IMG/VR virus record: IMGVR_UViG_3300009610_000050
Span: 1 to 41,914 of that record
From: a virus
DNA length: 41,914 nt
Strand: one strand, 5' to 3'
The stretch's first letter is position 1, and each line of letters starts with the position of its first letter. The notes beneath the pieces are model-generated. The model searched no databases. It was not told where the DNA came from and saw only the letters and a list, made by a program, of their open reading frames with translations. The translations under genes were made by a program, and so were the position numbers. Positions 1-41,914 of this stretch are shown here, one piece after another.

Positions 1-476
1 AGTGGCGCAACTCCTCGTACAACTTCGCGGGTACACTGACCCCGGAGAATCTCGAAGAGGCGTTCGACGATATCATCGAACTGGACCTGAACAGGAAGTC
101 CGATGGTCAAGCATCTCCGAAGCCGACCGTCATTTTCGCAGGACGGAACATCTATCGGATGCATAAAGCGGCTGCTCGCGACAAACAGCAGATCGCTCTC
201 AATGCAACCGGAACTGGCAAAGCACTCGTCAATCTCGGTATTGTTGGGACCACGCACAACGGTGTCCCGCTCCTTTTTGACGAGAAGCTCCCGGCGAACG
301 TCTGCTACTTCGTCAACGAAGAATATCTGACCCTTCACGTTCTCAAAGGCGTGAACATGAAGGTGAAGAAGCTCGTCGCTCCGTGGGACATGGATGCCAT
401 CGGCCGCCGTGTCGTGTGGGAAGGTCAACTGTGTACGTGGCGTCAATACAGGACGCATGCGTACCTCACCAACTGA
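1..476 (+). CDS. Probable major capsid (coat) protein, C-terminal part
   Basis: The reading frame is open from base 3, so the gene begins outside the window; 157 residues and the stop are present. The stretch contains WRNSSYNFAG, then PTVIFAGRNIYR, then NEEYLTLHV and a tail ending YRTHAYLTN. Alternating short strands, a W-x-G-x-L near the end and a final YLTN are typical of phage coat proteins, though I identify it mainly by position: directly before adaptor and nozzle genes and, around the circle, after terminase and portal. It would form the icosahedral shell. The N-terminal arm and any scaffold gene are missing. Another head structural protein is possible. Confidence 0.55.
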   Translation, partial: WRNSSYNFAGTLTPENLEEAFDDIIELDLNRKSDGQASPKPTVIFAGRNIYRMHKAAARDKQQIALNATGTGKALVNLGIVGTTHNGVPLLFDEKLPANVCYFVNEEYLTLHVLKGVNMKVKKLVAPWDMDAIGRRVVWEGQLCTWRQYRTHAYLTN

Positions 477-483
477 GGCACCT

Positions 484-924
484 ATGTCGGACATTTCAGT
501 GATGCGCAATCGCACCGGGGCACGGCTTGCCTATGTCGTTGTGCATCTCGAAGGCACCGTGAAGCGAAAGCAAGATCGGTACGAGGCTGGCAAGGGTCTT
601 CAGGAAGTCATCATCGAGGAAGATGCGGGTTATCTCGTATACTTCCCTCGTGGTCACGTTGTCAGGCTCAAAACGCCTGAAGACTTGAAACACTACAACC
701 TGCGTCTTGGTGAAGCTCCAATCATCAATATGCAGGGCTTGAGTGATCCAAACAGCCCTCTCGGCCGGATGCTGGCCGCGCAAGATGACAACGCCCGCAA
801 AGGTGCGTGGCGTTCGATGGAAGACCAAGTGATCCGGTTGGCAACGGCGAAGACAGGAAGCAACATCATGCCCGAGATGATGGGCAAGGGTGTCTTTCAA
901 CTTGCCGAAGCCACGCCTGTTTGA
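484..924 (+). CDS. Hypothetical protein of the head module (146 aa)
   Basis: The chosen ATG at 484 lies 7 bases after the coat stop and has GAGG upstream; the frame opens earlier but that would overlap the coat gene. The protein begins MSDISVMRNRTGARLAYVV and has a beta-rich first half followed by a helical second half (DPNSPLGRMLAAQDDN). I do not recognise a family. Between coat and adaptor genes a head accessory or completion protein is likely. The stop codon TGA (922-924) lies inside a copy of the 15-bp palindrome. Confidence 0.75.
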   Translation: MSDISVMRNRTGARLAYVVVHLEGTVKRKQDRYEAGKGLQEVIIEEDAGYLVYFPRGHVVRLKTPEDLKHYNLRLGEAPIINMQGLSDPNSPLGRMLAAQDDNARKGAWRSMEDQVIRLATAKTGSNIMPEMMGKGVFQLAEATPV

Positions 925-932
925 CTCACACA
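918..932. promoter_or_regulatory. Palindrome copy 1 (TGTTTGACTCACACA)
   Basis: One mismatch. It contains the stop TGA of the 484-924 gene and precedes the next Shine-Dalgarno site. Confidence 0.75.
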
Positions 933-950
933 AGACAAGGGAGATGACGA

Positions 951-1634
951 ATGTTTCGTGATCGCAAAGCGTTTGAGCAGGGGATCAATATGTACGTCCC
1001 TGCCATGCAATACTCGAACGCCATTGACCACACGCAACCGCAGCAGTTCAATCTCGGTGCTCCGGCGGCGAATGCGGTCTTGCAATCGGGTATCGCGGCC
1101 AACGCAGCCATCGGTACGACGGTTGCAATCAACATTACCCTACCGGAAACATACGGTAGGACATTGATCTTCACGCCGTCAGCCGATCCGGGTGCCTCGG
1201 GTGGGCAGATTGACTGGCGTGGATATGACTATCTCGGTCAGCCGATCCTTCAGCGCATCGCAGGCGTCAACGGCTCGGCAGTTGCTATCCCCGGTGCGAA
1301 GGCGTTCAAGCGTATCACCAGCGCGAGGATCGTGACCGTATCGACGAACGCCGTTACGTGGTCGATCACGTCTGGTGACTCGCTTGGTCTTCCGTACCGT
1401 GGCGATGTGACGTGGGCGCGTGAAGGCGGTGTGATGGTCGCTGTCGGTGCGCAGTTCACTCCGGGTGTGATGACCGATCCGGCAACGTCTGCGACTGGCG
1501 ACCCTCGTGGGTTGTACAATCCAACCGCTGCGTTCGATGGCCTCAAGGAGTTTCTTGTTGCCATGATTGGTGACGACTCCGTGAACGTCAATGGAAACGG
1601 TGGACTGCACGGGATCAGGCACTACTTCGCATAG
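951..1634 (+). CDS. Hypothetical structural protein (227 aa)
   Basis: Start ATG 951 follows AAGGGAGAT. The sequence is Ala/Gly/Thr-rich and beta-rich (FNLGAPAANAVLQSGIAANAAIG, ITLPETYGRTLIFTPSADPG), without Cys and without membrane segments, as expected for a virion surface or head-decoration protein. Its place after the coat gene supports a structural role. No family is recognised. The residue run WRGYDYLGQPILQRI is the most distinctive segment for a search. Confidence 0.75.
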   Translation: MFRDRKAFEQGINMYVPAMQYSNAIDHTQPQQFNLGAPAANAVLQSGIAANAAIGTTVAINITLPETYGRTLIFTPSADPGASGGQIDWRGYDYLGQPILQRIAGVNGSAVAIPGAKAFKRITSARIVTVSTNAVTWSITSGDSLGLPYRGDVTWAREGGVMVAVGAQFTPGVMTDPATSATGDPRGLYNPTAAFDGLKEFLVAMIGDDSVNVNGNGGLHGIRHYFA

Positions 1635-1641
1635 GTCAGTC

Positions 1642-2325
1642 ATGTCTGTAACCATCCAACAGATCGTCCAAGATGCTCTCGGCATCTTGGGCGAAGTGAC
1701 TGGTGTTGGTACGCAGTTGTACAGCGAGCCTCGCATGATAAAAGATGCGGGGCGCGCTTTCAACATGCTGTTCAAGAAGCATTGGTGGAAGCAATACACG
1801 ACTTGGCAATCGTGTGTTCTTGATGGCGTTACCGGCACCGTTGTACCGCCAACGTCTTTCATCAACGTGATTGACTTCGACGACTTCGCGGCGGTGCATC
1901 GTGACAAAGAGAACGCAAGCCTTCCAACGTTGCCCGAAGCTGTGAACCCGTTCACAGTGTCGGGGACGATCCCACGGTTCTGGACAAGTTTGAACCAAGG
2001 CCACGCATCGTTCGCGACTAAGAAAATTCAGATCGTGCCTGTTGCGTCAATCGGCTCGATCAATGTGAAGGCGCGTCAACACCCACTGCCTCCAGGAACG
2101 GAATGGGCAAATGCTACGGCGGTGGAAATGGACCGTGATCTACTTGCGTTTGGGACTGCTTTTGTTGCGTTGTCTGGTGACGATCTTAATCCGCAGGCGA
2201 AAGCCGATATCCAGAGCATGATGGACAGTAAATACCGGGACATCATGAATTCGCTTGCCAATCAAAAGACTGGTTACGGTGGGAGTACCGATTTGCCAAG
2301 GAACTGGTTCACCAATCCATATTGA
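1642..2325 (+). CDS. Head-tail adaptor-like protein
   Basis: ATG 1642 is preferred to upstream codons in the same frame, which would overlap the previous gene. The 227-residue protein starts IQQIVQDALGILGEVTGVG and continues DAGRAFNMLFKKHWWKQYTTW. This pattern (a small helix, 'LG', then a helix with LNxxLxxW-like spacing) is typical of podovirus adaptor proteins that sit below the portal ring (T7 gp11 and P22 gp4 roles). The next gene encodes a nozzle-like protein, the usual order. The last third is helical (NPQAKADIQSMMDSKYRDIM). The assignment rests on pattern and context. Confidence 0.55.
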   Translation: MSVTIQQIVQDALGILGEVTGVGTQLYSEPRMIKDAGRAFNMLFKKHWWKQYTTWQSCVLDGVTGTVVPPTSFINVIDFDDFAAVHRDKENASLPTLPEAVNPFTVSGTIPRFWTSLNQGHASFATKKIQIVPVASIGSINVKARQHPLPPGTEWANATAVEMDRDLLAFGTAFVALSGDDLNPQAKADIQSMMDSKYRDIMNSLANQKTGYGGSTDLPRNWFTNPY

Positions 2326-2328
2326 CCT

Positions 2329-2343
2329 TGTGTGAGTCAAACA
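2329..2343. promoter_or_regulatory. Palindrome copy 2 (TGTGTGAGTCAAACA)
   Basis: One mismatch. It covers the GTG start and ends just before ATG 2344 of the nozzle-like gene. Confidence 0.75.
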
Positions 2344-4125
2344 ATGAACGTCTCGTTGTTCAACGCGCCCCCTCCTAAGAAGCTTGCCAAGAGCAAGTTG
2401 GAAGAAATCGTGTTGCGTGGCTTCGGTGGCGGCTGGAATGTCGTTGACGCAGACACGAACATGGATGCGAAGTACCAGCCGGAGTTGCTGAACCTCCACC
2501 GGACCCCTGCCGGTGCGCAGCATCTCCGGTTTGGTACTAAGCTTTTTTCATACACACATACAGTGTGTACAGGGAATATCATTGACATAGTGTATTTCAA
2601 CAACAGGCTCATTGTTGTTACGTCAACAGGACAGATTGCTAGCGTTGATAACAATGGCAATCCATTCGTTCTGTGGACACCAACGATTGCAGCAGCTTTG
2701 CCCGGTGCTCCGGGTGGTTGGAGTGCAACCACGCAGGTTGATTTTGTTCCTTGGAAAGACCAATTGATTATCCATAACGGAGTTGATAAACCGATTATCA
2801 TTGGACCTACATATGTCCCGAAGTATTTAGCTGACCTTGCATCAGGAAGTAACGTCAATGTTCCGATTGGTAAGTTCGGTTGCATTGCATCGAATTATCA
2901 TTGCGTCGCTGGCCTTCCTGCATCACTAACGACTGTGTATATCAGTTCGAAAGGTACGGCAGGGACATTTCCCGGTGAAGCGCCTCCGAATGACGCGATC
3001 AGCATCGACGTGGGTGCATACGCTCCGTCAGGCGCACCTGAAATTCTCGGCATTGCAGGGTATCGACAGTACCTAATTGTATTCTTCCGTGGGCAGTCGC
3101 TTATCGTGACGCTTGGAGAATACAATACTGCTACGCCTCCTGCACACGTTCCTCGCTTCGTTGATGAAATGCCTCAGTTTGGATTGGTCAATCATCGTTG
3201 TATGGCGACGATTGAGAACGACTTGCGTTTCTCTGGCTATGATGGCATGGCAAGTGCAAAGCGCAATCTGTTCTCTGGTAATATTGACAGTCGGTTCCTC
3301 AGTTCGCTTATCGAACCTGCGTGGCGGTCGGGCTTGCCTCCTGTTCCGATTTCACAACCGTATATGGTACACAATCCAATCGAGCATTGTACGTATCTGT
3401 TCACGAACGATGCCGTTGGGACAACGTATGTGTACCAAGCCAATGAGCAATTGAAATACGAGTCATGGACTCGTTATGAAGGTACAGGACTTCGTTGTGT
3501 TGCGGGGTGCAAGTCGTTCTTAGGTCGGGTGTTTCTAGCAGGTCATGTCAATGGTCGGCAGAACATCTATCAGATGGGGAATGATATCTTTCCCGGCGAA
3601 CAGTACCTTGGTGATCTTCTCAATCACTGGACGAAGTTTTGGGCGAATGCCATGAATTTCGCTGTTGGTGACATGGTTCTGGACTCGGTACTGAACAAAT
3701 CGTTCAAGTGCAACATCGCGCATCAAAGCGCATTGGCACCAGCAACATTCGCACAAGATCGTGCAGCGAACCCTGCGTTCTGGACAGAATATCTTGGCGA
3801 GAACGTCCCATTCACGTTTGAGTTGCCGTGGATCGATGGTCGCTCGCCAATGCGTTTGAAGCAGTTGCGTTTTATTTCGATTGACACACGAGGTACGGCT
3901 GCGTTCACAGTGACAGCGTTCGTGGAGTTCAAAGGTACGCCAGCACTGACAGCGCAGTTTGTCGGCAACGATGCATTAGACGGCATCTTGTCCAACGATC
4001 CACAGTTGTATGGCTTCCCTCTGAAGTTCAAGACTGTGAAAATTCGTGTAACAGGTAGTACGAAGGAGCAATTGACGTTCGCTGGCCTTCGGTATCTGTT
4101 TTCAAAGGGGAGGTTCAGGCGGTGA
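2332..4125 (+). CDS. Tail nozzle / stabilisation-type protein (597 aa)
   Basis: This is a long beta-rich protein. It begins after a short leader with LRGFGGGWNVVDADTNM and AKYQPELLNLHRTPAGAQHLRFG, a pattern shared with podovirus nozzle/hub proteins (P22 gp10 and T7 gp12 roles), where the N-terminus reads 'GGxN..D....l....aPel.N.....G....R.G'. Blade-like repeats follow (IIDIVYFNNRLIVVTSTGQI, YRQYLIVFFRGQSLIVT). It would extend the tail tube below the adaptor. The start is uncertain: GTG 2332 or ATG 2344, neither with a good Shine-Dalgarno site. A palindrome copy covers 2329-2343, so the first codons (SQT) come from it. Confidence 0.6.
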   Translation: MSQTMNVSLFNAPPPKKLAKSKLEEIVLRGFGGGWNVVDADTNMDAKYQPELLNLHRTPAGAQHLRFGTKLFSYTHTVCTGNIIDIVYFNNRLIVVTSTGQIASVDNNGNPFVLWTPTIAAALPGAPGGWSATTQVDFVPWKDQLIIHNGVDKPIIIGPTYVPKYLADLASGSNVNVPIGKFGCIASNYHCVAGLPASLTTVYISSKGTAGTFPGEAPPNDAISIDVGAYAPSGAPEILGIAGYRQYLIVFFRGQSLIVTLGEYNTATPPAHVPRFVDEMPQFGLVNHRCMATIENDLRFSGYDGMASAKRNLFSGNIDSRFLSSLIEPAWRSGLPPVPISQPYMVHNPIEHCTYLFTNDAVGTTYVYQANEQLKYESWTRYEGTGLRCVAGCKSFLGRVFLAGHVNGRQNIYQMGNDIFPGEQYLGDLLNHWTKFWANAMNFAVGDMVLDSVLNKSFKCNIAHQSALAPATFAQDRAANPAFWTEYLGENVPFTFELPWIDGRSPMRLKQLRFISIDTRGTAAFTVTAFVEFKGTPALTAQFVGNDALDGILSNDPQLYGFPLKFKTVKIRVTGSTKEQLTFAGLRYLFSKGRFRR

Positions 4126-4667
4126 GTTTGAGTCAAACAGAGAATACTGGTAGCAACCGTCAAGTTACGACTGTGCGCAAGTACAGGCGTGAAGACATTC
4201 CGACCATCCGTGGTAAGGTAATGATTGAAGTGCCGAAGCTCCCTCATTATCAAGGCATCAAAGTCGTCGCGGAACGTGTGGACCAGCTATTAGAGGATGG
4301 GCTCAAAAGTGAAGATCGTTTTATGGCCCGCGTACTCGTCACTCCCAATGGCGATATTGTTGGTGGTGTTTGTGGCTATTGCGTTACTCAGCTTCTGTCT
4401 TGGGACAAGCTGACAGGGGATATATTCCTCTACATCGATCCGGCTTGGCGCAGCTTGCCTAACGTTCTCAAGCTCATGTTCGCGTATCGTGATTGGGCCA
4501 TCGCAACAGGCGCAACGATCATCAGTGCGACTCAAACAGGTGGCTTCAAGCAGGACACACTCGGTAAGCTCCTGCAACGTTACGGTGAGTATGAGCCTGT
4601 CGGCACGATTTATTACTACAAACCACGCAACCCTGAAGTCGCAGAGATGATGGGGACACGTCAATGA
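4122..4667 (+). CDS. GNAT-like acyltransferase-fold protein of the tail module
   Basis: GTG 4122 overlaps the previous stop (GTGA) and has GGGGAGG 8 bases upstream. The 181-residue protein has the GNAT order: early strand VTTVRKYRREDIPTI, a helical part, strands FMARVLVTPNGDIVGGVCGYCV, GDIFLYIDPAWRSLPNVLKLMF (strand then acceptor-loop helix), then TIISATQTGGF and a terminal YEPVGTIYYYK strand. A strict Q/R-x-x-G-x-G/A acetyl-CoA loop is not clear, so catalysis is unproven. GNAT-fold proteins occur among podovirus tail genes, with unknown substrates. Residues SLSQT are encoded by a palindrome copy. Confidence 0.6.
   Translation: MSLSQTENTGSNRQVTTVRKYRREDIPTIRGKVMIEVPKLPHYQGIKVVAERVDQLLEDGLKSEDRFMARVLVTPNGDIVGGVCGYCVTQLLSWDKLTGDIFLYIDPAWRSLPNVLKLMFAYRDWAIATGATIISATQTGGFKQDTLGKLLQRYGEYEPVGTIYYYKPRNPEVAEMMGTRQ
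4125..4139. promoter_or_regulatory. Palindrome copy 3 (AGTTTGAGTCAAACA)
   Basis: One mismatch at the outer base. Inside the first codons of the GNAT-like gene (SLSQT). Confidence 0.75.
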
Positions 4668-5878
4668 CTGCTGCACAAGATTACTTAAAAGCTATCGGGT
4701 GGCAAGGAACTGAGGAAGAGTTCTATCGCAGCAAGGGCTTGTTGCCTGAGGCTCCGAAACCGAAGCCTTTTGATTACCAAGGTTATTGGGACCCTGAGTA
4801 TTACCTTGGACACAATCCGGACGTCAAAGCTGCTGGTGTTGATCCGCTTGGTCATTACAATGAATTTGGGTGGCATGAAGGACGCGATCCTTCATCGCTA
4901 TTCGATACCAGTGATTATCTCAGTCAGTACAGCGACGTTGCTGCTGCGGGTGTCAATCCATTAGAGCATTATCTTAACTTCGGTATGAAGGAGTACCGCA
5001 ATCCGAAGTTGTTCACTCCTACTGACCAAACACCAATTACTCCGGGCGGAGGCACACCTACAGTACCGCCTCCACAACCTCCGCCCCCGCCAGCACCCCC
5101 GTCGCGTGGTGACTTGACGACAGAAGCCCGTGGAGGCATCCGTGGATACTTCATGGGTAAGGGTGCGAACCCGGACAAGTACAATCAACAGATCATGGAT
5201 AGCATCGCGTCACGTCTCGCAGGGATCACTAACGAACATCTAGGCGAGTCTGGATTGTTCTCAGGTCTTGGTGAAGGCTTGTACGATGAATTGGCTGGTG
5301 AATATCGTAACACAGCCAAATCAGCGTTTGATGCTGTCAATTCCAGCTATCAGAACCCATTCGGGACAACGTTTGACGACAATCTAATCAATACGATCCT
5401 TGGTGAACAACGCGCCGGTGCCGATACGTATGTGAACAATGCGCTTGCTCGTGGACTGACAGACGAAGCCGGTGCAGGATTAGCACGCGCCGATTTGGAT
5501 CGTCAGCAAACGTTAGGGTCCAGTAAATTGAATACCCTTGGCGAGACATTGATCGGTGGTGGTAACACAGCATTTGGTCAAAAACAGACCAGTCGTCGCA
5601 ACGCCTTAGGAAACATTGGACTCGACGCTTCATACGATACAAGCGCGCCTGACATGGACACTGTAGGTAATGAGTTCATGTTGAGCCTTGGTAAAGACCT
5701 TCGCAAAAATGCTGGTGGACCGGGAGTTGTGTTCAGTACCGCGAACCTACCCGGCATTGGCAATCTCGGATCGGGAGCATTCTTATCAAACAAGACACCA
5801 TACGCAAATACTATTCAAGGCGGTGGTGCTTCGCGTGGAACTGAATACGATCCGACAAAAGAAAATGTCTTGTTCTAG
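4664..5878 (+). CDS. Virion protein with two YLxxNPDV-type repeats
   Basis: The ATGA overlap fixes the start. Three regions are visible in 404 residues. Residues about 47-80 and 85-117 are two copies of a repeat of about 36 residues (YLGHNPDVKAAGVDPLGHY and YLSQYSDVAAAGVNPLEHY), a repeat also found in secreted or surface proteins of alphaproteobacteria. A Pro-rich linker follows at about 124-148. A C-terminal domain (about 150-370) resembles that of the next gene (EQRAGADTYVNNALARGLTD...ADLDRQ). I infer a virion or internal protein that may contact the host surface. The stop TAG overlaps a palindrome copy. Confidence 0.65.
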   Translation: MTAAQDYLKAIGWQGTEEEFYRSKGLLPEAPKPKPFDYQGYWDPEYYLGHNPDVKAAGVDPLGHYNEFGWHEGRDPSSLFDTSDYLSQYSDVAAAGVNPLEHYLNFGMKEYRNPKLFTPTDQTPITPGGGTPTVPPPQPPPPPAPPSRGDLTTEARGGIRGYFMGKGANPDKYNQQIMDSIASRLAGITNEHLGESGLFSGLGEGLYDELAGEYRNTAKSAFDAVNSSYQNPFGTTFDDNLINTILGEQRAGADTYVNNALARGLTDEAGAGLARADLDRQQTLGSSKLNTLGETLIGGGNTAFGQKQTSRRNALGNIGLDASYDTSAPDMDTVGNEFMLSLGKDLRKNAGGPGVVFSTANLPGIGNLGSGAFLSNKTPYANTIQGGGASRGTEYDPTKENVLF

Positions 5879-5891
5879 TTTGACTCAAACA
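5877..5891. promoter_or_regulatory. Palindrome copy 4 (AGTTTGACTCAAACA)
   Basis: One mismatch. It shares bases with the stop TAG at 5876-5878 and runs into AAGGAG. Confidence 0.75.
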
Positions 5892-5902
5892 AGGAGAGTG
5901 AA

Positions 5903-6817
5903 ATGTCCGCACCCTCAATGCCTCCAGACAATTCCGCTCAGGTTGAGGCTCAGAGACAAGCCGCTGCCAAAGAAGCGCGTGATGCCGAAGATCGTAAGGC
6001 TGCTGCTCGGAAGGAGGAACTACTCGGTTTGCGTAGTTCTGCGCAGACAGGTGGTCGTGCCTCGGCCCAAGACTATTTCCGTCAGCAAGGACTCGATCCT
6101 GCACGACACAGTTCCGACATTGAAGGCAAGCTCAACTCGATCATGTCCGGTGTTGCCCCGGACGATCCCAATCCGGGTGGATACTTCAAAGACATTGGCG
6201 CCAGTGTGTATGGTGACGTTGAGTCCGGTCAACGCTCAAAGGCAGCGCGCGATTTGGATACGCTGTTCGCCCCTGACTTCGAGATGCGCCGACTTGGTTG
6301 GACAGTGGACGATCCGTACCTCGCAGGTGCAGAGGCAGAACAACGTGCATCGGCCGATGACATTATCAAGCGCATGCTTGATCGTGGCGTCATTACCGAT
6401 ACGGGCTACGCTGCGGCTCAGGCAGACCTTGACAGACAAGGTGCAGGCGTCAAGTCACGCCTTAATGAAATCGGAACCGGATTGCTCGGAACTGGTCAGC
6501 AAAGCCTCCGCGATGTTGCAAATCGTGGACGACAAAGTGCTGCGAACCTTCGGGTTGACCAGCCGTTCAATGCTGGTGATTTCGGCTCGGAGGCTGATCG
6601 CTTGACGAACGAGTTCCTCTCGACACTCGGGACGAACATTCGCTCTCGCATCACTGGTAATCTGTTCGACACTGCTGGCCTTGGTACGCTTGCAGGTGCC
6701 GCACAAGGCGCGCAGAATACACCGTTCGATCCGGGTGCGCTTGCCGGAACGCCGACTGATGATCGTGTCGATGACGAGGAAGATGACACGCAGAATAAGC
6801 CCGCCGCAATCTTCTGA
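5903..6817 (+). CDS. Virion protein paralogous to the preceding gene's C-terminal domain
   Basis: ATG 5903 has AAGGAGAG upstream, just after a palindrome copy. The N-terminus is a charged Ala-rich helix (AQVEAQRQAAAKEARDAEDRKAAARKEE is one continuous amphipathic stretch, probably coiled coil). The remainder matches the upstream protein domain: EQRASADDIIKRMLDRGVITD...AQADLDRQGAGVKSRLNEIGTGLLGTG against EQRAGADTYVNNALARGLTD...ARADLDRQ...LNTLGETLIGGG, then LTNEFLSTLG against VGNEFMLSLG. The two genes therefore arose by duplication and later gained different N-termini. A structural or ejected internal protein is likely. Confidence 0.65.
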   Translation: MSAPSMPPDNSAQVEAQRQAAAKEARDAEDRKAAARKEELLGLRSSAQTGGRASAQDYFRQQGLDPARHSSDIEGKLNSIMSGVAPDDPNPGGYFKDIGASVYGDVESGQRSKAARDLDTLFAPDFEMRRLGWTVDDPYLAGAEAEQRASADDIIKRMLDRGVITDTGYAAAQADLDRQGAGVKSRLNEIGTGLLGTGQQSLRDVANRGRQSAANLRVDQPFNAGDFGSEADRLTNEFLSTLGTNIRSRITGNLFDTAGLGTLAGAAQGAQNTPFDPGALAGTPTDDRVDDEEDDTQNKPAAIF

Positions 6818-6831
6818 GTTAGGAGCATGAG

Positions 6832-7848
6832 ATGGCGGAAATGATCGGTGGTATCCTTGGAGCCGGTGCGAGCCTCGCCGGGGCTGCGCTATCCGCACAG
6901 GCTCAGCAAACTGCGAACATCATCAACTGGATGAATTTGCAGTTCCAGAAACGCAACGCGGACAAGCAGTTTCGCTTGTCCACGGCTGCGCGGAGTGATG
7001 CGTATGGCAACAAGCAAAGTTACGATGACCTCCTTGATGAATGGAAGCTTGCGCTCACTCCAACACAGGAGAAGCTTACCAAGGCAGGCGAAGCGGAACA
7101 ACTCCGCTCAGTTACAGAGGATGCTGCACGCAATCGAGCCATTCGCGTGCAGCAACGTGAGCGTGGTATCGAAGCAGGCAAAGACTACAATCGCGTCTTG
7201 GCTCAGTGGCGGTATGGTGGACCAAAGTCCGAACTATCGATCCGCGATGAATTGACTGATCTACTCGCCGGTGTCGAACGAGACAAGCAACGCTCAAAGA
7301 ACACTGAGATGGTGACGGCTGCGATGCGTGAAGGACGCGGTGCAGATGCTGCTGCTATTCGTAAGGCCACGTCCGATGCCGCAGGCGGTACGTTAGCGTC
7401 GAACATGCTCCAAGCGAAGACGCAAGCTGCGCAGGAGTATGCTGCAAGATCGAAGATGCATTCGGAGTCCACACTACCAGTCCTAGCTGAGTTGCAGAAA
7501 CTCATGGACCTTGGTGGTGATATGCCTGTTAAGTTCTCTGACACTCCAGACAAGTTGGCCGCACTACAGCAACAGCAGTTCACAGGGATGCAACAAGCGT
7601 TGACCGCAGGAGGTTCTGCAATCGGAGGAGCCTTCAAGAACCTTGCTGAGTCATCAGGCAAGTCACCTGACTTCAGCGGTATCGCCAAAGCATTGAGTGG
7701 CATTGGTGGTAAAGGTGGAGGCAAGCAACAACAACAACAGCAGTACGGTGATGAATACGATCAACCTGCGTACAGTGTGATGCAGAACAACTACGCCCCT
7801 GTCGATGATGATAGGTGGACGAACAGTTACAACGCGGATTTTGACTAA
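6832..7848 (+). CDS. Probable internal virion protein (338 aa)
   Basis: GGAGCATGAG lies upstream of ATG 6832. Residues 1-25 are small and hydrophobic (MIGGILGAGASLAGAALSAQAQ), followed by long charged helices (NLQFQKRNADKQFRLSTAARSDAY; VTEDAARNRAIRVQQRERGIEAGKDYNR) and a Gly/Gln-rich tail (GGKGGGKQQQQQQ). A glycine-zipper-like N-terminus plus long helices is common in podovirus internal or ejection proteins. The stop overlaps the next start by one base (TAATG). Confidence 0.6.
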   Translation: MAEMIGGILGAGASLAGAALSAQAQQTANIINWMNLQFQKRNADKQFRLSTAARSDAYGNKQSYDDLLDEWKLALTPTQEKLTKAGEAEQLRSVTEDAARNRAIRVQQRERGIEAGKDYNRVLAQWRYGGPKSELSIRDELTDLLAGVERDKQRSKNTEMVTAAMREGRGADAAAIRKATSDAAGGTLASNMLQAKTQAAQEYAARSKMHSESTLPVLAELQKLMDLGGDMPVKFSDTPDKLAALQQQQFTGMQQALTAGGSAIGGAFKNLAESSGKSPDFSGIAKALSGIGGKGGGKQQQQQQYGDEYDQPAYSVMQNNYAPVDDDRWTNSYNADFD

Positions 7849-8273
7849 TGCCCGGCATCGATAACCCTACCATCGCCGCTGTCGTTGCACAGCTTGCACG
7901 CGGATCGAAGTCTCCTGTCCGTGATGGTGTCATCAGTACAGCCGTGCAACCGTATACGTATGACCGGCATGGAGGGAATTTCGAGGCCGTTCCGGGACCA
8001 ACTAGAATGGATCAGACACATCCATCTAGCGCACCCGGAAGGCGCGCACCCGGACCTCAAGTACCGCTGATGGCCGAGCGTCCGGGTGCGCCGTCTGGCA
8101 CAAAGCCGGGACCGATGGAGGGTCGTGACTTTGGACCTGACCGTTTGAGTCACACAGGCTCGGAGAAGGGTAACATGCCGGACCCCGAAGCCATCTTGGA
8201 CATGCTCATGACAATGGGCTTGCCTCCACAAGAGATACAACAGATTTTGATGGAGATGGGTTATGGCCGTTAA
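7848..8273 (+). CDS. Small proline/glycine-rich virion-module protein (141 aa)
   Basis: The start overlaps the previous stop. The protein is Pro/Gly/Arg-rich and mostly disordered in its middle (SSAPGRRAPGPQVPLMAERPGAP), with short helices at each end. The C-terminus DPEAILDMLMTMGLPPQEIQQILMEM is an amphipathic Met-rich helix. No family is recognised. A weak palindrome copy encodes part of DRLSHTG. Probably an internal or assembly protein by context. Confidence 0.6.
   Translation: MPGIDNPTIAAVVAQLARGSKSPVRDGVISTAVQPYTYDRHGGNFEAVPGPTRMDQTHPSSAPGRRAPGPQVPLMAERPGAPSGTKPGPMEGRDFGPDRLSHTGSEKGNMPDPEAILDMLMTMGLPPQEIQQILMEMGYGR
8142..8156. promoter_or_regulatory. Palindrome copy 5 (CGTTTGAGTCACACA)
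   Basis: Two mismatches; intragenic (7848-8273 gene). Confidence 0.5.
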
Positions 8274-8661
8274 TCCAATTCAATTGGTGCTGCAACAGAT
8301 GATGCAGCAAGCGACGCAGAACCCGCAAATGCTTATGCAACTGGTATCGACACAGCCAGTGCAATCAATTTTAGAAACGTTGTTGTCTCCACAGCAACTA
8401 AAGAATGAAACAACATCGTTCTCAGGCTATCAGAACGCAACGCCTATGAGTCCGGCGTTAGGCGGTGGATCACCATATCCAATCGGAAGCGAAGACGACC
8501 CCGATCATATGAACGCTGCGTTGGCTAATGAACTCATGGACGATAAGCAGCGCATGGCACCTCATATGAAGAAGCCGTATTTTGATATTGAAGAACAACG
8601 GAACAAGAACGAAGAAGAATATCCCGTTGATATGGACCGTGGCTTCTACCCCGGCGTTTAA
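8263..8661 (+). CDS. Small Met/Gln-rich virion-module protein (132 aa)
   Basis: The start overlaps the preceding gene by 11 bases. The N-terminus VNPIQLVLQQMMQQATQ matches the next gene's GNPIQDVLQMLMQQGGG, so these two small proteins share an N-terminal helix. The rest is polar and acidic (DIEEQRNKNEEEYPVDMDRG). Function unknown; possibly a chaperone-like or internal virion component. Confidence 0.6.
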   Translation: MAVNPIQLVLQQMMQQATQNPQMLMQLVSTQPVQSILETLLSPQQLKNETTSFSGYQNATPMSPALGGGSPYPIGSEDDPDHMNAALANELMDDKQRMAPHMKKPYFDIEEQRNKNEEEYPVDMDRGFYPGV

Positions 8662-8684
8662 TCGACAACAGGAGGCGTAATCCA

Positions 8685-9281
8685 ATGCCCGGTAATCCAA
8701 TACAGGACGTGCTTCAGATGCTCATGCAACAAGGAGGTGGAGGCATGCCCGGTGGCGCAGGAATGCCTCCCGGTGCAATGCCTCCTGGTGGTGGTAACAT
8801 TCCAATGATGCAAGGTGGACCACAGCAGGCTGAGATTGCACCGCTCAGTCCGCAGTCACAAGGAATGGCGCAAGGTGGTGAACCTCCTCCGACTGGTGAC
8901 TTCTTGCCTCCGCAGATGCCCATGCCTCAAGGCGAGCCTCCGATGGAAGGCATTGAAGGTATGATGGACGATCCTCGCCGTGCCGAAACCGAAGGCGAAC
9001 TCGAAGACGTCCGCTCGCAAATGCAAGGTGCATCTACTGAAGACGATGATTACGAATGGCAAGGCGACGAGACTCCGACTGCAATGGACATGGAATACAT
9101 GAAAGAAAATCCAACTGATAGTGTCTTGCATGAATTCTACACACGGTTCCCTAAATACATGATGGAACTGATCCTCTCTGAAGGAGGGAACCCGCGTCAG
9201 TCTCCTGACCAGTACGCGATGGACGACGAAGAGTTTGAAAACCTACAAAGTGATCGATCGACGATGATCGACGAAAGGTAA
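8685..9281 (+). CDS. Met/Gly/Pro-rich acidic protein (198 aa)
   Basis: AGGAGG lies 10 bases upstream of ATG 8685. Residues 1-18 (NPIQDVLQMLMQQ) match the previous protein. Residues 19-90 are low-complexity GGMPGGAGMPPGAMPPG repeats. The C-terminal half is strongly acidic (EGELEDVRSQM; EDDDYEWQGDETP). Disordered, acidic and Met-rich proteins before the large virion protein may be packaged or assist its folding, but this is inference only. Confidence 0.6.
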   Translation: MPGNPIQDVLQMLMQQGGGGMPGGAGMPPGAMPPGGGNIPMMQGGPQQAEIAPLSPQSQGMAQGGEPPPTGDFLPPQMPMPQGEPPMEGIEGMMDDPRRAETEGELEDVRSQMQGASTEDDDYEWQGDETPTAMDMEYMKENPTDSVLHEFYTRFPKYMMELILSEGGNPRQSPDQYAMDDEEFENLQSDRSTMIDER

Positions 9282-9284
9282 GAT

Positions 9285-12200
9285 ATGAGTTCCCCCGGCG
9301 CACCTCCCGAGACAGGCTATCTCGAAGACCAAGCAGCGCCTCCGGAGACTGGTCCGGGATTTGAAGGGCTCCCTGACATTACTCAGGGAGCCCCTCGTCC
9401 TGACGACCGTTACCCTGCGTCGTTCGAACCGCAGCAGGAAGTGCGGCGTGGACAATCATTGCCTAGTTTGAGTCAAACAGAGGGTGATCCTAATGTCGAT
9501 CCTCTCGCACAACCTATTCCACAGGCTGTTCCGGGGCAGAAGCCTGTCCGATCAGCATTGTTCAACCCAACTCCGGTTGAGCAGATGCAACCACGTATGC
9601 GCCCAAAGGCTATCGACCCATCTTTACTCGATCCGCGGGCAGAGGAAGACATTCCTCCTGTACTGCGCGGAGGCATTCCCGATGAAAAACGCATCCCTAT
9701 GCCTGTGCAGGGAGGCCCAATGCGGGCTAACTACATGCGCGGCCAGCATGGAGCGCCCGGTGAAAACCTCGTCCCCATTGAGCTTCCGAATGGACGGACT
9801 CTATCAGTTCACCGAGAAGCAGCACCTTCCTTCCAAGGATTTCTCGACGACCTTGCGAATGCCGGTGCACCACTCAATTCTGTTGGTGGTCACAGTCATC
9901 GGAACATTGCTGGCACTGGTAAGCTGTCTCAACATGCTTATGGCAACGCCATAGATATCAATCAGGTAGGACGTGATCGTGTTTCGCCTGCGTTCCGTCG
10001 ATGGGCACAAGAGAACGATAACGTCATACGTGCGGCAGAGGCGAAGTGGGGTCTTATCTCTGGAGGCGATTGGAAGAACCCTGACTTCGGTCATTGGGAA
10101 TGGGCTGGTCGTCGTGGCGGTCAGGTTGCTCGTCAACCGGGCGTGCCTCCGACCAAGGTGCAGACTGAGACAATCAAAGGCAGCGTGCCTTATCTTCAGT
10201 TCGACGACAACGTGCAGAAGTTCGTACCGACTGACATGCCTGCGCCCGCTGGTGTACAGTTCGATCCAGCGCAGCAGAAGTTCGTTCCCATTCCGCGTCC
10301 GCGTCCAGACGAGGCGCCTGATCCAACATGGCCGGATGAAAATCCTGCGAACCCGAACGATCCAACGCCGACGACCGTTGCCGCTGCGACGCAGACAATG
10401 CAGTCTCCTGCGCAGGAATTGGACAGTTTGAGTCAAACAAAGCCTTGGGTCACACCAAATCAGAACCGAGCACCGTGGAAGGCATTGAGACAGCCATTCC
10501 CGATGACGCATCCGATCCCGTCGCAGTCATTTGAATTGCCTCCTGACCTTGATCCGACACAGAAGGAAGGTGATCCGCTTGATAACCTCGAAGCATTGAA
10601 CAGACTTGAGCCTACATTCGAGCAACCCTTGTACGTCAAAGGTGAGCCAATCTATCGTGGTCCTACATCAACCGCAGCAGACGCAGAGGAACCGAATTTC
10701 TCTCCTGCGAAGTACAATTTAACTTTCAATCCTCCTGAGTTACCGAAGAACTTCGACATTCTCAAAGAGCCAATGCCAATCTCTCCTGAGTCCATACCGG
10801 ACAATCAGAAGGCATTGAGCACAATGGACCAATTGTCTCGACCGACGCGGTTCGCAATCAAAGGCGCTCTCGATGCCATTCCCAATATGGGCTACAGCCT
10901 TGGCGCGTGGGGATCAGGCGTGCTTGCAACTCCCGGCAGGATTATTGCACCGGGATCACCATCAGCAGCAGACAAGGCTGAAGATTGGTTCCTTCGACGG
11001 AGAGAAGAGTCCAGCAAGACTACATCGAAGCTGATGGGTCTGGACAACGTACCTGAACCGCAGAACTTTAGTGAGAAGATGGGCCAGATTACAGGTGAGA
11101 GCTTATCTCCTGCTGGCAAAGTGACTGTCCCTTTGTCTGTCGGAGTGTTCGGAGTCAACACTCTATTCGGACCTTCATCTCCAATGAACTTCTTCAACTG
11201 GTATTTCGGTGATGCGAACGCAGCGAGTGCTAAGAAACCGAAAAAAGAGAAGGCAACAGACGTCACACAAGATTTTGAACCTGCTGTCCCCGGTCACTCT
11301 GAACCGGGGAACCTTGACGTTGGTGCATTGCGTACAGAAATCAGTGCGACGAAGTATACAGATGACGAAGGTAATGTTGTCCTAATTCCCAACGGCTCAA
11401 TCTATGTCCAACCCGGCCGTGGTCCAATGAACCTGACGCCTGAGCTTGCCATTCTTCAATACAAACGTACCGGCTTGAACTTTGGTAAATTCTCTGACGA
11501 AGAGGCCGCAGACAATTATCTCAAGATCATGAATGACAAAGTAGTTACACAGGTCCAAACCATTGGCGGGCCTGCTGAGTTTAAGAGAAGCGATCTTATC
11601 CCCATGACCGCAATGGTCGCTGCGACTGTTGGCGTTATGTTTGCTCCAAGCTTAATCAAGACGTTCACTAACGGTAAGGTATTCCAACCGACGCCGGGAC
11701 GTTTCGTTGAAAATGCAGCACCGGGGACAAGAGCATATTCGACACGTTATGAACTTGCACGAGTGTATGACGATATTAATGCTGTTCCTTCCCTCGTTGG
11801 GAAGCGTATGGGTATGAACGCAAACGATGTGATCGAACTTGAGAAAACGTGGTCAACACAAACACGCGGAGCGGCATCGAACCTTGCATCGAGCGCCATT
11901 GAGAACGGTGTTGCACAGACTCCTGCGTTTAGGTTTAAGGTGAACACATCGTTGCAGAAATTGAACAACGTTGTTGATGAACCAACAACATTGTACGTGT
12001 CGAACCTAAATGCATTGCAGGAGATTGGTAAGATAGAGCGCAGAATACAAGCTTCGTCTCCTGCACAACAAGCAGCGCAACCTGGACCTCCGCAATGGAA
12101 AGGACAAGATAGACAGTATTACGAACAGCAGAACCAAGCAATTATCCAAAGCAATCCCGAAGTGCGTATGCATGCTGGCGTTGTTAGAGAGAACATCAAG

Positions 12201-14687
12201 GAAATGCGCCGCGTGATGGAAGATGGTGAGTTTGGTACAATGACACGAGACGAACGTAATCGTCTCAACCGCGAAGAGGTACATGGAATTAACTACGGCC
12301 GTAACGATCCAAACCATGCGAACCCTGCCGTTGCTTTATCTGATGAATTGCGAACCAATTTGCGTGCTCGACTTGAGAATGAGTCCAAAGGCATCACCAT
12401 TGACATGATGAATGCGCACAGGCCCGGTTCGTTTGTGCGCGTGTCGAATGAAGAACTTAGACAGAACCCGCATTGGAAAGAGAACGTTGTTGAGATTAAA
12501 CGCCGTGGCGAAATAGAGAGGTACACAACCGATCCATTGCTCGCAACGATTATGAAGATGGACCCTTACTATGCAAAGAGTTGGGCTGGTGAGGTTCTCT
12601 CTGGAACAAAACGCTTGTTTGAGTCAACCACGACCGGCTTCTTAGCTCCTGCATTTGCGCCCGTAAGCATGCTTCGTTCGCATTTCATTATCAAAGACAC
12701 GGCAGCTAGACTTGGTTGGCAGGCACCTAACATTGGTGAGACGTTGATGGCGATACCGCAGCAGTTATCGCCTAAGATGCAAATGTTCCTTGCACGCTCG
12801 ATCGACCAACAGTTCGGCAATTGGGCAGGGCAGAACCTTGGTAAGTATGCAAGTCCGTGGCTTCAAGGGCTTGGTAGGCGCATGGAAGCAACATACAAGA
12901 ATAGCCTCGATGTAAAGCTACAAGGTGCAGGCGCACGGTACGGTACAATCTTGCAGCAGCAAGAGCGTTCCAATGCAGCACTCAACAGTGCCATCACGAA
13001 TGCAACTGGTCCGCTCAAAGTATTCCTGAGCGGTTGGAAGCATACCTTCGAAGCGGTACATAATGCACCAGCATATGCCACAGCAAAGAAAAACTTCGGT
13101 CGTGTGACAAGGGAAGACTTAGCTCTTGAGACTCGCAGGCTCACAGGTGATCCGCAAGCTGGTGGTGAATATCGCATCGGAGGAAAAAAGATACCGTTCC
13201 ATCATTCACAAGGACAAGGCTTCATTCAAAACTTGATCGAACGTGGCATGACCAAAGGCGTGCAATTGTATGGTGCGTCTACAGAAGCCGGTCGCACAAT
13301 GATCCCTTGGTACAACGTGACAGTCCAAGGTGCGAAGCGCATCGGCCGTGCGTATGCGCAAGACCCTTTGCGTTTCGTCGCTGGTTTGTATGTCTCACAG
13401 GCCATGCCAGCAGCAGCAGCATACCTTTGGAACAGGTCACTTGGTAAAGACCCACAAGGCATTCCTTATACTGAGTACATGATGAACCATCGTAGTCCAT
13501 ACAACACGATGCTCAATCATTATATTGGCATACCGGGCAAGCCTGCATCTCAAGGCATTGAACTACCCGGCAAGTATCACGAAACTGCAATGGTTGGGCG
13601 TTGGATGGAGATTGCACTCGATCATATGTTCCGATCCAACCAGTATTCGTTCAGCCGAGACTTCCGTGACGCAGCACACAATGCTGTTGGCGTTGTCACA
13701 TCAATCCCAATGCCGCCACTTCTTAATGCGTACCTTGGCACACAAGGCATACCGGGACCACAAGGTTTGTTTGAAGGCGATCTGTACAAGAAGAAGAACT
13801 TTGCCTTCGATCAGAACGTCGGCTTGCCTGTCAATATTGAACTCGTCATGCGTGCGTTCGGTGGTGGGCTCGCGGATATGTTTGGGTCAGGCATCAATGC
13901 AATGATCCAAGCAGAAGGATGGCACAAGCCCGGTGCGTTTGTGAGTCAAACAGTTGGGAAGTTTGCTGAGCGTACTCCTATTGTACGCAACGTCACAGGC
14001 ATGGTGCCGAAGCAGCCGGGTAATACTCGGGTTATTAAAGAGATGCATGAGCGCCAAGCCGAGTTTAAGATGCTTGATGAATACGCCAAGAACTTTGGCT
14101 TGGAAGGCGGACCAATTGCTATATCAGCAAAGCCTGCGAGCAAAGCCGGTGGCATGCTTGCAGATGAAAAGCTTGGCCGTGCGCCACCAACGCTGTCTCC
14201 GGGCTTACCACAACCGAAGCCAGAGAACCCTATGTATCGCGAAGCAATGGGAATGGTACACGATGCTTTAGCGAAGGACGATCCGAGCAAAGGTGGGATT
14301 GGGCAGAGAAGTCTATGGCAGCGTTACAGCCGCGCGACGAAAGTGCTCAACACAATGAAGCATATTAGCGCAGGCAATATCGCTACGTGGCAACAGCGTA
14401 TGGACACGCCAGAATACGCAGAGGTCAAAGAGTATCTCCAACACAATCGCGTAGATACAAAGGACCCAATGGCTGTCGCATCCTTCTACGAACAGCAGAG
14501 ACAGAACACAGCCCGCGAAATCATGCTCAACTTCGATAAGGTTGAGGCACAGCTATCAGCAAAGTACGGGAAGAAAGTCAAGATTAGAGACCTCGACCCG
14601 TACAAGAAGCCCACAACAATGCCAGAGTGGATAGCAAAGGGCGATGTGCTTGAACACCTGTTAGGCTCGTCGTTGACCGACTATTAG
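9285..14687 (+). CDS. 1800-residue internal virion protein with M15 peptidase domain
   Basis: Residues about 1-155 are a Pro-rich disordered segment. Residues about 160-275 form an M15 (D-Ala-D-Ala carboxypeptidase/VanY-like) domain: GGHSHRNIAGTG, then SQHAYGNAIDIN (Zn ligands H217 and D224) and FGHWEW (H270). This would open peptidoglycan during genome entry. The remainder, about 1500 residues, has Pro-rich linkers, hydrophobic segments (MVAATVGVMFAPSLI; VSQAMPAAAAYLW) and long helical stretches. It resembles the giant ejected internal proteins of podoviruses (T7 gp16 role). It is the last gene of the + arm and ends at a palindrome copy. Two palindrome copies near the 5' end both encode SLSQT; two more lie further in. 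Confidence 0.75.
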   Translation: MSSPGAPPETGYLEDQAAPPETGPGFEGLPDITQGAPRPDDRYPASFEPQQEVRRGQSLPSLSQTEGDPNVDPLAQPIPQAVPGQKPVRSALFNPTPVEQMQPRMRPKAIDPSLLDPRAEEDIPPVLRGGIPDEKRIPMPVQGGPMRANYMRGQHGAPGENLVPIELPNGRTLSVHREAAPSFQGFLDDLANAGAPLNSVGGHSHRNIAGTGKLSQHAYGNAIDINQVGRDRVSPAFRRWAQENDNVIRAAEAKWGLISGGDWKNPDFGHWEWAGRRGGQVARQPGVPPTKVQTETIKGSVPYLQFDDNVQKFVPTDMPAPAGVQFDPAQQKFVPIPRPRPDEAPDPTWPDENPANPNDPTPTTVAAATQTMQSPAQELDSLSQTKPWVTPNQNRAPWKALRQPFPMTHPIPSQSFELPPDLDPTQKEGDPLDNLEALNRLEPTFEQPLYVKGEPIYRGPTSTAADAEEPNFSPAKYNLTFNPPELPKNFDILKEPMPISPESIPDNQKALSTMDQLSRPTRFAIKGALDAIPNMGYSLGAWGSGVLATPGRIIAPGSPSAADKAEDWFLRRREESSKTTSKLMGLDNVPEPQNFSEKMGQITGESLSPAGKVTVPLSVGVFGVNTLFGPSSPMNFFNWYFGDANAASAKKPKKEKATDVTQDFEPAVPGHSEPGNLDVGALRTEISATKYTDDEGNVVLIPNGSIYVQPGRGPMNLTPELAILQYKRTGLNFGKFSDEEAADNYLKIMNDKVVTQVQTIGGPAEFKRSDLIPMTAMVAATVGVMFAPSLIKTFTNGKVFQPTPGRFVENAAPGTRAYSTRYELARVYDDINAVPSLVGKRMGMNANDVIELEKTWSTQTRGAASNLASSAIENGVAQTPAFRFKVNTSLQKLNNVVDEPTTLYVSNLNALQEIGKIERRIQASSPAQQAAQPGPPQWKGQDRQYYEQQNQAIIQSNPEVRMHAGVVRENIKEMRRVMEDGEFGTMTRDERNRLNREEVHGINYGRNDPNHANPAVALSDELRTNLRARLENESKGITIDMMNAHRPGSFVRVSNEELRQNPHWKENVVEIKRRGEIERYTTDPLLATIMKMDPYYAKSWAGEVLSGTKRLFESTTTGFLAPAFAPVSMLRSHFIIKDTAARLGWQAPNIGETLMAIPQQLSPKMQMFLARSIDQQFGNWAGQNLGKYASPWLQGLGRRMEATYKNSLDVKLQGAGARYGTILQQQERSNAALNSAITNATGPLKVFLSGWKHTFEAVHNAPAYATAKKNFGRVTREDLALETRRLTGDPQAGGEYRIGGKKIPFHHSQGQGFIQNLIERGMTKGVQLYGASTEAGRTMIPWYNVTVQGAKRIGRAYAQDPLRFVAGLYVSQAMPAAAAYLWNRSLGKDPQGIPYTEYMMNHRSPYNTMLNHYIGIPGKPASQGIELPGKYHETAMVGRWMEIALDHMFRSNQYSFSRDFRDAAHNAVGVVTSIPMPPLLNAYLGTQGIPGPQGLFEGDLYKKKNFAFDQNVGLPVNIELVMRAFGGGLADMFGSGINAMIQAEGWHKPGAFVSQTVGKFAERTPIVRNVTGMVPKQPGNTRVIKEMHERQAEFKMLDEYAKNFGLEGGPIAISAKPASKAGGMLADEKLGRAPPTLSPGLPQPKPENPMYREAMGMVHDALAKDDPSKGGIGQRSLWQRYSRATKVLNTMKHISAGNIATWQQRMDTPEYAEVKEYLQHNRVDTKDPMAVASFYEQQRQNTAREIMLNFDKVEAQLSAKYGKKVKIRDLDPYKKPTTMPEWIAKGDVLEHLLGSSLTDY
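9465..9479. promoter_or_regulatory. Palindrome copy 6 (AGTTTGAGTCAAACA)
   Basis: One mismatch; 180 bases into the 1800-residue gene, encoding SLSQT. Confidence 0.75.
10425..10439. promoter_or_regulatory. Palindrome copy 7 (AGTTTGAGTCAAACA)
   Basis: One mismatch; same gene and same reading phase as copy 6, again encoding SLSQT, 960 bases further on. Confidence 0.75.
12616..12630. promoter_or_regulatory. Palindrome copy 8 (TGTTTGAGTCAACCA)
   Basis: One mismatch; intragenic, encoding LFESTT. Confidence 0.65.
13938..13952. promoter_or_regulatory. Palindrome copy 9 (TTTGTGAGTCAAACA)
   Basis: Two mismatches; intragenic, encoding FVSQT. The right half-site is intact. Confidence 0.5.
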
Positions 14688-14700
14688 TTTGAGTCAAACA
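14686..14700. promoter_or_regulatory. Palindrome copy 10 (AGTTTGAGTCAAACA) at convergent gene ends
   Basis: One mismatch. It overlaps the stop TAG of the + gene and holds the stop TGA of the - gene. No terminator hairpin is visible here, so this is the only feature at the convergence point. Confidence 0.8.
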
Positions 14701-14912
14701 ACGTTGTAAATCTCTTGCGTTGCTCTCCAATGCACGGCGCCGTCCACGCGGAAACGTTGGACGGCGCCTTCAGCACGTAACGACTCCAAATAATTCGTAA
14801 CCTCTGGCGACTCCACATGATTGTGAACGAGCCGCGAAACCACTGTTTGACTCAAACCAAACATACCAGCCGTTATTAAATTCCTTACAATCGTTTCCTG
14901 CCAGTGTGTCAC
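14694..14912 (-). CDS. Small winged-helix-like protein (72 aa)
   Basis: ATG 14912 overlaps the downstream end of the polymerase gene (ATGA). The layout is helix (WQETIVRNLITAGMFGL), helix (SQTVVSRLVHNHV), helix (EVTNYLESLRAEGAV) and a strand/wing (QRFRVDGAVHWRAT), as in winged-helix DNA-binding domains. The family is a frequent phage hypothetical. It closes the leftward cluster and is bracketed by two palindrome copies (14686 and 14844), one inside it encoding GLSQT. A regulatory role is possible but unproven. Confidence 0.65.
   Translation of the reverse strand: MTHWQETIVRNLITAGMFGLSQTVVSRLVHNHVESPEVTNYLESLRAEGAVQRFRVDGAVHWRATQEIYNVV
14844..14858. promoter_or_regulatory. Palindrome copy 11 (TGTTTGACTCAAACC)
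   Basis: One mismatch; inside the winged-helix gene. Confidence 0.7.
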
Positions 14913-17404
14913 AGTTCAACGTCCTTCATATGTGACCAACGGTGGAAGCCTTTCTTATCCTCAACAAATTCACCCTTTTGTTTCTCTGCATCCCATTCAA
15001 ACCGTGTGGGATACGACTGCTTCAATTCAGCAATGATACTAACAGGGACCGCAGGATTATTCCATGCGTCCTGTATCATTATAGCTTGCTCAGCATATTT
15101 TTTCATGATAGCTAATGCTGTCTTAATGCTCTTTCCGGGAGCAGCAATAGCAACGAGGTTATCATGAACATCGAGACAGATACGGGCATCGAGGGGCCAC
15201 TTGTCATCGGACTCACTCTGATACCAAACTTGGACAACTTTATCACCGATCGTACTCTGCGCATAGAAAGCAATGATGGAGTCCATCACGTCATCGTCAA
15301 GACGCTGGATCACTTTGAGCCTCCGCCCGAAGGCATTGAACAAAACCCTGTCCCGGCGGAAGGTGATTTCCTCTTGCTTCCACCAACGCCCAAGCTCGGG
15401 AGTCGTTCGGTGGTACAATATGAATGCGCGGGACGCCTCATGGTAGGGAAGTTTTGTAACATCCGCAAGAGTTTGCCTCTCCATACGGTAGTTGAGTCCG
15501 TGCCTGCATCGTTTGGCAACATAACGTATTGTCGGCTGAAAGTTTTCGTCCCAATCCTTAGTCGGCACCTTCTCATACGGGACATTGAACATCTCCGCAG
15601 CAAGTGCGCGATGAGTATCATATGTTGGGTCGGTTCGCATCCGATTAAACTGTTCCTTCCACTTAGGAATATTCGCACGGTAAGCCACGACGACTGCTTC
15701 AGCTTGTTTCAAATCGAAATACGCCAACTCCATGCCCGGATCAGCGACGTACATAGATCGCGCACGTTGCGGCTGATTTTGCATGTTCATACCCTGACCA
15801 TCAATCGTCTCTGATGATGACAAACGACCGGGTGCGCGTGACACGCCATACTGTTTCCAGTCACAGCGCATCCTATCATCTTCGCCAAGCTTAGCCGTAG
15901 CGAATGTACTAAAGAACTTTGCCTCACCTGACCATTGATTGACTGCTGCAATTATCTCCTTGCTCAACGGGGACGTGTTGTCATGCTTGAGCATGTTCTC
16001 ACGGTTCTTCCTATCTGTGGAAGTTCCCTTACCGTTGAGCTTCAATACATCAAAATATAGTTCCTGCATCTGCTTCGGACTGCCGGGATTGGGAAAGTAT
16101 TCCGGATCACCAGTAATCTCTTGAACTAACCTATGAAAGTTAGCCAAGTGCTTCTCAACGTCTTCACCGATCTGTTTAATCAAATGCTCTTTAATCTCCA
16201 AGTCAACAGCCATACCATGAACGGTTGCTTCGGCCACATGCTGTTGAGCACGCATCACATGGTCAAAAAAGAACTTATCCATTCCAGAGTCGCGCAGTTC
16301 CTTATCCATCTTCTGCTGCGACGCAATCATGAGAGCAACGTCTTTGCAATTGTAGACCCAAAAGTCGTCTATGTTACCACCTTCTTTCCACGACTCGCCA
16401 TCGTCTTTGTAGAATGGGTGCGTGGTATATTGCGAAACGATGAAAGCAAGATTATGCGGAAGTTGGGGATATAAAACGTGATGCGCAAGTAGCGTGTCGA
16501 ACCACGTCGGAATTTTGATACCGTCGTGCGTCCAGCACCAATAGATTTCGTGCCCACCGTTTTGGACGATAACCTTGTTTGACTCACACAAGTTTTGAAT
16601 TGCCAACAACAGTTCTGCTTCTTGTCCAACGGTGAACCTATTTTTATCCATGTCTCTGAAGTTGATGCACATAGCTCGGTGTGGATCATTGCCAAGACCA
16701 TAGCAGTACGTTTCTCGTATGTGTTCCACATCAAGGCCCACTGGTTTACCTGCCTTTTTGAGATCAGCAATAAAGGCAAGCGCGTTACGGAACGTCGGGT
16801 TGATGATGGCATCGACTTTATGCTCCTTGAATACGTTCCTCGCAACCAAGTCTAGCTTCTTACAGTCCATGAGGAAGACAGGTTCCATCTTCAACTCACG
16901 CTGCGCATAAGCAGGATTGAATGTGATGACAAGCTTACCTTTATGCTCGTTAGGCAATACAGTATCCAATACAGAACCACGCCATTTCGTAATGCCTTGC
17001 TTACCAGCTAAAGCTTCGAGGGCAAAGTTTCCCATGACAAACACTGTTCGCAGATTTGGCAGTTGGGCAAGCTCCCACTTGACCATCCCAATCCATTTAT
17101 TAAGTTCGTCTCGATGGACGGCATGTTTCTCGTTTCCCTTTGCACTAAGACTAATCTGCCGCTTAACCACATTAGTAGTATACACGTTGGCTCGATGGAG
17201 GGAATACGGTCTAAGGCTATTCCATAGTAGTGTTCCAGCCCCTCCAATAAACGGTCGGCCATGACGCACTTCCTGTTCACCCGGACCTTCCCCGACAATC
17301 GCAATAGTTGCATTGAGTGGACCCTCCGATATGACGTCAACGTCAAGGTTCATCTGTTCAGCTTGTAGACGGAACTGTTCATCAAAGTAATCACGATCTT
17401 GCAT
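14909..17404 (-). CDS. Uracil-DNA glycosylase / family A DNA polymerase fusion
   Basis: The start ATG 17404 is chosen because AAGGAGG lies 9 bases upstream; it overlaps the kinase gene by 14 bases. The protein has 831 residues. At about 35-190 lies a uracil-DNA glycosylase-like domain (VGEGPGEQEVRHGRPFIGGAG, later TFNPAYAQRE). At about 223-365 lies a 3'-5' exonuclease (GLDVE, the QNGGHE segment, YNCKD as Exo III). At about 395-831 lies the polymerase I core: motif A FDLKQAE (D564, E569), motif B R627-K631-H635-G636-Y639, and motif C VHDN. Position 635 is His where E. coli Pol I has Phe762, and motif C has HDN rather than HDE. It replicates the phage genome. The glycosylase domain lacks the Cys residues of Fe-S family 4 enzymes, so activity on uracil is uncertain. 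SPO1 polymerase has a comparable N-terminal fusion. Confidence 0.9.
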   Translation of the reverse strand: MQDRDYFDEQFRLQAEQMNLDVDVISEGPLNATIAIVGEGPGEQEVRHGRPFIGGAGTLLWNSLRPYSLHRANVYTTNVVKRQISLSAKGNEKHAVHRDELNKWIGMVKWELAQLPNLRTVFVMGNFALEALAGKQGITKWRGSVLDTVLPNEHKGKLVITFNPAYAQRELKMEPVFLMDCKKLDLVARNVFKEHKVDAIINPTFRNALAFIADLKKAGKPVGLDVEHIRETYCYGLGNDPHRAMCINFRDMDKNRFTVGQEAELLLAIQNLCESNKVIVQNGGHEIYWCWTHDGIKIPTWFDTLLAHHVLYPQLPHNLAFIVSQYTTHPFYKDDGESWKEGGNIDDFWVYNCKDVALMIASQQKMDKELRDSGMDKFFFDHVMRAQQHVAEATVHGMAVDLEIKEHLIKQIGEDVEKHLANFHRLVQEITGDPEYFPNPGSPKQMQELYFDVLKLNGKGTSTDRKNRENMLKHDNTSPLSKEIIAAVNQWSGEAKFFSTFATAKLGEDDRMRCDWKQYGVSRAPGRLSSSETIDGQGMNMQNQPQRARSMYVADPGMELAYFDLKQAEAVVVAYRANIPKWKEQFNRMRTDPTYDTHRALAAEMFNVPYEKVPTKDWDENFQPTIRYVAKRCRHGLNYRMERQTLADVTKLPYHEASRAFILYHRTTPELGRWWKQEEITFRRDRVLFNAFGRRLKVIQRLDDDVMDSIIAFYAQSTIGDKVVQVWYQSESDDKWPLDARICLDVHDNLVAIAAPGKSIKTALAIMKKYAEQAIMIQDAWNNPAVPVSIIAELKQSYPTRFEWDAEKQKGEFVEDKKGFHRWSHMKDVEL
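16576..16590. promoter_or_regulatory. Palindrome copy 12 (TGTTTGACTCACACA)
   Basis: One mismatch; inside the exonuclease part of the polymerase gene (CESN). Confidence 0.7.
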
Positions 17405-17933
17405 TGGCAAGAACCTCCTTGTTAATGTGTCCTGTGATCCGATCCGCTTGAATGCCAAGATACCGAATGTCATTGGCATTGATAACAGTATAGTCCGGTT
17501 TTGATATCGGTGTAAAGTCTTTATCCTCCTGCCCACGGATCATTCTGACAAGACTAATAGGGTCGCCTGACAGGCGTAGGACTTCAACATCTTCAGGGAA
17601 CACTGCATCGTCCACAATGACGATCTTCGGTATAGGGTTCATCCCTAACACACGGAACTGCAACCACTTGCCTAATACATCTGGACCGTAGAGTGCTCGG
17701 AGATGCACCCTTAGTTGACGCAACGCATCGACCGCTGACCTACCATTCAACACGCCACGCGGTCTATCACTTGCCAGCGTCGTCCACTTCGCAGCCAAAG
17801 CAGCACAGAAGAAATGCTTCAGCGGCGAATGAAACTCAGCTTGATGGCTACCGATCAATCGCTTCTGTATGAGCCGTGCGAGCGTTGATCTGCCCGACTT
17901 CGGTGGCCCGTTGATTATGATGTAGTGAGTCAC
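17391..17933 (-). CDS. Deoxynucleoside monophosphate kinase-like P-loop protein
   Basis: The start overlaps the zinc-ribbon gene stop (ATGA). The 180-residue protein begins MTHYIIINGPPKSGRSTLAR, a P-loop (residues 9-17) of the small nucleotide/adenylate-kinase type. A later VIVDDAVFPEDVEVLR resembles the Walker B strand and the acid that follows, and LSGDPISLVRMIRGQ is a candidate lid or LID-like arginine segment. Phage dNMP kinases feed the polymerase encoded next. The substrate is not determinable. Confidence 0.7.
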   Translation of the reverse strand: MTHYIIINGPPKSGRSTLARLIQKRLIGSHQAEFHSPLKHFFCAALAAKWTTLASDRPRGVLNGRSAVDALRQLRVHLRALYGPDVLGKWLQFRVLGMNPIPKIVIVDDAVFPEDVEVLRLSGDPISLVRMIRGQEDKDFTPISKPDYTVINANDIRYLGIQADRITGHINKEVLANARS

Positions 17934-18274
17934 TTAGGAACCTCACGTTCTCCAAGGAATTCAACACTGGTACGACGATATACGTGAACGACTTTAGTCC
18001 CAACCTGTTGCAACACAACACCCTCTAAGCCTTGGATCGTCGCATACGTTCCGATCAAAGCACCCTCGAAACCGTCGTGTGTTGCTCTGTACATATCAAA
18101 TCGCTTATCCACCTGCTTCTCCTCTGTGTCCTGTATCTTCACGAACCCATCGCAATTAGCACGCACACAGTAGAAGTAATTTCCGATCCCTCCACCAGCT
18201 AGGTAATTTCCGATCCTTCCACCAGCTAGACCGTATCCAATCTCCATTGGTTCGCCGCATCGAGGACAGTTCAT
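17930..18274 (-). CDS. Zinc-ribbon protein (114 aa)
   Basis: It opens MNCPRCGEP, with a second half-site YCVRANC (C-x4-C), giving a CxxC...CxxxxC zinc ribbon over residues 3 to about 40. A near-exact duplicated octapeptide in the middle (GRIGNYLAGG / GGIGNYFY) lengthens the loop. The C-terminal part is a small beta domain (FEGALIGTYATIQGLEGVVLQQVG). Function unknown. The start lies one base from a palindrome copy (18276-18290). Confidence 0.7.
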   Translation of the reverse strand: MNCPRCGEPMEIGYGLAGGRIGNYLAGGGIGNYFYCVRANCDGFVKIQDTEEKQVDKRFDMYRATHDGFEGALIGTYATIQGLEGVVLQQVGTKVVHVYRRTSVEFLGEREVPK

Positions 18275-18510
18275 TTGTTTGACTCACACAGAGGTTTGTC
18301 TATTTCCTTCAAGATGTGACTGCGCAACGTCAGCGTGATCCCTTGATGACCAGCTACGAACCTCAACAGTGACGTCAGTCTATGGATTTCCTCTGCGGCC
18401 CAATTCGCTGAGACGCAGTTATCTCTTCGGTGTGCTTCCCAATCATTTAGGCCAAGCACTTCCAGCCTACGACCACGTTCAGTTCTCGGACCCAATGGGA
18501 TGACAGTCAT
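18271..18510 (-). CDS. Hypothetical early protein (79 aa)
   Basis: The start overlaps the upstream stop and the end overlaps the next start. There is one central helix (WAAEEIHRLTSLLRFVAG). The C-terminal residues LCESNK are encoded by the palindrome copy at 18276. Not recognised. Confidence 0.65.
   Translation of the reverse strand: MTVIPLGPRTERGRRLEVLGLNDWEAHRRDNCVSANWAAEEIHRLTSLLRFVAGHQGITLTLRSHILKEIDKPLCESNK
18276..18290. promoter_or_regulatory. Palindrome copy 13 (TGTTTGACTCACACA)
   Basis: One mismatch; one base upstream of the zinc-ribbon start codon at 18274. Confidence 0.75.
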
Positions 18511-18692
18511 TACATAAAACCTTTCGACTTAGCAATCCATGTTGGCATCGTGAACGTACCGTCTTTGTTGTTCTCAACCAACGACTTTGGTACCCAGTCT
18601 TCCACAACTCCATCTGTCAGCAACCAACCTTTCGCTGTCTCTTTCACCAACTCCGCAGATATATCTACAAGCTTCAGGTCTTGTTCACGCAT
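18510..18692 (-). CDS. Hypothetical early protein (60 aa)
   Basis: I place the start at ATG 18692 because it forms a TGATG overlap with the upstream mini-gene, although the frame opens six codons earlier. The sequence MREQDLKLVDISAELVKETAKGWLLTDG...EDWVPKSLV looks like a small beta-barrel: strand, turn 'KGWLLTDG', 'EDWVPKS'. This pattern recurs in phage hypotheticals. Function unknown. Confidence 0.65.
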   Translation of the reverse strand: MREQDLKLVDISAELVKETAKGWLLTDGVVEDWVPKSLVENNKDGTFTMPTWIAKSKGFM

Positions 18693-18847
18693 CACACTTC
18701 TCCGTTCCATACCTTATCCAGTACATCGTAGTCTTTATCGGCATTGATGGGCAGCATCCCAAACTTTGCCCACAGTTCGTAGTGTCGATTGACTTGATAC
18801 AGCAGGTAAAAGTACCTGATGTGTCGTATGATGAACCATCTTTTCAT
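18692..18847 (-). CDS. Hypothetical mini-protein (51 aa)
   Basis: This short frame starts 4 bases after the helicase stop with GAAGGATTGAGACG in front and ends in a TGATG overlap with the next gene, the packing seen throughout this cluster. It reads MKRWFIIRHIRYFYLLYQVNR, a basic aromatic helix, then YELWAKFGMLPI. Function unknown. Confidence 0.6.
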   Translation of the reverse strand: MKRWFIIRHIRYFYLLYQVNRHYELWAKFGMLPINADKDYDVLDKVWNGEV

Positions 18848-18851
18848 CGTC

Positions 18852-20093
18852 TCAATCCTTCTTTCTCAGGCTCATTCCCATTGCGAACCTATCCGTTATC
18901 AGGATCACTCGCGTCTTAGCTCTTGTGATAGCCGTGTACAAGTTACGCCTACTCAACAGAAAATACTGTGGCCTGTTGATACAGTACACGACCGTATCAA
19001 ACTCAGACCCTTGACTCTTGTGCGTTGTGATTGCGTAGCCCAACTCGATCTGCCTACGCGGATCGTAGTTCACCCAATGCCCATACATACTGTTGAAATA
19101 CTTCAGCCGTGGTGGGATGGTAACGGCTCTATTACCTGCGAGCAAACCTAGCTCACCGCTCTCGTCATCGAGCCAATCGATATGACCAATCTCACCATTG
19201 AACAACGCGAGGTTGTAATCATTTTTGATCCACAGATACTTGTCATTCCTCCGTACCGCTAACGGCGCTTCCTTGTTCCCGAACCGATCTAGCCTTAGCA
19301 ACGGACCCTTGGGATTGAACTTCATTTGCAAGCTTGGATTGACACGCATCGTACCATTGTTGCCTTTGCGCATCGGCATTATGATCTGATGGTTCAAGTC
19401 AGCAAACTCAGACGATGAGAAATCCAATAACTGGTCAATAGGTTTGTCTGTATAGATAATCTCGAACCGCTTGTTCCGTTGCGGGAGCTTTCCTTTCAAG
19501 ATCAACAATGCATTACTCACAATGTCATCCGTCGATCGAAAGTTGTATGTCAATGTCACACATGGATAAGACGTCAACACGTCGATGAACGGCGGAGGCA
19601 TCCCGGAGTTATCCTCGACAGGTGCCAACTGTTGATTGTCACCAAACATTCTGATGACAGCATCTTTCTTCATCGCGTCCTGCAAGAAGTCATACAACTC
19701 AGAACTAAGCATCGAGGCTTCGTCAATGAGAATGACCCTTACCTCTAACGGATTATCTCTGTTATGTCTTGGCATACCGGGGATAGGAGGGTCCTTCGGA
19801 TCAATAGGATCATCCGGCGCAGGGAACCTCAACAGCCTATGAACCGTTACAGCTTCAATACCGGATAGTTCCGTGATACGTTTCGCCGCTCTACCTGTAG
19901 GCGCTGCCAACACAACACTCAGGCCCATGTCGTTTAGCTCTTTGAACACCCGACCTAATACCAATGTCTTGCCTGTACCAGCGCCTCCAGTTACGCCTAC
20001 GACTCGCTCACTCAAATCACAACACAGATCAATCGCATTCTCTTGTTCTTGACTAAGCCTCTTCGGTCCTACAATCGTGTTTGACTCAAACAT
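18852..20093 (-). CDS. RecD/Dda-like SF1 DNA helicase
   Basis: The 413-residue protein has Walker A GGAGTGKT (residues 36-43), motif Ia LAAPTGRAAKR, motif II ILIDEAS (about 121-127), motif III MFGDNQQLAPV, motif IV TYNFRS, and the C-terminal UvrD-type block GYAITTHKSQGSEFDTVVY and LYTAITRAKTRVIL. This is the SF1B 5'-3' helicase set. It probably unwinds DNA for the phage polymerase or drives recombination. Start ATG 20093 has ACGGAGT upstream. The start codon is fused with a perfect palindrome copy, so the protein begins MFESN and a protein bound there would cover the initiation region in DNA. Confidence 0.9.
   Translation of the reverse strand: MFESNTIVGPKRLSQEQENAIDLCCDLSERVVGVTGGAGTGKTLVLGRVFKELNDMGLSVVLAAPTGRAAKRITELSGIEAVTVHRLLRFPAPDDPIDPKDPPIPGMPRHNRDNPLEVRVILIDEASMLSSELYDFLQDAMKKDAVIRMFGDNQQLAPVEDNSGMPPPFIDVLTSYPCVTLTYNFRSTDDIVSNALLILKGKLPQRNKRFEIIYTDKPIDQLLDFSSSEFADLNHQIIMPMRKGNNGTMRVNPSLQMKFNPKGPLLRLDRFGNKEAPLAVRRNDKYLWIKNDYNLALFNGEIGHIDWLDDESGELGLLAGNRAVTIPPRLKYFNSMYGHWVNYDPRRQIELGYAITTHKSQGSEFDTVVYCINRPQYFLLSRRNLYTAITRAKTRVILITDRFAMGMSLRKKD
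20078..20092. promoter_or_regulatory. Palindrome copy 14, perfect
   Basis: TGTTTGACTCAAACA; includes the TG of the helicase start codon. Confidence 0.85.
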
Positions 20094-20140
20094 TTAAGAC
20101 TCCGTTCTATGGTCTATTGTGCCTTTGTTCGAAGTCACAC

Positions 20141-20371
20141 TTAACCTTTCGCTACCTTCGAGTGCGTCGCAGCCTTGACCGCCCACATGGCAGCCTTCTC
20201 GTAGTCAGTCATCGCCAAATGACAGAGACGACCGACTTCGTTGTCACTTGTACTGTCACGTATCTCAACGCACATATCGATCAACTCAGCGGACTTCTGC
20301 TTGATTTGATCGACTCTCGTCGTCTTGCTCGGATTGAACTCTGTGCGAACACGATCTTCACCAATGGTCAT
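20141..20371 (-). CDS. Acb2/Tad1-like small helical hairpin protein (anti-defence candidate)
   Basis: The 76-residue protein has a short N-terminus (TEFNPSKTTRVDQIK), a first helix (KSAELIDMCVEIR), a short turn, and a second helix rich in small residues (CHLAMTDYEKAAMWAVKAATH). A 'FNPS...VD.IK...A.LI......A.T..E.AAMWAVKAAT' pattern is widespread in phages, and I believe it belongs to or resembles the Acb2/Tad1 hairpin group, whose members bind cyclic oligonucleotides to block CBASS or gcADPR to block Thoeris. That link is from memory and unproven. AGGAGAAG precedes ATG 20371. It sits next to a Tad2-like gene, which strengthens the idea. Confidence 0.6.
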   Translation of the reverse strand: MTIGEDRVRTEFNPSKTTRVDQIKQKSAELIDMCVEIRDSTSDNEVGRLCHLAMTDYEKAAMWAVKAATHSKVAKG

Positions 20372-20395
20372 GTCTTCTCCTATTGTGGGACTTGT

Positions 20396-20626
20396 TCAGC
20401 TAACAACAAACCAATCCGTGCTCAGCATGTCAGTCTGACTTGCCAACCACGGGACCAACTTGTCATCCACCGTCTTCATGTAGATGTACGGCAGTGACAT
20501 TTTCGAGTTTTCGTCAGGCATTTGAAGCGCGATGTACATATGCTTACCGTTCCAACCGGAACGGGCAACTTTCAAGCCATCACCCTCGTCGTCTCTCATG
20601 CACTCAATTGCTTCACCAAAGGTCAT
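20396..20626 (-). CDS. tad2: Tad2-like (DUF2829) Thoeris anti-defence protein
   Basis: The 76 residues cover the whole DUF2829 pattern: MTFGEAIECM, then VARSGWNGKHMYIAL, then YIYMKTVDDKLVPWLASQ and DMLSTDW. Proteins of this family (Tad2) are small oligomers that trap the gcADPR signal made by Thoeris TIR enzymes; some also bind other cyclic nucleotides. Here an acidic insertion (DDEGDG) precedes the core. The start overlaps the upstream stop (ATGA). The signal it binds cannot be predicted from this reading. Confidence 0.8.
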   Translation of the reverse strand: MTFGEAIECMRDDEGDGLKVARSGWNGKHMYIALQMPDENSKMSLPYIYMKTVDDKLVPWLASQTDMLSTDWFVVS

Positions 20627-20820
20627 GTTGTCTTATCCTGTAGGACTTGCCAAGCTACACTCATAATTGCGACCCTCAGGAAGTCTGCCTGAGGGATACC
20701 AAGCGCCTTCGCCGCACGGTGTACAGTCTTCTTGTCTTCACTTGTCGTGCGGACGATCATTTGTACAGAGCCGGTCTGAGGGTGTTCAGTTAGGTTAACC
20801 GTAACACTCTGAACCGACAT
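20623..20820 (-). CDS. Ribbon-helix-helix-like small protein (65 aa)
   Basis: Residues 18-24 (SVQMIVR) form a probable strand, 27-40 (SEDKKTVHRAAKAL) helix A, and 43-60 (PQADFLRVAIMSVAWQVL) helix B after a G-I-P turn, the RHH order of Arc/MetJ-like DNA-binding dimers. AAGGAGTAAAAA precedes ATG 20820. Being first of the anti-defence trio, it may control it, or it may be one of several candidates for binding the genome-wide palindrome. Confidence 0.6.
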   Translation of the reverse strand: MSVQSVTVNLTEHPQTGSVQMIVRTTSEDKKTVHRAAKALGIPQADFLRVAIMSVAWQVLQDKTT

Positions 20821-20847
20821 TTTTTACTCCTTCTTGTTACAGGGGTA

Positions 20848-20871
20848 GGAGGGATGCTTTCGCACCCCTCC
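20848..20871 (-). other. GAAA-loop hairpin between two early genes
   Basis: Read on the minus strand, a 10-bp stem (GGAGGGGTGC / GCATCCCTCC, one G-U pair) closes a GAAA loop. No T run follows, so it is a poor intrinsic terminator and more likely an mRNA processing or stabilising element between the 21430-20921 gene and the gene starting at 20820. Confidence 0.5.
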
Positions 20872-20876
20872 CGTTA

Positions 20877-20900
20877 CGCACTACGCTACGCTACGCTACT
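20877..20900. repeat. CTACG pentanucleotide microrepeat
   Basis: CTACG occurs almost four times in tandem just after the stop of the ssDNA-binding candidate gene (in its transcript: GTAGC units). It is non-coding and has no recognised role. Confidence 0.5.
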
Positions 20901-20920
20901 ACCGACTCTCACGCACACTA

Positions 20921-21430
20921 CTACCGACGACGCCCACGAGGCGCGGCCGCCGGTTCCGGTTCCGGTTCACGTACCGGAGCCCGTGCAGGAGCCCGATCCG
21001 CAGGTGCCAAGTTGGCAATCTCCGCTCGGGACTCACCTTGATACGAGCCCATACGCACCGTTACCAAAGTCTTACAACCCATCCAATCGTTCGGATTGAT
21101 TGTGGTAATATTCGGATCGAGGCCAAGCGCCGTGTACAGGTTCTTCAGGGCGAAGATCGTCCTGCGATCACGGTTGTCACGCGGAACAAGCTGACGGTTC
21201 CAGAACAGAACCGCACCATCCTCGTACGCTTCGGCCACGTCCGCAGGCAATTCCTCCTGAGGAATGACGAGACGGATGGCCCAATAACGATTTCCCGCCT
21301 GACTTGCTTGGGCCTGCACGTCCTGCACTTCGGCAACGTACTTGCCAGCAGGAACCTCTGGCGGCTTCTCGGCGTCCGCCAAATTTCCCTCCAGTTCGAC
21401 AATGCCGAGGGGTTCGTCGTTTGCAACCAT
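20921..21430 (-). CDS. ssDNA-binding / recombination-associated protein, DUF669-like
   Basis: The 169-residue protein carries VPAGKYVAEVQDVQAQASQAGNRYWAIRLVI near its N-terminus, the typical opening of DUF669-type phage proteins ('G.Y.a.i.......s..g..y..i.f.I'), followed by RRTIFALKNLYTALGLDP. The tail is a disordered Pro/Arg/Ala/Glu stretch ending RGRRR. Next to a Sak4-like ATPase such proteins probably coat ssDNA or assist annealing. ATG 21430 has AAGGAG upstream. Confidence 0.6.
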   Translation of the reverse strand: MVANDEPLGIVELEGNLADAEKPPEVPAGKYVAEVQDVQAQASQAGNRYWAIRLVIPQEELPADVAEAYEDGAVLFWNRQLVPRDNRDRRTIFALKNLYTALGLDPNITTINPNDWMGCKTLVTVRMGSYQGESRAEIANLAPADRAPARAPVREPEPEPAAAPRGRRR

Positions 21431-21479
21431 ATTAAACGCTCCTTTTGAGCCAGTTGATGATACGGTAGTCAGACCGCAC

Positions 21480-21494
21480 CGTTTGAGTCAAACA
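21480..21494. promoter_or_regulatory. Palindrome copy 15 (CGTTTGAGTCAAACA)
   Basis: One mismatch; 3 bases beyond the stop of the Sak4-like gene, between it and the ssDNA-binding gene. Confidence 0.75.
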
Positions 21495-21496
21495 AG

Positions 21497-22396
21497 TCAC
21501 TGACCTGACTTCTTGGCACGCGGAATAGCCAACCCCTGACGACCACGGGCTAGCCAATCCTTATGCCAATTCGCAATGGTCATCTGATCCTTATGACTGT
21601 CAGGCAGCGTAGGATCATAGACCAATTCAAACTGAGGAACCTCTTGCGTACTAAACATTCGCGTCTTCATTGGGCGACGGTTCCCATAGTTCCTCACCGT
21701 CAACGTTCTCTTGCTGTTAATCTCACGCAAATTCCATATCTCACTGAGACGCCACGTCATGTTATTGACCAGCTTCCCGCCTAGCTGCACCCCAATGAAG
21801 TCAACAACCTCCACTGACTTACCCCCTTGCATCTCAGTCTTCATCGTAGGATCATCTTCGTGTGCCGTGATGACAATGTTCACGTTATGCTTAGCCGTCA
21901 CACGAAGGAAACCTGTTAACGTTTCCAAGACAATAGCATTCCGGCCGCCATACGCAGCAATTCCGGGTGCTTCCATCGTTGGTACAAACTGATTACCCCT
22001 GCCCAACTTATCACTCACAGCCTTCTGCAACGCACGATATGCTATCGCAGTTGCACTGTCAATAACAACTGTTTCTATGTCATCACGCTCACTCAGTATC
22101 TTGTCTAACCCAAATGGATTATCACTCTGAGCATGTTTAAACAAATCATCGTAACCCAACGCAGATAGGTCAGCAATGATAACGTCCTTCCGCCTACTGA
22201 CTGGTGTCGCTTCGTTATCTCCGAATGAACACCACAACTTGTTGCCGGGTGCTGTAGCTGCCAGCGTTGTCTTACCACTACCTGCTGGCCCCCACAGCAT
22301 GATCGCTGCCCTTGCCGGGGATTGATCGCCTTGCCATGCCTCAACAGGCCCGACTTGTAACCTCTTAAGAGGCACAACATTATTTGACTTTTTCAT
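21497..22396 (-). CDS. Sak4-like RecA-fold recombination ATPase
   Basis: ATG 22396 is preferred because it forms an ATGA overlap with the upstream mini-gene. Of 299 residues, 36-43 are Walker A (GPAGSGKT). A Walker B strand (ETVVIDSATA) and later VNIVITAHEDDP (sensor-like) follow. This order fits the phage AAA_24/Sak4 family, single-strand-annealing or RecA-like recombinases that work with an ssDNA-binding partner, probably the next gene. The C-terminal region has strands around NMTWRLSEIWNLREI. Confidence 0.75.
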   Translation of the reverse strand: MKKSNNVVPLKRLQVGPVEAWQGDQSPARAAIMLWGPAGSGKTTLAATAPGNKLWCSFGDNEATPVSRRKDVIIADLSALGYDDLFKHAQSDNPFGLDKILSERDDIETVVIDSATAIAYRALQKAVSDKLGRGNQFVPTMEAPGIAAYGGRNAIVLETLTGFLRVTAKHNVNIVITAHEDDPTMKTEMQGGKSVEVVDFIGVQLGGKLVNNMTWRLSEIWNLREINSKRTLTVRNYGNRRPMKTRMFSTQEVPQFELVYDPTLPDSHKDQMTIANWHKDWLARGRQGLAIPRAKKSGQ

Positions 22397-22530
22397 TCGT
22401 TGATTACCTTCTTGCAATACTGACATTCCCAAAACACCGTGTTACCATGAACAATCATTATCTCACCACCACACCCTCCCCACCAACACAGAAACAGTTT
22501 CCTGAGCATAACTGACGGTTTGGCTATCAT
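22393..22530 (-). CDS. Zinc-ribbon mini-protein (45 aa)
   Basis: This short frame is joined to both neighbours by ATGA overlaps (start at 22530, stop at 22393), which is strong support for translation. It encodes LCWWGGCGGEI (C-x4-C) and ECQYCKKVI (C-x2-C), a minimal four-Cys zinc ribbon. It may act as an accessory factor of the Sak4-like ATPase translated next. Function unknown. Confidence 0.7.
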   Translation of the reverse strand: MIAKPSVMLRKLFLCWWGGCGGEIMIVHGNTVFWECQYCKKVINE

Positions 22531-22727
22531 GTCATCTCTCCCACCATTCTCCTGATTTCATCCTCACTGTAGTCTTTCAACCACGCATTGTCATTCAAAC
22601 AATGGAACAAGAATGCCATGCGTGCCATGTGTATGTCTCTTGCCTCTTCCTTACACACCTTCCACAACGTTTCTATATCGATCTTACGTTGCAACTTCCT
22701 GAACCATTTGAAGATCATCGTCTGCAT
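22527..22727 (-). CDS. Hypothetical helical protein (66 aa)
   Basis: It overlaps the gene upstream by 13 bases and the zinc-ribbon gene downstream by ATGA. The protein is basic then acidic and all helical (MIFKWFRKLQRKIDIETLWKVC; DYSEDEIRRMVGEM). Not recognised. Confidence 0.65.
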   Translation of the reverse strand: MQTMIFKWFRKLQRKIDIETLWKVCKEEARDIHMARMAFLFHCLNDNAWLKDYSEDEIRRMVGEMT

Positions 22728-23131
22728 CTCCAGTGCTTGTAACCACGAACATAGTATACGACCTTCCTACGGTTGTGTCTAGCACAGATATCAACCCGAT
22801 GCCTTGTTGATATCTTTTTCCTAGGCGGTATCTCACTCTCAACAATGGCATCATCATCTGCAATGATTATCTCCTGTGCAGGCTTCTCGGCTGCTGGTTC
22901 CTGCTTCCTGATCGAAATCGTTCTGACCCTCACATGCTCGACGAGCGGTGACGTAGGCCATCTATTGACAAAGGTGTTTGACTCAAACACCTTTGCCTTT
23001 TCTTGCACCCTTATCTTGACTGGCACTGCTGCGTAGACGAGGAATGGAATTGTGCCAAGTGCAAGCATGTATTTATAGGGTGCAGCCTGCAACACCCACA
23101 GCATGTCCCATCCCTCTCGCAGCATTCCCAT
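22715..23131 (-). CDS. Single-pass membrane protein (138 aa)
   Basis: A hydrophobic segment near residues 22-40 (YMLALGTIPFLVYAAVPV) is probably one membrane span. A central acidic, probably flexible part follows (EIIIADDDAIVESEIPP), then a basic C-terminus with Cys and His (DICARHNRRKVVYYVRGYKHWRC). A perfect palindrome within a 27-bp inverted repeat lies inside the gene, encoding VFESN. Function unknown; position among replication genes gives no direct clue. Confidence 0.6.
   Translation of the reverse strand: MGMLREGWDMLWVLQAAPYKYMLALGTIPFLVYAAVPVKIRVQEKAKVFESNTFVNRWPTSPLVEHVRVRTISIRKQEPAAEKPAQEIIIADDDAIVESEIPPRKKISTRHRVDICARHNRRKVVYYVRGYKHWRCRR
22975..22989. promoter_or_regulatory. Palindrome copy 16, perfect, in a 27-bp dyad
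   Basis: TGTTTGACTCAAACA flanked by CAAAGG and CCTTTG, so 22969-22995 is a perfect palindrome. Intragenic. Confidence 0.85.
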
Positions 23132-23137
23132 TTACAC

Positions 23138-23491
23138 TCACCGAACCTTGCGCTTCTTGGACTTGGCCTTCTTGCGCTTAGGCTTATCCTTTGGACTTGC
23201 TCGTTCAAAGAACTCTTTAGGATCGAACGCTGTTGTCGGATCAGCAACAGGCACGCTTGCATCAGCCGTTCGCTTCGTACTGATAGCGATTGACAACATG
23301 AGTGCGCGGGCGAGTTGCTTTGTAATCTCATAGAACTCTCTCCCTTCCGGCTCTATGCGAGCCAGTAATTCCTCAGGCGTGGACGTCTCTTGAGCAACCT
23401 CCAAATCACGTAGTCTCTTGCGCTCCGCTTCACGCATTGCCTCCTGCGCAATCTCTTCCGCACTCGGTACGATTTCAGGTCCGGTTGGCAT
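23138..23491 (-). CDS. Basic-tailed hypothetical protein (117 aa)
   Basis: Start ATG 23491 has GGAG upstream; longer forms of the frame would overlap the gene before. The first half is a charged helix (SAEEIAQEAMREAERKRLRDLEVAQE). The C-terminus is extremely basic (DKPKRKKAKSKKRKVR), suggesting nucleic-acid contact. Not recognised. Confidence 0.6.
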   Translation of the reverse strand: MPTGPEIVPSAEEIAQEAMREAERKRLRDLEVAQETSTPEELLARIEPEGREFYEITKQLARALMLSIAISTKRTADASVPVADPTTAFDPKEFFERASPKDKPKRKKAKSKKRKVR

Positions 23492-23639
23492 TTTCAATCT
23501 CCATCTCTTTGATAAGTATCTTGAACGCTTCGATATCCTCTTTGTCACCACTGGCGAACAGCAACTCAATGGCACTTGCGACCGTTTGCGCCTTTGCGTA
23601 GCCACTACGCTTCTCGAACAACTTCAAAAGATCAAACAT
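23475..23639 (-). CDS. Hypothetical mini-protein (54 aa)
   Basis: GAGGAG lies 7 bases before ATG 23639, which overlaps the nuclease stop by 8 bases; the end overlaps the next start by 17 bases. It encodes a two-helix protein (MFDLLKLFEKRSGYAKAQTV; KEDIEAFKILIKEM). Unknown function. Confidence 0.6.
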   Translation of the reverse strand: MFDLLKLFEKRSGYAKAQTVASAIELLFASGDKEDIEAFKILIKEMEIENANRT

Positions 23640-24642
23640 CGATGACTCCTCTCTCGCTAGGGCTTAGATCGGCCGGAACCATTTCCTGCTCGAACGCGAT
23701 CTTCCTCCCTTCAGGCGTGTCCGTACAGAACGGTATCAACGAACACGGCCTGAAATATCTGTTGCAACTATGCGTGAACCGCGGAGCGTTCTCGTAGTCA
23801 TCAGGCCCAAACGGTTCGTACAGTGTTTGAATGAACCATCTCAGGTCTATGCCCCACTTAGCAATGGCATCGTAATCCCTACTCACCGGGGCAGATACAT
23901 AGTTCTCACCAGTGTTGGCACGCTTGATCTTCACTCCCAACACACGACCGTTCAATACCTGCATACCAAACACAGCCGTACTGCATGCGAGATACCCTGT
24001 GAACTGGTACTTCATATGCAATGCATTGAGGAACGCACTATCGATCCTCGATGCAGTCTTGTTATCTTCCAGCGTTGCTAAGTGCCCTCGATCAATGTCC
24101 ACAACCAAGCCATCGATCGTACCGATGTACCTGATCTTATAACCATCTTCGTACAACAGCACCACATCGAACACCTGTTCAATGCCCACAGGCTTATGCG
24201 GATCATTCACATCAGCCACCCATATCGGGAACTGATCCATTGCTCGCAGTCTCTCGTCCGCATATTCGATAGCAGCTACCTCCATGTTGTTCATGGTCCG
24301 AATGATATCCTTCGGATCATCCTCCCAATTCGCTGTATGCAGAACAAGGAAGCACATGGCTAACAGTTCATCACGTTCATCAAAGCCTCTTGTCTCCTTT
24401 ACCATCCGATCCCACAACTCAGCACCGAATATCCTTGTTGCTGCAACTGCACCATGATCGAATAATCCCTGCCTTCGTATCAACTGCCATATCCGCACCA
24501 TCGCGAATACCTTATGCATCAGTTCCCCGGCTTCTAACGCCATCGAACGGGCTGTACTCGCGTACCTTTTTTGGCCGTGGACTATCCCCCATGTCGGGCA
24601 TGTGCAAAGGTCCTCGATCCGACTGCTCGACCACGGCTTCAA
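23632..24642 (-). CDS. RecB/Cas4-like PD-(D/E)XK nuclease
   Basis: Motifs in order: SSSRIEDLCTCP with an early Cys, ALEAGELMHKVF (conserved His), GTIDGLV (Asp), TLEDNKTA (D-x-K), QFTGY (Q-x3-Y), and a C-terminal Cys group SCNRYFRPCSLIPFC. One early plus three late Cys suggests a Cas4/AddB-type Fe-S cluster. It probably resects DNA for the Sak4/ssDNA-binding pair. The start is uncertain. TTG 24642 has GGAGG 5 bases upstream and begins just before the first motif; ATG 24780 is also in frame. Either way it overlaps the upstream gene out of phase, by at least 131 bases. Confidence 0.75.
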   Translation of the reverse strand: MKPWSSSRIEDLCTCPTWGIVHGQKRYASTARSMALEAGELMHKVFAMVRIWQLIRRQGLFDHGAVAATRIFGAELWDRMVKETRGFDERDELLAMCFLVLHTANWEDDPKDIIRTMNNMEVAAIEYADERLRAMDQFPIWVADVNDPHKPVGIEQVFDVVLLYEDGYKIRYIGTIDGLVVDIDRGHLATLEDNKTASRIDSAFLNALHMKYQFTGYLACSTAVFGMQVLNGRVLGVKIKRANTGENYVSAPVSRDYDAIAKWGIDLRWFIQTLYEPFGPDDYENAPRFTHSCNRYFRPCSLIPFCTDTPEGRKIAFEQEMVPADLSPSERGVIDV

Positions 24643-24967
24643 ATGAGCCTCCGAGTCCGTCGTCCGATGGATGCTCACGAGGCGTCTCGGGTTTCCGTAC
24701 ACTAAGGATTTCTCGCTCGATAGCTGCTTGCTCGACTTCGGCGAGTGTACTGGCTTCGTGCTCGGGACCTTCGTGGGCATTGAGAAATCTCCTTATCTCA
24801 GGGGCTAAGTTGGTAATCACGTTCTGAAAGCGTACGAAATTCGCATGCTCCCCAACGTACTGCTTATAGGCACCGTGCAGAACAAACGTCGCTTCGTACC
24901 GTTCTGCGTCTTCGGCATGCTCGAAGAATGTGCCATCGTCTGCTAAGTATCCTGTCGCTTCTCTCAT
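24512..24967 (-). CDS. Hypothetical early protein (151 aa)
   Basis: ATG 24967 follows ACGGAGAT; a GTG nine codons earlier would start inside a degenerate palindrome. The N-terminal EATGYLADDGTFFEHAEDAERYEATFVLH is a small 'DG..F....EA..YE' phage domain, followed by a helix (VRFQNVITNLAPEIRRFLNAH) and a long disordered acidic tail. The tail is the part that shares DNA with the nuclease N-terminus. Confidence 0.65.
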   Translation of the reverse strand: MREATGYLADDGTFFEHAEDAERYEATFVLHGAYKQYVGEHANFVRFQNVITNLAPEIRRFLNAHEGPEHEASTLAEVEQAAIEREILSVRKPETPREHPSDDGLGGSFEAVVEQSDRGPLHMPDMGDSPRPKKVREYSPFDGVRSRGTDA

Positions 24968-25015
24968 CGAAATCTCCGTATGTGTTTGAGTCACTGAACG
25001 TCACGTACCAATCCT

Positions 25016-25030
25016 CGTTTGAGTCAAACA
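25016..25030. promoter_or_regulatory. Palindrome copy 17 (CGTTTGAGTCAAACA)
   Basis: One mismatch; in the gap between the genes ending at 25046 and starting at 24967. Confidence 0.75.
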
Positions 25031-25045
25031 TCTTTTAGCTTCCTC

Positions 25046-25363
25046 TCAAGACACTTCTGTCCGTATTCGATACACGAAGTCACGGAATGTTTCTCCTTCA
25101 TTAGCCGAAGCACGGGAGCATGCTGGACAGACTGCATTCGACAGAAACGAGAACCACCCTTGAACCACGCTATCCGTGTAATTTTTGTTACACAAATCAC
25201 AAAGGACTTGATCGCCCGCCTCGATATGAACAACTCCGATGAATGGTTTCTTCTCAGTCGACTCCGGTTCCTTAAGTGGCTCATGTATTACATCACATTC
25301 AAGATCAACCACAGTGAACCCAAGCGCACGCAACGTATCGATCAAATCCTTTTTATCATCCAT
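25046..25363 (-). CDS. Zinc-finger protein (105 aa)
   Basis: GGAGG precedes ATG 25363 by 7 bases. The core CDLCNKNYTD...AVCPACS is a four-Cys zinc finger (about residues 55-85), preceded by a small beta part (LGFTVVDLECDVIHEP). The family is unknown. Confidence 0.65.
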   Translation of the reverse strand: MDDKKDLIDTLRALGFTVVDLECDVIHEPLKEPESTEKKPFIGVVHIEAGDQVLCDLCNKNYTDSVVQGWFSFLSNAVCPACSRASANEGETFRDFVYRIRTEVS

Positions 25364-25365
25364 GC

Positions 25366-25641
25366 TCAATCCTCCGGTTCGTTTGCCACACTATGCACGT
25401 CGATACCCAAATCAGCCTTGCCACGCAGATACGTTTGCACCTTCCTCTGCGTATCCTCATGCAGCATTGTCATGTTCTCCATCGTCTGAGCGAGGGCTAA
25501 CATGATCTGCGCTGCTTGATCGCCCTGCTTACTCACTTCTACAACCTGCTCGTACATCATCGTCAAGACATACGCGATGTTGTCAGGGATTTGCCGCTTC
25601 TGCAATTCCCGTTGAAACTCATTAAATCCCATCACGCTCAT
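25366..25641 (-). CDS. Hypothetical helical protein (91 aa)
   Basis: All-helical and Met/Gln-rich (NIAYVLTMMYEQVVEVSKQGDQAAQIMLALAQTM), probably an oligomeric coiled protein. Small proteins with this 'NEF..EL.KR.IP...AY.L..MYEQ..E..KQ.D....ml..la' pattern are frequent in phage early regions. The function is not known to me. Confidence 0.65.
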   Translation of the reverse strand: MSVMGFNEFQRELQKRQIPDNIAYVLTMMYEQVVEVSKQGDQAAQIMLALAQTMENMTMLHEDTQRKVQTYLRGKADLGIDVHSVANEPED

Positions 25642-25642
25642 G

Positions 25643-25864
25643 TTACTTCTCCTTTGCGTTTTGTAACGTTACTGCACCGTGAAACTCGACATAGTTGTCC
25701 TGCTTTTGCATCTGCCAAGGCAGACCAATATCAACGTGGTTTGCGACAGCCCAACCTAAGTTGCTGGAATAGAACAGGATGATCGTATTCGTCGGTAGAT
25801 GCTTCAACAACCGAGGAAACACATACGACTCGGCAGCGTGTGTGATATGAGACTTAACTGGCAC
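25643..25864 (-). CDS. Hypothetical protein (73 aa)
   Basis: GTG 25864 has AAGGAGATG upstream and shares its first base with the preceding stop (TAGTG). The sequence has mixed strands and helices (PTNTIILFYSSNLGWAVANHVDIGLP). Unknown. Confidence 0.6.
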   Translation of the reverse strand: MPVKSHITHAAESYVFPRLLKHLPTNTIILFYSSNLGWAVANHVDIGLPWQMQKQDNYVEFHGAVTLQNAKEK

Positions 25865-26043
25865 TACACATCTCCTTTGTTTGACTCAAACATTCTGACG
25901 GTGAACACGTTCTTCTCAACGTCAAACTCCGTCACGCGAACAAAAACCTCCTTGTCTCCATCACAAATGAAACGAACCGTTGTTTCTTCCGGCTTGTCAG
26001 TCATGATACGCAGGAACATCATCAAGAATTGTCTCGCTTTCAT
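25864..26043 (-). CDS. Hypothetical protein (59 aa)
   Basis: Its start overlaps the HTH gene stop (ATGA) and its stop overlaps the next GTG (TAGTG). It begins MKARQFLMMFLRIM and then shows a small beta meander (TTVRFICDGDKEVFVRVTEFDVEKNVFTVR). The last residues MFESNKGDV come from a perfect palindrome copy that also carries the next gene's Shine-Dalgarno flank. Unknown function. Confidence 0.65.
   Translation of the reverse strand: MKARQFLMMFLRIMTDKPEETTVRFICDGDKEVFVRVTEFDVEKNVFTVRMFESNKGDV
25878..25892. promoter_or_regulatory. Palindrome copy 18, perfect
   Basis: It encodes the C-terminal FESN of the 59-residue protein and runs directly into the AAAGGAG of the next gene. Confidence 0.85.
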
Positions 26044-26324
26044 CCCCTTCCTCCCTTTATTGCCCGCAACTTTGTGGAACGTTCACCGATACGAAACTGT
26101 ATCCTGAGCGCACTGGCGATCGCAGCGACACTGCTGTATCTTGGCTGCCTCGTCACGCCACCAAACCAACTGTACAACGTCCCAACACTCACACCGGAGT
26201 CATTCGACAATCGCTTGAGCACCGTGCCGAACTTGATGCCCTTAGCATCACTCTCGAATTGCACCGCTGTACGCAGCAAATCGATTACAGGGTCTTTGTC
26301 CTTGAACAGATACGTCTTGTACAC
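26040..26324 (-). CDS. Cro/CI-type helix-turn-helix protein (94 aa)
   Basis: GTG 26324 has AAGGAGG 6 bases upstream. Residues about 32-56 (FGTVLKRLSNDSGVSVGTLYSWFGG) are an XRE-type helix-turn-helix with recognition helix SVGTLYSWF, followed by helices SSVAAIASALRIQF. It lacks a dimerisation or cleavage domain. It is one candidate for the protein that binds the repeated palindrome, since such proteins bind odd-centred dyads; this is inference. Confidence 0.7.
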   Translation of the reverse strand: MYKTYLFKDKDPVIDLLRTAVQFESDAKGIKFGTVLKRLSNDSGVSVGTLYSWFGGVTRQPRYSSVAAIASALRIQFRIGERSTKLRAIKGGRG

Positions 26325-26325
26325 T

Positions 26326-26628
26326 TCATCCTCCTTGGTTAAACAAATCTTGAAGCAAACCGTGCTCGGCCTGCAACTCTGCCATCTTGAACGCTCTTTT
26401 ATCCACAGCGTCTAACGCACGATCCAACCTCTCCAACTCCTTACCAAGCATGTCACCATGCTCACGAAACTTACGCACAACCTTGTCCATCTCCTGTTCG
26501 TACTCAATCTTCTGACTGGCATGGTAATCAAATGCCAATAGCATACGTCTGGCGCGCACCTGTTCGATGCGCGCTTCCAGTTCTGCCCGGTTGAAATCCT
26601 TAATCGTCGGTTTCAGGACCAATGGCAC
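26326..26628 (-). CDS. Coiled-coil hypothetical protein (100 aa)
   Basis: GTG 26628 is chosen because it forms TAGTG with the upstream stop and has GGGGAG before it; the frame runs further upstream but would overlap. The protein is one long charged helix (RAELEARIEQVRARRMLLAF ... QEMDKVVRKFREHGDMLGKELERLDRAL), probably a coiled coil. A perfect DnaA box lies within it. Unknown function. Confidence 0.6.
   Translation of the reverse strand: MPLVLKPTIKDFNRAELEARIEQVRARRMLLAFDYHASQKIEYEQEMDKVVRKFREHGDMLGKELERLDRALDAVDKRAFKMAELQAEHGLLQDLFNQGG
26399..26407. promoter_or_regulatory. DnaA box-like 9-mer
   Basis: A perfect TTATCCACA inside a coding sequence; may be chance. Confidence 0.25.
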
Positions 26629-26810
26629 TATGCAGGCTCCCCGACAAGAGCCCCTGCGCGTGTTGCCGTTATCACGAACGAAGTCCAATTAGAGTACAAC
26701 ACGTTAATCTTCTCAGTCACTTCATCCATCGTGACGTTCTTATCCTGAAACGCCACTTCCATATGATCCGGCAGGTTCACAGTCACCATAACATTGTACA
26801 GTATTGGCAT
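26628..26810 (-). CDS. Hypothetical protein (60 aa)
   Basis: The sequence is a small alpha/beta protein (ILYNVMVTVNLPDHMEVAF, VTMDEVTEKINVLYSNW). The TAGTG overlap with the next gene supports it. Not recognised. Confidence 0.6.
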   Translation of the reverse strand: MPILYNVMVTVNLPDHMEVAFQDKNVTMDEVTEKINVLYSNWTSFVITATRAGALVGEPA

Positions 26811-26845
26811 GTCACTTCACTCCCGTACAGGTTTCGCTGTTCACG

Positions 26846-27274
26846 TTACTTCTCCACGATTGAAAGCCGCACCATCGGCTTTGTGGGCAACTTGGATGCA
26901 CCGATCAACTCTTTCGTCACATGCTCGGGCACCTTGTAATTCGACACCAACAATGCTTTTGCCAACGCCGCCTCATTGAACCGCTTGACCGGCTCACTCA
27001 CCGTTGCGCGTATCTCAAAATGAGGGCTCTCTCCGCATGTATGCCTGCCCAAATGCTTCGGCGGCTCATACACACCCTCTTTCTCCATTCGCTCCCAAGA
27101 CTTCTCAGCCTTGCCCTTTGAATAACTCTGTATTTCATCCCATACGTACGCTTCGAGAATACTCCTACCCGTATTGTGCTTGGCATCGGGATGCTTCCTC
27201 ATAATTTCAAACACCACCTTTGCCATCTCGTTCTGCACTTGAGCCGCTAGGCCCAACACTTCATTCTGTGTCAT
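26846..27274 (-). CDS. Hypothetical early protein (142 aa)
   Basis: ATG 27274 follows GGGAGAGAAG. The first part is helical (MTQNEVLGLAAQVQNEMAKVVFEIMRKH), the middle polar with HTCGESPHFEIRATVSEP, the end helical (ELIGASKLPTKP). No domain recognised. Confidence 0.6.
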   Translation of the reverse strand: MTQNEVLGLAAQVQNEMAKVVFEIMRKHPDAKHNTGRSILEAYVWDEIQSYSKGKAEKSWERMEKEGVYEPPKHLGRHTCGESPHFEIRATVSEPVKRFNEAALAKALLVSNYKVPEHVTKELIGASKLPTKPMVRLSIVEK

Positions 27275-27287
27275 CACTTCTCTCCCT

Positions 27288-27302
27288 TGTTTGACTTAAA
27301 CA
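27288..27302. promoter_or_regulatory. Palindrome copy 19 (TGTTTGACTTAAACA)
   Basis: One mismatch; provides the stop TAA of the 27296-27511 gene and flanks the next GGGAGAG. Confidence 0.75.
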
Positions 27303-27511
27303 TCTAACAGTTCAAGAGCCTCTTCAAGCAACGCCTCGTTGTGCTTCTGATGTGTTGCAACGAACGTCGCTCCAATGAGGAACGATGTTCGCATTGCATC
27401 CACAACCTCCTTAGGCAACCTCGTCAACAGCAACTCATGCACGGTTTCGTTCCATGCTTCTTCTAGTGTACGCGATTGATATCGCTGCGTCAACACGATA
27501 ATATCAGCCAC
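27296..27511 (-). CDS. Hypothetical helical protein (71 aa)
   Basis: The start GTG 27511 overlaps the upstream stop by 8 bases and has AAGGAG 7 bases before it; the frame extends upstream but is a shadow of the LuxR-type gene. Helices: VADIIVLTQRYQ, EEAWNETVHELLLTR, HNEALLEEALELL. Its stop TAA lies inside a palindrome copy. Confidence 0.6.
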   Translation of the reverse strand: MADIIVLTQRYQSRTLEEAWNETVHELLLTRLPKEVVDAMRTSFLIGATFVATHQKHNEALLEEALELLDV

Positions 27512-27833
27512 CTGCCTGCTCCTTGTCCTTGTCCTTATGCTCCGCGAGCGCAAAGTTCTCATCATTGAGCTTGTTGATGCGATCCAGCAGCGCGACATTG
27601 CCAGCGTTCGCGTCGCACAGTGCAGCATGAAGACGCCCGATCACATTTTCGTTCCGCTGACTGTTCATCATCGCCAACTGCGTCCTGTTTCTCGCACCAG
27701 TCTTCTCGTAGATCAAATGCAGCATCATCTTCACTGTGCCTTCCGTTATCCCGAGCCTTTGGGCTATCGCCTTGTTCGTATCCCCACTCATAATCTCGCG
27801 CAGAATATCCTTCTGCCGTGGCGTGAACTTCAC
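27504..27833 (-). CDS. LuxR-type helix-turn-helix protein (109 aa)
   Basis: Residues 3-57 (FTPRQKDILREIMSGDTNKAIAQRLGITEGTVKMMLHLIYEKTGARNRTQLA) are a complete LuxR/GerE DNA-binding domain with T-P-R-Q-x-x-I-L and G-I-T-E-G-T-V-K. There is no receiver domain. The C-terminus is a short helix and a KDKDKEQ tail. GTG 27833 forms a GTGA overlap with the upstream gene. It probably regulates phage genes as a stand-alone DNA-binding protein. Confidence 0.75.
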   Translation of the reverse strand: MKFTPRQKDILREIMSGDTNKAIAQRLGITEGTVKMMLHLIYEKTGARNRTQLAMMNSQRNENVIGRLHAALCDANAGNVALLDRINKLNDENFALAEHKDKDKEQAGG

Positions 27834-28012
27834 AATTTTCCTCCCATTCGGATATACAGTTTCTCGGTTGCTGCATACAGGTCTTTGTTCATCTTGTTGT
27901 ACCCTGCGATTTCGTACTTCATTTTCTTCTTCGTTTCTTCCATCTGCAAGCGCAACGCCTGCATAACAATCTCAACTTCTTCGTCACTCAGTTCATTGAA
28001 CTGCGTTTGCAT
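27830..28012 (-). CDS. Hypothetical helical protein (60 aa)
   Basis: It is acidic then basic and helical (LSDEEVEIVMQALRLQMEETKKKMKYEIAGYNKM). It overlaps both neighbours (20 bases upstream, GTGA downstream). Unknown. Confidence 0.6.
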   Translation of the reverse strand: MQTQFNELSDEEVEIVMQALRLQMEETKKKMKYEIAGYNKMNKDLYAATEKLYIRMGGKL

Positions 28013-28313
28013 CTAACTGCTCCCTATCCTGTTTGAAGTATTGTAGCGACAGCATGTCCAGATCGAACGTGCCATTGAGATGCATCATCACCACACCCTT
28101 GTTTGACTCAAACGCCACAGGGTCCGCGAAGTCTGGCCGCTCAATACACGCGGCATTCAACGCACGCTTCAGCTTCTCAGCATCGAATTTCGGAGGTACG
28201 ATTTGATGCACGGCTTTACACAGCTTCTTGACCGCTGTTTCCCTTGCACGGCTACTTTTCGCTTGCGCCACAATGTCAGCGAACAATTGCAGTCTCTTGA
28301 TTGCATCTTCCAT
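27993..28313 (-). CDS. Hypothetical protein, first gene of a leftward operon (106 aa)
   Basis: ATG 28313 has GCGGAG upstream; longer forms run into the promoter candidate. The N-terminus is helical and basic (MEDAIKRLQLFADIVAQAKSSRARETAVKKL), the C-terminus alpha/beta. A palindrome copy encodes AFESN. Not recognised. Confidence 0.6.
   Translation of the reverse strand: MEDAIKRLQLFADIVAQAKSSRARETAVKKLCKAVHQIVPPKFDAEKLKRALNAACIERPDFADPVAFESNKGVVMMHLNGTFDLDMLSLQYFKQDREQLDANAVQ
28100..28114. promoter_or_regulatory. Palindrome copy 20 (TGTTTGACTCAAACG)
   Basis: One mismatch; intragenic, encoding FESN. Confidence 0.7.
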
Positions 28314-28339
28314 ATCGCAACTCCGCTCTTGTGATAAAC

Positions 28340-28368
28340 AAGGTATCACACCTTTCGATTGCTATCAA
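28340..28368 (-). promoter_or_regulatory. Candidate sigma70-like promoter for the leftward operon
   Basis: On the minus strand TTGATA (28368-28363) and TACCTT (28345-28340) are separated by 17 bases, 27 bases upstream of ATG 28313. The inverted repeat AAGGT-N5-ACCTT (28340-28354) covers the -10 element and could be an operator different from the main palindrome. The -35 is fair, the -10 weak. Confidence 0.4.
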
Positions 28369-28381
28369 TAGATATATACTG

Positions 28382-28390
28382 TTATCCACA
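28382..28390. promoter_or_regulatory. DnaA box
   Basis: A perfect TTATCCACA lies between a terminator and the leftward operon promoter. One 9-mer match can arise by chance in this length. Confidence 0.4.
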
Positions 28391-28395
28391 ACAAA

Positions 28396-28425
28396 AAGGG
28401 AGGGCAGATTTCTCTGCCCTCCCTT
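28396..28425 (-). terminator. Intrinsic terminator
   Basis: A 13-bp perfect stem (core GGGAGGGCAGA / TCTGCCCTCCC) with a four-base loop that reads GAAA on the minus strand, then a T run. It lies just after the 28447-29373 gene and separates it from the long operon downstream. Confidence 0.8.
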
Positions 28426-28428
28426 CCT

Positions 28429-28443
28429 TGTTTGACTCAAACA
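28429..28443. promoter_or_regulatory. Palindrome copy 21, perfect
   Basis: Between the stop of the 308-residue gene and its terminator. Confidence 0.85.
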
Positions 28444-28446
28444 AAC

Positions 28447-29373
28447 CTACGCAGGCTTCACTTTCAGTTTCACCCCAATGGCGTTCATCACACCTTCGAG
28501 TGCCTCTTTCATCTTCGGTGTTACTTCGCCTTCCAGCTTACCCAAGGCTTGCACCATCGTGTGCGAGAGGCTCACGATTGCCGTCTCGGGGTCCACAGGC
28601 TTTGGCGCGCTTCCAACTGTGGTACCGCGCGTGTTGCTCCCGCGATGAACGGGTGCGTCATGCGCGTCACCAGCGAGGGCACGAACCGCCGTGAATGAAG
28701 GCTTCACAGCCAATTGTTCATCCTTACCCTTGCCTTTCTGTGAGGCATTCTCGTTCAGCAGGATATCATCCGAACCGAAAACTTCCTTGACCTTGGGTCC
28801 GCTGATCCTGAGTGTACCGGACTTCACGTCAAATTCGGCCTTCGCCTTCGCCAGAATGATCCCTTCCGCCGCTTGCGCACAAGCCTTCATGGTCGTGGCG
28901 AAGTTTGCGCGGAACGTATTCTTGCGCTGATAATCCTCTGACTTCGTGTCTTCACCAGCGGCAGGAAAGTATTTCGCAACAGCCTTGGCTGTAACGACAC
29001 GCTCAATCTTCTTGTCACCATCCATGACGGTGCTGATTTCGCGGAAACCAAGAGCCAATCCAATCTGTTTGCTCAACGTTTCCATTTGCTTGCGATCACC
29101 AGAGAACGCCGCCGCAAGCTTGATCGTTGGGTCCGCCTGCGCAGCCTTCACAATCCCAAGCGTCATCAGGCTCATGGCTTCATACTTCTTGCCATTCGCC
29201 TGCACCAGCATGTCAAGACCCTTCGCCTGCTCATTGAGCGAACGGTCAAGAATGCCAATAACTTTGGGGCCAACATCAAGGCTCAATGCCTTTGCGTTGA
29301 TCTTCGGAACAATCTCAAGTTCCTGTTTCGTCGCGGGCGCGGCTTGCGTCCCGGTTACTGCTGCTTTCGCCAT
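28447..29373 (-). CDS. Early protein with own promoter and terminator (308 aa)
   Basis: ATG 29373 follows AGAGGATTG; the frame opens earlier without a site. The Ala/Lys-rich protein has helices such as LDRSLNEQAKGLDMLVQANGKKYEAMSLM, and a middle part (FGSDDILLNENASQKGKG). It has no Cys-rich motif or P-loop. Being a single gene between a good promoter and a strong terminator suggests high, independent expression. A DNA-coating or host-takeover role is possible. I do not recognise the family. Confidence 0.75.
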   Translation of the reverse strand: MAKAAVTGTQAAPATKQELEIVPKINAKALSLDVGPKVIGILDRSLNEQAKGLDMLVQANGKKYEAMSLMTLGIVKAAQADPTIKLAAAFSGDRKQMETLSKQIGLALGFREISTVMDGDKKIERVVTAKAVAKYFPAAGEDTKSEDYQRKNTFRANFATTMKACAQAAEGIILAKAKAEFDVKSGTLRISGPKVKEVFGSDDILLNENASQKGKGKDEQLAVKPSFTAVRALAGDAHDAPVHRGSNTRGTTVGSAPKPVDPETAIVSLSHTMVQALGKLEGEVTPKMKEALEGVMNAIGVKLKVKPA

Positions 29374-29412
29374 TTCAATCCTCTTTCGTGTTGCGAGCGG
29401 AATGCTCAATCT

Positions 29413-29427
29413 TGTTTGACTTAAACA
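29413..29427. promoter_or_regulatory. Palindrome copy 22 (TGTTTGACTTAAACA)
   Basis: One mismatch; in the leader just downstream of the promoter at 29445-29473. CT and AG flanks extend the dyad to 19 bases. Confidence 0.75.
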
Positions 29428-29444
29428 AGCATCCCAAACCTAGC

Positions 29445-29473
29445 ACGATATCATGCCCCTTACCATGTGACAA
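29445..29473 (-). promoter_or_regulatory. Promoter with extended -10, leftward
   Basis: Minus strand TTGTCA, a 17-base spacer ending TGA, then TATCGT: a fair -35 and an extended -10 (TG-N-TATCGT). GACAAATTGTC, an 11-bp dyad, overlaps the -35. The palindrome copy at 29413-29427 would lie at about +11 to +25, where a bound protein could block elongation. Confidence 0.55.
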
Positions 29474-29688
29474 ATTGTCGCACCTCTGTCTTTCAACCTC
29501 ACACAGCATCCTGCCCGCACAGGTTGCAGAATGCGACCTTACACGGTTTCTAGGCCGCAATGCAACCTCGGGTAGCCTGTTCACCTTTTGTTCTCATTTT
29601 GAGCGGCGAGAGGATGCACGCTGTAGGTGCATCCTCCCCCACGCTCGCCTATTACCGCAGCATGTGCCGCGTGTTAGGCGTAGGCAAA

Positions 29689-29913
29689 TCAATTCGGCCA
29701 CAGTTGGCGATACCAAACCGTCACCGGATAGCCTTGAACACCGGCAATGCTACACATGAGATGGAACCTATCCAGCGTTGGCTTTGGTTCCTTTTTGAAC
29801 GCCGCTGTGAGGGTCGCGTACCTCTCCGCCCCAAACCAATTCACGATATCGGCTATCGCCTTGTCTTCCTTCGCCTTGCCGTCAAGCTTGCCGTAGTCAA
29901 TCGTCGTATGCAT
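29689..29913 (-). CDS. Hypothetical early protein (74 aa)
   Basis: AAAGGAAACGAG precedes ATG 29913. Helical N-terminal half (KAKEDKAIADIVNWFGAERYATLTAAFKK), then a Trp-containing end (VTVWYRQLWPN). Unknown family. Confidence 0.65.
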   Translation of the reverse strand: MHTTIDYGKLDGKAKEDKAIADIVNWFGAERYATLTAAFKKEPKPTLDRFHLMCSIAGVQGYPVTVWYRQLWPN

Positions 29914-30130
29914 CTCGTTTCCTTTTTTGCCATGCCTTCACGTCTGCAAGCGCCTCACTGGTCGCACTCGTTTCCGTCCCACAAGCCTTGTGGAATTCAC
30001 TAGGCTTAAAGGCACCATTCTCCGCTTTCAGTTCACGCGCGAGACAATCGGCAACGTGCCGCTTGTCTCGCGCGTTCAAGTCCATGCTGGCGACCGCACG
30101 CGCCAAGATAACGTAATCTTTGCGCGTCAT
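29897..30130 (-). CDS. Hypothetical helical protein (77 aa)
   Basis: It begins MTRKDYVILARAVASMD and continues ARDKRHVADCLARELKAENGAFKPSEFHKACG, a pattern common in alphaproteobacterial phage early genes ('dY..iA.a......'). The start overlaps the upstream gene (ATGA). Confidence 0.7.
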   Translation of the reverse strand: MTRKDYVILARAVASMDLNARDKRHVADCLARELKAENGAFKPSEFHKACGTETSATSEALADVKAWQKRKRDAYDD

Positions 30131-30306
30131 GTGTCATCCTCAATCGGTTCATCGCATTGATACCGTTCGTGGATATCAGGGCGCCAACGTTTCATTTTCT
30201 CAGTCTCGCACTTGGAACAGGTATAGCAAAGAAAGATCCCATACCCATCGTGTTGCGCGGTTGGATACTCTCCAGAACCGCAGGGACACTCTGTCCTGCG
30301 TCCCAT
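30127..30306 (-). CDS. CxCGSGEYP zinc-finger protein (59 aa)
   Basis: ATG 30306 overlaps the previous stop. The ECPCGSGEYPTAQHDGYGIFLCYTCSKC core has C-x-C and C-x2-C-x2-C groups, followed by KMKRWRPDIHERYQCDEPIE. This compact zinc-binding protein is very common in phages and prophages of proteobacteria; its function remains unknown. Confidence 0.75.
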   Translation of the reverse strand: MGRRTECPCGSGEYPTAQHDGYGIFLCYTCSKCETEKMKRWRPDIHERYQCDEPIEDDT

Positions 30307-30530
30307 CAATACCCTCCCCTTTCGTCGCGATCGGCACAAGCGTCGCACTGGTAGCCCTGCGCGCGATCCGCAGGGGTCAGTACGTTGCGACGCTTGCACG
30401 TTGGGCACGACAGGTTTCGGGGGTTTCCCTTACCTGCCGCGCGCAACGCACTGCCGGGGTTAGCGAAGCGAATGGTATGACCGTAGATGTTCTCGTCATC
30501 ATACCAATCGTCGTCATGATCCCTTGTCAT
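30306..30530 (-). CDS. Zinc-ribbon protein (74 aa)
   Basis: The C-terminal half LSCPTCKRRNVLTPADRAQGYQCDACAD is a CxxC-x14-CxxC ribbon resembling rubredoxin-like knuckles. The N-terminal half is acidic. The start has the run GGGA upstream. Second of two consecutive zinc proteins. Confidence 0.7.
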   Translation of the reverse strand: MTRDHDDDWYDDENIYGHTIRFANPGSALRAAGKGNPRNLSCPTCKRRNVLTPADRAQGYQCDACADRDERGGY

Positions 30531-30531
30531 A

Positions 30532-30750
30532 TCACTTCACCTTGACCAAAAGACCATCCTTCAATTCCCCTTGCGCGTACCACTTGTGCGGCTCAGGGAA
30601 ATGCGGACCTTCCAAATATACAGTGCCATTCTCAGGCAACCATGCGCCTGTAACGTCCGCATTAGGCTGGTAACAGCGAACCTTGGAGCCTGCCGCTAAG
30701 GCGCGCTTTAGGTCCGCTTTGGTCTTAAAGTTCCGCTCAGTATAAGCCAT
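30532..30750 (-). CDS. Small beta-rich conserved protein (72 aa)
   Basis: GGGAGGT lies 6 bases before ATG 30750; the upstream part of the frame is discarded. FKTKADLKRALAAGSKVRCYQPNA, then GTVYLEGPHFPEPHKWYAQGEL and DGLLVKVK give an SH3-like small barrel common in phage early genes. Function unknown. Confidence 0.7.
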   Translation of the reverse strand: MAYTERNFKTKADLKRALAAGSKVRCYQPNADVTGAWLPENGTVYLEGPHFPEPHKWYAQGELKDGLLVKVK

Positions 30751-31028
30751 ATCATTACCTCCCGTATCGGACACGATTGTCCGCATAAGCCGCACCCTAA
30801 GGTGCGGCTTAAACTCACAATCTCAGTCAAGAATGTGTGTAGCCATCCTTTTCGATGCCTATCCACATTCCGCACCATTTAACCAAGGCACAATCCATTC
30901 CAATTGCGCCGCGTACCGTGCGACGAAAGGCACGAAAAGAGCCTAGCGGGTTTTGTCCGCTAGGCTCTAAACAACGCAGCCACAGTTGAAACAATGCCCT
31001 ATTCTGGACCCTGTTTAACCGTGGCATA
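30751..31028. other. Non-coding interval with two strong hairpins
   Basis: A perfect 11-bp inverted repeat TAAGCCGCACC / GGTGCGGCTTA (30786-30811) without T run lies 35 bases upstream of the 30750 gene; a terminator lies at 30938-30968. A 23-codon frame on the minus strand (30827-30898, MDCALVKWCGMWIGIEKDG) could be a leader peptide but has only a weak ribosome site. Confidence 0.4.
30938..30968 (-). terminator. Intrinsic terminator after the secreted-protein gene
   Basis: Perfect 12-bp stem AGAGCCTAGCGG / CCGCTAGGCTCT with a 7-base loop, followed on the minus strand by TTTCG. It makes the 31241-31029 gene an independent unit. Confidence 0.7.
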
Positions 31029-31241
31029 TCACCCCTCGCGTGCCTTGCTGCACTTGACGCGACGGAACTCGTTCCAAGCTTCGGAACGCTTCCCCTTGCC
31101 GGGGTCCACGTATTCGGCCGACGCCTTGTGGGTCTTCCACATCGCGCCACACTCCGCCACGGGAATGCTTTTCTTCTCTTCGGCCGCGTTGACCGAACCG
31201 AGCATCGCGAGCATCGCAAAAGCGGTAAAAAGAGCCTTCAT
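31029..31241 (-). CDS. Small secreted PsiF-like protein (moron candidate)
   Basis: ATG 31241 has TAGGAGAAAC upstream. Residues 1-19 (MKALFTAFAMLAMLGSVNA) form a signal peptide with a likely A-x-A-type cleavage before AEEKK. The mature part, about 50 residues, is AECGAMWKTHKAS...EAWNEFRRVKCSK. Two Cys separated by a short helix with 'W' resembles PsiF-like small periplasmic proteins common in Rhizobiales. Own terminator and operator copy upstream mark it as a transferred host-type gene, perhaps active in the lysogen or in envelope change. Function unknown. Confidence 0.65.
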   Translation of the reverse strand: MKALFTAFAMLAMLGSVNAAEEKKSIPVAECGAMWKTHKASAEYVDPGKGKRSEAWNEFRRVKCSKAREG

Positions 31242-31257
31242 GGTAGTTTCTCCTATT

Positions 31258-31273
31258 CGGGCAGAATTGCCCG
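31258..31273. repeat. CGGGCA-N4-TGCCCG dyad
   Basis: A 6-bp-arm inverted repeat in the leader of the secreted-protein gene, between the main palindrome copy and the ribosome site. It could be a hairpin in the transcript. Confidence 0.4.
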
Positions 31274-31283
31274 TCATTGCCGC

Positions 31284-31298
31284 TGTTTAAGTCAAACA
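31284..31298. promoter_or_regulatory. Palindrome copy 23 (TGTTTAAGTCAAACA) in a 31-bp dyad
   Basis: One mismatch; flanked by ATTGCCGC and GCGGCAAT (31276-31306). Upstream of the secreted-protein gene. Confidence 0.8.
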
Positions 31299-31316
31299 GC
31301 GGCAATAACTGGCGAT

Positions 31317-31493
31317 TTAACCCACGCAAGGCACCGGGAAGGCAACATAGGTCGCATTCATTTTCCAATGCGGCCGAGCAACCATCCAACGGTTCATTTC
31401 GTTAGCGAATTCCAAACACGTCTCTTTTACATCTCCGAATGTCATAACAAGCGACACTCCGAGATCATCGTAAACCGCTACGTTCCATTTCAT
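31317..31493 (-). CDS. Hypothetical protein (58 aa)
   Basis: ATG 31493 has GGAGAG 6 bases upstream. Strand-rich with a helix (VAVYDDLGVSLVMTFGDVKETCLEFANEMNRW), perhaps a small dsRBD- or ferredoxin-like fold. It is the first gene of the leftward arm. Unknown. Confidence 0.6.
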   Translation of the reverse strand: MKWNVAVYDDLGVSLVMTFGDVKETCLEFANEMNRWMVARPHWKMNATYVAFPVPCVG

Positions 31494-31981
31494 TTTCGCT
31501 CTCCGTTTCATTGCCTCGCGTTTGTGCTCCGCGTTCAAGAGCCTAGCGCGCTAGACCCTTTCGCATCGCTTGCGTGTTCGCGTTTCCGTGTTGCCTAGGA
31601 TGTTCCACAGTAAACGGAACGGAATAGGCGGCGTTGCGCGCGAAGCACAAACGGGAGGCAATGAATTTTAGGTACTCCCAACGTGACACTTGCAGAAGCG
31701 CGGACCCTCCTAAGAGGCACCCCACAGTAATTCACGCCTTTTCCCTTTCAAAATGCAGTCACGGTCTTAGCGTGATTGTCTGCACCGATGGCCGTTACCT
31801 TAGGCCGGAACATGGGCGCGTGTCGCGTTCACCATGCCTCTAAGGGCTCTACCAGTTGCGGCCCTAGCCGCTTGCGCGTCGCGCGTCCCAAGTCCCGTTC
31901 CAAACCTCCAAATCAATTTCCAAATCAAATGATATCACTTCCCACTTACCGCGCAAGCAATTTTTACAAGTCAACTTAGCC

Positions 31982-31990
31982 TGTGGATAA
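31982..31990. promoter_or_regulatory. DnaA box
   Basis: A perfect TGTGGATAA (reverse of TTATCCACA) two bases from the palindrome copy at 31993 and about 190 bases before the iteron-like repeats, consistent with a replication origin. Confidence 0.5.
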
Positions 31991-31992
31991 CT

Positions 31993-32007
31993 TGTTTGAC
32001 TCAAACT
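31993..32007. promoter_or_regulatory. Palindrome copy 24 (TGTTTGACTCAAACT)
   Basis: One mismatch; 2 bases from the DnaA box. Confidence 0.75.
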
Positions 32008-32182
32008 GAGAATAACCCCCAAAAGAACAAAACGCGAAAACGCCGCTGAGCCGCTTTGCGCACATGTCCGCTACATGACCAGCGCACAAAATCCAACGCA
32101 CCCTTAGCCTTCCCTACGCGAATGCGCCATATCCAAATGAGCCCAAAGCGAGAACACGTTATGGAATATTAGCCCTCATTTC

Positions 32183-32452
32183 GGTATTACATAAATACAA
32201 TCATACCTCTCATTTGTGTATTACATTTAATCCATTTCGCCCTGGCATTTCGCTAATTCAGGTATTACATTTAATCCTCTCGCTCTCTAATTCCGGTATT
32301 ACATTAAAGCGCATGCACATTGTAAGGTTGCATCGCGCGAAGCGCACGAAAGCACCCTTACAATACAACCATAATACACCTCACAACCTCACCGATACCA
32401 TTCATAATCCTACAACCCTTTCCGATCCACGTCCCAAATATTGGTATTACCT
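32183..32452 (+). repeat. Five GGTATTACAT iteron-like repeats
   Basis: Copies start at 32183, 32217 (first base T), 32261, 32295 and 32443 (ninth base C). Copies two and three share GTATTACATTTAATCC. Distances of 34, 44 and 34 bases differ by 10, close to one helical turn, so the first four copies face a similar side of the helix. The surroundings are AT-rich. Such phased repeats are typical of iterons for an initiator or of clustered operators. Confidence 0.65.
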
Positions 32453-32466
32453 AAATTCAATTTACT

Positions 32467-32481
32467 TGTTTGACTCACACA
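32467..32481. promoter_or_regulatory. Palindrome copy 25 (TGTTTGACTCACACA)
   Basis: One mismatch; 14 bases after the last iteron-like repeat. Confidence 0.75.
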
Positions 32482-32737
32482 CACTTGGCACGACCCTTGC
32501 ATGCGCCTGCCCACACACCAGAGGTTGCACCTGCCCACTCACAACCTACGCGCGCGCAACGCGCACATAAGCCATTGATATCGCTGCATAATTCCTCCTC
32601 ACCAACACCTCCCCCCGTACTCCCCCCAAGATTTAAACCGGGGGTTGTATTCGCCAACCTGCGTCGGGGCGACGAAGGAGCTTCCCTATGACCCGGAATG
32701 GCCCGGTGAGGAGCCTTTAGGTAATGTCGGGTTAAAT

Positions 32738-32752
32738 TGTTTGAGTCAAACA
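32738..32752. promoter_or_regulatory. Palindrome copy 26, perfect
   Basis: Lies between a poor -35 (TTAAAT) and TATATC, another possible promoter with the site in its spacer. Confidence 0.85.
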
Positions 32753-32903
32753 GCGTATATCATTGATAGCGTCTTTAGCAGGGGACTTTCGTGCCCCTGC
32801 GGGGCGCTTGCGCTTAGGTGGGAGAGGTGGGTGAGGGGAGAATTGATTGAGAAAGGTAGTGCGACAGAATGACGCATGGTAAAATAATAATGTTATCAAC
32901 TAC

Positions 32904-32932
32904 TTGACAGTTTGACTCAAACATACTATATA
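32904..32932 (+). promoter_or_regulatory. Strong sigma70-type promoter with the palindrome in its spacer
   Basis: Consensus -35 TTGACA (32904-32909), 17-base spacer, -10 TATATA (32927-32932). The palindrome AGTTTGACTCAAACA (32909-32923) fills the spacer. A protein bound there would exclude RNA polymerase, as in classical operators. The transcript would start near 32939. Confidence 0.75.
32909..32923. promoter_or_regulatory. Palindrome copy 27 (AGTTTGACTCAAACA), operator in the ncRNA promoter
   Basis: One mismatch; fills the 17-base spacer between TTGACA and TATATA. Confidence 0.85.
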
Positions 32933-32938
32933 TAAGGT

Positions 32939-33049
32939 GTACAGAGCCAGTTCGACTGATCTCACCCGAGGGGAACAGTCGTCGAAATTGACCCCCGTAG
33001 ACTTCGAGGCCACGTCGCAATATGTGGTTGAGAGTCGCGGGGGTTTTTT
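32939..33049 (+). ncRNA. Probable structured ncRNA of about 110 nt
   Basis: The start is inferred from the promoter; the end is an intrinsic terminator. Hairpin one spans about 32951-32986 (CGACTG / CAGTCG, extended by TTCG / CGAA with a bulge). Hairpin two is CCCCCG (32992-32997) with CGGGGG (33038-33043) enclosing a second stem (GGCCAC / GTGGTT) and followed by six T. No frame with a ribosome site lies in it. It does not look like a tRNA, tmRNA or 6S RNA. A regulatory or immunity RNA is plausible. Confidence 0.65.
32992..33049 (+). terminator. Terminator of the ncRNA
   Basis: CCCCCG / CGGGGG outer stem enclosing a smaller stem, then TTTTTT at 33044-33049. Confidence 0.75.
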
Positions 33050-33352
33050 CATGCCCGCGTGTAAATACGGTAATTTTTTATTGTTTTGGTGATTATCGGT
33101 GTGGGCAGTAATGAATTGGGCGATTTGTGGCTGCGCCACAAATCGCCCGATGGTAATGGCCAGCCCCCCCCCCCGCCTCTTTCTTACTTATGGCTCGGCA
33201 CTGGTAAGAAAGAAAGATAACACACATTCCATACACTGTCAATAACAAAATTACTGGCACGATATCAACACCAAATTGTTGCCTCGACAGAGGCGACAAT
33301 TTGGTGTACATTACGCCATCATACGTTGTTTGACTCAAACAGGAGGCAAATC
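33050..33352. other. Hairpin-rich region upstream of the packaging genes
   Basis: Three strong inverted repeats in 190 bases: 33118-33148 (GGGCGATTTGTGG, 5-base loop, perfect 13 bp), 33178-33213 (TCTTTCTTAC, 10 bp, 16-base loop), and 33269-33306 (17 bp with one G-U, loop GACA). A run of 11 C lies at 33164-33174. No T run follows any hairpin. Because the next genes include a terS candidate, a packaging (pac/cos) site or replication structure is possible. Confidence 0.5.
33327..33341. promoter_or_regulatory. Palindrome copy 28, perfect
   Basis: Shares its last base with the AGGAGG of the first rightward gene. Confidence 0.85.
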
Positions 33353-33727
33353 ATGTTAGCCGCAGTCAAAGGTGGCATGTTCGAAGCCAACGGAGTCGCA
33401 ATTCTCGCCACGATCCATACCAATCGGTCAGGTCGTCGTGCTTCTGCATGGCCGTTGAGCCGCAAAGGCCAATTGTACTTCCGGGAGTTGATGTCAAAGC
33501 TTACTGGCGCTGCTCCGGGTGTGCAAACGGATAAGAAGCTCGCACGCATCGCCGCAACTGTGGAGTTGGGCGGTGTGCGTCCCATTGAACAGGAAGTTCT
33601 TTGCGCCGGGCCGACGACAGCGAACCATGTGAACCTGATCCAGAACAATATTCTGTCATGGTCCACGAAGACGTACAATCCGAACCCGCCTGCGAACCTT
33701 GACGGGAACCCACTCGGGACTCGGTGA
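33353..33727 (+). CDS. Hypothetical protein preceding the terminase candidate (124 aa)
   Basis: AGGAGG 6 bases before ATG 33353, directly after a perfect palindrome. An N-terminal beta part (MFEANGVAILATIHTNRSGRRASAWPLSRKGQLYFREL) and a C-terminal half with PIEQEVLCAGPTTANHVNLIQNNILSW. It is the first gene of the rightward arm. Not recognised. Confidence 0.7.
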   Translation: MLAAVKGGMFEANGVAILATIHTNRSGRRASAWPLSRKGQLYFRELMSKLTGAAPGVQTDKKLARIAATVELGGVRPIEQEVLCAGPTTANHVNLIQNNILSWSTKTYNPNPPANLDGNPLGTR

Positions 33728-33728
33728 C

Positions 33729-34343
33729 ATGCCGAGGAAGAAAGCTCAACAACATCATGATCGTCCGAAGCTTCCTGCTCCGGGCGATCCATTTGTCACG
33801 GCAGACGGTCGGGTAATTCAGCCTGACAGCCTGAAAGATATTGGCTTGCTCGATCCACAACCTCTGGATGTATCGCCTCAGGACTTCCGGGCGACGCGCG
33901 CACGTAACATGGATGAATTGGTTGCTGAACCTAAGATGGTTGTGGCTTGTGCGGCTGTCATGACGTTGACCATGCTCGGGATCAGCGATAGAGAGATTTT
34001 GGAAGTGCTTCGTATCACGGATGAACAGTTGGTAAGCATCCGCACGCATGCCGTGTACGAAGATTGTTTCAATGCGTGCTACAGTGAGTTGATTAACGCG
34101 AACAGTTCATCGTTGCAGGCACGTATCGCGGGTTATGCCCACGGTGCGTTGTCGAACGTTGTATTGCTAGCGGCGACGGCGAAGAAGGACGAGGTACGGT
34201 TGAGTGCGAATAGAGATATCCTTGACCGTGCAGGGACGAAGGCTGCGGATCATGCTGACAGAGAGAAGGGCAAGACGTCGAGTCTGCGTATCGCTATCTT
34301 GAAAGGCGATACGACTATTGAAGTGAGCAACATCGATGTTTGA
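33729..34343 (+). CDS. Small terminase subunit candidate (204 aa)
   Basis: ATG 33729 follows the previous stop by one base. The centre has LGISDREILEVLRITDEQLVSIRTHAVYEDCFN, a helix-turn-helix as in many TerS-like or sigma-4-like phage proteins, and then LSANRDILDRAGTKAADHA, a tail segment often seen in terminase small subunits. An N-terminal basic segment (MPRKKAQQHHDRPK) may contact DNA. TerS would recognise the packaging site. Other HTH roles are possible. The stop TGA lies inside a perfect palindrome. Confidence 0.5.
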   Translation: MPRKKAQQHHDRPKLPAPGDPFVTADGRVIQPDSLKDIGLLDPQPLDVSPQDFRATRARNMDELVAEPKMVVACAAVMTLTMLGISDREILEVLRITDEQLVSIRTHAVYEDCFNACYSELINANSSSLQARIAGYAHGALSNVVLLAATAKKDEVRLSANRDILDRAGTKAADHADREKGKTSSLRIAILKGDTTIEVSNIDV

Positions 34344-34351
34344 CTCAAACA
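34337..34351. promoter_or_regulatory. Palindrome copy 29, perfect
   Basis: Contains the stop TGA of the terS candidate and runs into AAGGAGG. Confidence 0.85.
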
Positions 34352-34364
34352 AGGAGGATGACAG

Positions 34365-34700
34365 ATGGCCAGAAGGAAGCCGTACGACGAAGGAGAGTCA
34401 ACCCAAGATGACTCTGGGCAAGACAGTCATGACGAGGCCCATGCCGATGCACGAACTGAAGATCGTCCAGTTGGCTCCGAAGGCTACGAAGTTGTCGAGT
34501 CCGGTACCATCATCGACGGCATCTACTATCCCAAGCCCGAAGGACCGGAACACGAAAGAATGACTGCGTGGCTTGTTCCTTCGCAGGCACAGGCTCTCGC
34601 AGATGCTGGTGTGAAGCTCAAGGATGCAGACGGTGAGTTGCTCGTAGCGACGCCGCCTGAACCAGCTGACGCAGCTGAAGCGGAAGAGGAACAAGCGTAG
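34365..34700 (+). CDS. Acidic hypothetical protein (111 aa)
   Basis: AAGGAGG precedes ATG 34365. Ends are highly acidic (DEGESTQDDSGQDSHDEAHAD; EPADAAEAEEEQA). A central strand-helix part (EVVESGTIIDGIYYPKPEGPEHERM) is the only folded piece. Structural accessory by context; unknown. Confidence 0.65.
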   Translation: MARRKPYDEGESTQDDSGQDSHDEAHADARTEDRPVGSEGYEVVESGTIIDGIYYPKPEGPEHERMTAWLVPSQAQALADAGVKLKDADGELLVATPPEPADAAEAEEEQA

Positions 34701-34807
34701 ACTGAACAGTCCGCGAGCACTGTTCGGTATGCTGCGGCAGGATTGCATCGGCCACCGCCCCCCAAGCCACCGATGTACGTCCTGCCGTTCAACCTTTGGA
34801 GGATCAT

Positions 34808-35008
34808 ATGGCAATCGTTCCGAATTTGGCAGGGACGTCTCCGTTGGATAAACCGTGGACGACGTTCAATCGTAAGAACGCTGGCGAGCCGAATGGTATT
34901 CTTGTGCCTCAGTATGCTGGTGAACTTGTTATGGATACAACGAACAATGTGTTGTGGAAGGCAATGGCACCCACCAGCGATTGTTGGGTTGCGTTGACGT
35001 CGTTCTGA
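34808..35008 (+). CDS. Small tail-fibre-like domain protein (66 aa)
   Basis: GGAGG 5 bases before ATG 34808. The pattern PNGILVPQYAGELVMDTTNNVLWKAMAPTSDCWVALT resembles a small beta domain at the ends of phage tail-fibre proteins ('G.l.P...Ge..yDtt...lWkA..p.....Wv.l'). It may cap or decorate the fibre encoded downstream. Confidence 0.6.
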   Translation: MAIVPNLAGTSPLDKPWTTFNRKNAGEPNGILVPQYAGELVMDTTNNVLWKAMAPTSDCWVALTSF

Positions 35009-35169
35009 TGGGTATCGTTGGTAGACCCAAGTCGGCAATTGTTGGCACGCCGAAGGGTTCGGTCAGCCAGAGTGGTAAGACAAATCCTGTGTTGGCAACG
35101 ATTGCCAATGCACAAGGCAAGCGTACAATGAAGTCGAAGCGAAAGTTGTTTAAGTCAAACAAGAAATAG
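35008..35169 (+). CDS. Basic mini-protein (53 aa)
   Basis: TGATG overlap with the previous gene. Gly/Ser/Lys-rich N-terminal half (MGIVGRPKSAIVGTPKG) and a strongly basic C-terminus; residues LFKSN come from a palindrome copy. Possibly a DNA-contacting virion protein. Unknown. Confidence 0.6.
   Translation: MGIVGRPKSAIVGTPKGSVSQSGKTNPVLATIANAQGKRTMKSKRKLFKSNKK
35147..35161. promoter_or_regulatory. Palindrome copy 30 (TGTTTAAGTCAAACA)
   Basis: One mismatch; encodes FKSN at the end of the 53-residue protein. Confidence 0.75.
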
Positions 35170-35180
35170 GAGAGCGGTCC

Positions 35181-37436
35181 ATGCGTCATCGAATTGGTCG
35201 TCCCCGTTTCATGCAAAGCTTCGCATCAGGTGGTGCAGGCACGCCATTCGCTTCAACTACAGCAGTTGAGGTTTCGTTTGCTCCTGCGGGGAATATCAGT
35301 TCGACCAACGTACAAGCTGCGTTGCAAGAGTTGGACAACGAGAAGGTTGCGAAGGCCGGTGACACGATGACCGGCTTTCTTGTTTTGAATGCCCCTCCTG
35401 TTCTCGATCTTCAAGCCGCGACCAAGAAGTATGTGGATGATAAGGTTGCCGCTGGCAGTGGTTACACTGACGAGATGGCAATGGATGCTGTCGCCGCCAT
35501 GATTAAGAACGGGACGAATATTACATGGGTGTATGATGACGCAACGAACAGTTTGACTCCAACAGTCAACGTCACGAACATGGCAGCAGGTAGTATTAGT
35601 TTTGTTCCTGCTGGTAATGTAGGATCGAACAACGTTCAGGCTGCGATACAGGAATTGGATAATGAGAAGGTCGCTAAGGCTGGCGATGCTATGACGGGTC
35701 CTCTTTCATTGCCTGCCGATCCTACATTGGCATTGCATGCTGCGACGAAGCAATACACCGATCAACTCAGAACAGATACCGTCAATGGTTTGAATAGTAA
35801 GGTCGCTAAGGCTGGCGATACGATGAGCGGCGCGCTTACTATTCAAACACCCGGTTCTGCCAGTAACTCTCCCATTATTTGTATAACGCCTGCATTGAGT
35901 GATGGAAATTTCAGTCAGTTATTGTTTGGAAAAGCACTAGTTGCAAATCAAATTGGAATTATTAAATGGGAGCAAGCTGCTGTACCATCATTAGCTTTTC
36001 AGATATTGGGTGATGCTTTACCGGGACTTCGTATTAACTCTGGTGGAAGTGTTAATGTACCGACCAACATTCCTTCCACATCTCCGACGACTGGCGCGAT
36101 CACTGTTGCGGGCGGTGTCGGTATTGGTGGTGCGGTAAATACCGCAGGTAATGTAACTATACAGAAATCTGCACCACGTTTGTCATTTGATGCAACAGAC
36201 GCTAATGGTCCGTACATTGAAGTGAAGCGCAACAACGTTCTTCGATGGTTCTTCTATCTTGCCGGTGATCCAGAGACAGGTAGCAACGTTGGTAGTGATT
36301 TTTATATTCAGAGTTTGAGCGATGCCGGTGCGTCACTGTCTTTTCCTCTTAGGATAGAACGTAAGACTGGTGTTGTTAAGTTGCAGGAGGCAATTCCATC
36401 TACCTCTCCCACGACAGGCGCGCTCACCGTCGCAGGCGGCGTTGGGATTGGTGGTGCGTTGAATGTTGGTGGTTCTGGTACGTTTGGTAGTGATGTATTG
36501 ATACAAACTGGTTCTCACTCACGTTTGGCTTTGTCAAGTGCAGCAGGTCTAGCAAATGTGATAAATGGTAAGAGAGGTAGTCTCACTCGATGGGAAGTGG
36601 TCCTTGGTAATGGAGCGTCAGAGAGCGGTGGCAATGCTGGAACTGATTTTGAATTGTACGGTTTGAATGATGCAGGTGGATCAATAATACCTGCTCTTGA
36701 TATTCTTCGTGCTTCTGGAACTGTAAGAGGCAAAGCAACAACACCGTCTTCGTCATCAACTACAGGTGCTATGATCGTTGCAGGCGGTCTCGGTGTCGCG
36801 GGCAACATCTACTCCGGTGCGATGATCCATTCGCCCGCAGGTATCACCGTGTCACCGTCGTTGCCTGACACGAACCATGCGATGGTATTCGATGCTGGTT
36901 TAAATGGTCCGTTCATTTCAGGCTTTCAAGGAGTTGCTTTAGGTATTCAAACTGTTAAGTATCTAACAATCTCTGGTGGTGGCGAAATGGCTATTGGTAC
37001 AGGTATTGCCGGATACAAACTTTCAATGACATTTCCGGGTGGTGGGACGCAATACGGCTTTGGTATCAAACAGTCTGCGGATACAACTGTTATTATACAG
37101 TTTCTCAATTCAGCAGGCGCTGTGATGGGTAACATCGGATCAACTGCGTCCAACGTAACCTACAACACGTCATCGGATAAGCGTTTGAAAAAGAACCTGA
37201 AGAAGTTTGACTCAAACAAGATCATCGACAAGATCGAAGTATATGATTTTGAATGGAAAGAGACAGGTGAGCGCGATATTGGTGTCATCGCACAGGATGT
37301 GTACGAAGTGTACCCACAAGCGATCACGCATGACGAAAGAGACGACAATTGGTTTGTTGACTACAGCAAGTTCGCTCCGTTGATGCTGCAAGAACTGAAA
37401 TCACTACGCAGTCGTGTGAAACGTCTTGAACGATAG
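35181..37436 (+). CDS. Tail fibre with C-terminal S74 (endosialidase-type) chaperone
   Basis: AGGAGAGCG before ATG 35181. The first third has repeats of the type KAGDTMTGFLVLNAPP...AATKKYVD (three copies, fibre shaft), the middle has three PSTSPTTGA(I/L)TVAGGVGIGGA(L/V)N repeats, and the last about 90 residues (from S665) are SDKRLKKN...GVIAQDVYEVYP...LMLQELKSLRSRVKRL, the S74 intramolecular chaperone. This domain trimerises the fibre and then cuts itself off near the serine. It probably binds the host surface. A palindrome copy at 37204 encodes FDSN in the chaperone. Confidence 0.85.
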   Translation: MRHRIGRPRFMQSFASGGAGTPFASTTAVEVSFAPAGNISSTNVQAALQELDNEKVAKAGDTMTGFLVLNAPPVLDLQAATKKYVDDKVAAGSGYTDEMAMDAVAAMIKNGTNITWVYDDATNSLTPTVNVTNMAAGSISFVPAGNVGSNNVQAAIQELDNEKVAKAGDAMTGPLSLPADPTLALHAATKQYTDQLRTDTVNGLNSKVAKAGDTMSGALTIQTPGSASNSPIICITPALSDGNFSQLLFGKALVANQIGIIKWEQAAVPSLAFQILGDALPGLRINSGGSVNVPTNIPSTSPTTGAITVAGGVGIGGAVNTAGNVTIQKSAPRLSFDATDANGPYIEVKRNNVLRWFFYLAGDPETGSNVGSDFYIQSLSDAGASLSFPLRIERKTGVVKLQEAIPSTSPTTGALTVAGGVGIGGALNVGGSGTFGSDVLIQTGSHSRLALSSAAGLANVINGKRGSLTRWEVVLGNGASESGGNAGTDFELYGLNDAGGSIIPALDILRASGTVRGKATTPSSSSTTGAMIVAGGLGVAGNIYSGAMIHSPAGITVSPSLPDTNHAMVFDAGLNGPFISGFQGVALGIQTVKYLTISGGGEMAIGTGIAGYKLSMTFPGGGTQYGFGIKQSADTTVIIQFLNSAGAVMGNIGSTASNVTYNTSSDKRLKKNLKKFDSNKIIDKIEVYDFEWKETGERDIGVIAQDVYEVYPQAITHDERDDNWFVDYSKFAPLMLQELKSLRSRVKRLER
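35550..35564. promoter_or_regulatory. Palindrome copy 31 (AGTTTGACTCCAACA)
   Basis: Two mismatches; intragenic in the tail fibre. Confidence 0.45.
37204..37218. promoter_or_regulatory. Palindrome copy 32 (AGTTTGACTCAAACA)
   Basis: One mismatch; intragenic, FDSN in the S74 domain. Confidence 0.7.
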
Positions 37437-37445
37437 GAGAATGAG

Positions 37446-37775
37446 ATGCCTTTGATCCCGTGGCGCTTCCAGTGCGATTTGACCATTGACGAGACCGGTG
37501 CTGCACCGAAAGTGACTGATCCCAATCCATTCGTGACGGTGTTCGTCGCGGAAGTGTACACTCGTGACTCGACAGGGAAGAAAGTGTTGAACAAAGAGAC
37601 AAGTCTTCCCATTCAGGTGAAGGCTGCGAACCTTGAGGAGTTCCTTGTGGCGTCCACGTTGGACATTGATCTTCAGAAGTACCCGCGTGAGAAGTTACCG
37701 ACTCCGAGTGTAGTGGAGCAACCCGCAGAGGAAGAGGAACATTTTGACAGTCCGCCGAAGAGAGGTAAGAGATGA
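37446..37775 (+). CDS. Hypothetical protein downstream of the fibre (109 aa)
   Basis: AGGAGAATGAG before ATG 37446. Beta-rich N-terminus (PWRFQCDLTIDETGAAPKV, FVTVFVAEVYTRDSTG) and an acidic then basic tail. Perhaps a fibre-associated or assembly protein. Unknown. Confidence 0.6.
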   Translation: MPLIPWRFQCDLTIDETGAAPKVTDPNPFVTVFVAEVYTRDSTGKKVLNKETSLPIQVKAANLEEFLVASTLDIDLQKYPREKLPTPSVVEQPAEEEEHFDSPPKRGKR

Positions 37776-37960
37776 CCCGTCCGCAGGCAATTGCTATCAT
37801 TCAGTACATCAGTCGGGCACATGGTATCATACCGACTACTGGTGCTGAGTGGGACATGATCCGTCCCGGTCTGGAGATACTTGAACGTGCTGCCAATGGA
37901 CGGACAGAGTTGAAAGAGGCGAAACCTGAACCGACTGAGGTAAAGCAAGAAGCCTCATGA
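37772..37960 (+). CDS. Hypothetical protein (62 aa)
   Basis: ATGA overlap with the previous gene. Helical (QAIAIIQYISRAHGIIPTTGAEWDMIRPGLEILERAAN) with a charged tail. Unknown. Confidence 0.6.
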   Translation: MTRPQAIAIIQYISRAHGIIPTTGAEWDMIRPGLEILERAANGRTELKEAKPEPTEVKQEAS

Positions 37961-38043
37961 CACGCGAACGAGCAGCACGGGTTTGGATATTCGTGCTGCT
38001 CATTGCGGTTCTTTACTGGTTGGTATACATCGGCGCAGTATAG
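37957..38043 (+). CDS. Single-TM mini-protein (28 aa), lysis candidate
   Basis: ATGA overlap with the preceding gene. MTRERAARV is a basic start, WIFVLLIAVLYWLVYIGAV a single hydrophobic helix. Tiny membrane proteins next to terminase genes are often part of phage lysis cassettes. Function inferred only from shape and position. Confidence 0.6.
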   Translation: MTRERAARVWIFVLLIAVLYWLVYIGAV

Positions 38044-38052
38044 GAGGAAACG

Positions 38053-38229
38053 ATGGGTGCGAACATTTGGTTCTGGATTATCTATGTCTTCACACTGGTC
38101 TTTGGTGTGTGGGGCATCAATCCGTGGCGACCGTCAGGACAACCGTGGGCACCGTTTGGTTCGTGGTTCATCCTGTTCATCCTTGTCGGTATCCTTGGCA
38201 TTTCGGTGTTCGGTTCTCCTATCCGCTAG
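38053..38229 (+). CDS. Two-TM mini-protein (58 aa), holin candidate
   Basis: AGGAGG 6 bases before ATG 38053, partly inside the previous stop. Two hydrophobic helices (IWFWIIYVFTLVFGVWGI; WFILFILVGILGISVFG) with a polar Pro-rich loop (NPWRPSGQPWAPFG), as in small two-span holins. No endolysin gene lies next to it in this window. The stop TAG overlaps a palindrome copy. Confidence 0.6.
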   Translation: MGANIWFWIIYVFTLVFGVWGINPWRPSGQPWAPFGSWFILFILVGILGISVFGSPIR

Positions 38230-38242
38230 TTTGAGTCAAACA
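38228..38242. promoter_or_regulatory. Palindrome copy 33 (AGTTTGAGTCAAACA)
   Basis: One mismatch; spans from the stop of the holin candidate to the first base of the terL start codon. Confidence 0.8.

Positions 38243-41914: not shown

Follow-up and report, generated by a model that had tools for sequence, protein, structure and literature searches.

Adjoining genes for a Tad2-like protein and an Acb2-like hairpin protein in a phage replication operon, and the recurrence of their pairing in other virus records

Could two small, adjoining genes of an environmental virus encode a pair of sponges, one for the signals of Thoeris and the other for those of CBASS? Tad2 and Acb2 are both known to act in this way, sequestering such signals without degrading them (as described in PMC12043709). 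The question is raised by a stretch of 41,914 bases (here called the window) that makes up a whole IMG/VR virus record (50.7% GC), in which no exact terminal repeats were found. A sequence-only reading had pointed to three small ORFs in this window, and all three are present on the minus strand: a gene for a 65-aa RHH-like (TacA1-type) protein (20623-20820), tad2 (20396-20626; 76 aa), and an acb2-like gene (20141-20371; 76 aa). The genes are tightly packed, with a 4-nt overlap between the RHH gene and tad2 and a gap of 24 nt between tad2 and acb2, and each is preceded by a Shine-Dalgarno-like sequence (i.e., AGAAGGAG upstream of the RHH gene, AGGAT upstream of tad2, and AGGAGAAG upstream of acb2). 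Their Pfam matches and their homologues in IMG/VR (hundreds for tad2 and acb2) indicate that these are more than chance ORFs, with weaker evidence for the RHH gene. A megablast search of the region against phage records returned no match.

The three-gene run lies within a phage replication operon on the same strand. Upstream are genes for a DUF669 protein that is likely to bind single-stranded DNA (20921-21430; PF05037, 22.2 bits; cutoff, 21), a Sak4-like recombinase (21497-22432), and a PD-(D/E)XK exonuclease (23632-24780). Downstream of the tad2/acb2 pair are genes for a RecD/Dda-like SF1 helicase (18852-20093; Pfam AAA_30/UvrD_C_2; phrog_4412 and phrog_325), a dNMP-kinase-like protein (17391-17933), and a family A DNA polymerase (14909-17536). 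A stem-loop with a GAAA loop was predicted on the minus strand directly ahead of the RHH gene (20848-20871; 10-pair stem; z-score of the region, -3.0), and it is the sole copy in the window. Because it has no T-run, it is not a typical terminator; it is possibly an RNA stabiliser or a processing site.

The proposal that the 20396-20626 product is a DUF2829/Tad2 protein was borne out by sequence and by model. The protein scored 84.8 bits against PF11195 (cutoff, 25), and in a sequence search against solved structures it matched SptTad2, HgmTad2/AcrIIA7, and SPO1 Tad2 (E values of about 1e-13 to 1e-12) as well as Myroides Tad2 (3e-9). The AlphaFold model (pLDDT, 92) had SPO1 Tad2 (8smf) as its top PDB match (E value, 1.2e-7; TM score, 0.83), and all 24 PDB matches with E values of 0.001 or less were Tad2-family entries, making the predicted fold a firm one. 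The same fold is found in the other SPO1 Tad2 entries (8sme and 8smg) and in Myroides Tad2 (8v3e and 9eib), which also have in common with the window protein the conserved RxGWNGK and SQTDxLxxDW stretches. Among Tad2 relatives, the WNGKxM and SQTDxLxxDW stretches are well conserved. The available text of PMC12043709 describes the loops that line the gcADPR pocket of Tad2, and we infer that these two stretches correspond to them.

Which signals might this Tad2 hold? HgmTad2/AcrIIA7 and SptTad2 (8kbi-8kbm and 8wjd) have the same family and fold but carry a long insertion that holds a cyclic-dinucleotide pocket and to which the binding of these ligands has been assigned (PMC12043709, available text). 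The window Tad2 is a short form without this insertion: its core from WNGK to SQTD comprises 42 residues, and its middle loop is shorter than even that of SPO1 Tad2, which does not bind 3'3'-cGAMP according to the available text of PMC11722364. Given the missing insertion and this property of SPO1 Tad2, the ligand of the window protein would be of the ADP-ribose type rather than a CBASS dinucleotide.

The neighboring 20141-20371 product is, as judged from its sequence, a member of the Acb2/Tad1 hairpin family. It scored 43.7 bits against PF24729 (cutoff, 27), and a search of the window record identified it as the single gene of this type. In the AlphaFold model (pLDDT, 89), helices span residues 3-7, 19-39, and 44-74, i.e., a short N-terminal helix followed by two long antiparallel helices, which is the shape described for the Acb2 protomer (PMC10419184). 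When a profile of the hairpin was compared with the PDB, the best Acb2 match was T4 Acb2/Vs.4 (E value, 0.014), and hhalign of the profile with Vs.4 of a T4-like phage (identical in this region) gave an E value of 1.3e-5 over 43 columns. The match runs along the second helix, where T4 Vs.4 and the window protein have in common the conserved pattern T...A.MWA..A. The profile gave an insignificant result against the single sequence of PaMx33 Acb2, and a direct phmmer search of the protein against the PDB yielded nothing useful. Regarding structure, Foldseek returned no matches with E values of 0.001 or less, and VIA-align placed T4 Vs.4 at a Z score of 6.3 (rmsd, 2.1 over 60 residues), a value tied by unrelated helical proteins. 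A predicted fold unrelated to Tad1/Acb2, which would have counted against the family call, was not seen, although comparison of so short and simple a hairpin is not discriminating by itself, and the model speaks for the shape of the hairpin only.

The resemblance to Acb2/Tad1 that had been noted earlier therefore holds at the family level, through the PF24729 match, the two-helix model, and the weak match to Vs.4 in the same region; it does not extend to Tad1. The N-terminal beta domain of Tad1 takes part in its gcADPR pocket. The window protein has the hairpin domain (PF24729) in common with Tad1, but it is predicted to be all-helical within its 76 aa and lacks that beta domain, which ruled out a Tad1 identity and makes the protein Acb2-like. 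In this respect, it is a hairpin-only member of the group, like PaMx33 Acb2 and T4 Vs.4 (7uq2).

Compared with the experimentally tested Acb2 proteins (PaMx33 Acb2 and T4 Vs.4), the window hairpin is divergent (12 to 19% identity). The GY(R/K) motif of the tested proteins is absent at the aligned place; the window protein has FNPS in its stead, out of alignment with that motif, so a ligand pocket should not be assumed for it. The invariant K24 of the window hairpin aligns with K26 of PaMx33 Acb2, and R48 is also invariant; its aromatic residue, F12, is out of alignment with Y11 of PaMx33 Acb2. We take Y11 and K26 to be ligand-contact residues in the PaMx33 protein.

Hairpins of this type form a clade that has the motif FNPS...V..IK and, in the C-terminal helix, an AAMWAVKAAT stretch that hardly varies; one pattern search found 381 loci of this clade in IMG/VR. 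FNPS hairpins also occur in the genomes of Bacteroidota and Alphaproteobacteria and in Flavobacterium phages; no Tad2 above the cutoff was found in the bacterial genomes that hold them. With hundreds of members on virus contigs, the clade, in which we found no solved or experimentally tested protein, offers a large set of candidate sponges, the ligand of which could differ from known Acb2 ligands. We consider it unlikely, however, that only Tad2 acts on the signals named above, as a Thoeris sponge, while the FNPS hairpin binds a different nucleotide signal (of type III CRISPR, of Pycsar, or another ADP-ribose) or a nucleotide without an immune role. The size of the clade and the strong conservation of its C-terminal helix are in keeping with such a separate role, as are the missing GY motif and the finding of no clear member among solved structures in PDB sequence and profile searches. 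In favor of an Acb2-like role, the hairpin passes the curated Acb2/Tad1 cutoff, its profile matches T4 Acb2 along the second helix, and Acb2 of the PaMx33 type occupies the same place beside Tad2 in other phages.

As a separate observation, seven contigs (L130-L136), all from the same assembly of an uncultured member of the Rhodobacteraceae, each carry an Acb2-like hairpin gene. The match length and score are identical in all seven, so a multicopy prophage or mobile element may carry the gene.

To what extent is the pairing of the two genes peculiar to the window? Virus records were chosen for Tad2 only, and each whole record was then searched for PF24729. A hairpin above the cutoff was present in 13 of 127 such records (4 of 40, 7 of 39, and 2 of 48), and tad2 and acb2 were directly adjacent in 8 records (L150, L163, L183, L207, L213, L221, L263, and L284). 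Among the first 11 co-carrying records, 6 had adjacent genes, compared with 0.76 expected from random placement within 200 bases (P of about 1.5e-5, under a simple model that treats the records as independent). Acb2 hairpins were also the commonest direct neighbor family of Tad2 (148 loci) in a survey that pooled the FNPS and GYR types, caught the L183 hairpin by profile, and excluded overlapping ORFs; the next-ranked families seem to derive from related phages.

Adjacency could arise without a functional link if small accessory genes gather at tolerant sites, in which case each protein might still be a sponge. Both kinds of genes are small and mobile, their order varies, and the majority of Tad2 genes and of FNPS Acb2 genes are unpaired. 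Direct adjacency is, however, far above that of random placement, and the Acb2 hairpins rank ahead of families that apparently reflect phage relatedness, so that we regard this explanation as unlikely. The acb2 gene comes first in L150, L207, and L073, and tad2 comes first in the window and in the other six of the eight records listed above. The paired Acb2 proteins range from the FNPS type to the PaMx33 type (12 to 30% identity across types), while the paired Tad2 proteins are mostly 50 to 70% identical to one another. Divergent Acb2 partners, similar Tad2 partners, and both gene orders suggest that the pairing was assembled repeatedly and not inherited as one cassette.

For the FNPS clade, pairing is a minority state, because only 1 of 79 records chosen for an FNPS hairpin had a Tad2 gene (adjacent to the hairpin gene in that record). 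None of the Tad2 proteins in adjacent pairs had the long HgmTad2-type insertion, in a sample biased to short Tad2 proteins; a restriction of the pairing to insertion-free Tad2 proteins is plausible, but we do not claim it from such a sample. No plasmid record was found with both genes in one place. Phage CBW1004C-Prop1 was considered as a carrier of both genes and rejected, as a search of its whole record gave no PF24729 match.

The pair also occurs in a cultured phage. Xanthomonas virus PB119 has adjoining PF11195 (74.5 bits) and PF24729 (65.0 bits) genes (UZV39869-UZV39868), in the same order as in the window. Unlike the FNPS-type hairpin of the window, the Acb2 of PB119 is of the PaMx33 type, with 51% identity to PaMx33 Acb2 itself; the PB119 Tad2 diverges further, at 28% identity to the window Tad2. 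This phage makes the pair testable in culture.

With the family memberships, the gene order, and the recurrent pairing observed here, we consider it likely, from homology to characterized sponges, that the two products complement each other as signal sponges, one against Thoeris and the other against CBASS. Expressed from the replication operon, both proteins would be made early in infection. Tad2, probably as a tetramer, would hold Thoeris signals, i.e., either glycocyclic ADP-ribose or a relative of it (e.g., His-ADPR), and the Acb2-like protein, probably as a hexamer, would hold the cyclic di- and trinucleotides of CBASS. The TIR and CD-NTase enzymes of the host would still produce their signals, but these, captured on the way to the effectors, would fail to make the cell abort the infection. 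Alone, neither protein would span both classes of signals, because Tad2 lacks the dinucleotide insertion and the hairpin lacks the N-terminal domain of Tad1; jointly, the two would cover approximately the range of one Tad1.

Each of the two families was already known, and the modest new point is their recurrent pairing in mostly distant phages. Phages with multiple anti-signal proteins have been described, such as T4 (Acb1 and Acb2) and SPO1 (Tad2 and Acb4) (PMC11722364, available text). Within the available text of PMC12043709, PMC12657218, and PMC11722364, we saw no report of Tad2 and Acb2 genes side by side, a limited body of literature that is not proof of novelty. A broader proposal is that Tad2 and an Acb2 hairpin constitute a recurrent "broad-spectrum sponge cassette," a repeatedly assembled two-protein counterpart of Tad1, and that the FNPS hairpins make up a separate lineage of sponges that prefer a signal of their own; we offer it tentatively, as possible but somewhat short of probable. 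If the pairing reflects selection, hosts with Thoeris and CBASS together would have been met often enough for both sponges to be kept. On the same condition, uncharacterized small genes adjoining Tad2 or Acb2 genes would be a promising source of new anti-signal proteins.

The first gene of the run had been read as encoding an RHH protein that may regulate the other two. The RHH assignment stands in part: the 20623-20820 product does match PF08681 (TacA1), but weakly, at 20.2 bits, under the curated cutoff of 21. Two homologues on other virus contigs pass this cutoff (24.5 bits in L016 and 26.1 bits in L017). These TacA1-type genes (L016, 5574-5858; L017, 3143-3427) lie about 350 to 360 nt downstream of FNPS Acb2 genes and constitute a second association of RHH and Acb2 genes. 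A candidate role is that of a repressor that times the expression of tad2 and acb2, as Aca proteins do in anti-CRISPR operons. The leading position of the gene, its 4-nt overlap with tad2, and the proximity of its relatives to Acb2 genes in L016 and L017 would agree with this role. We nevertheless judge it unlikely, in view of the subthreshold match, the finding of no sigma-70-like promoter upstream of the gene, and the detection of no relative of the window RHH protein in the other Tad2-Acb2 pair loci.

Elsewhere in the window, the forward-strand region at 394-9281, a likely structural module, seems far from known families: none of eight ORFs tested there matched PHROGs (including those of 597 aa at 2332-4125 and 404 aa at 4664-5878), and none of the three of these that were compared with Pfam as well gave a match. 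The polymerase gene of the replication operon encodes 875 aa with a 3'-5' exonuclease domain and a family A polymerase domain (PF00476, 94.7 bits), and the same frame carries an N-terminal domain of the uracil-DNA-glycosylase superfamily (PF03167, 67.4 bits; residues 70-215).
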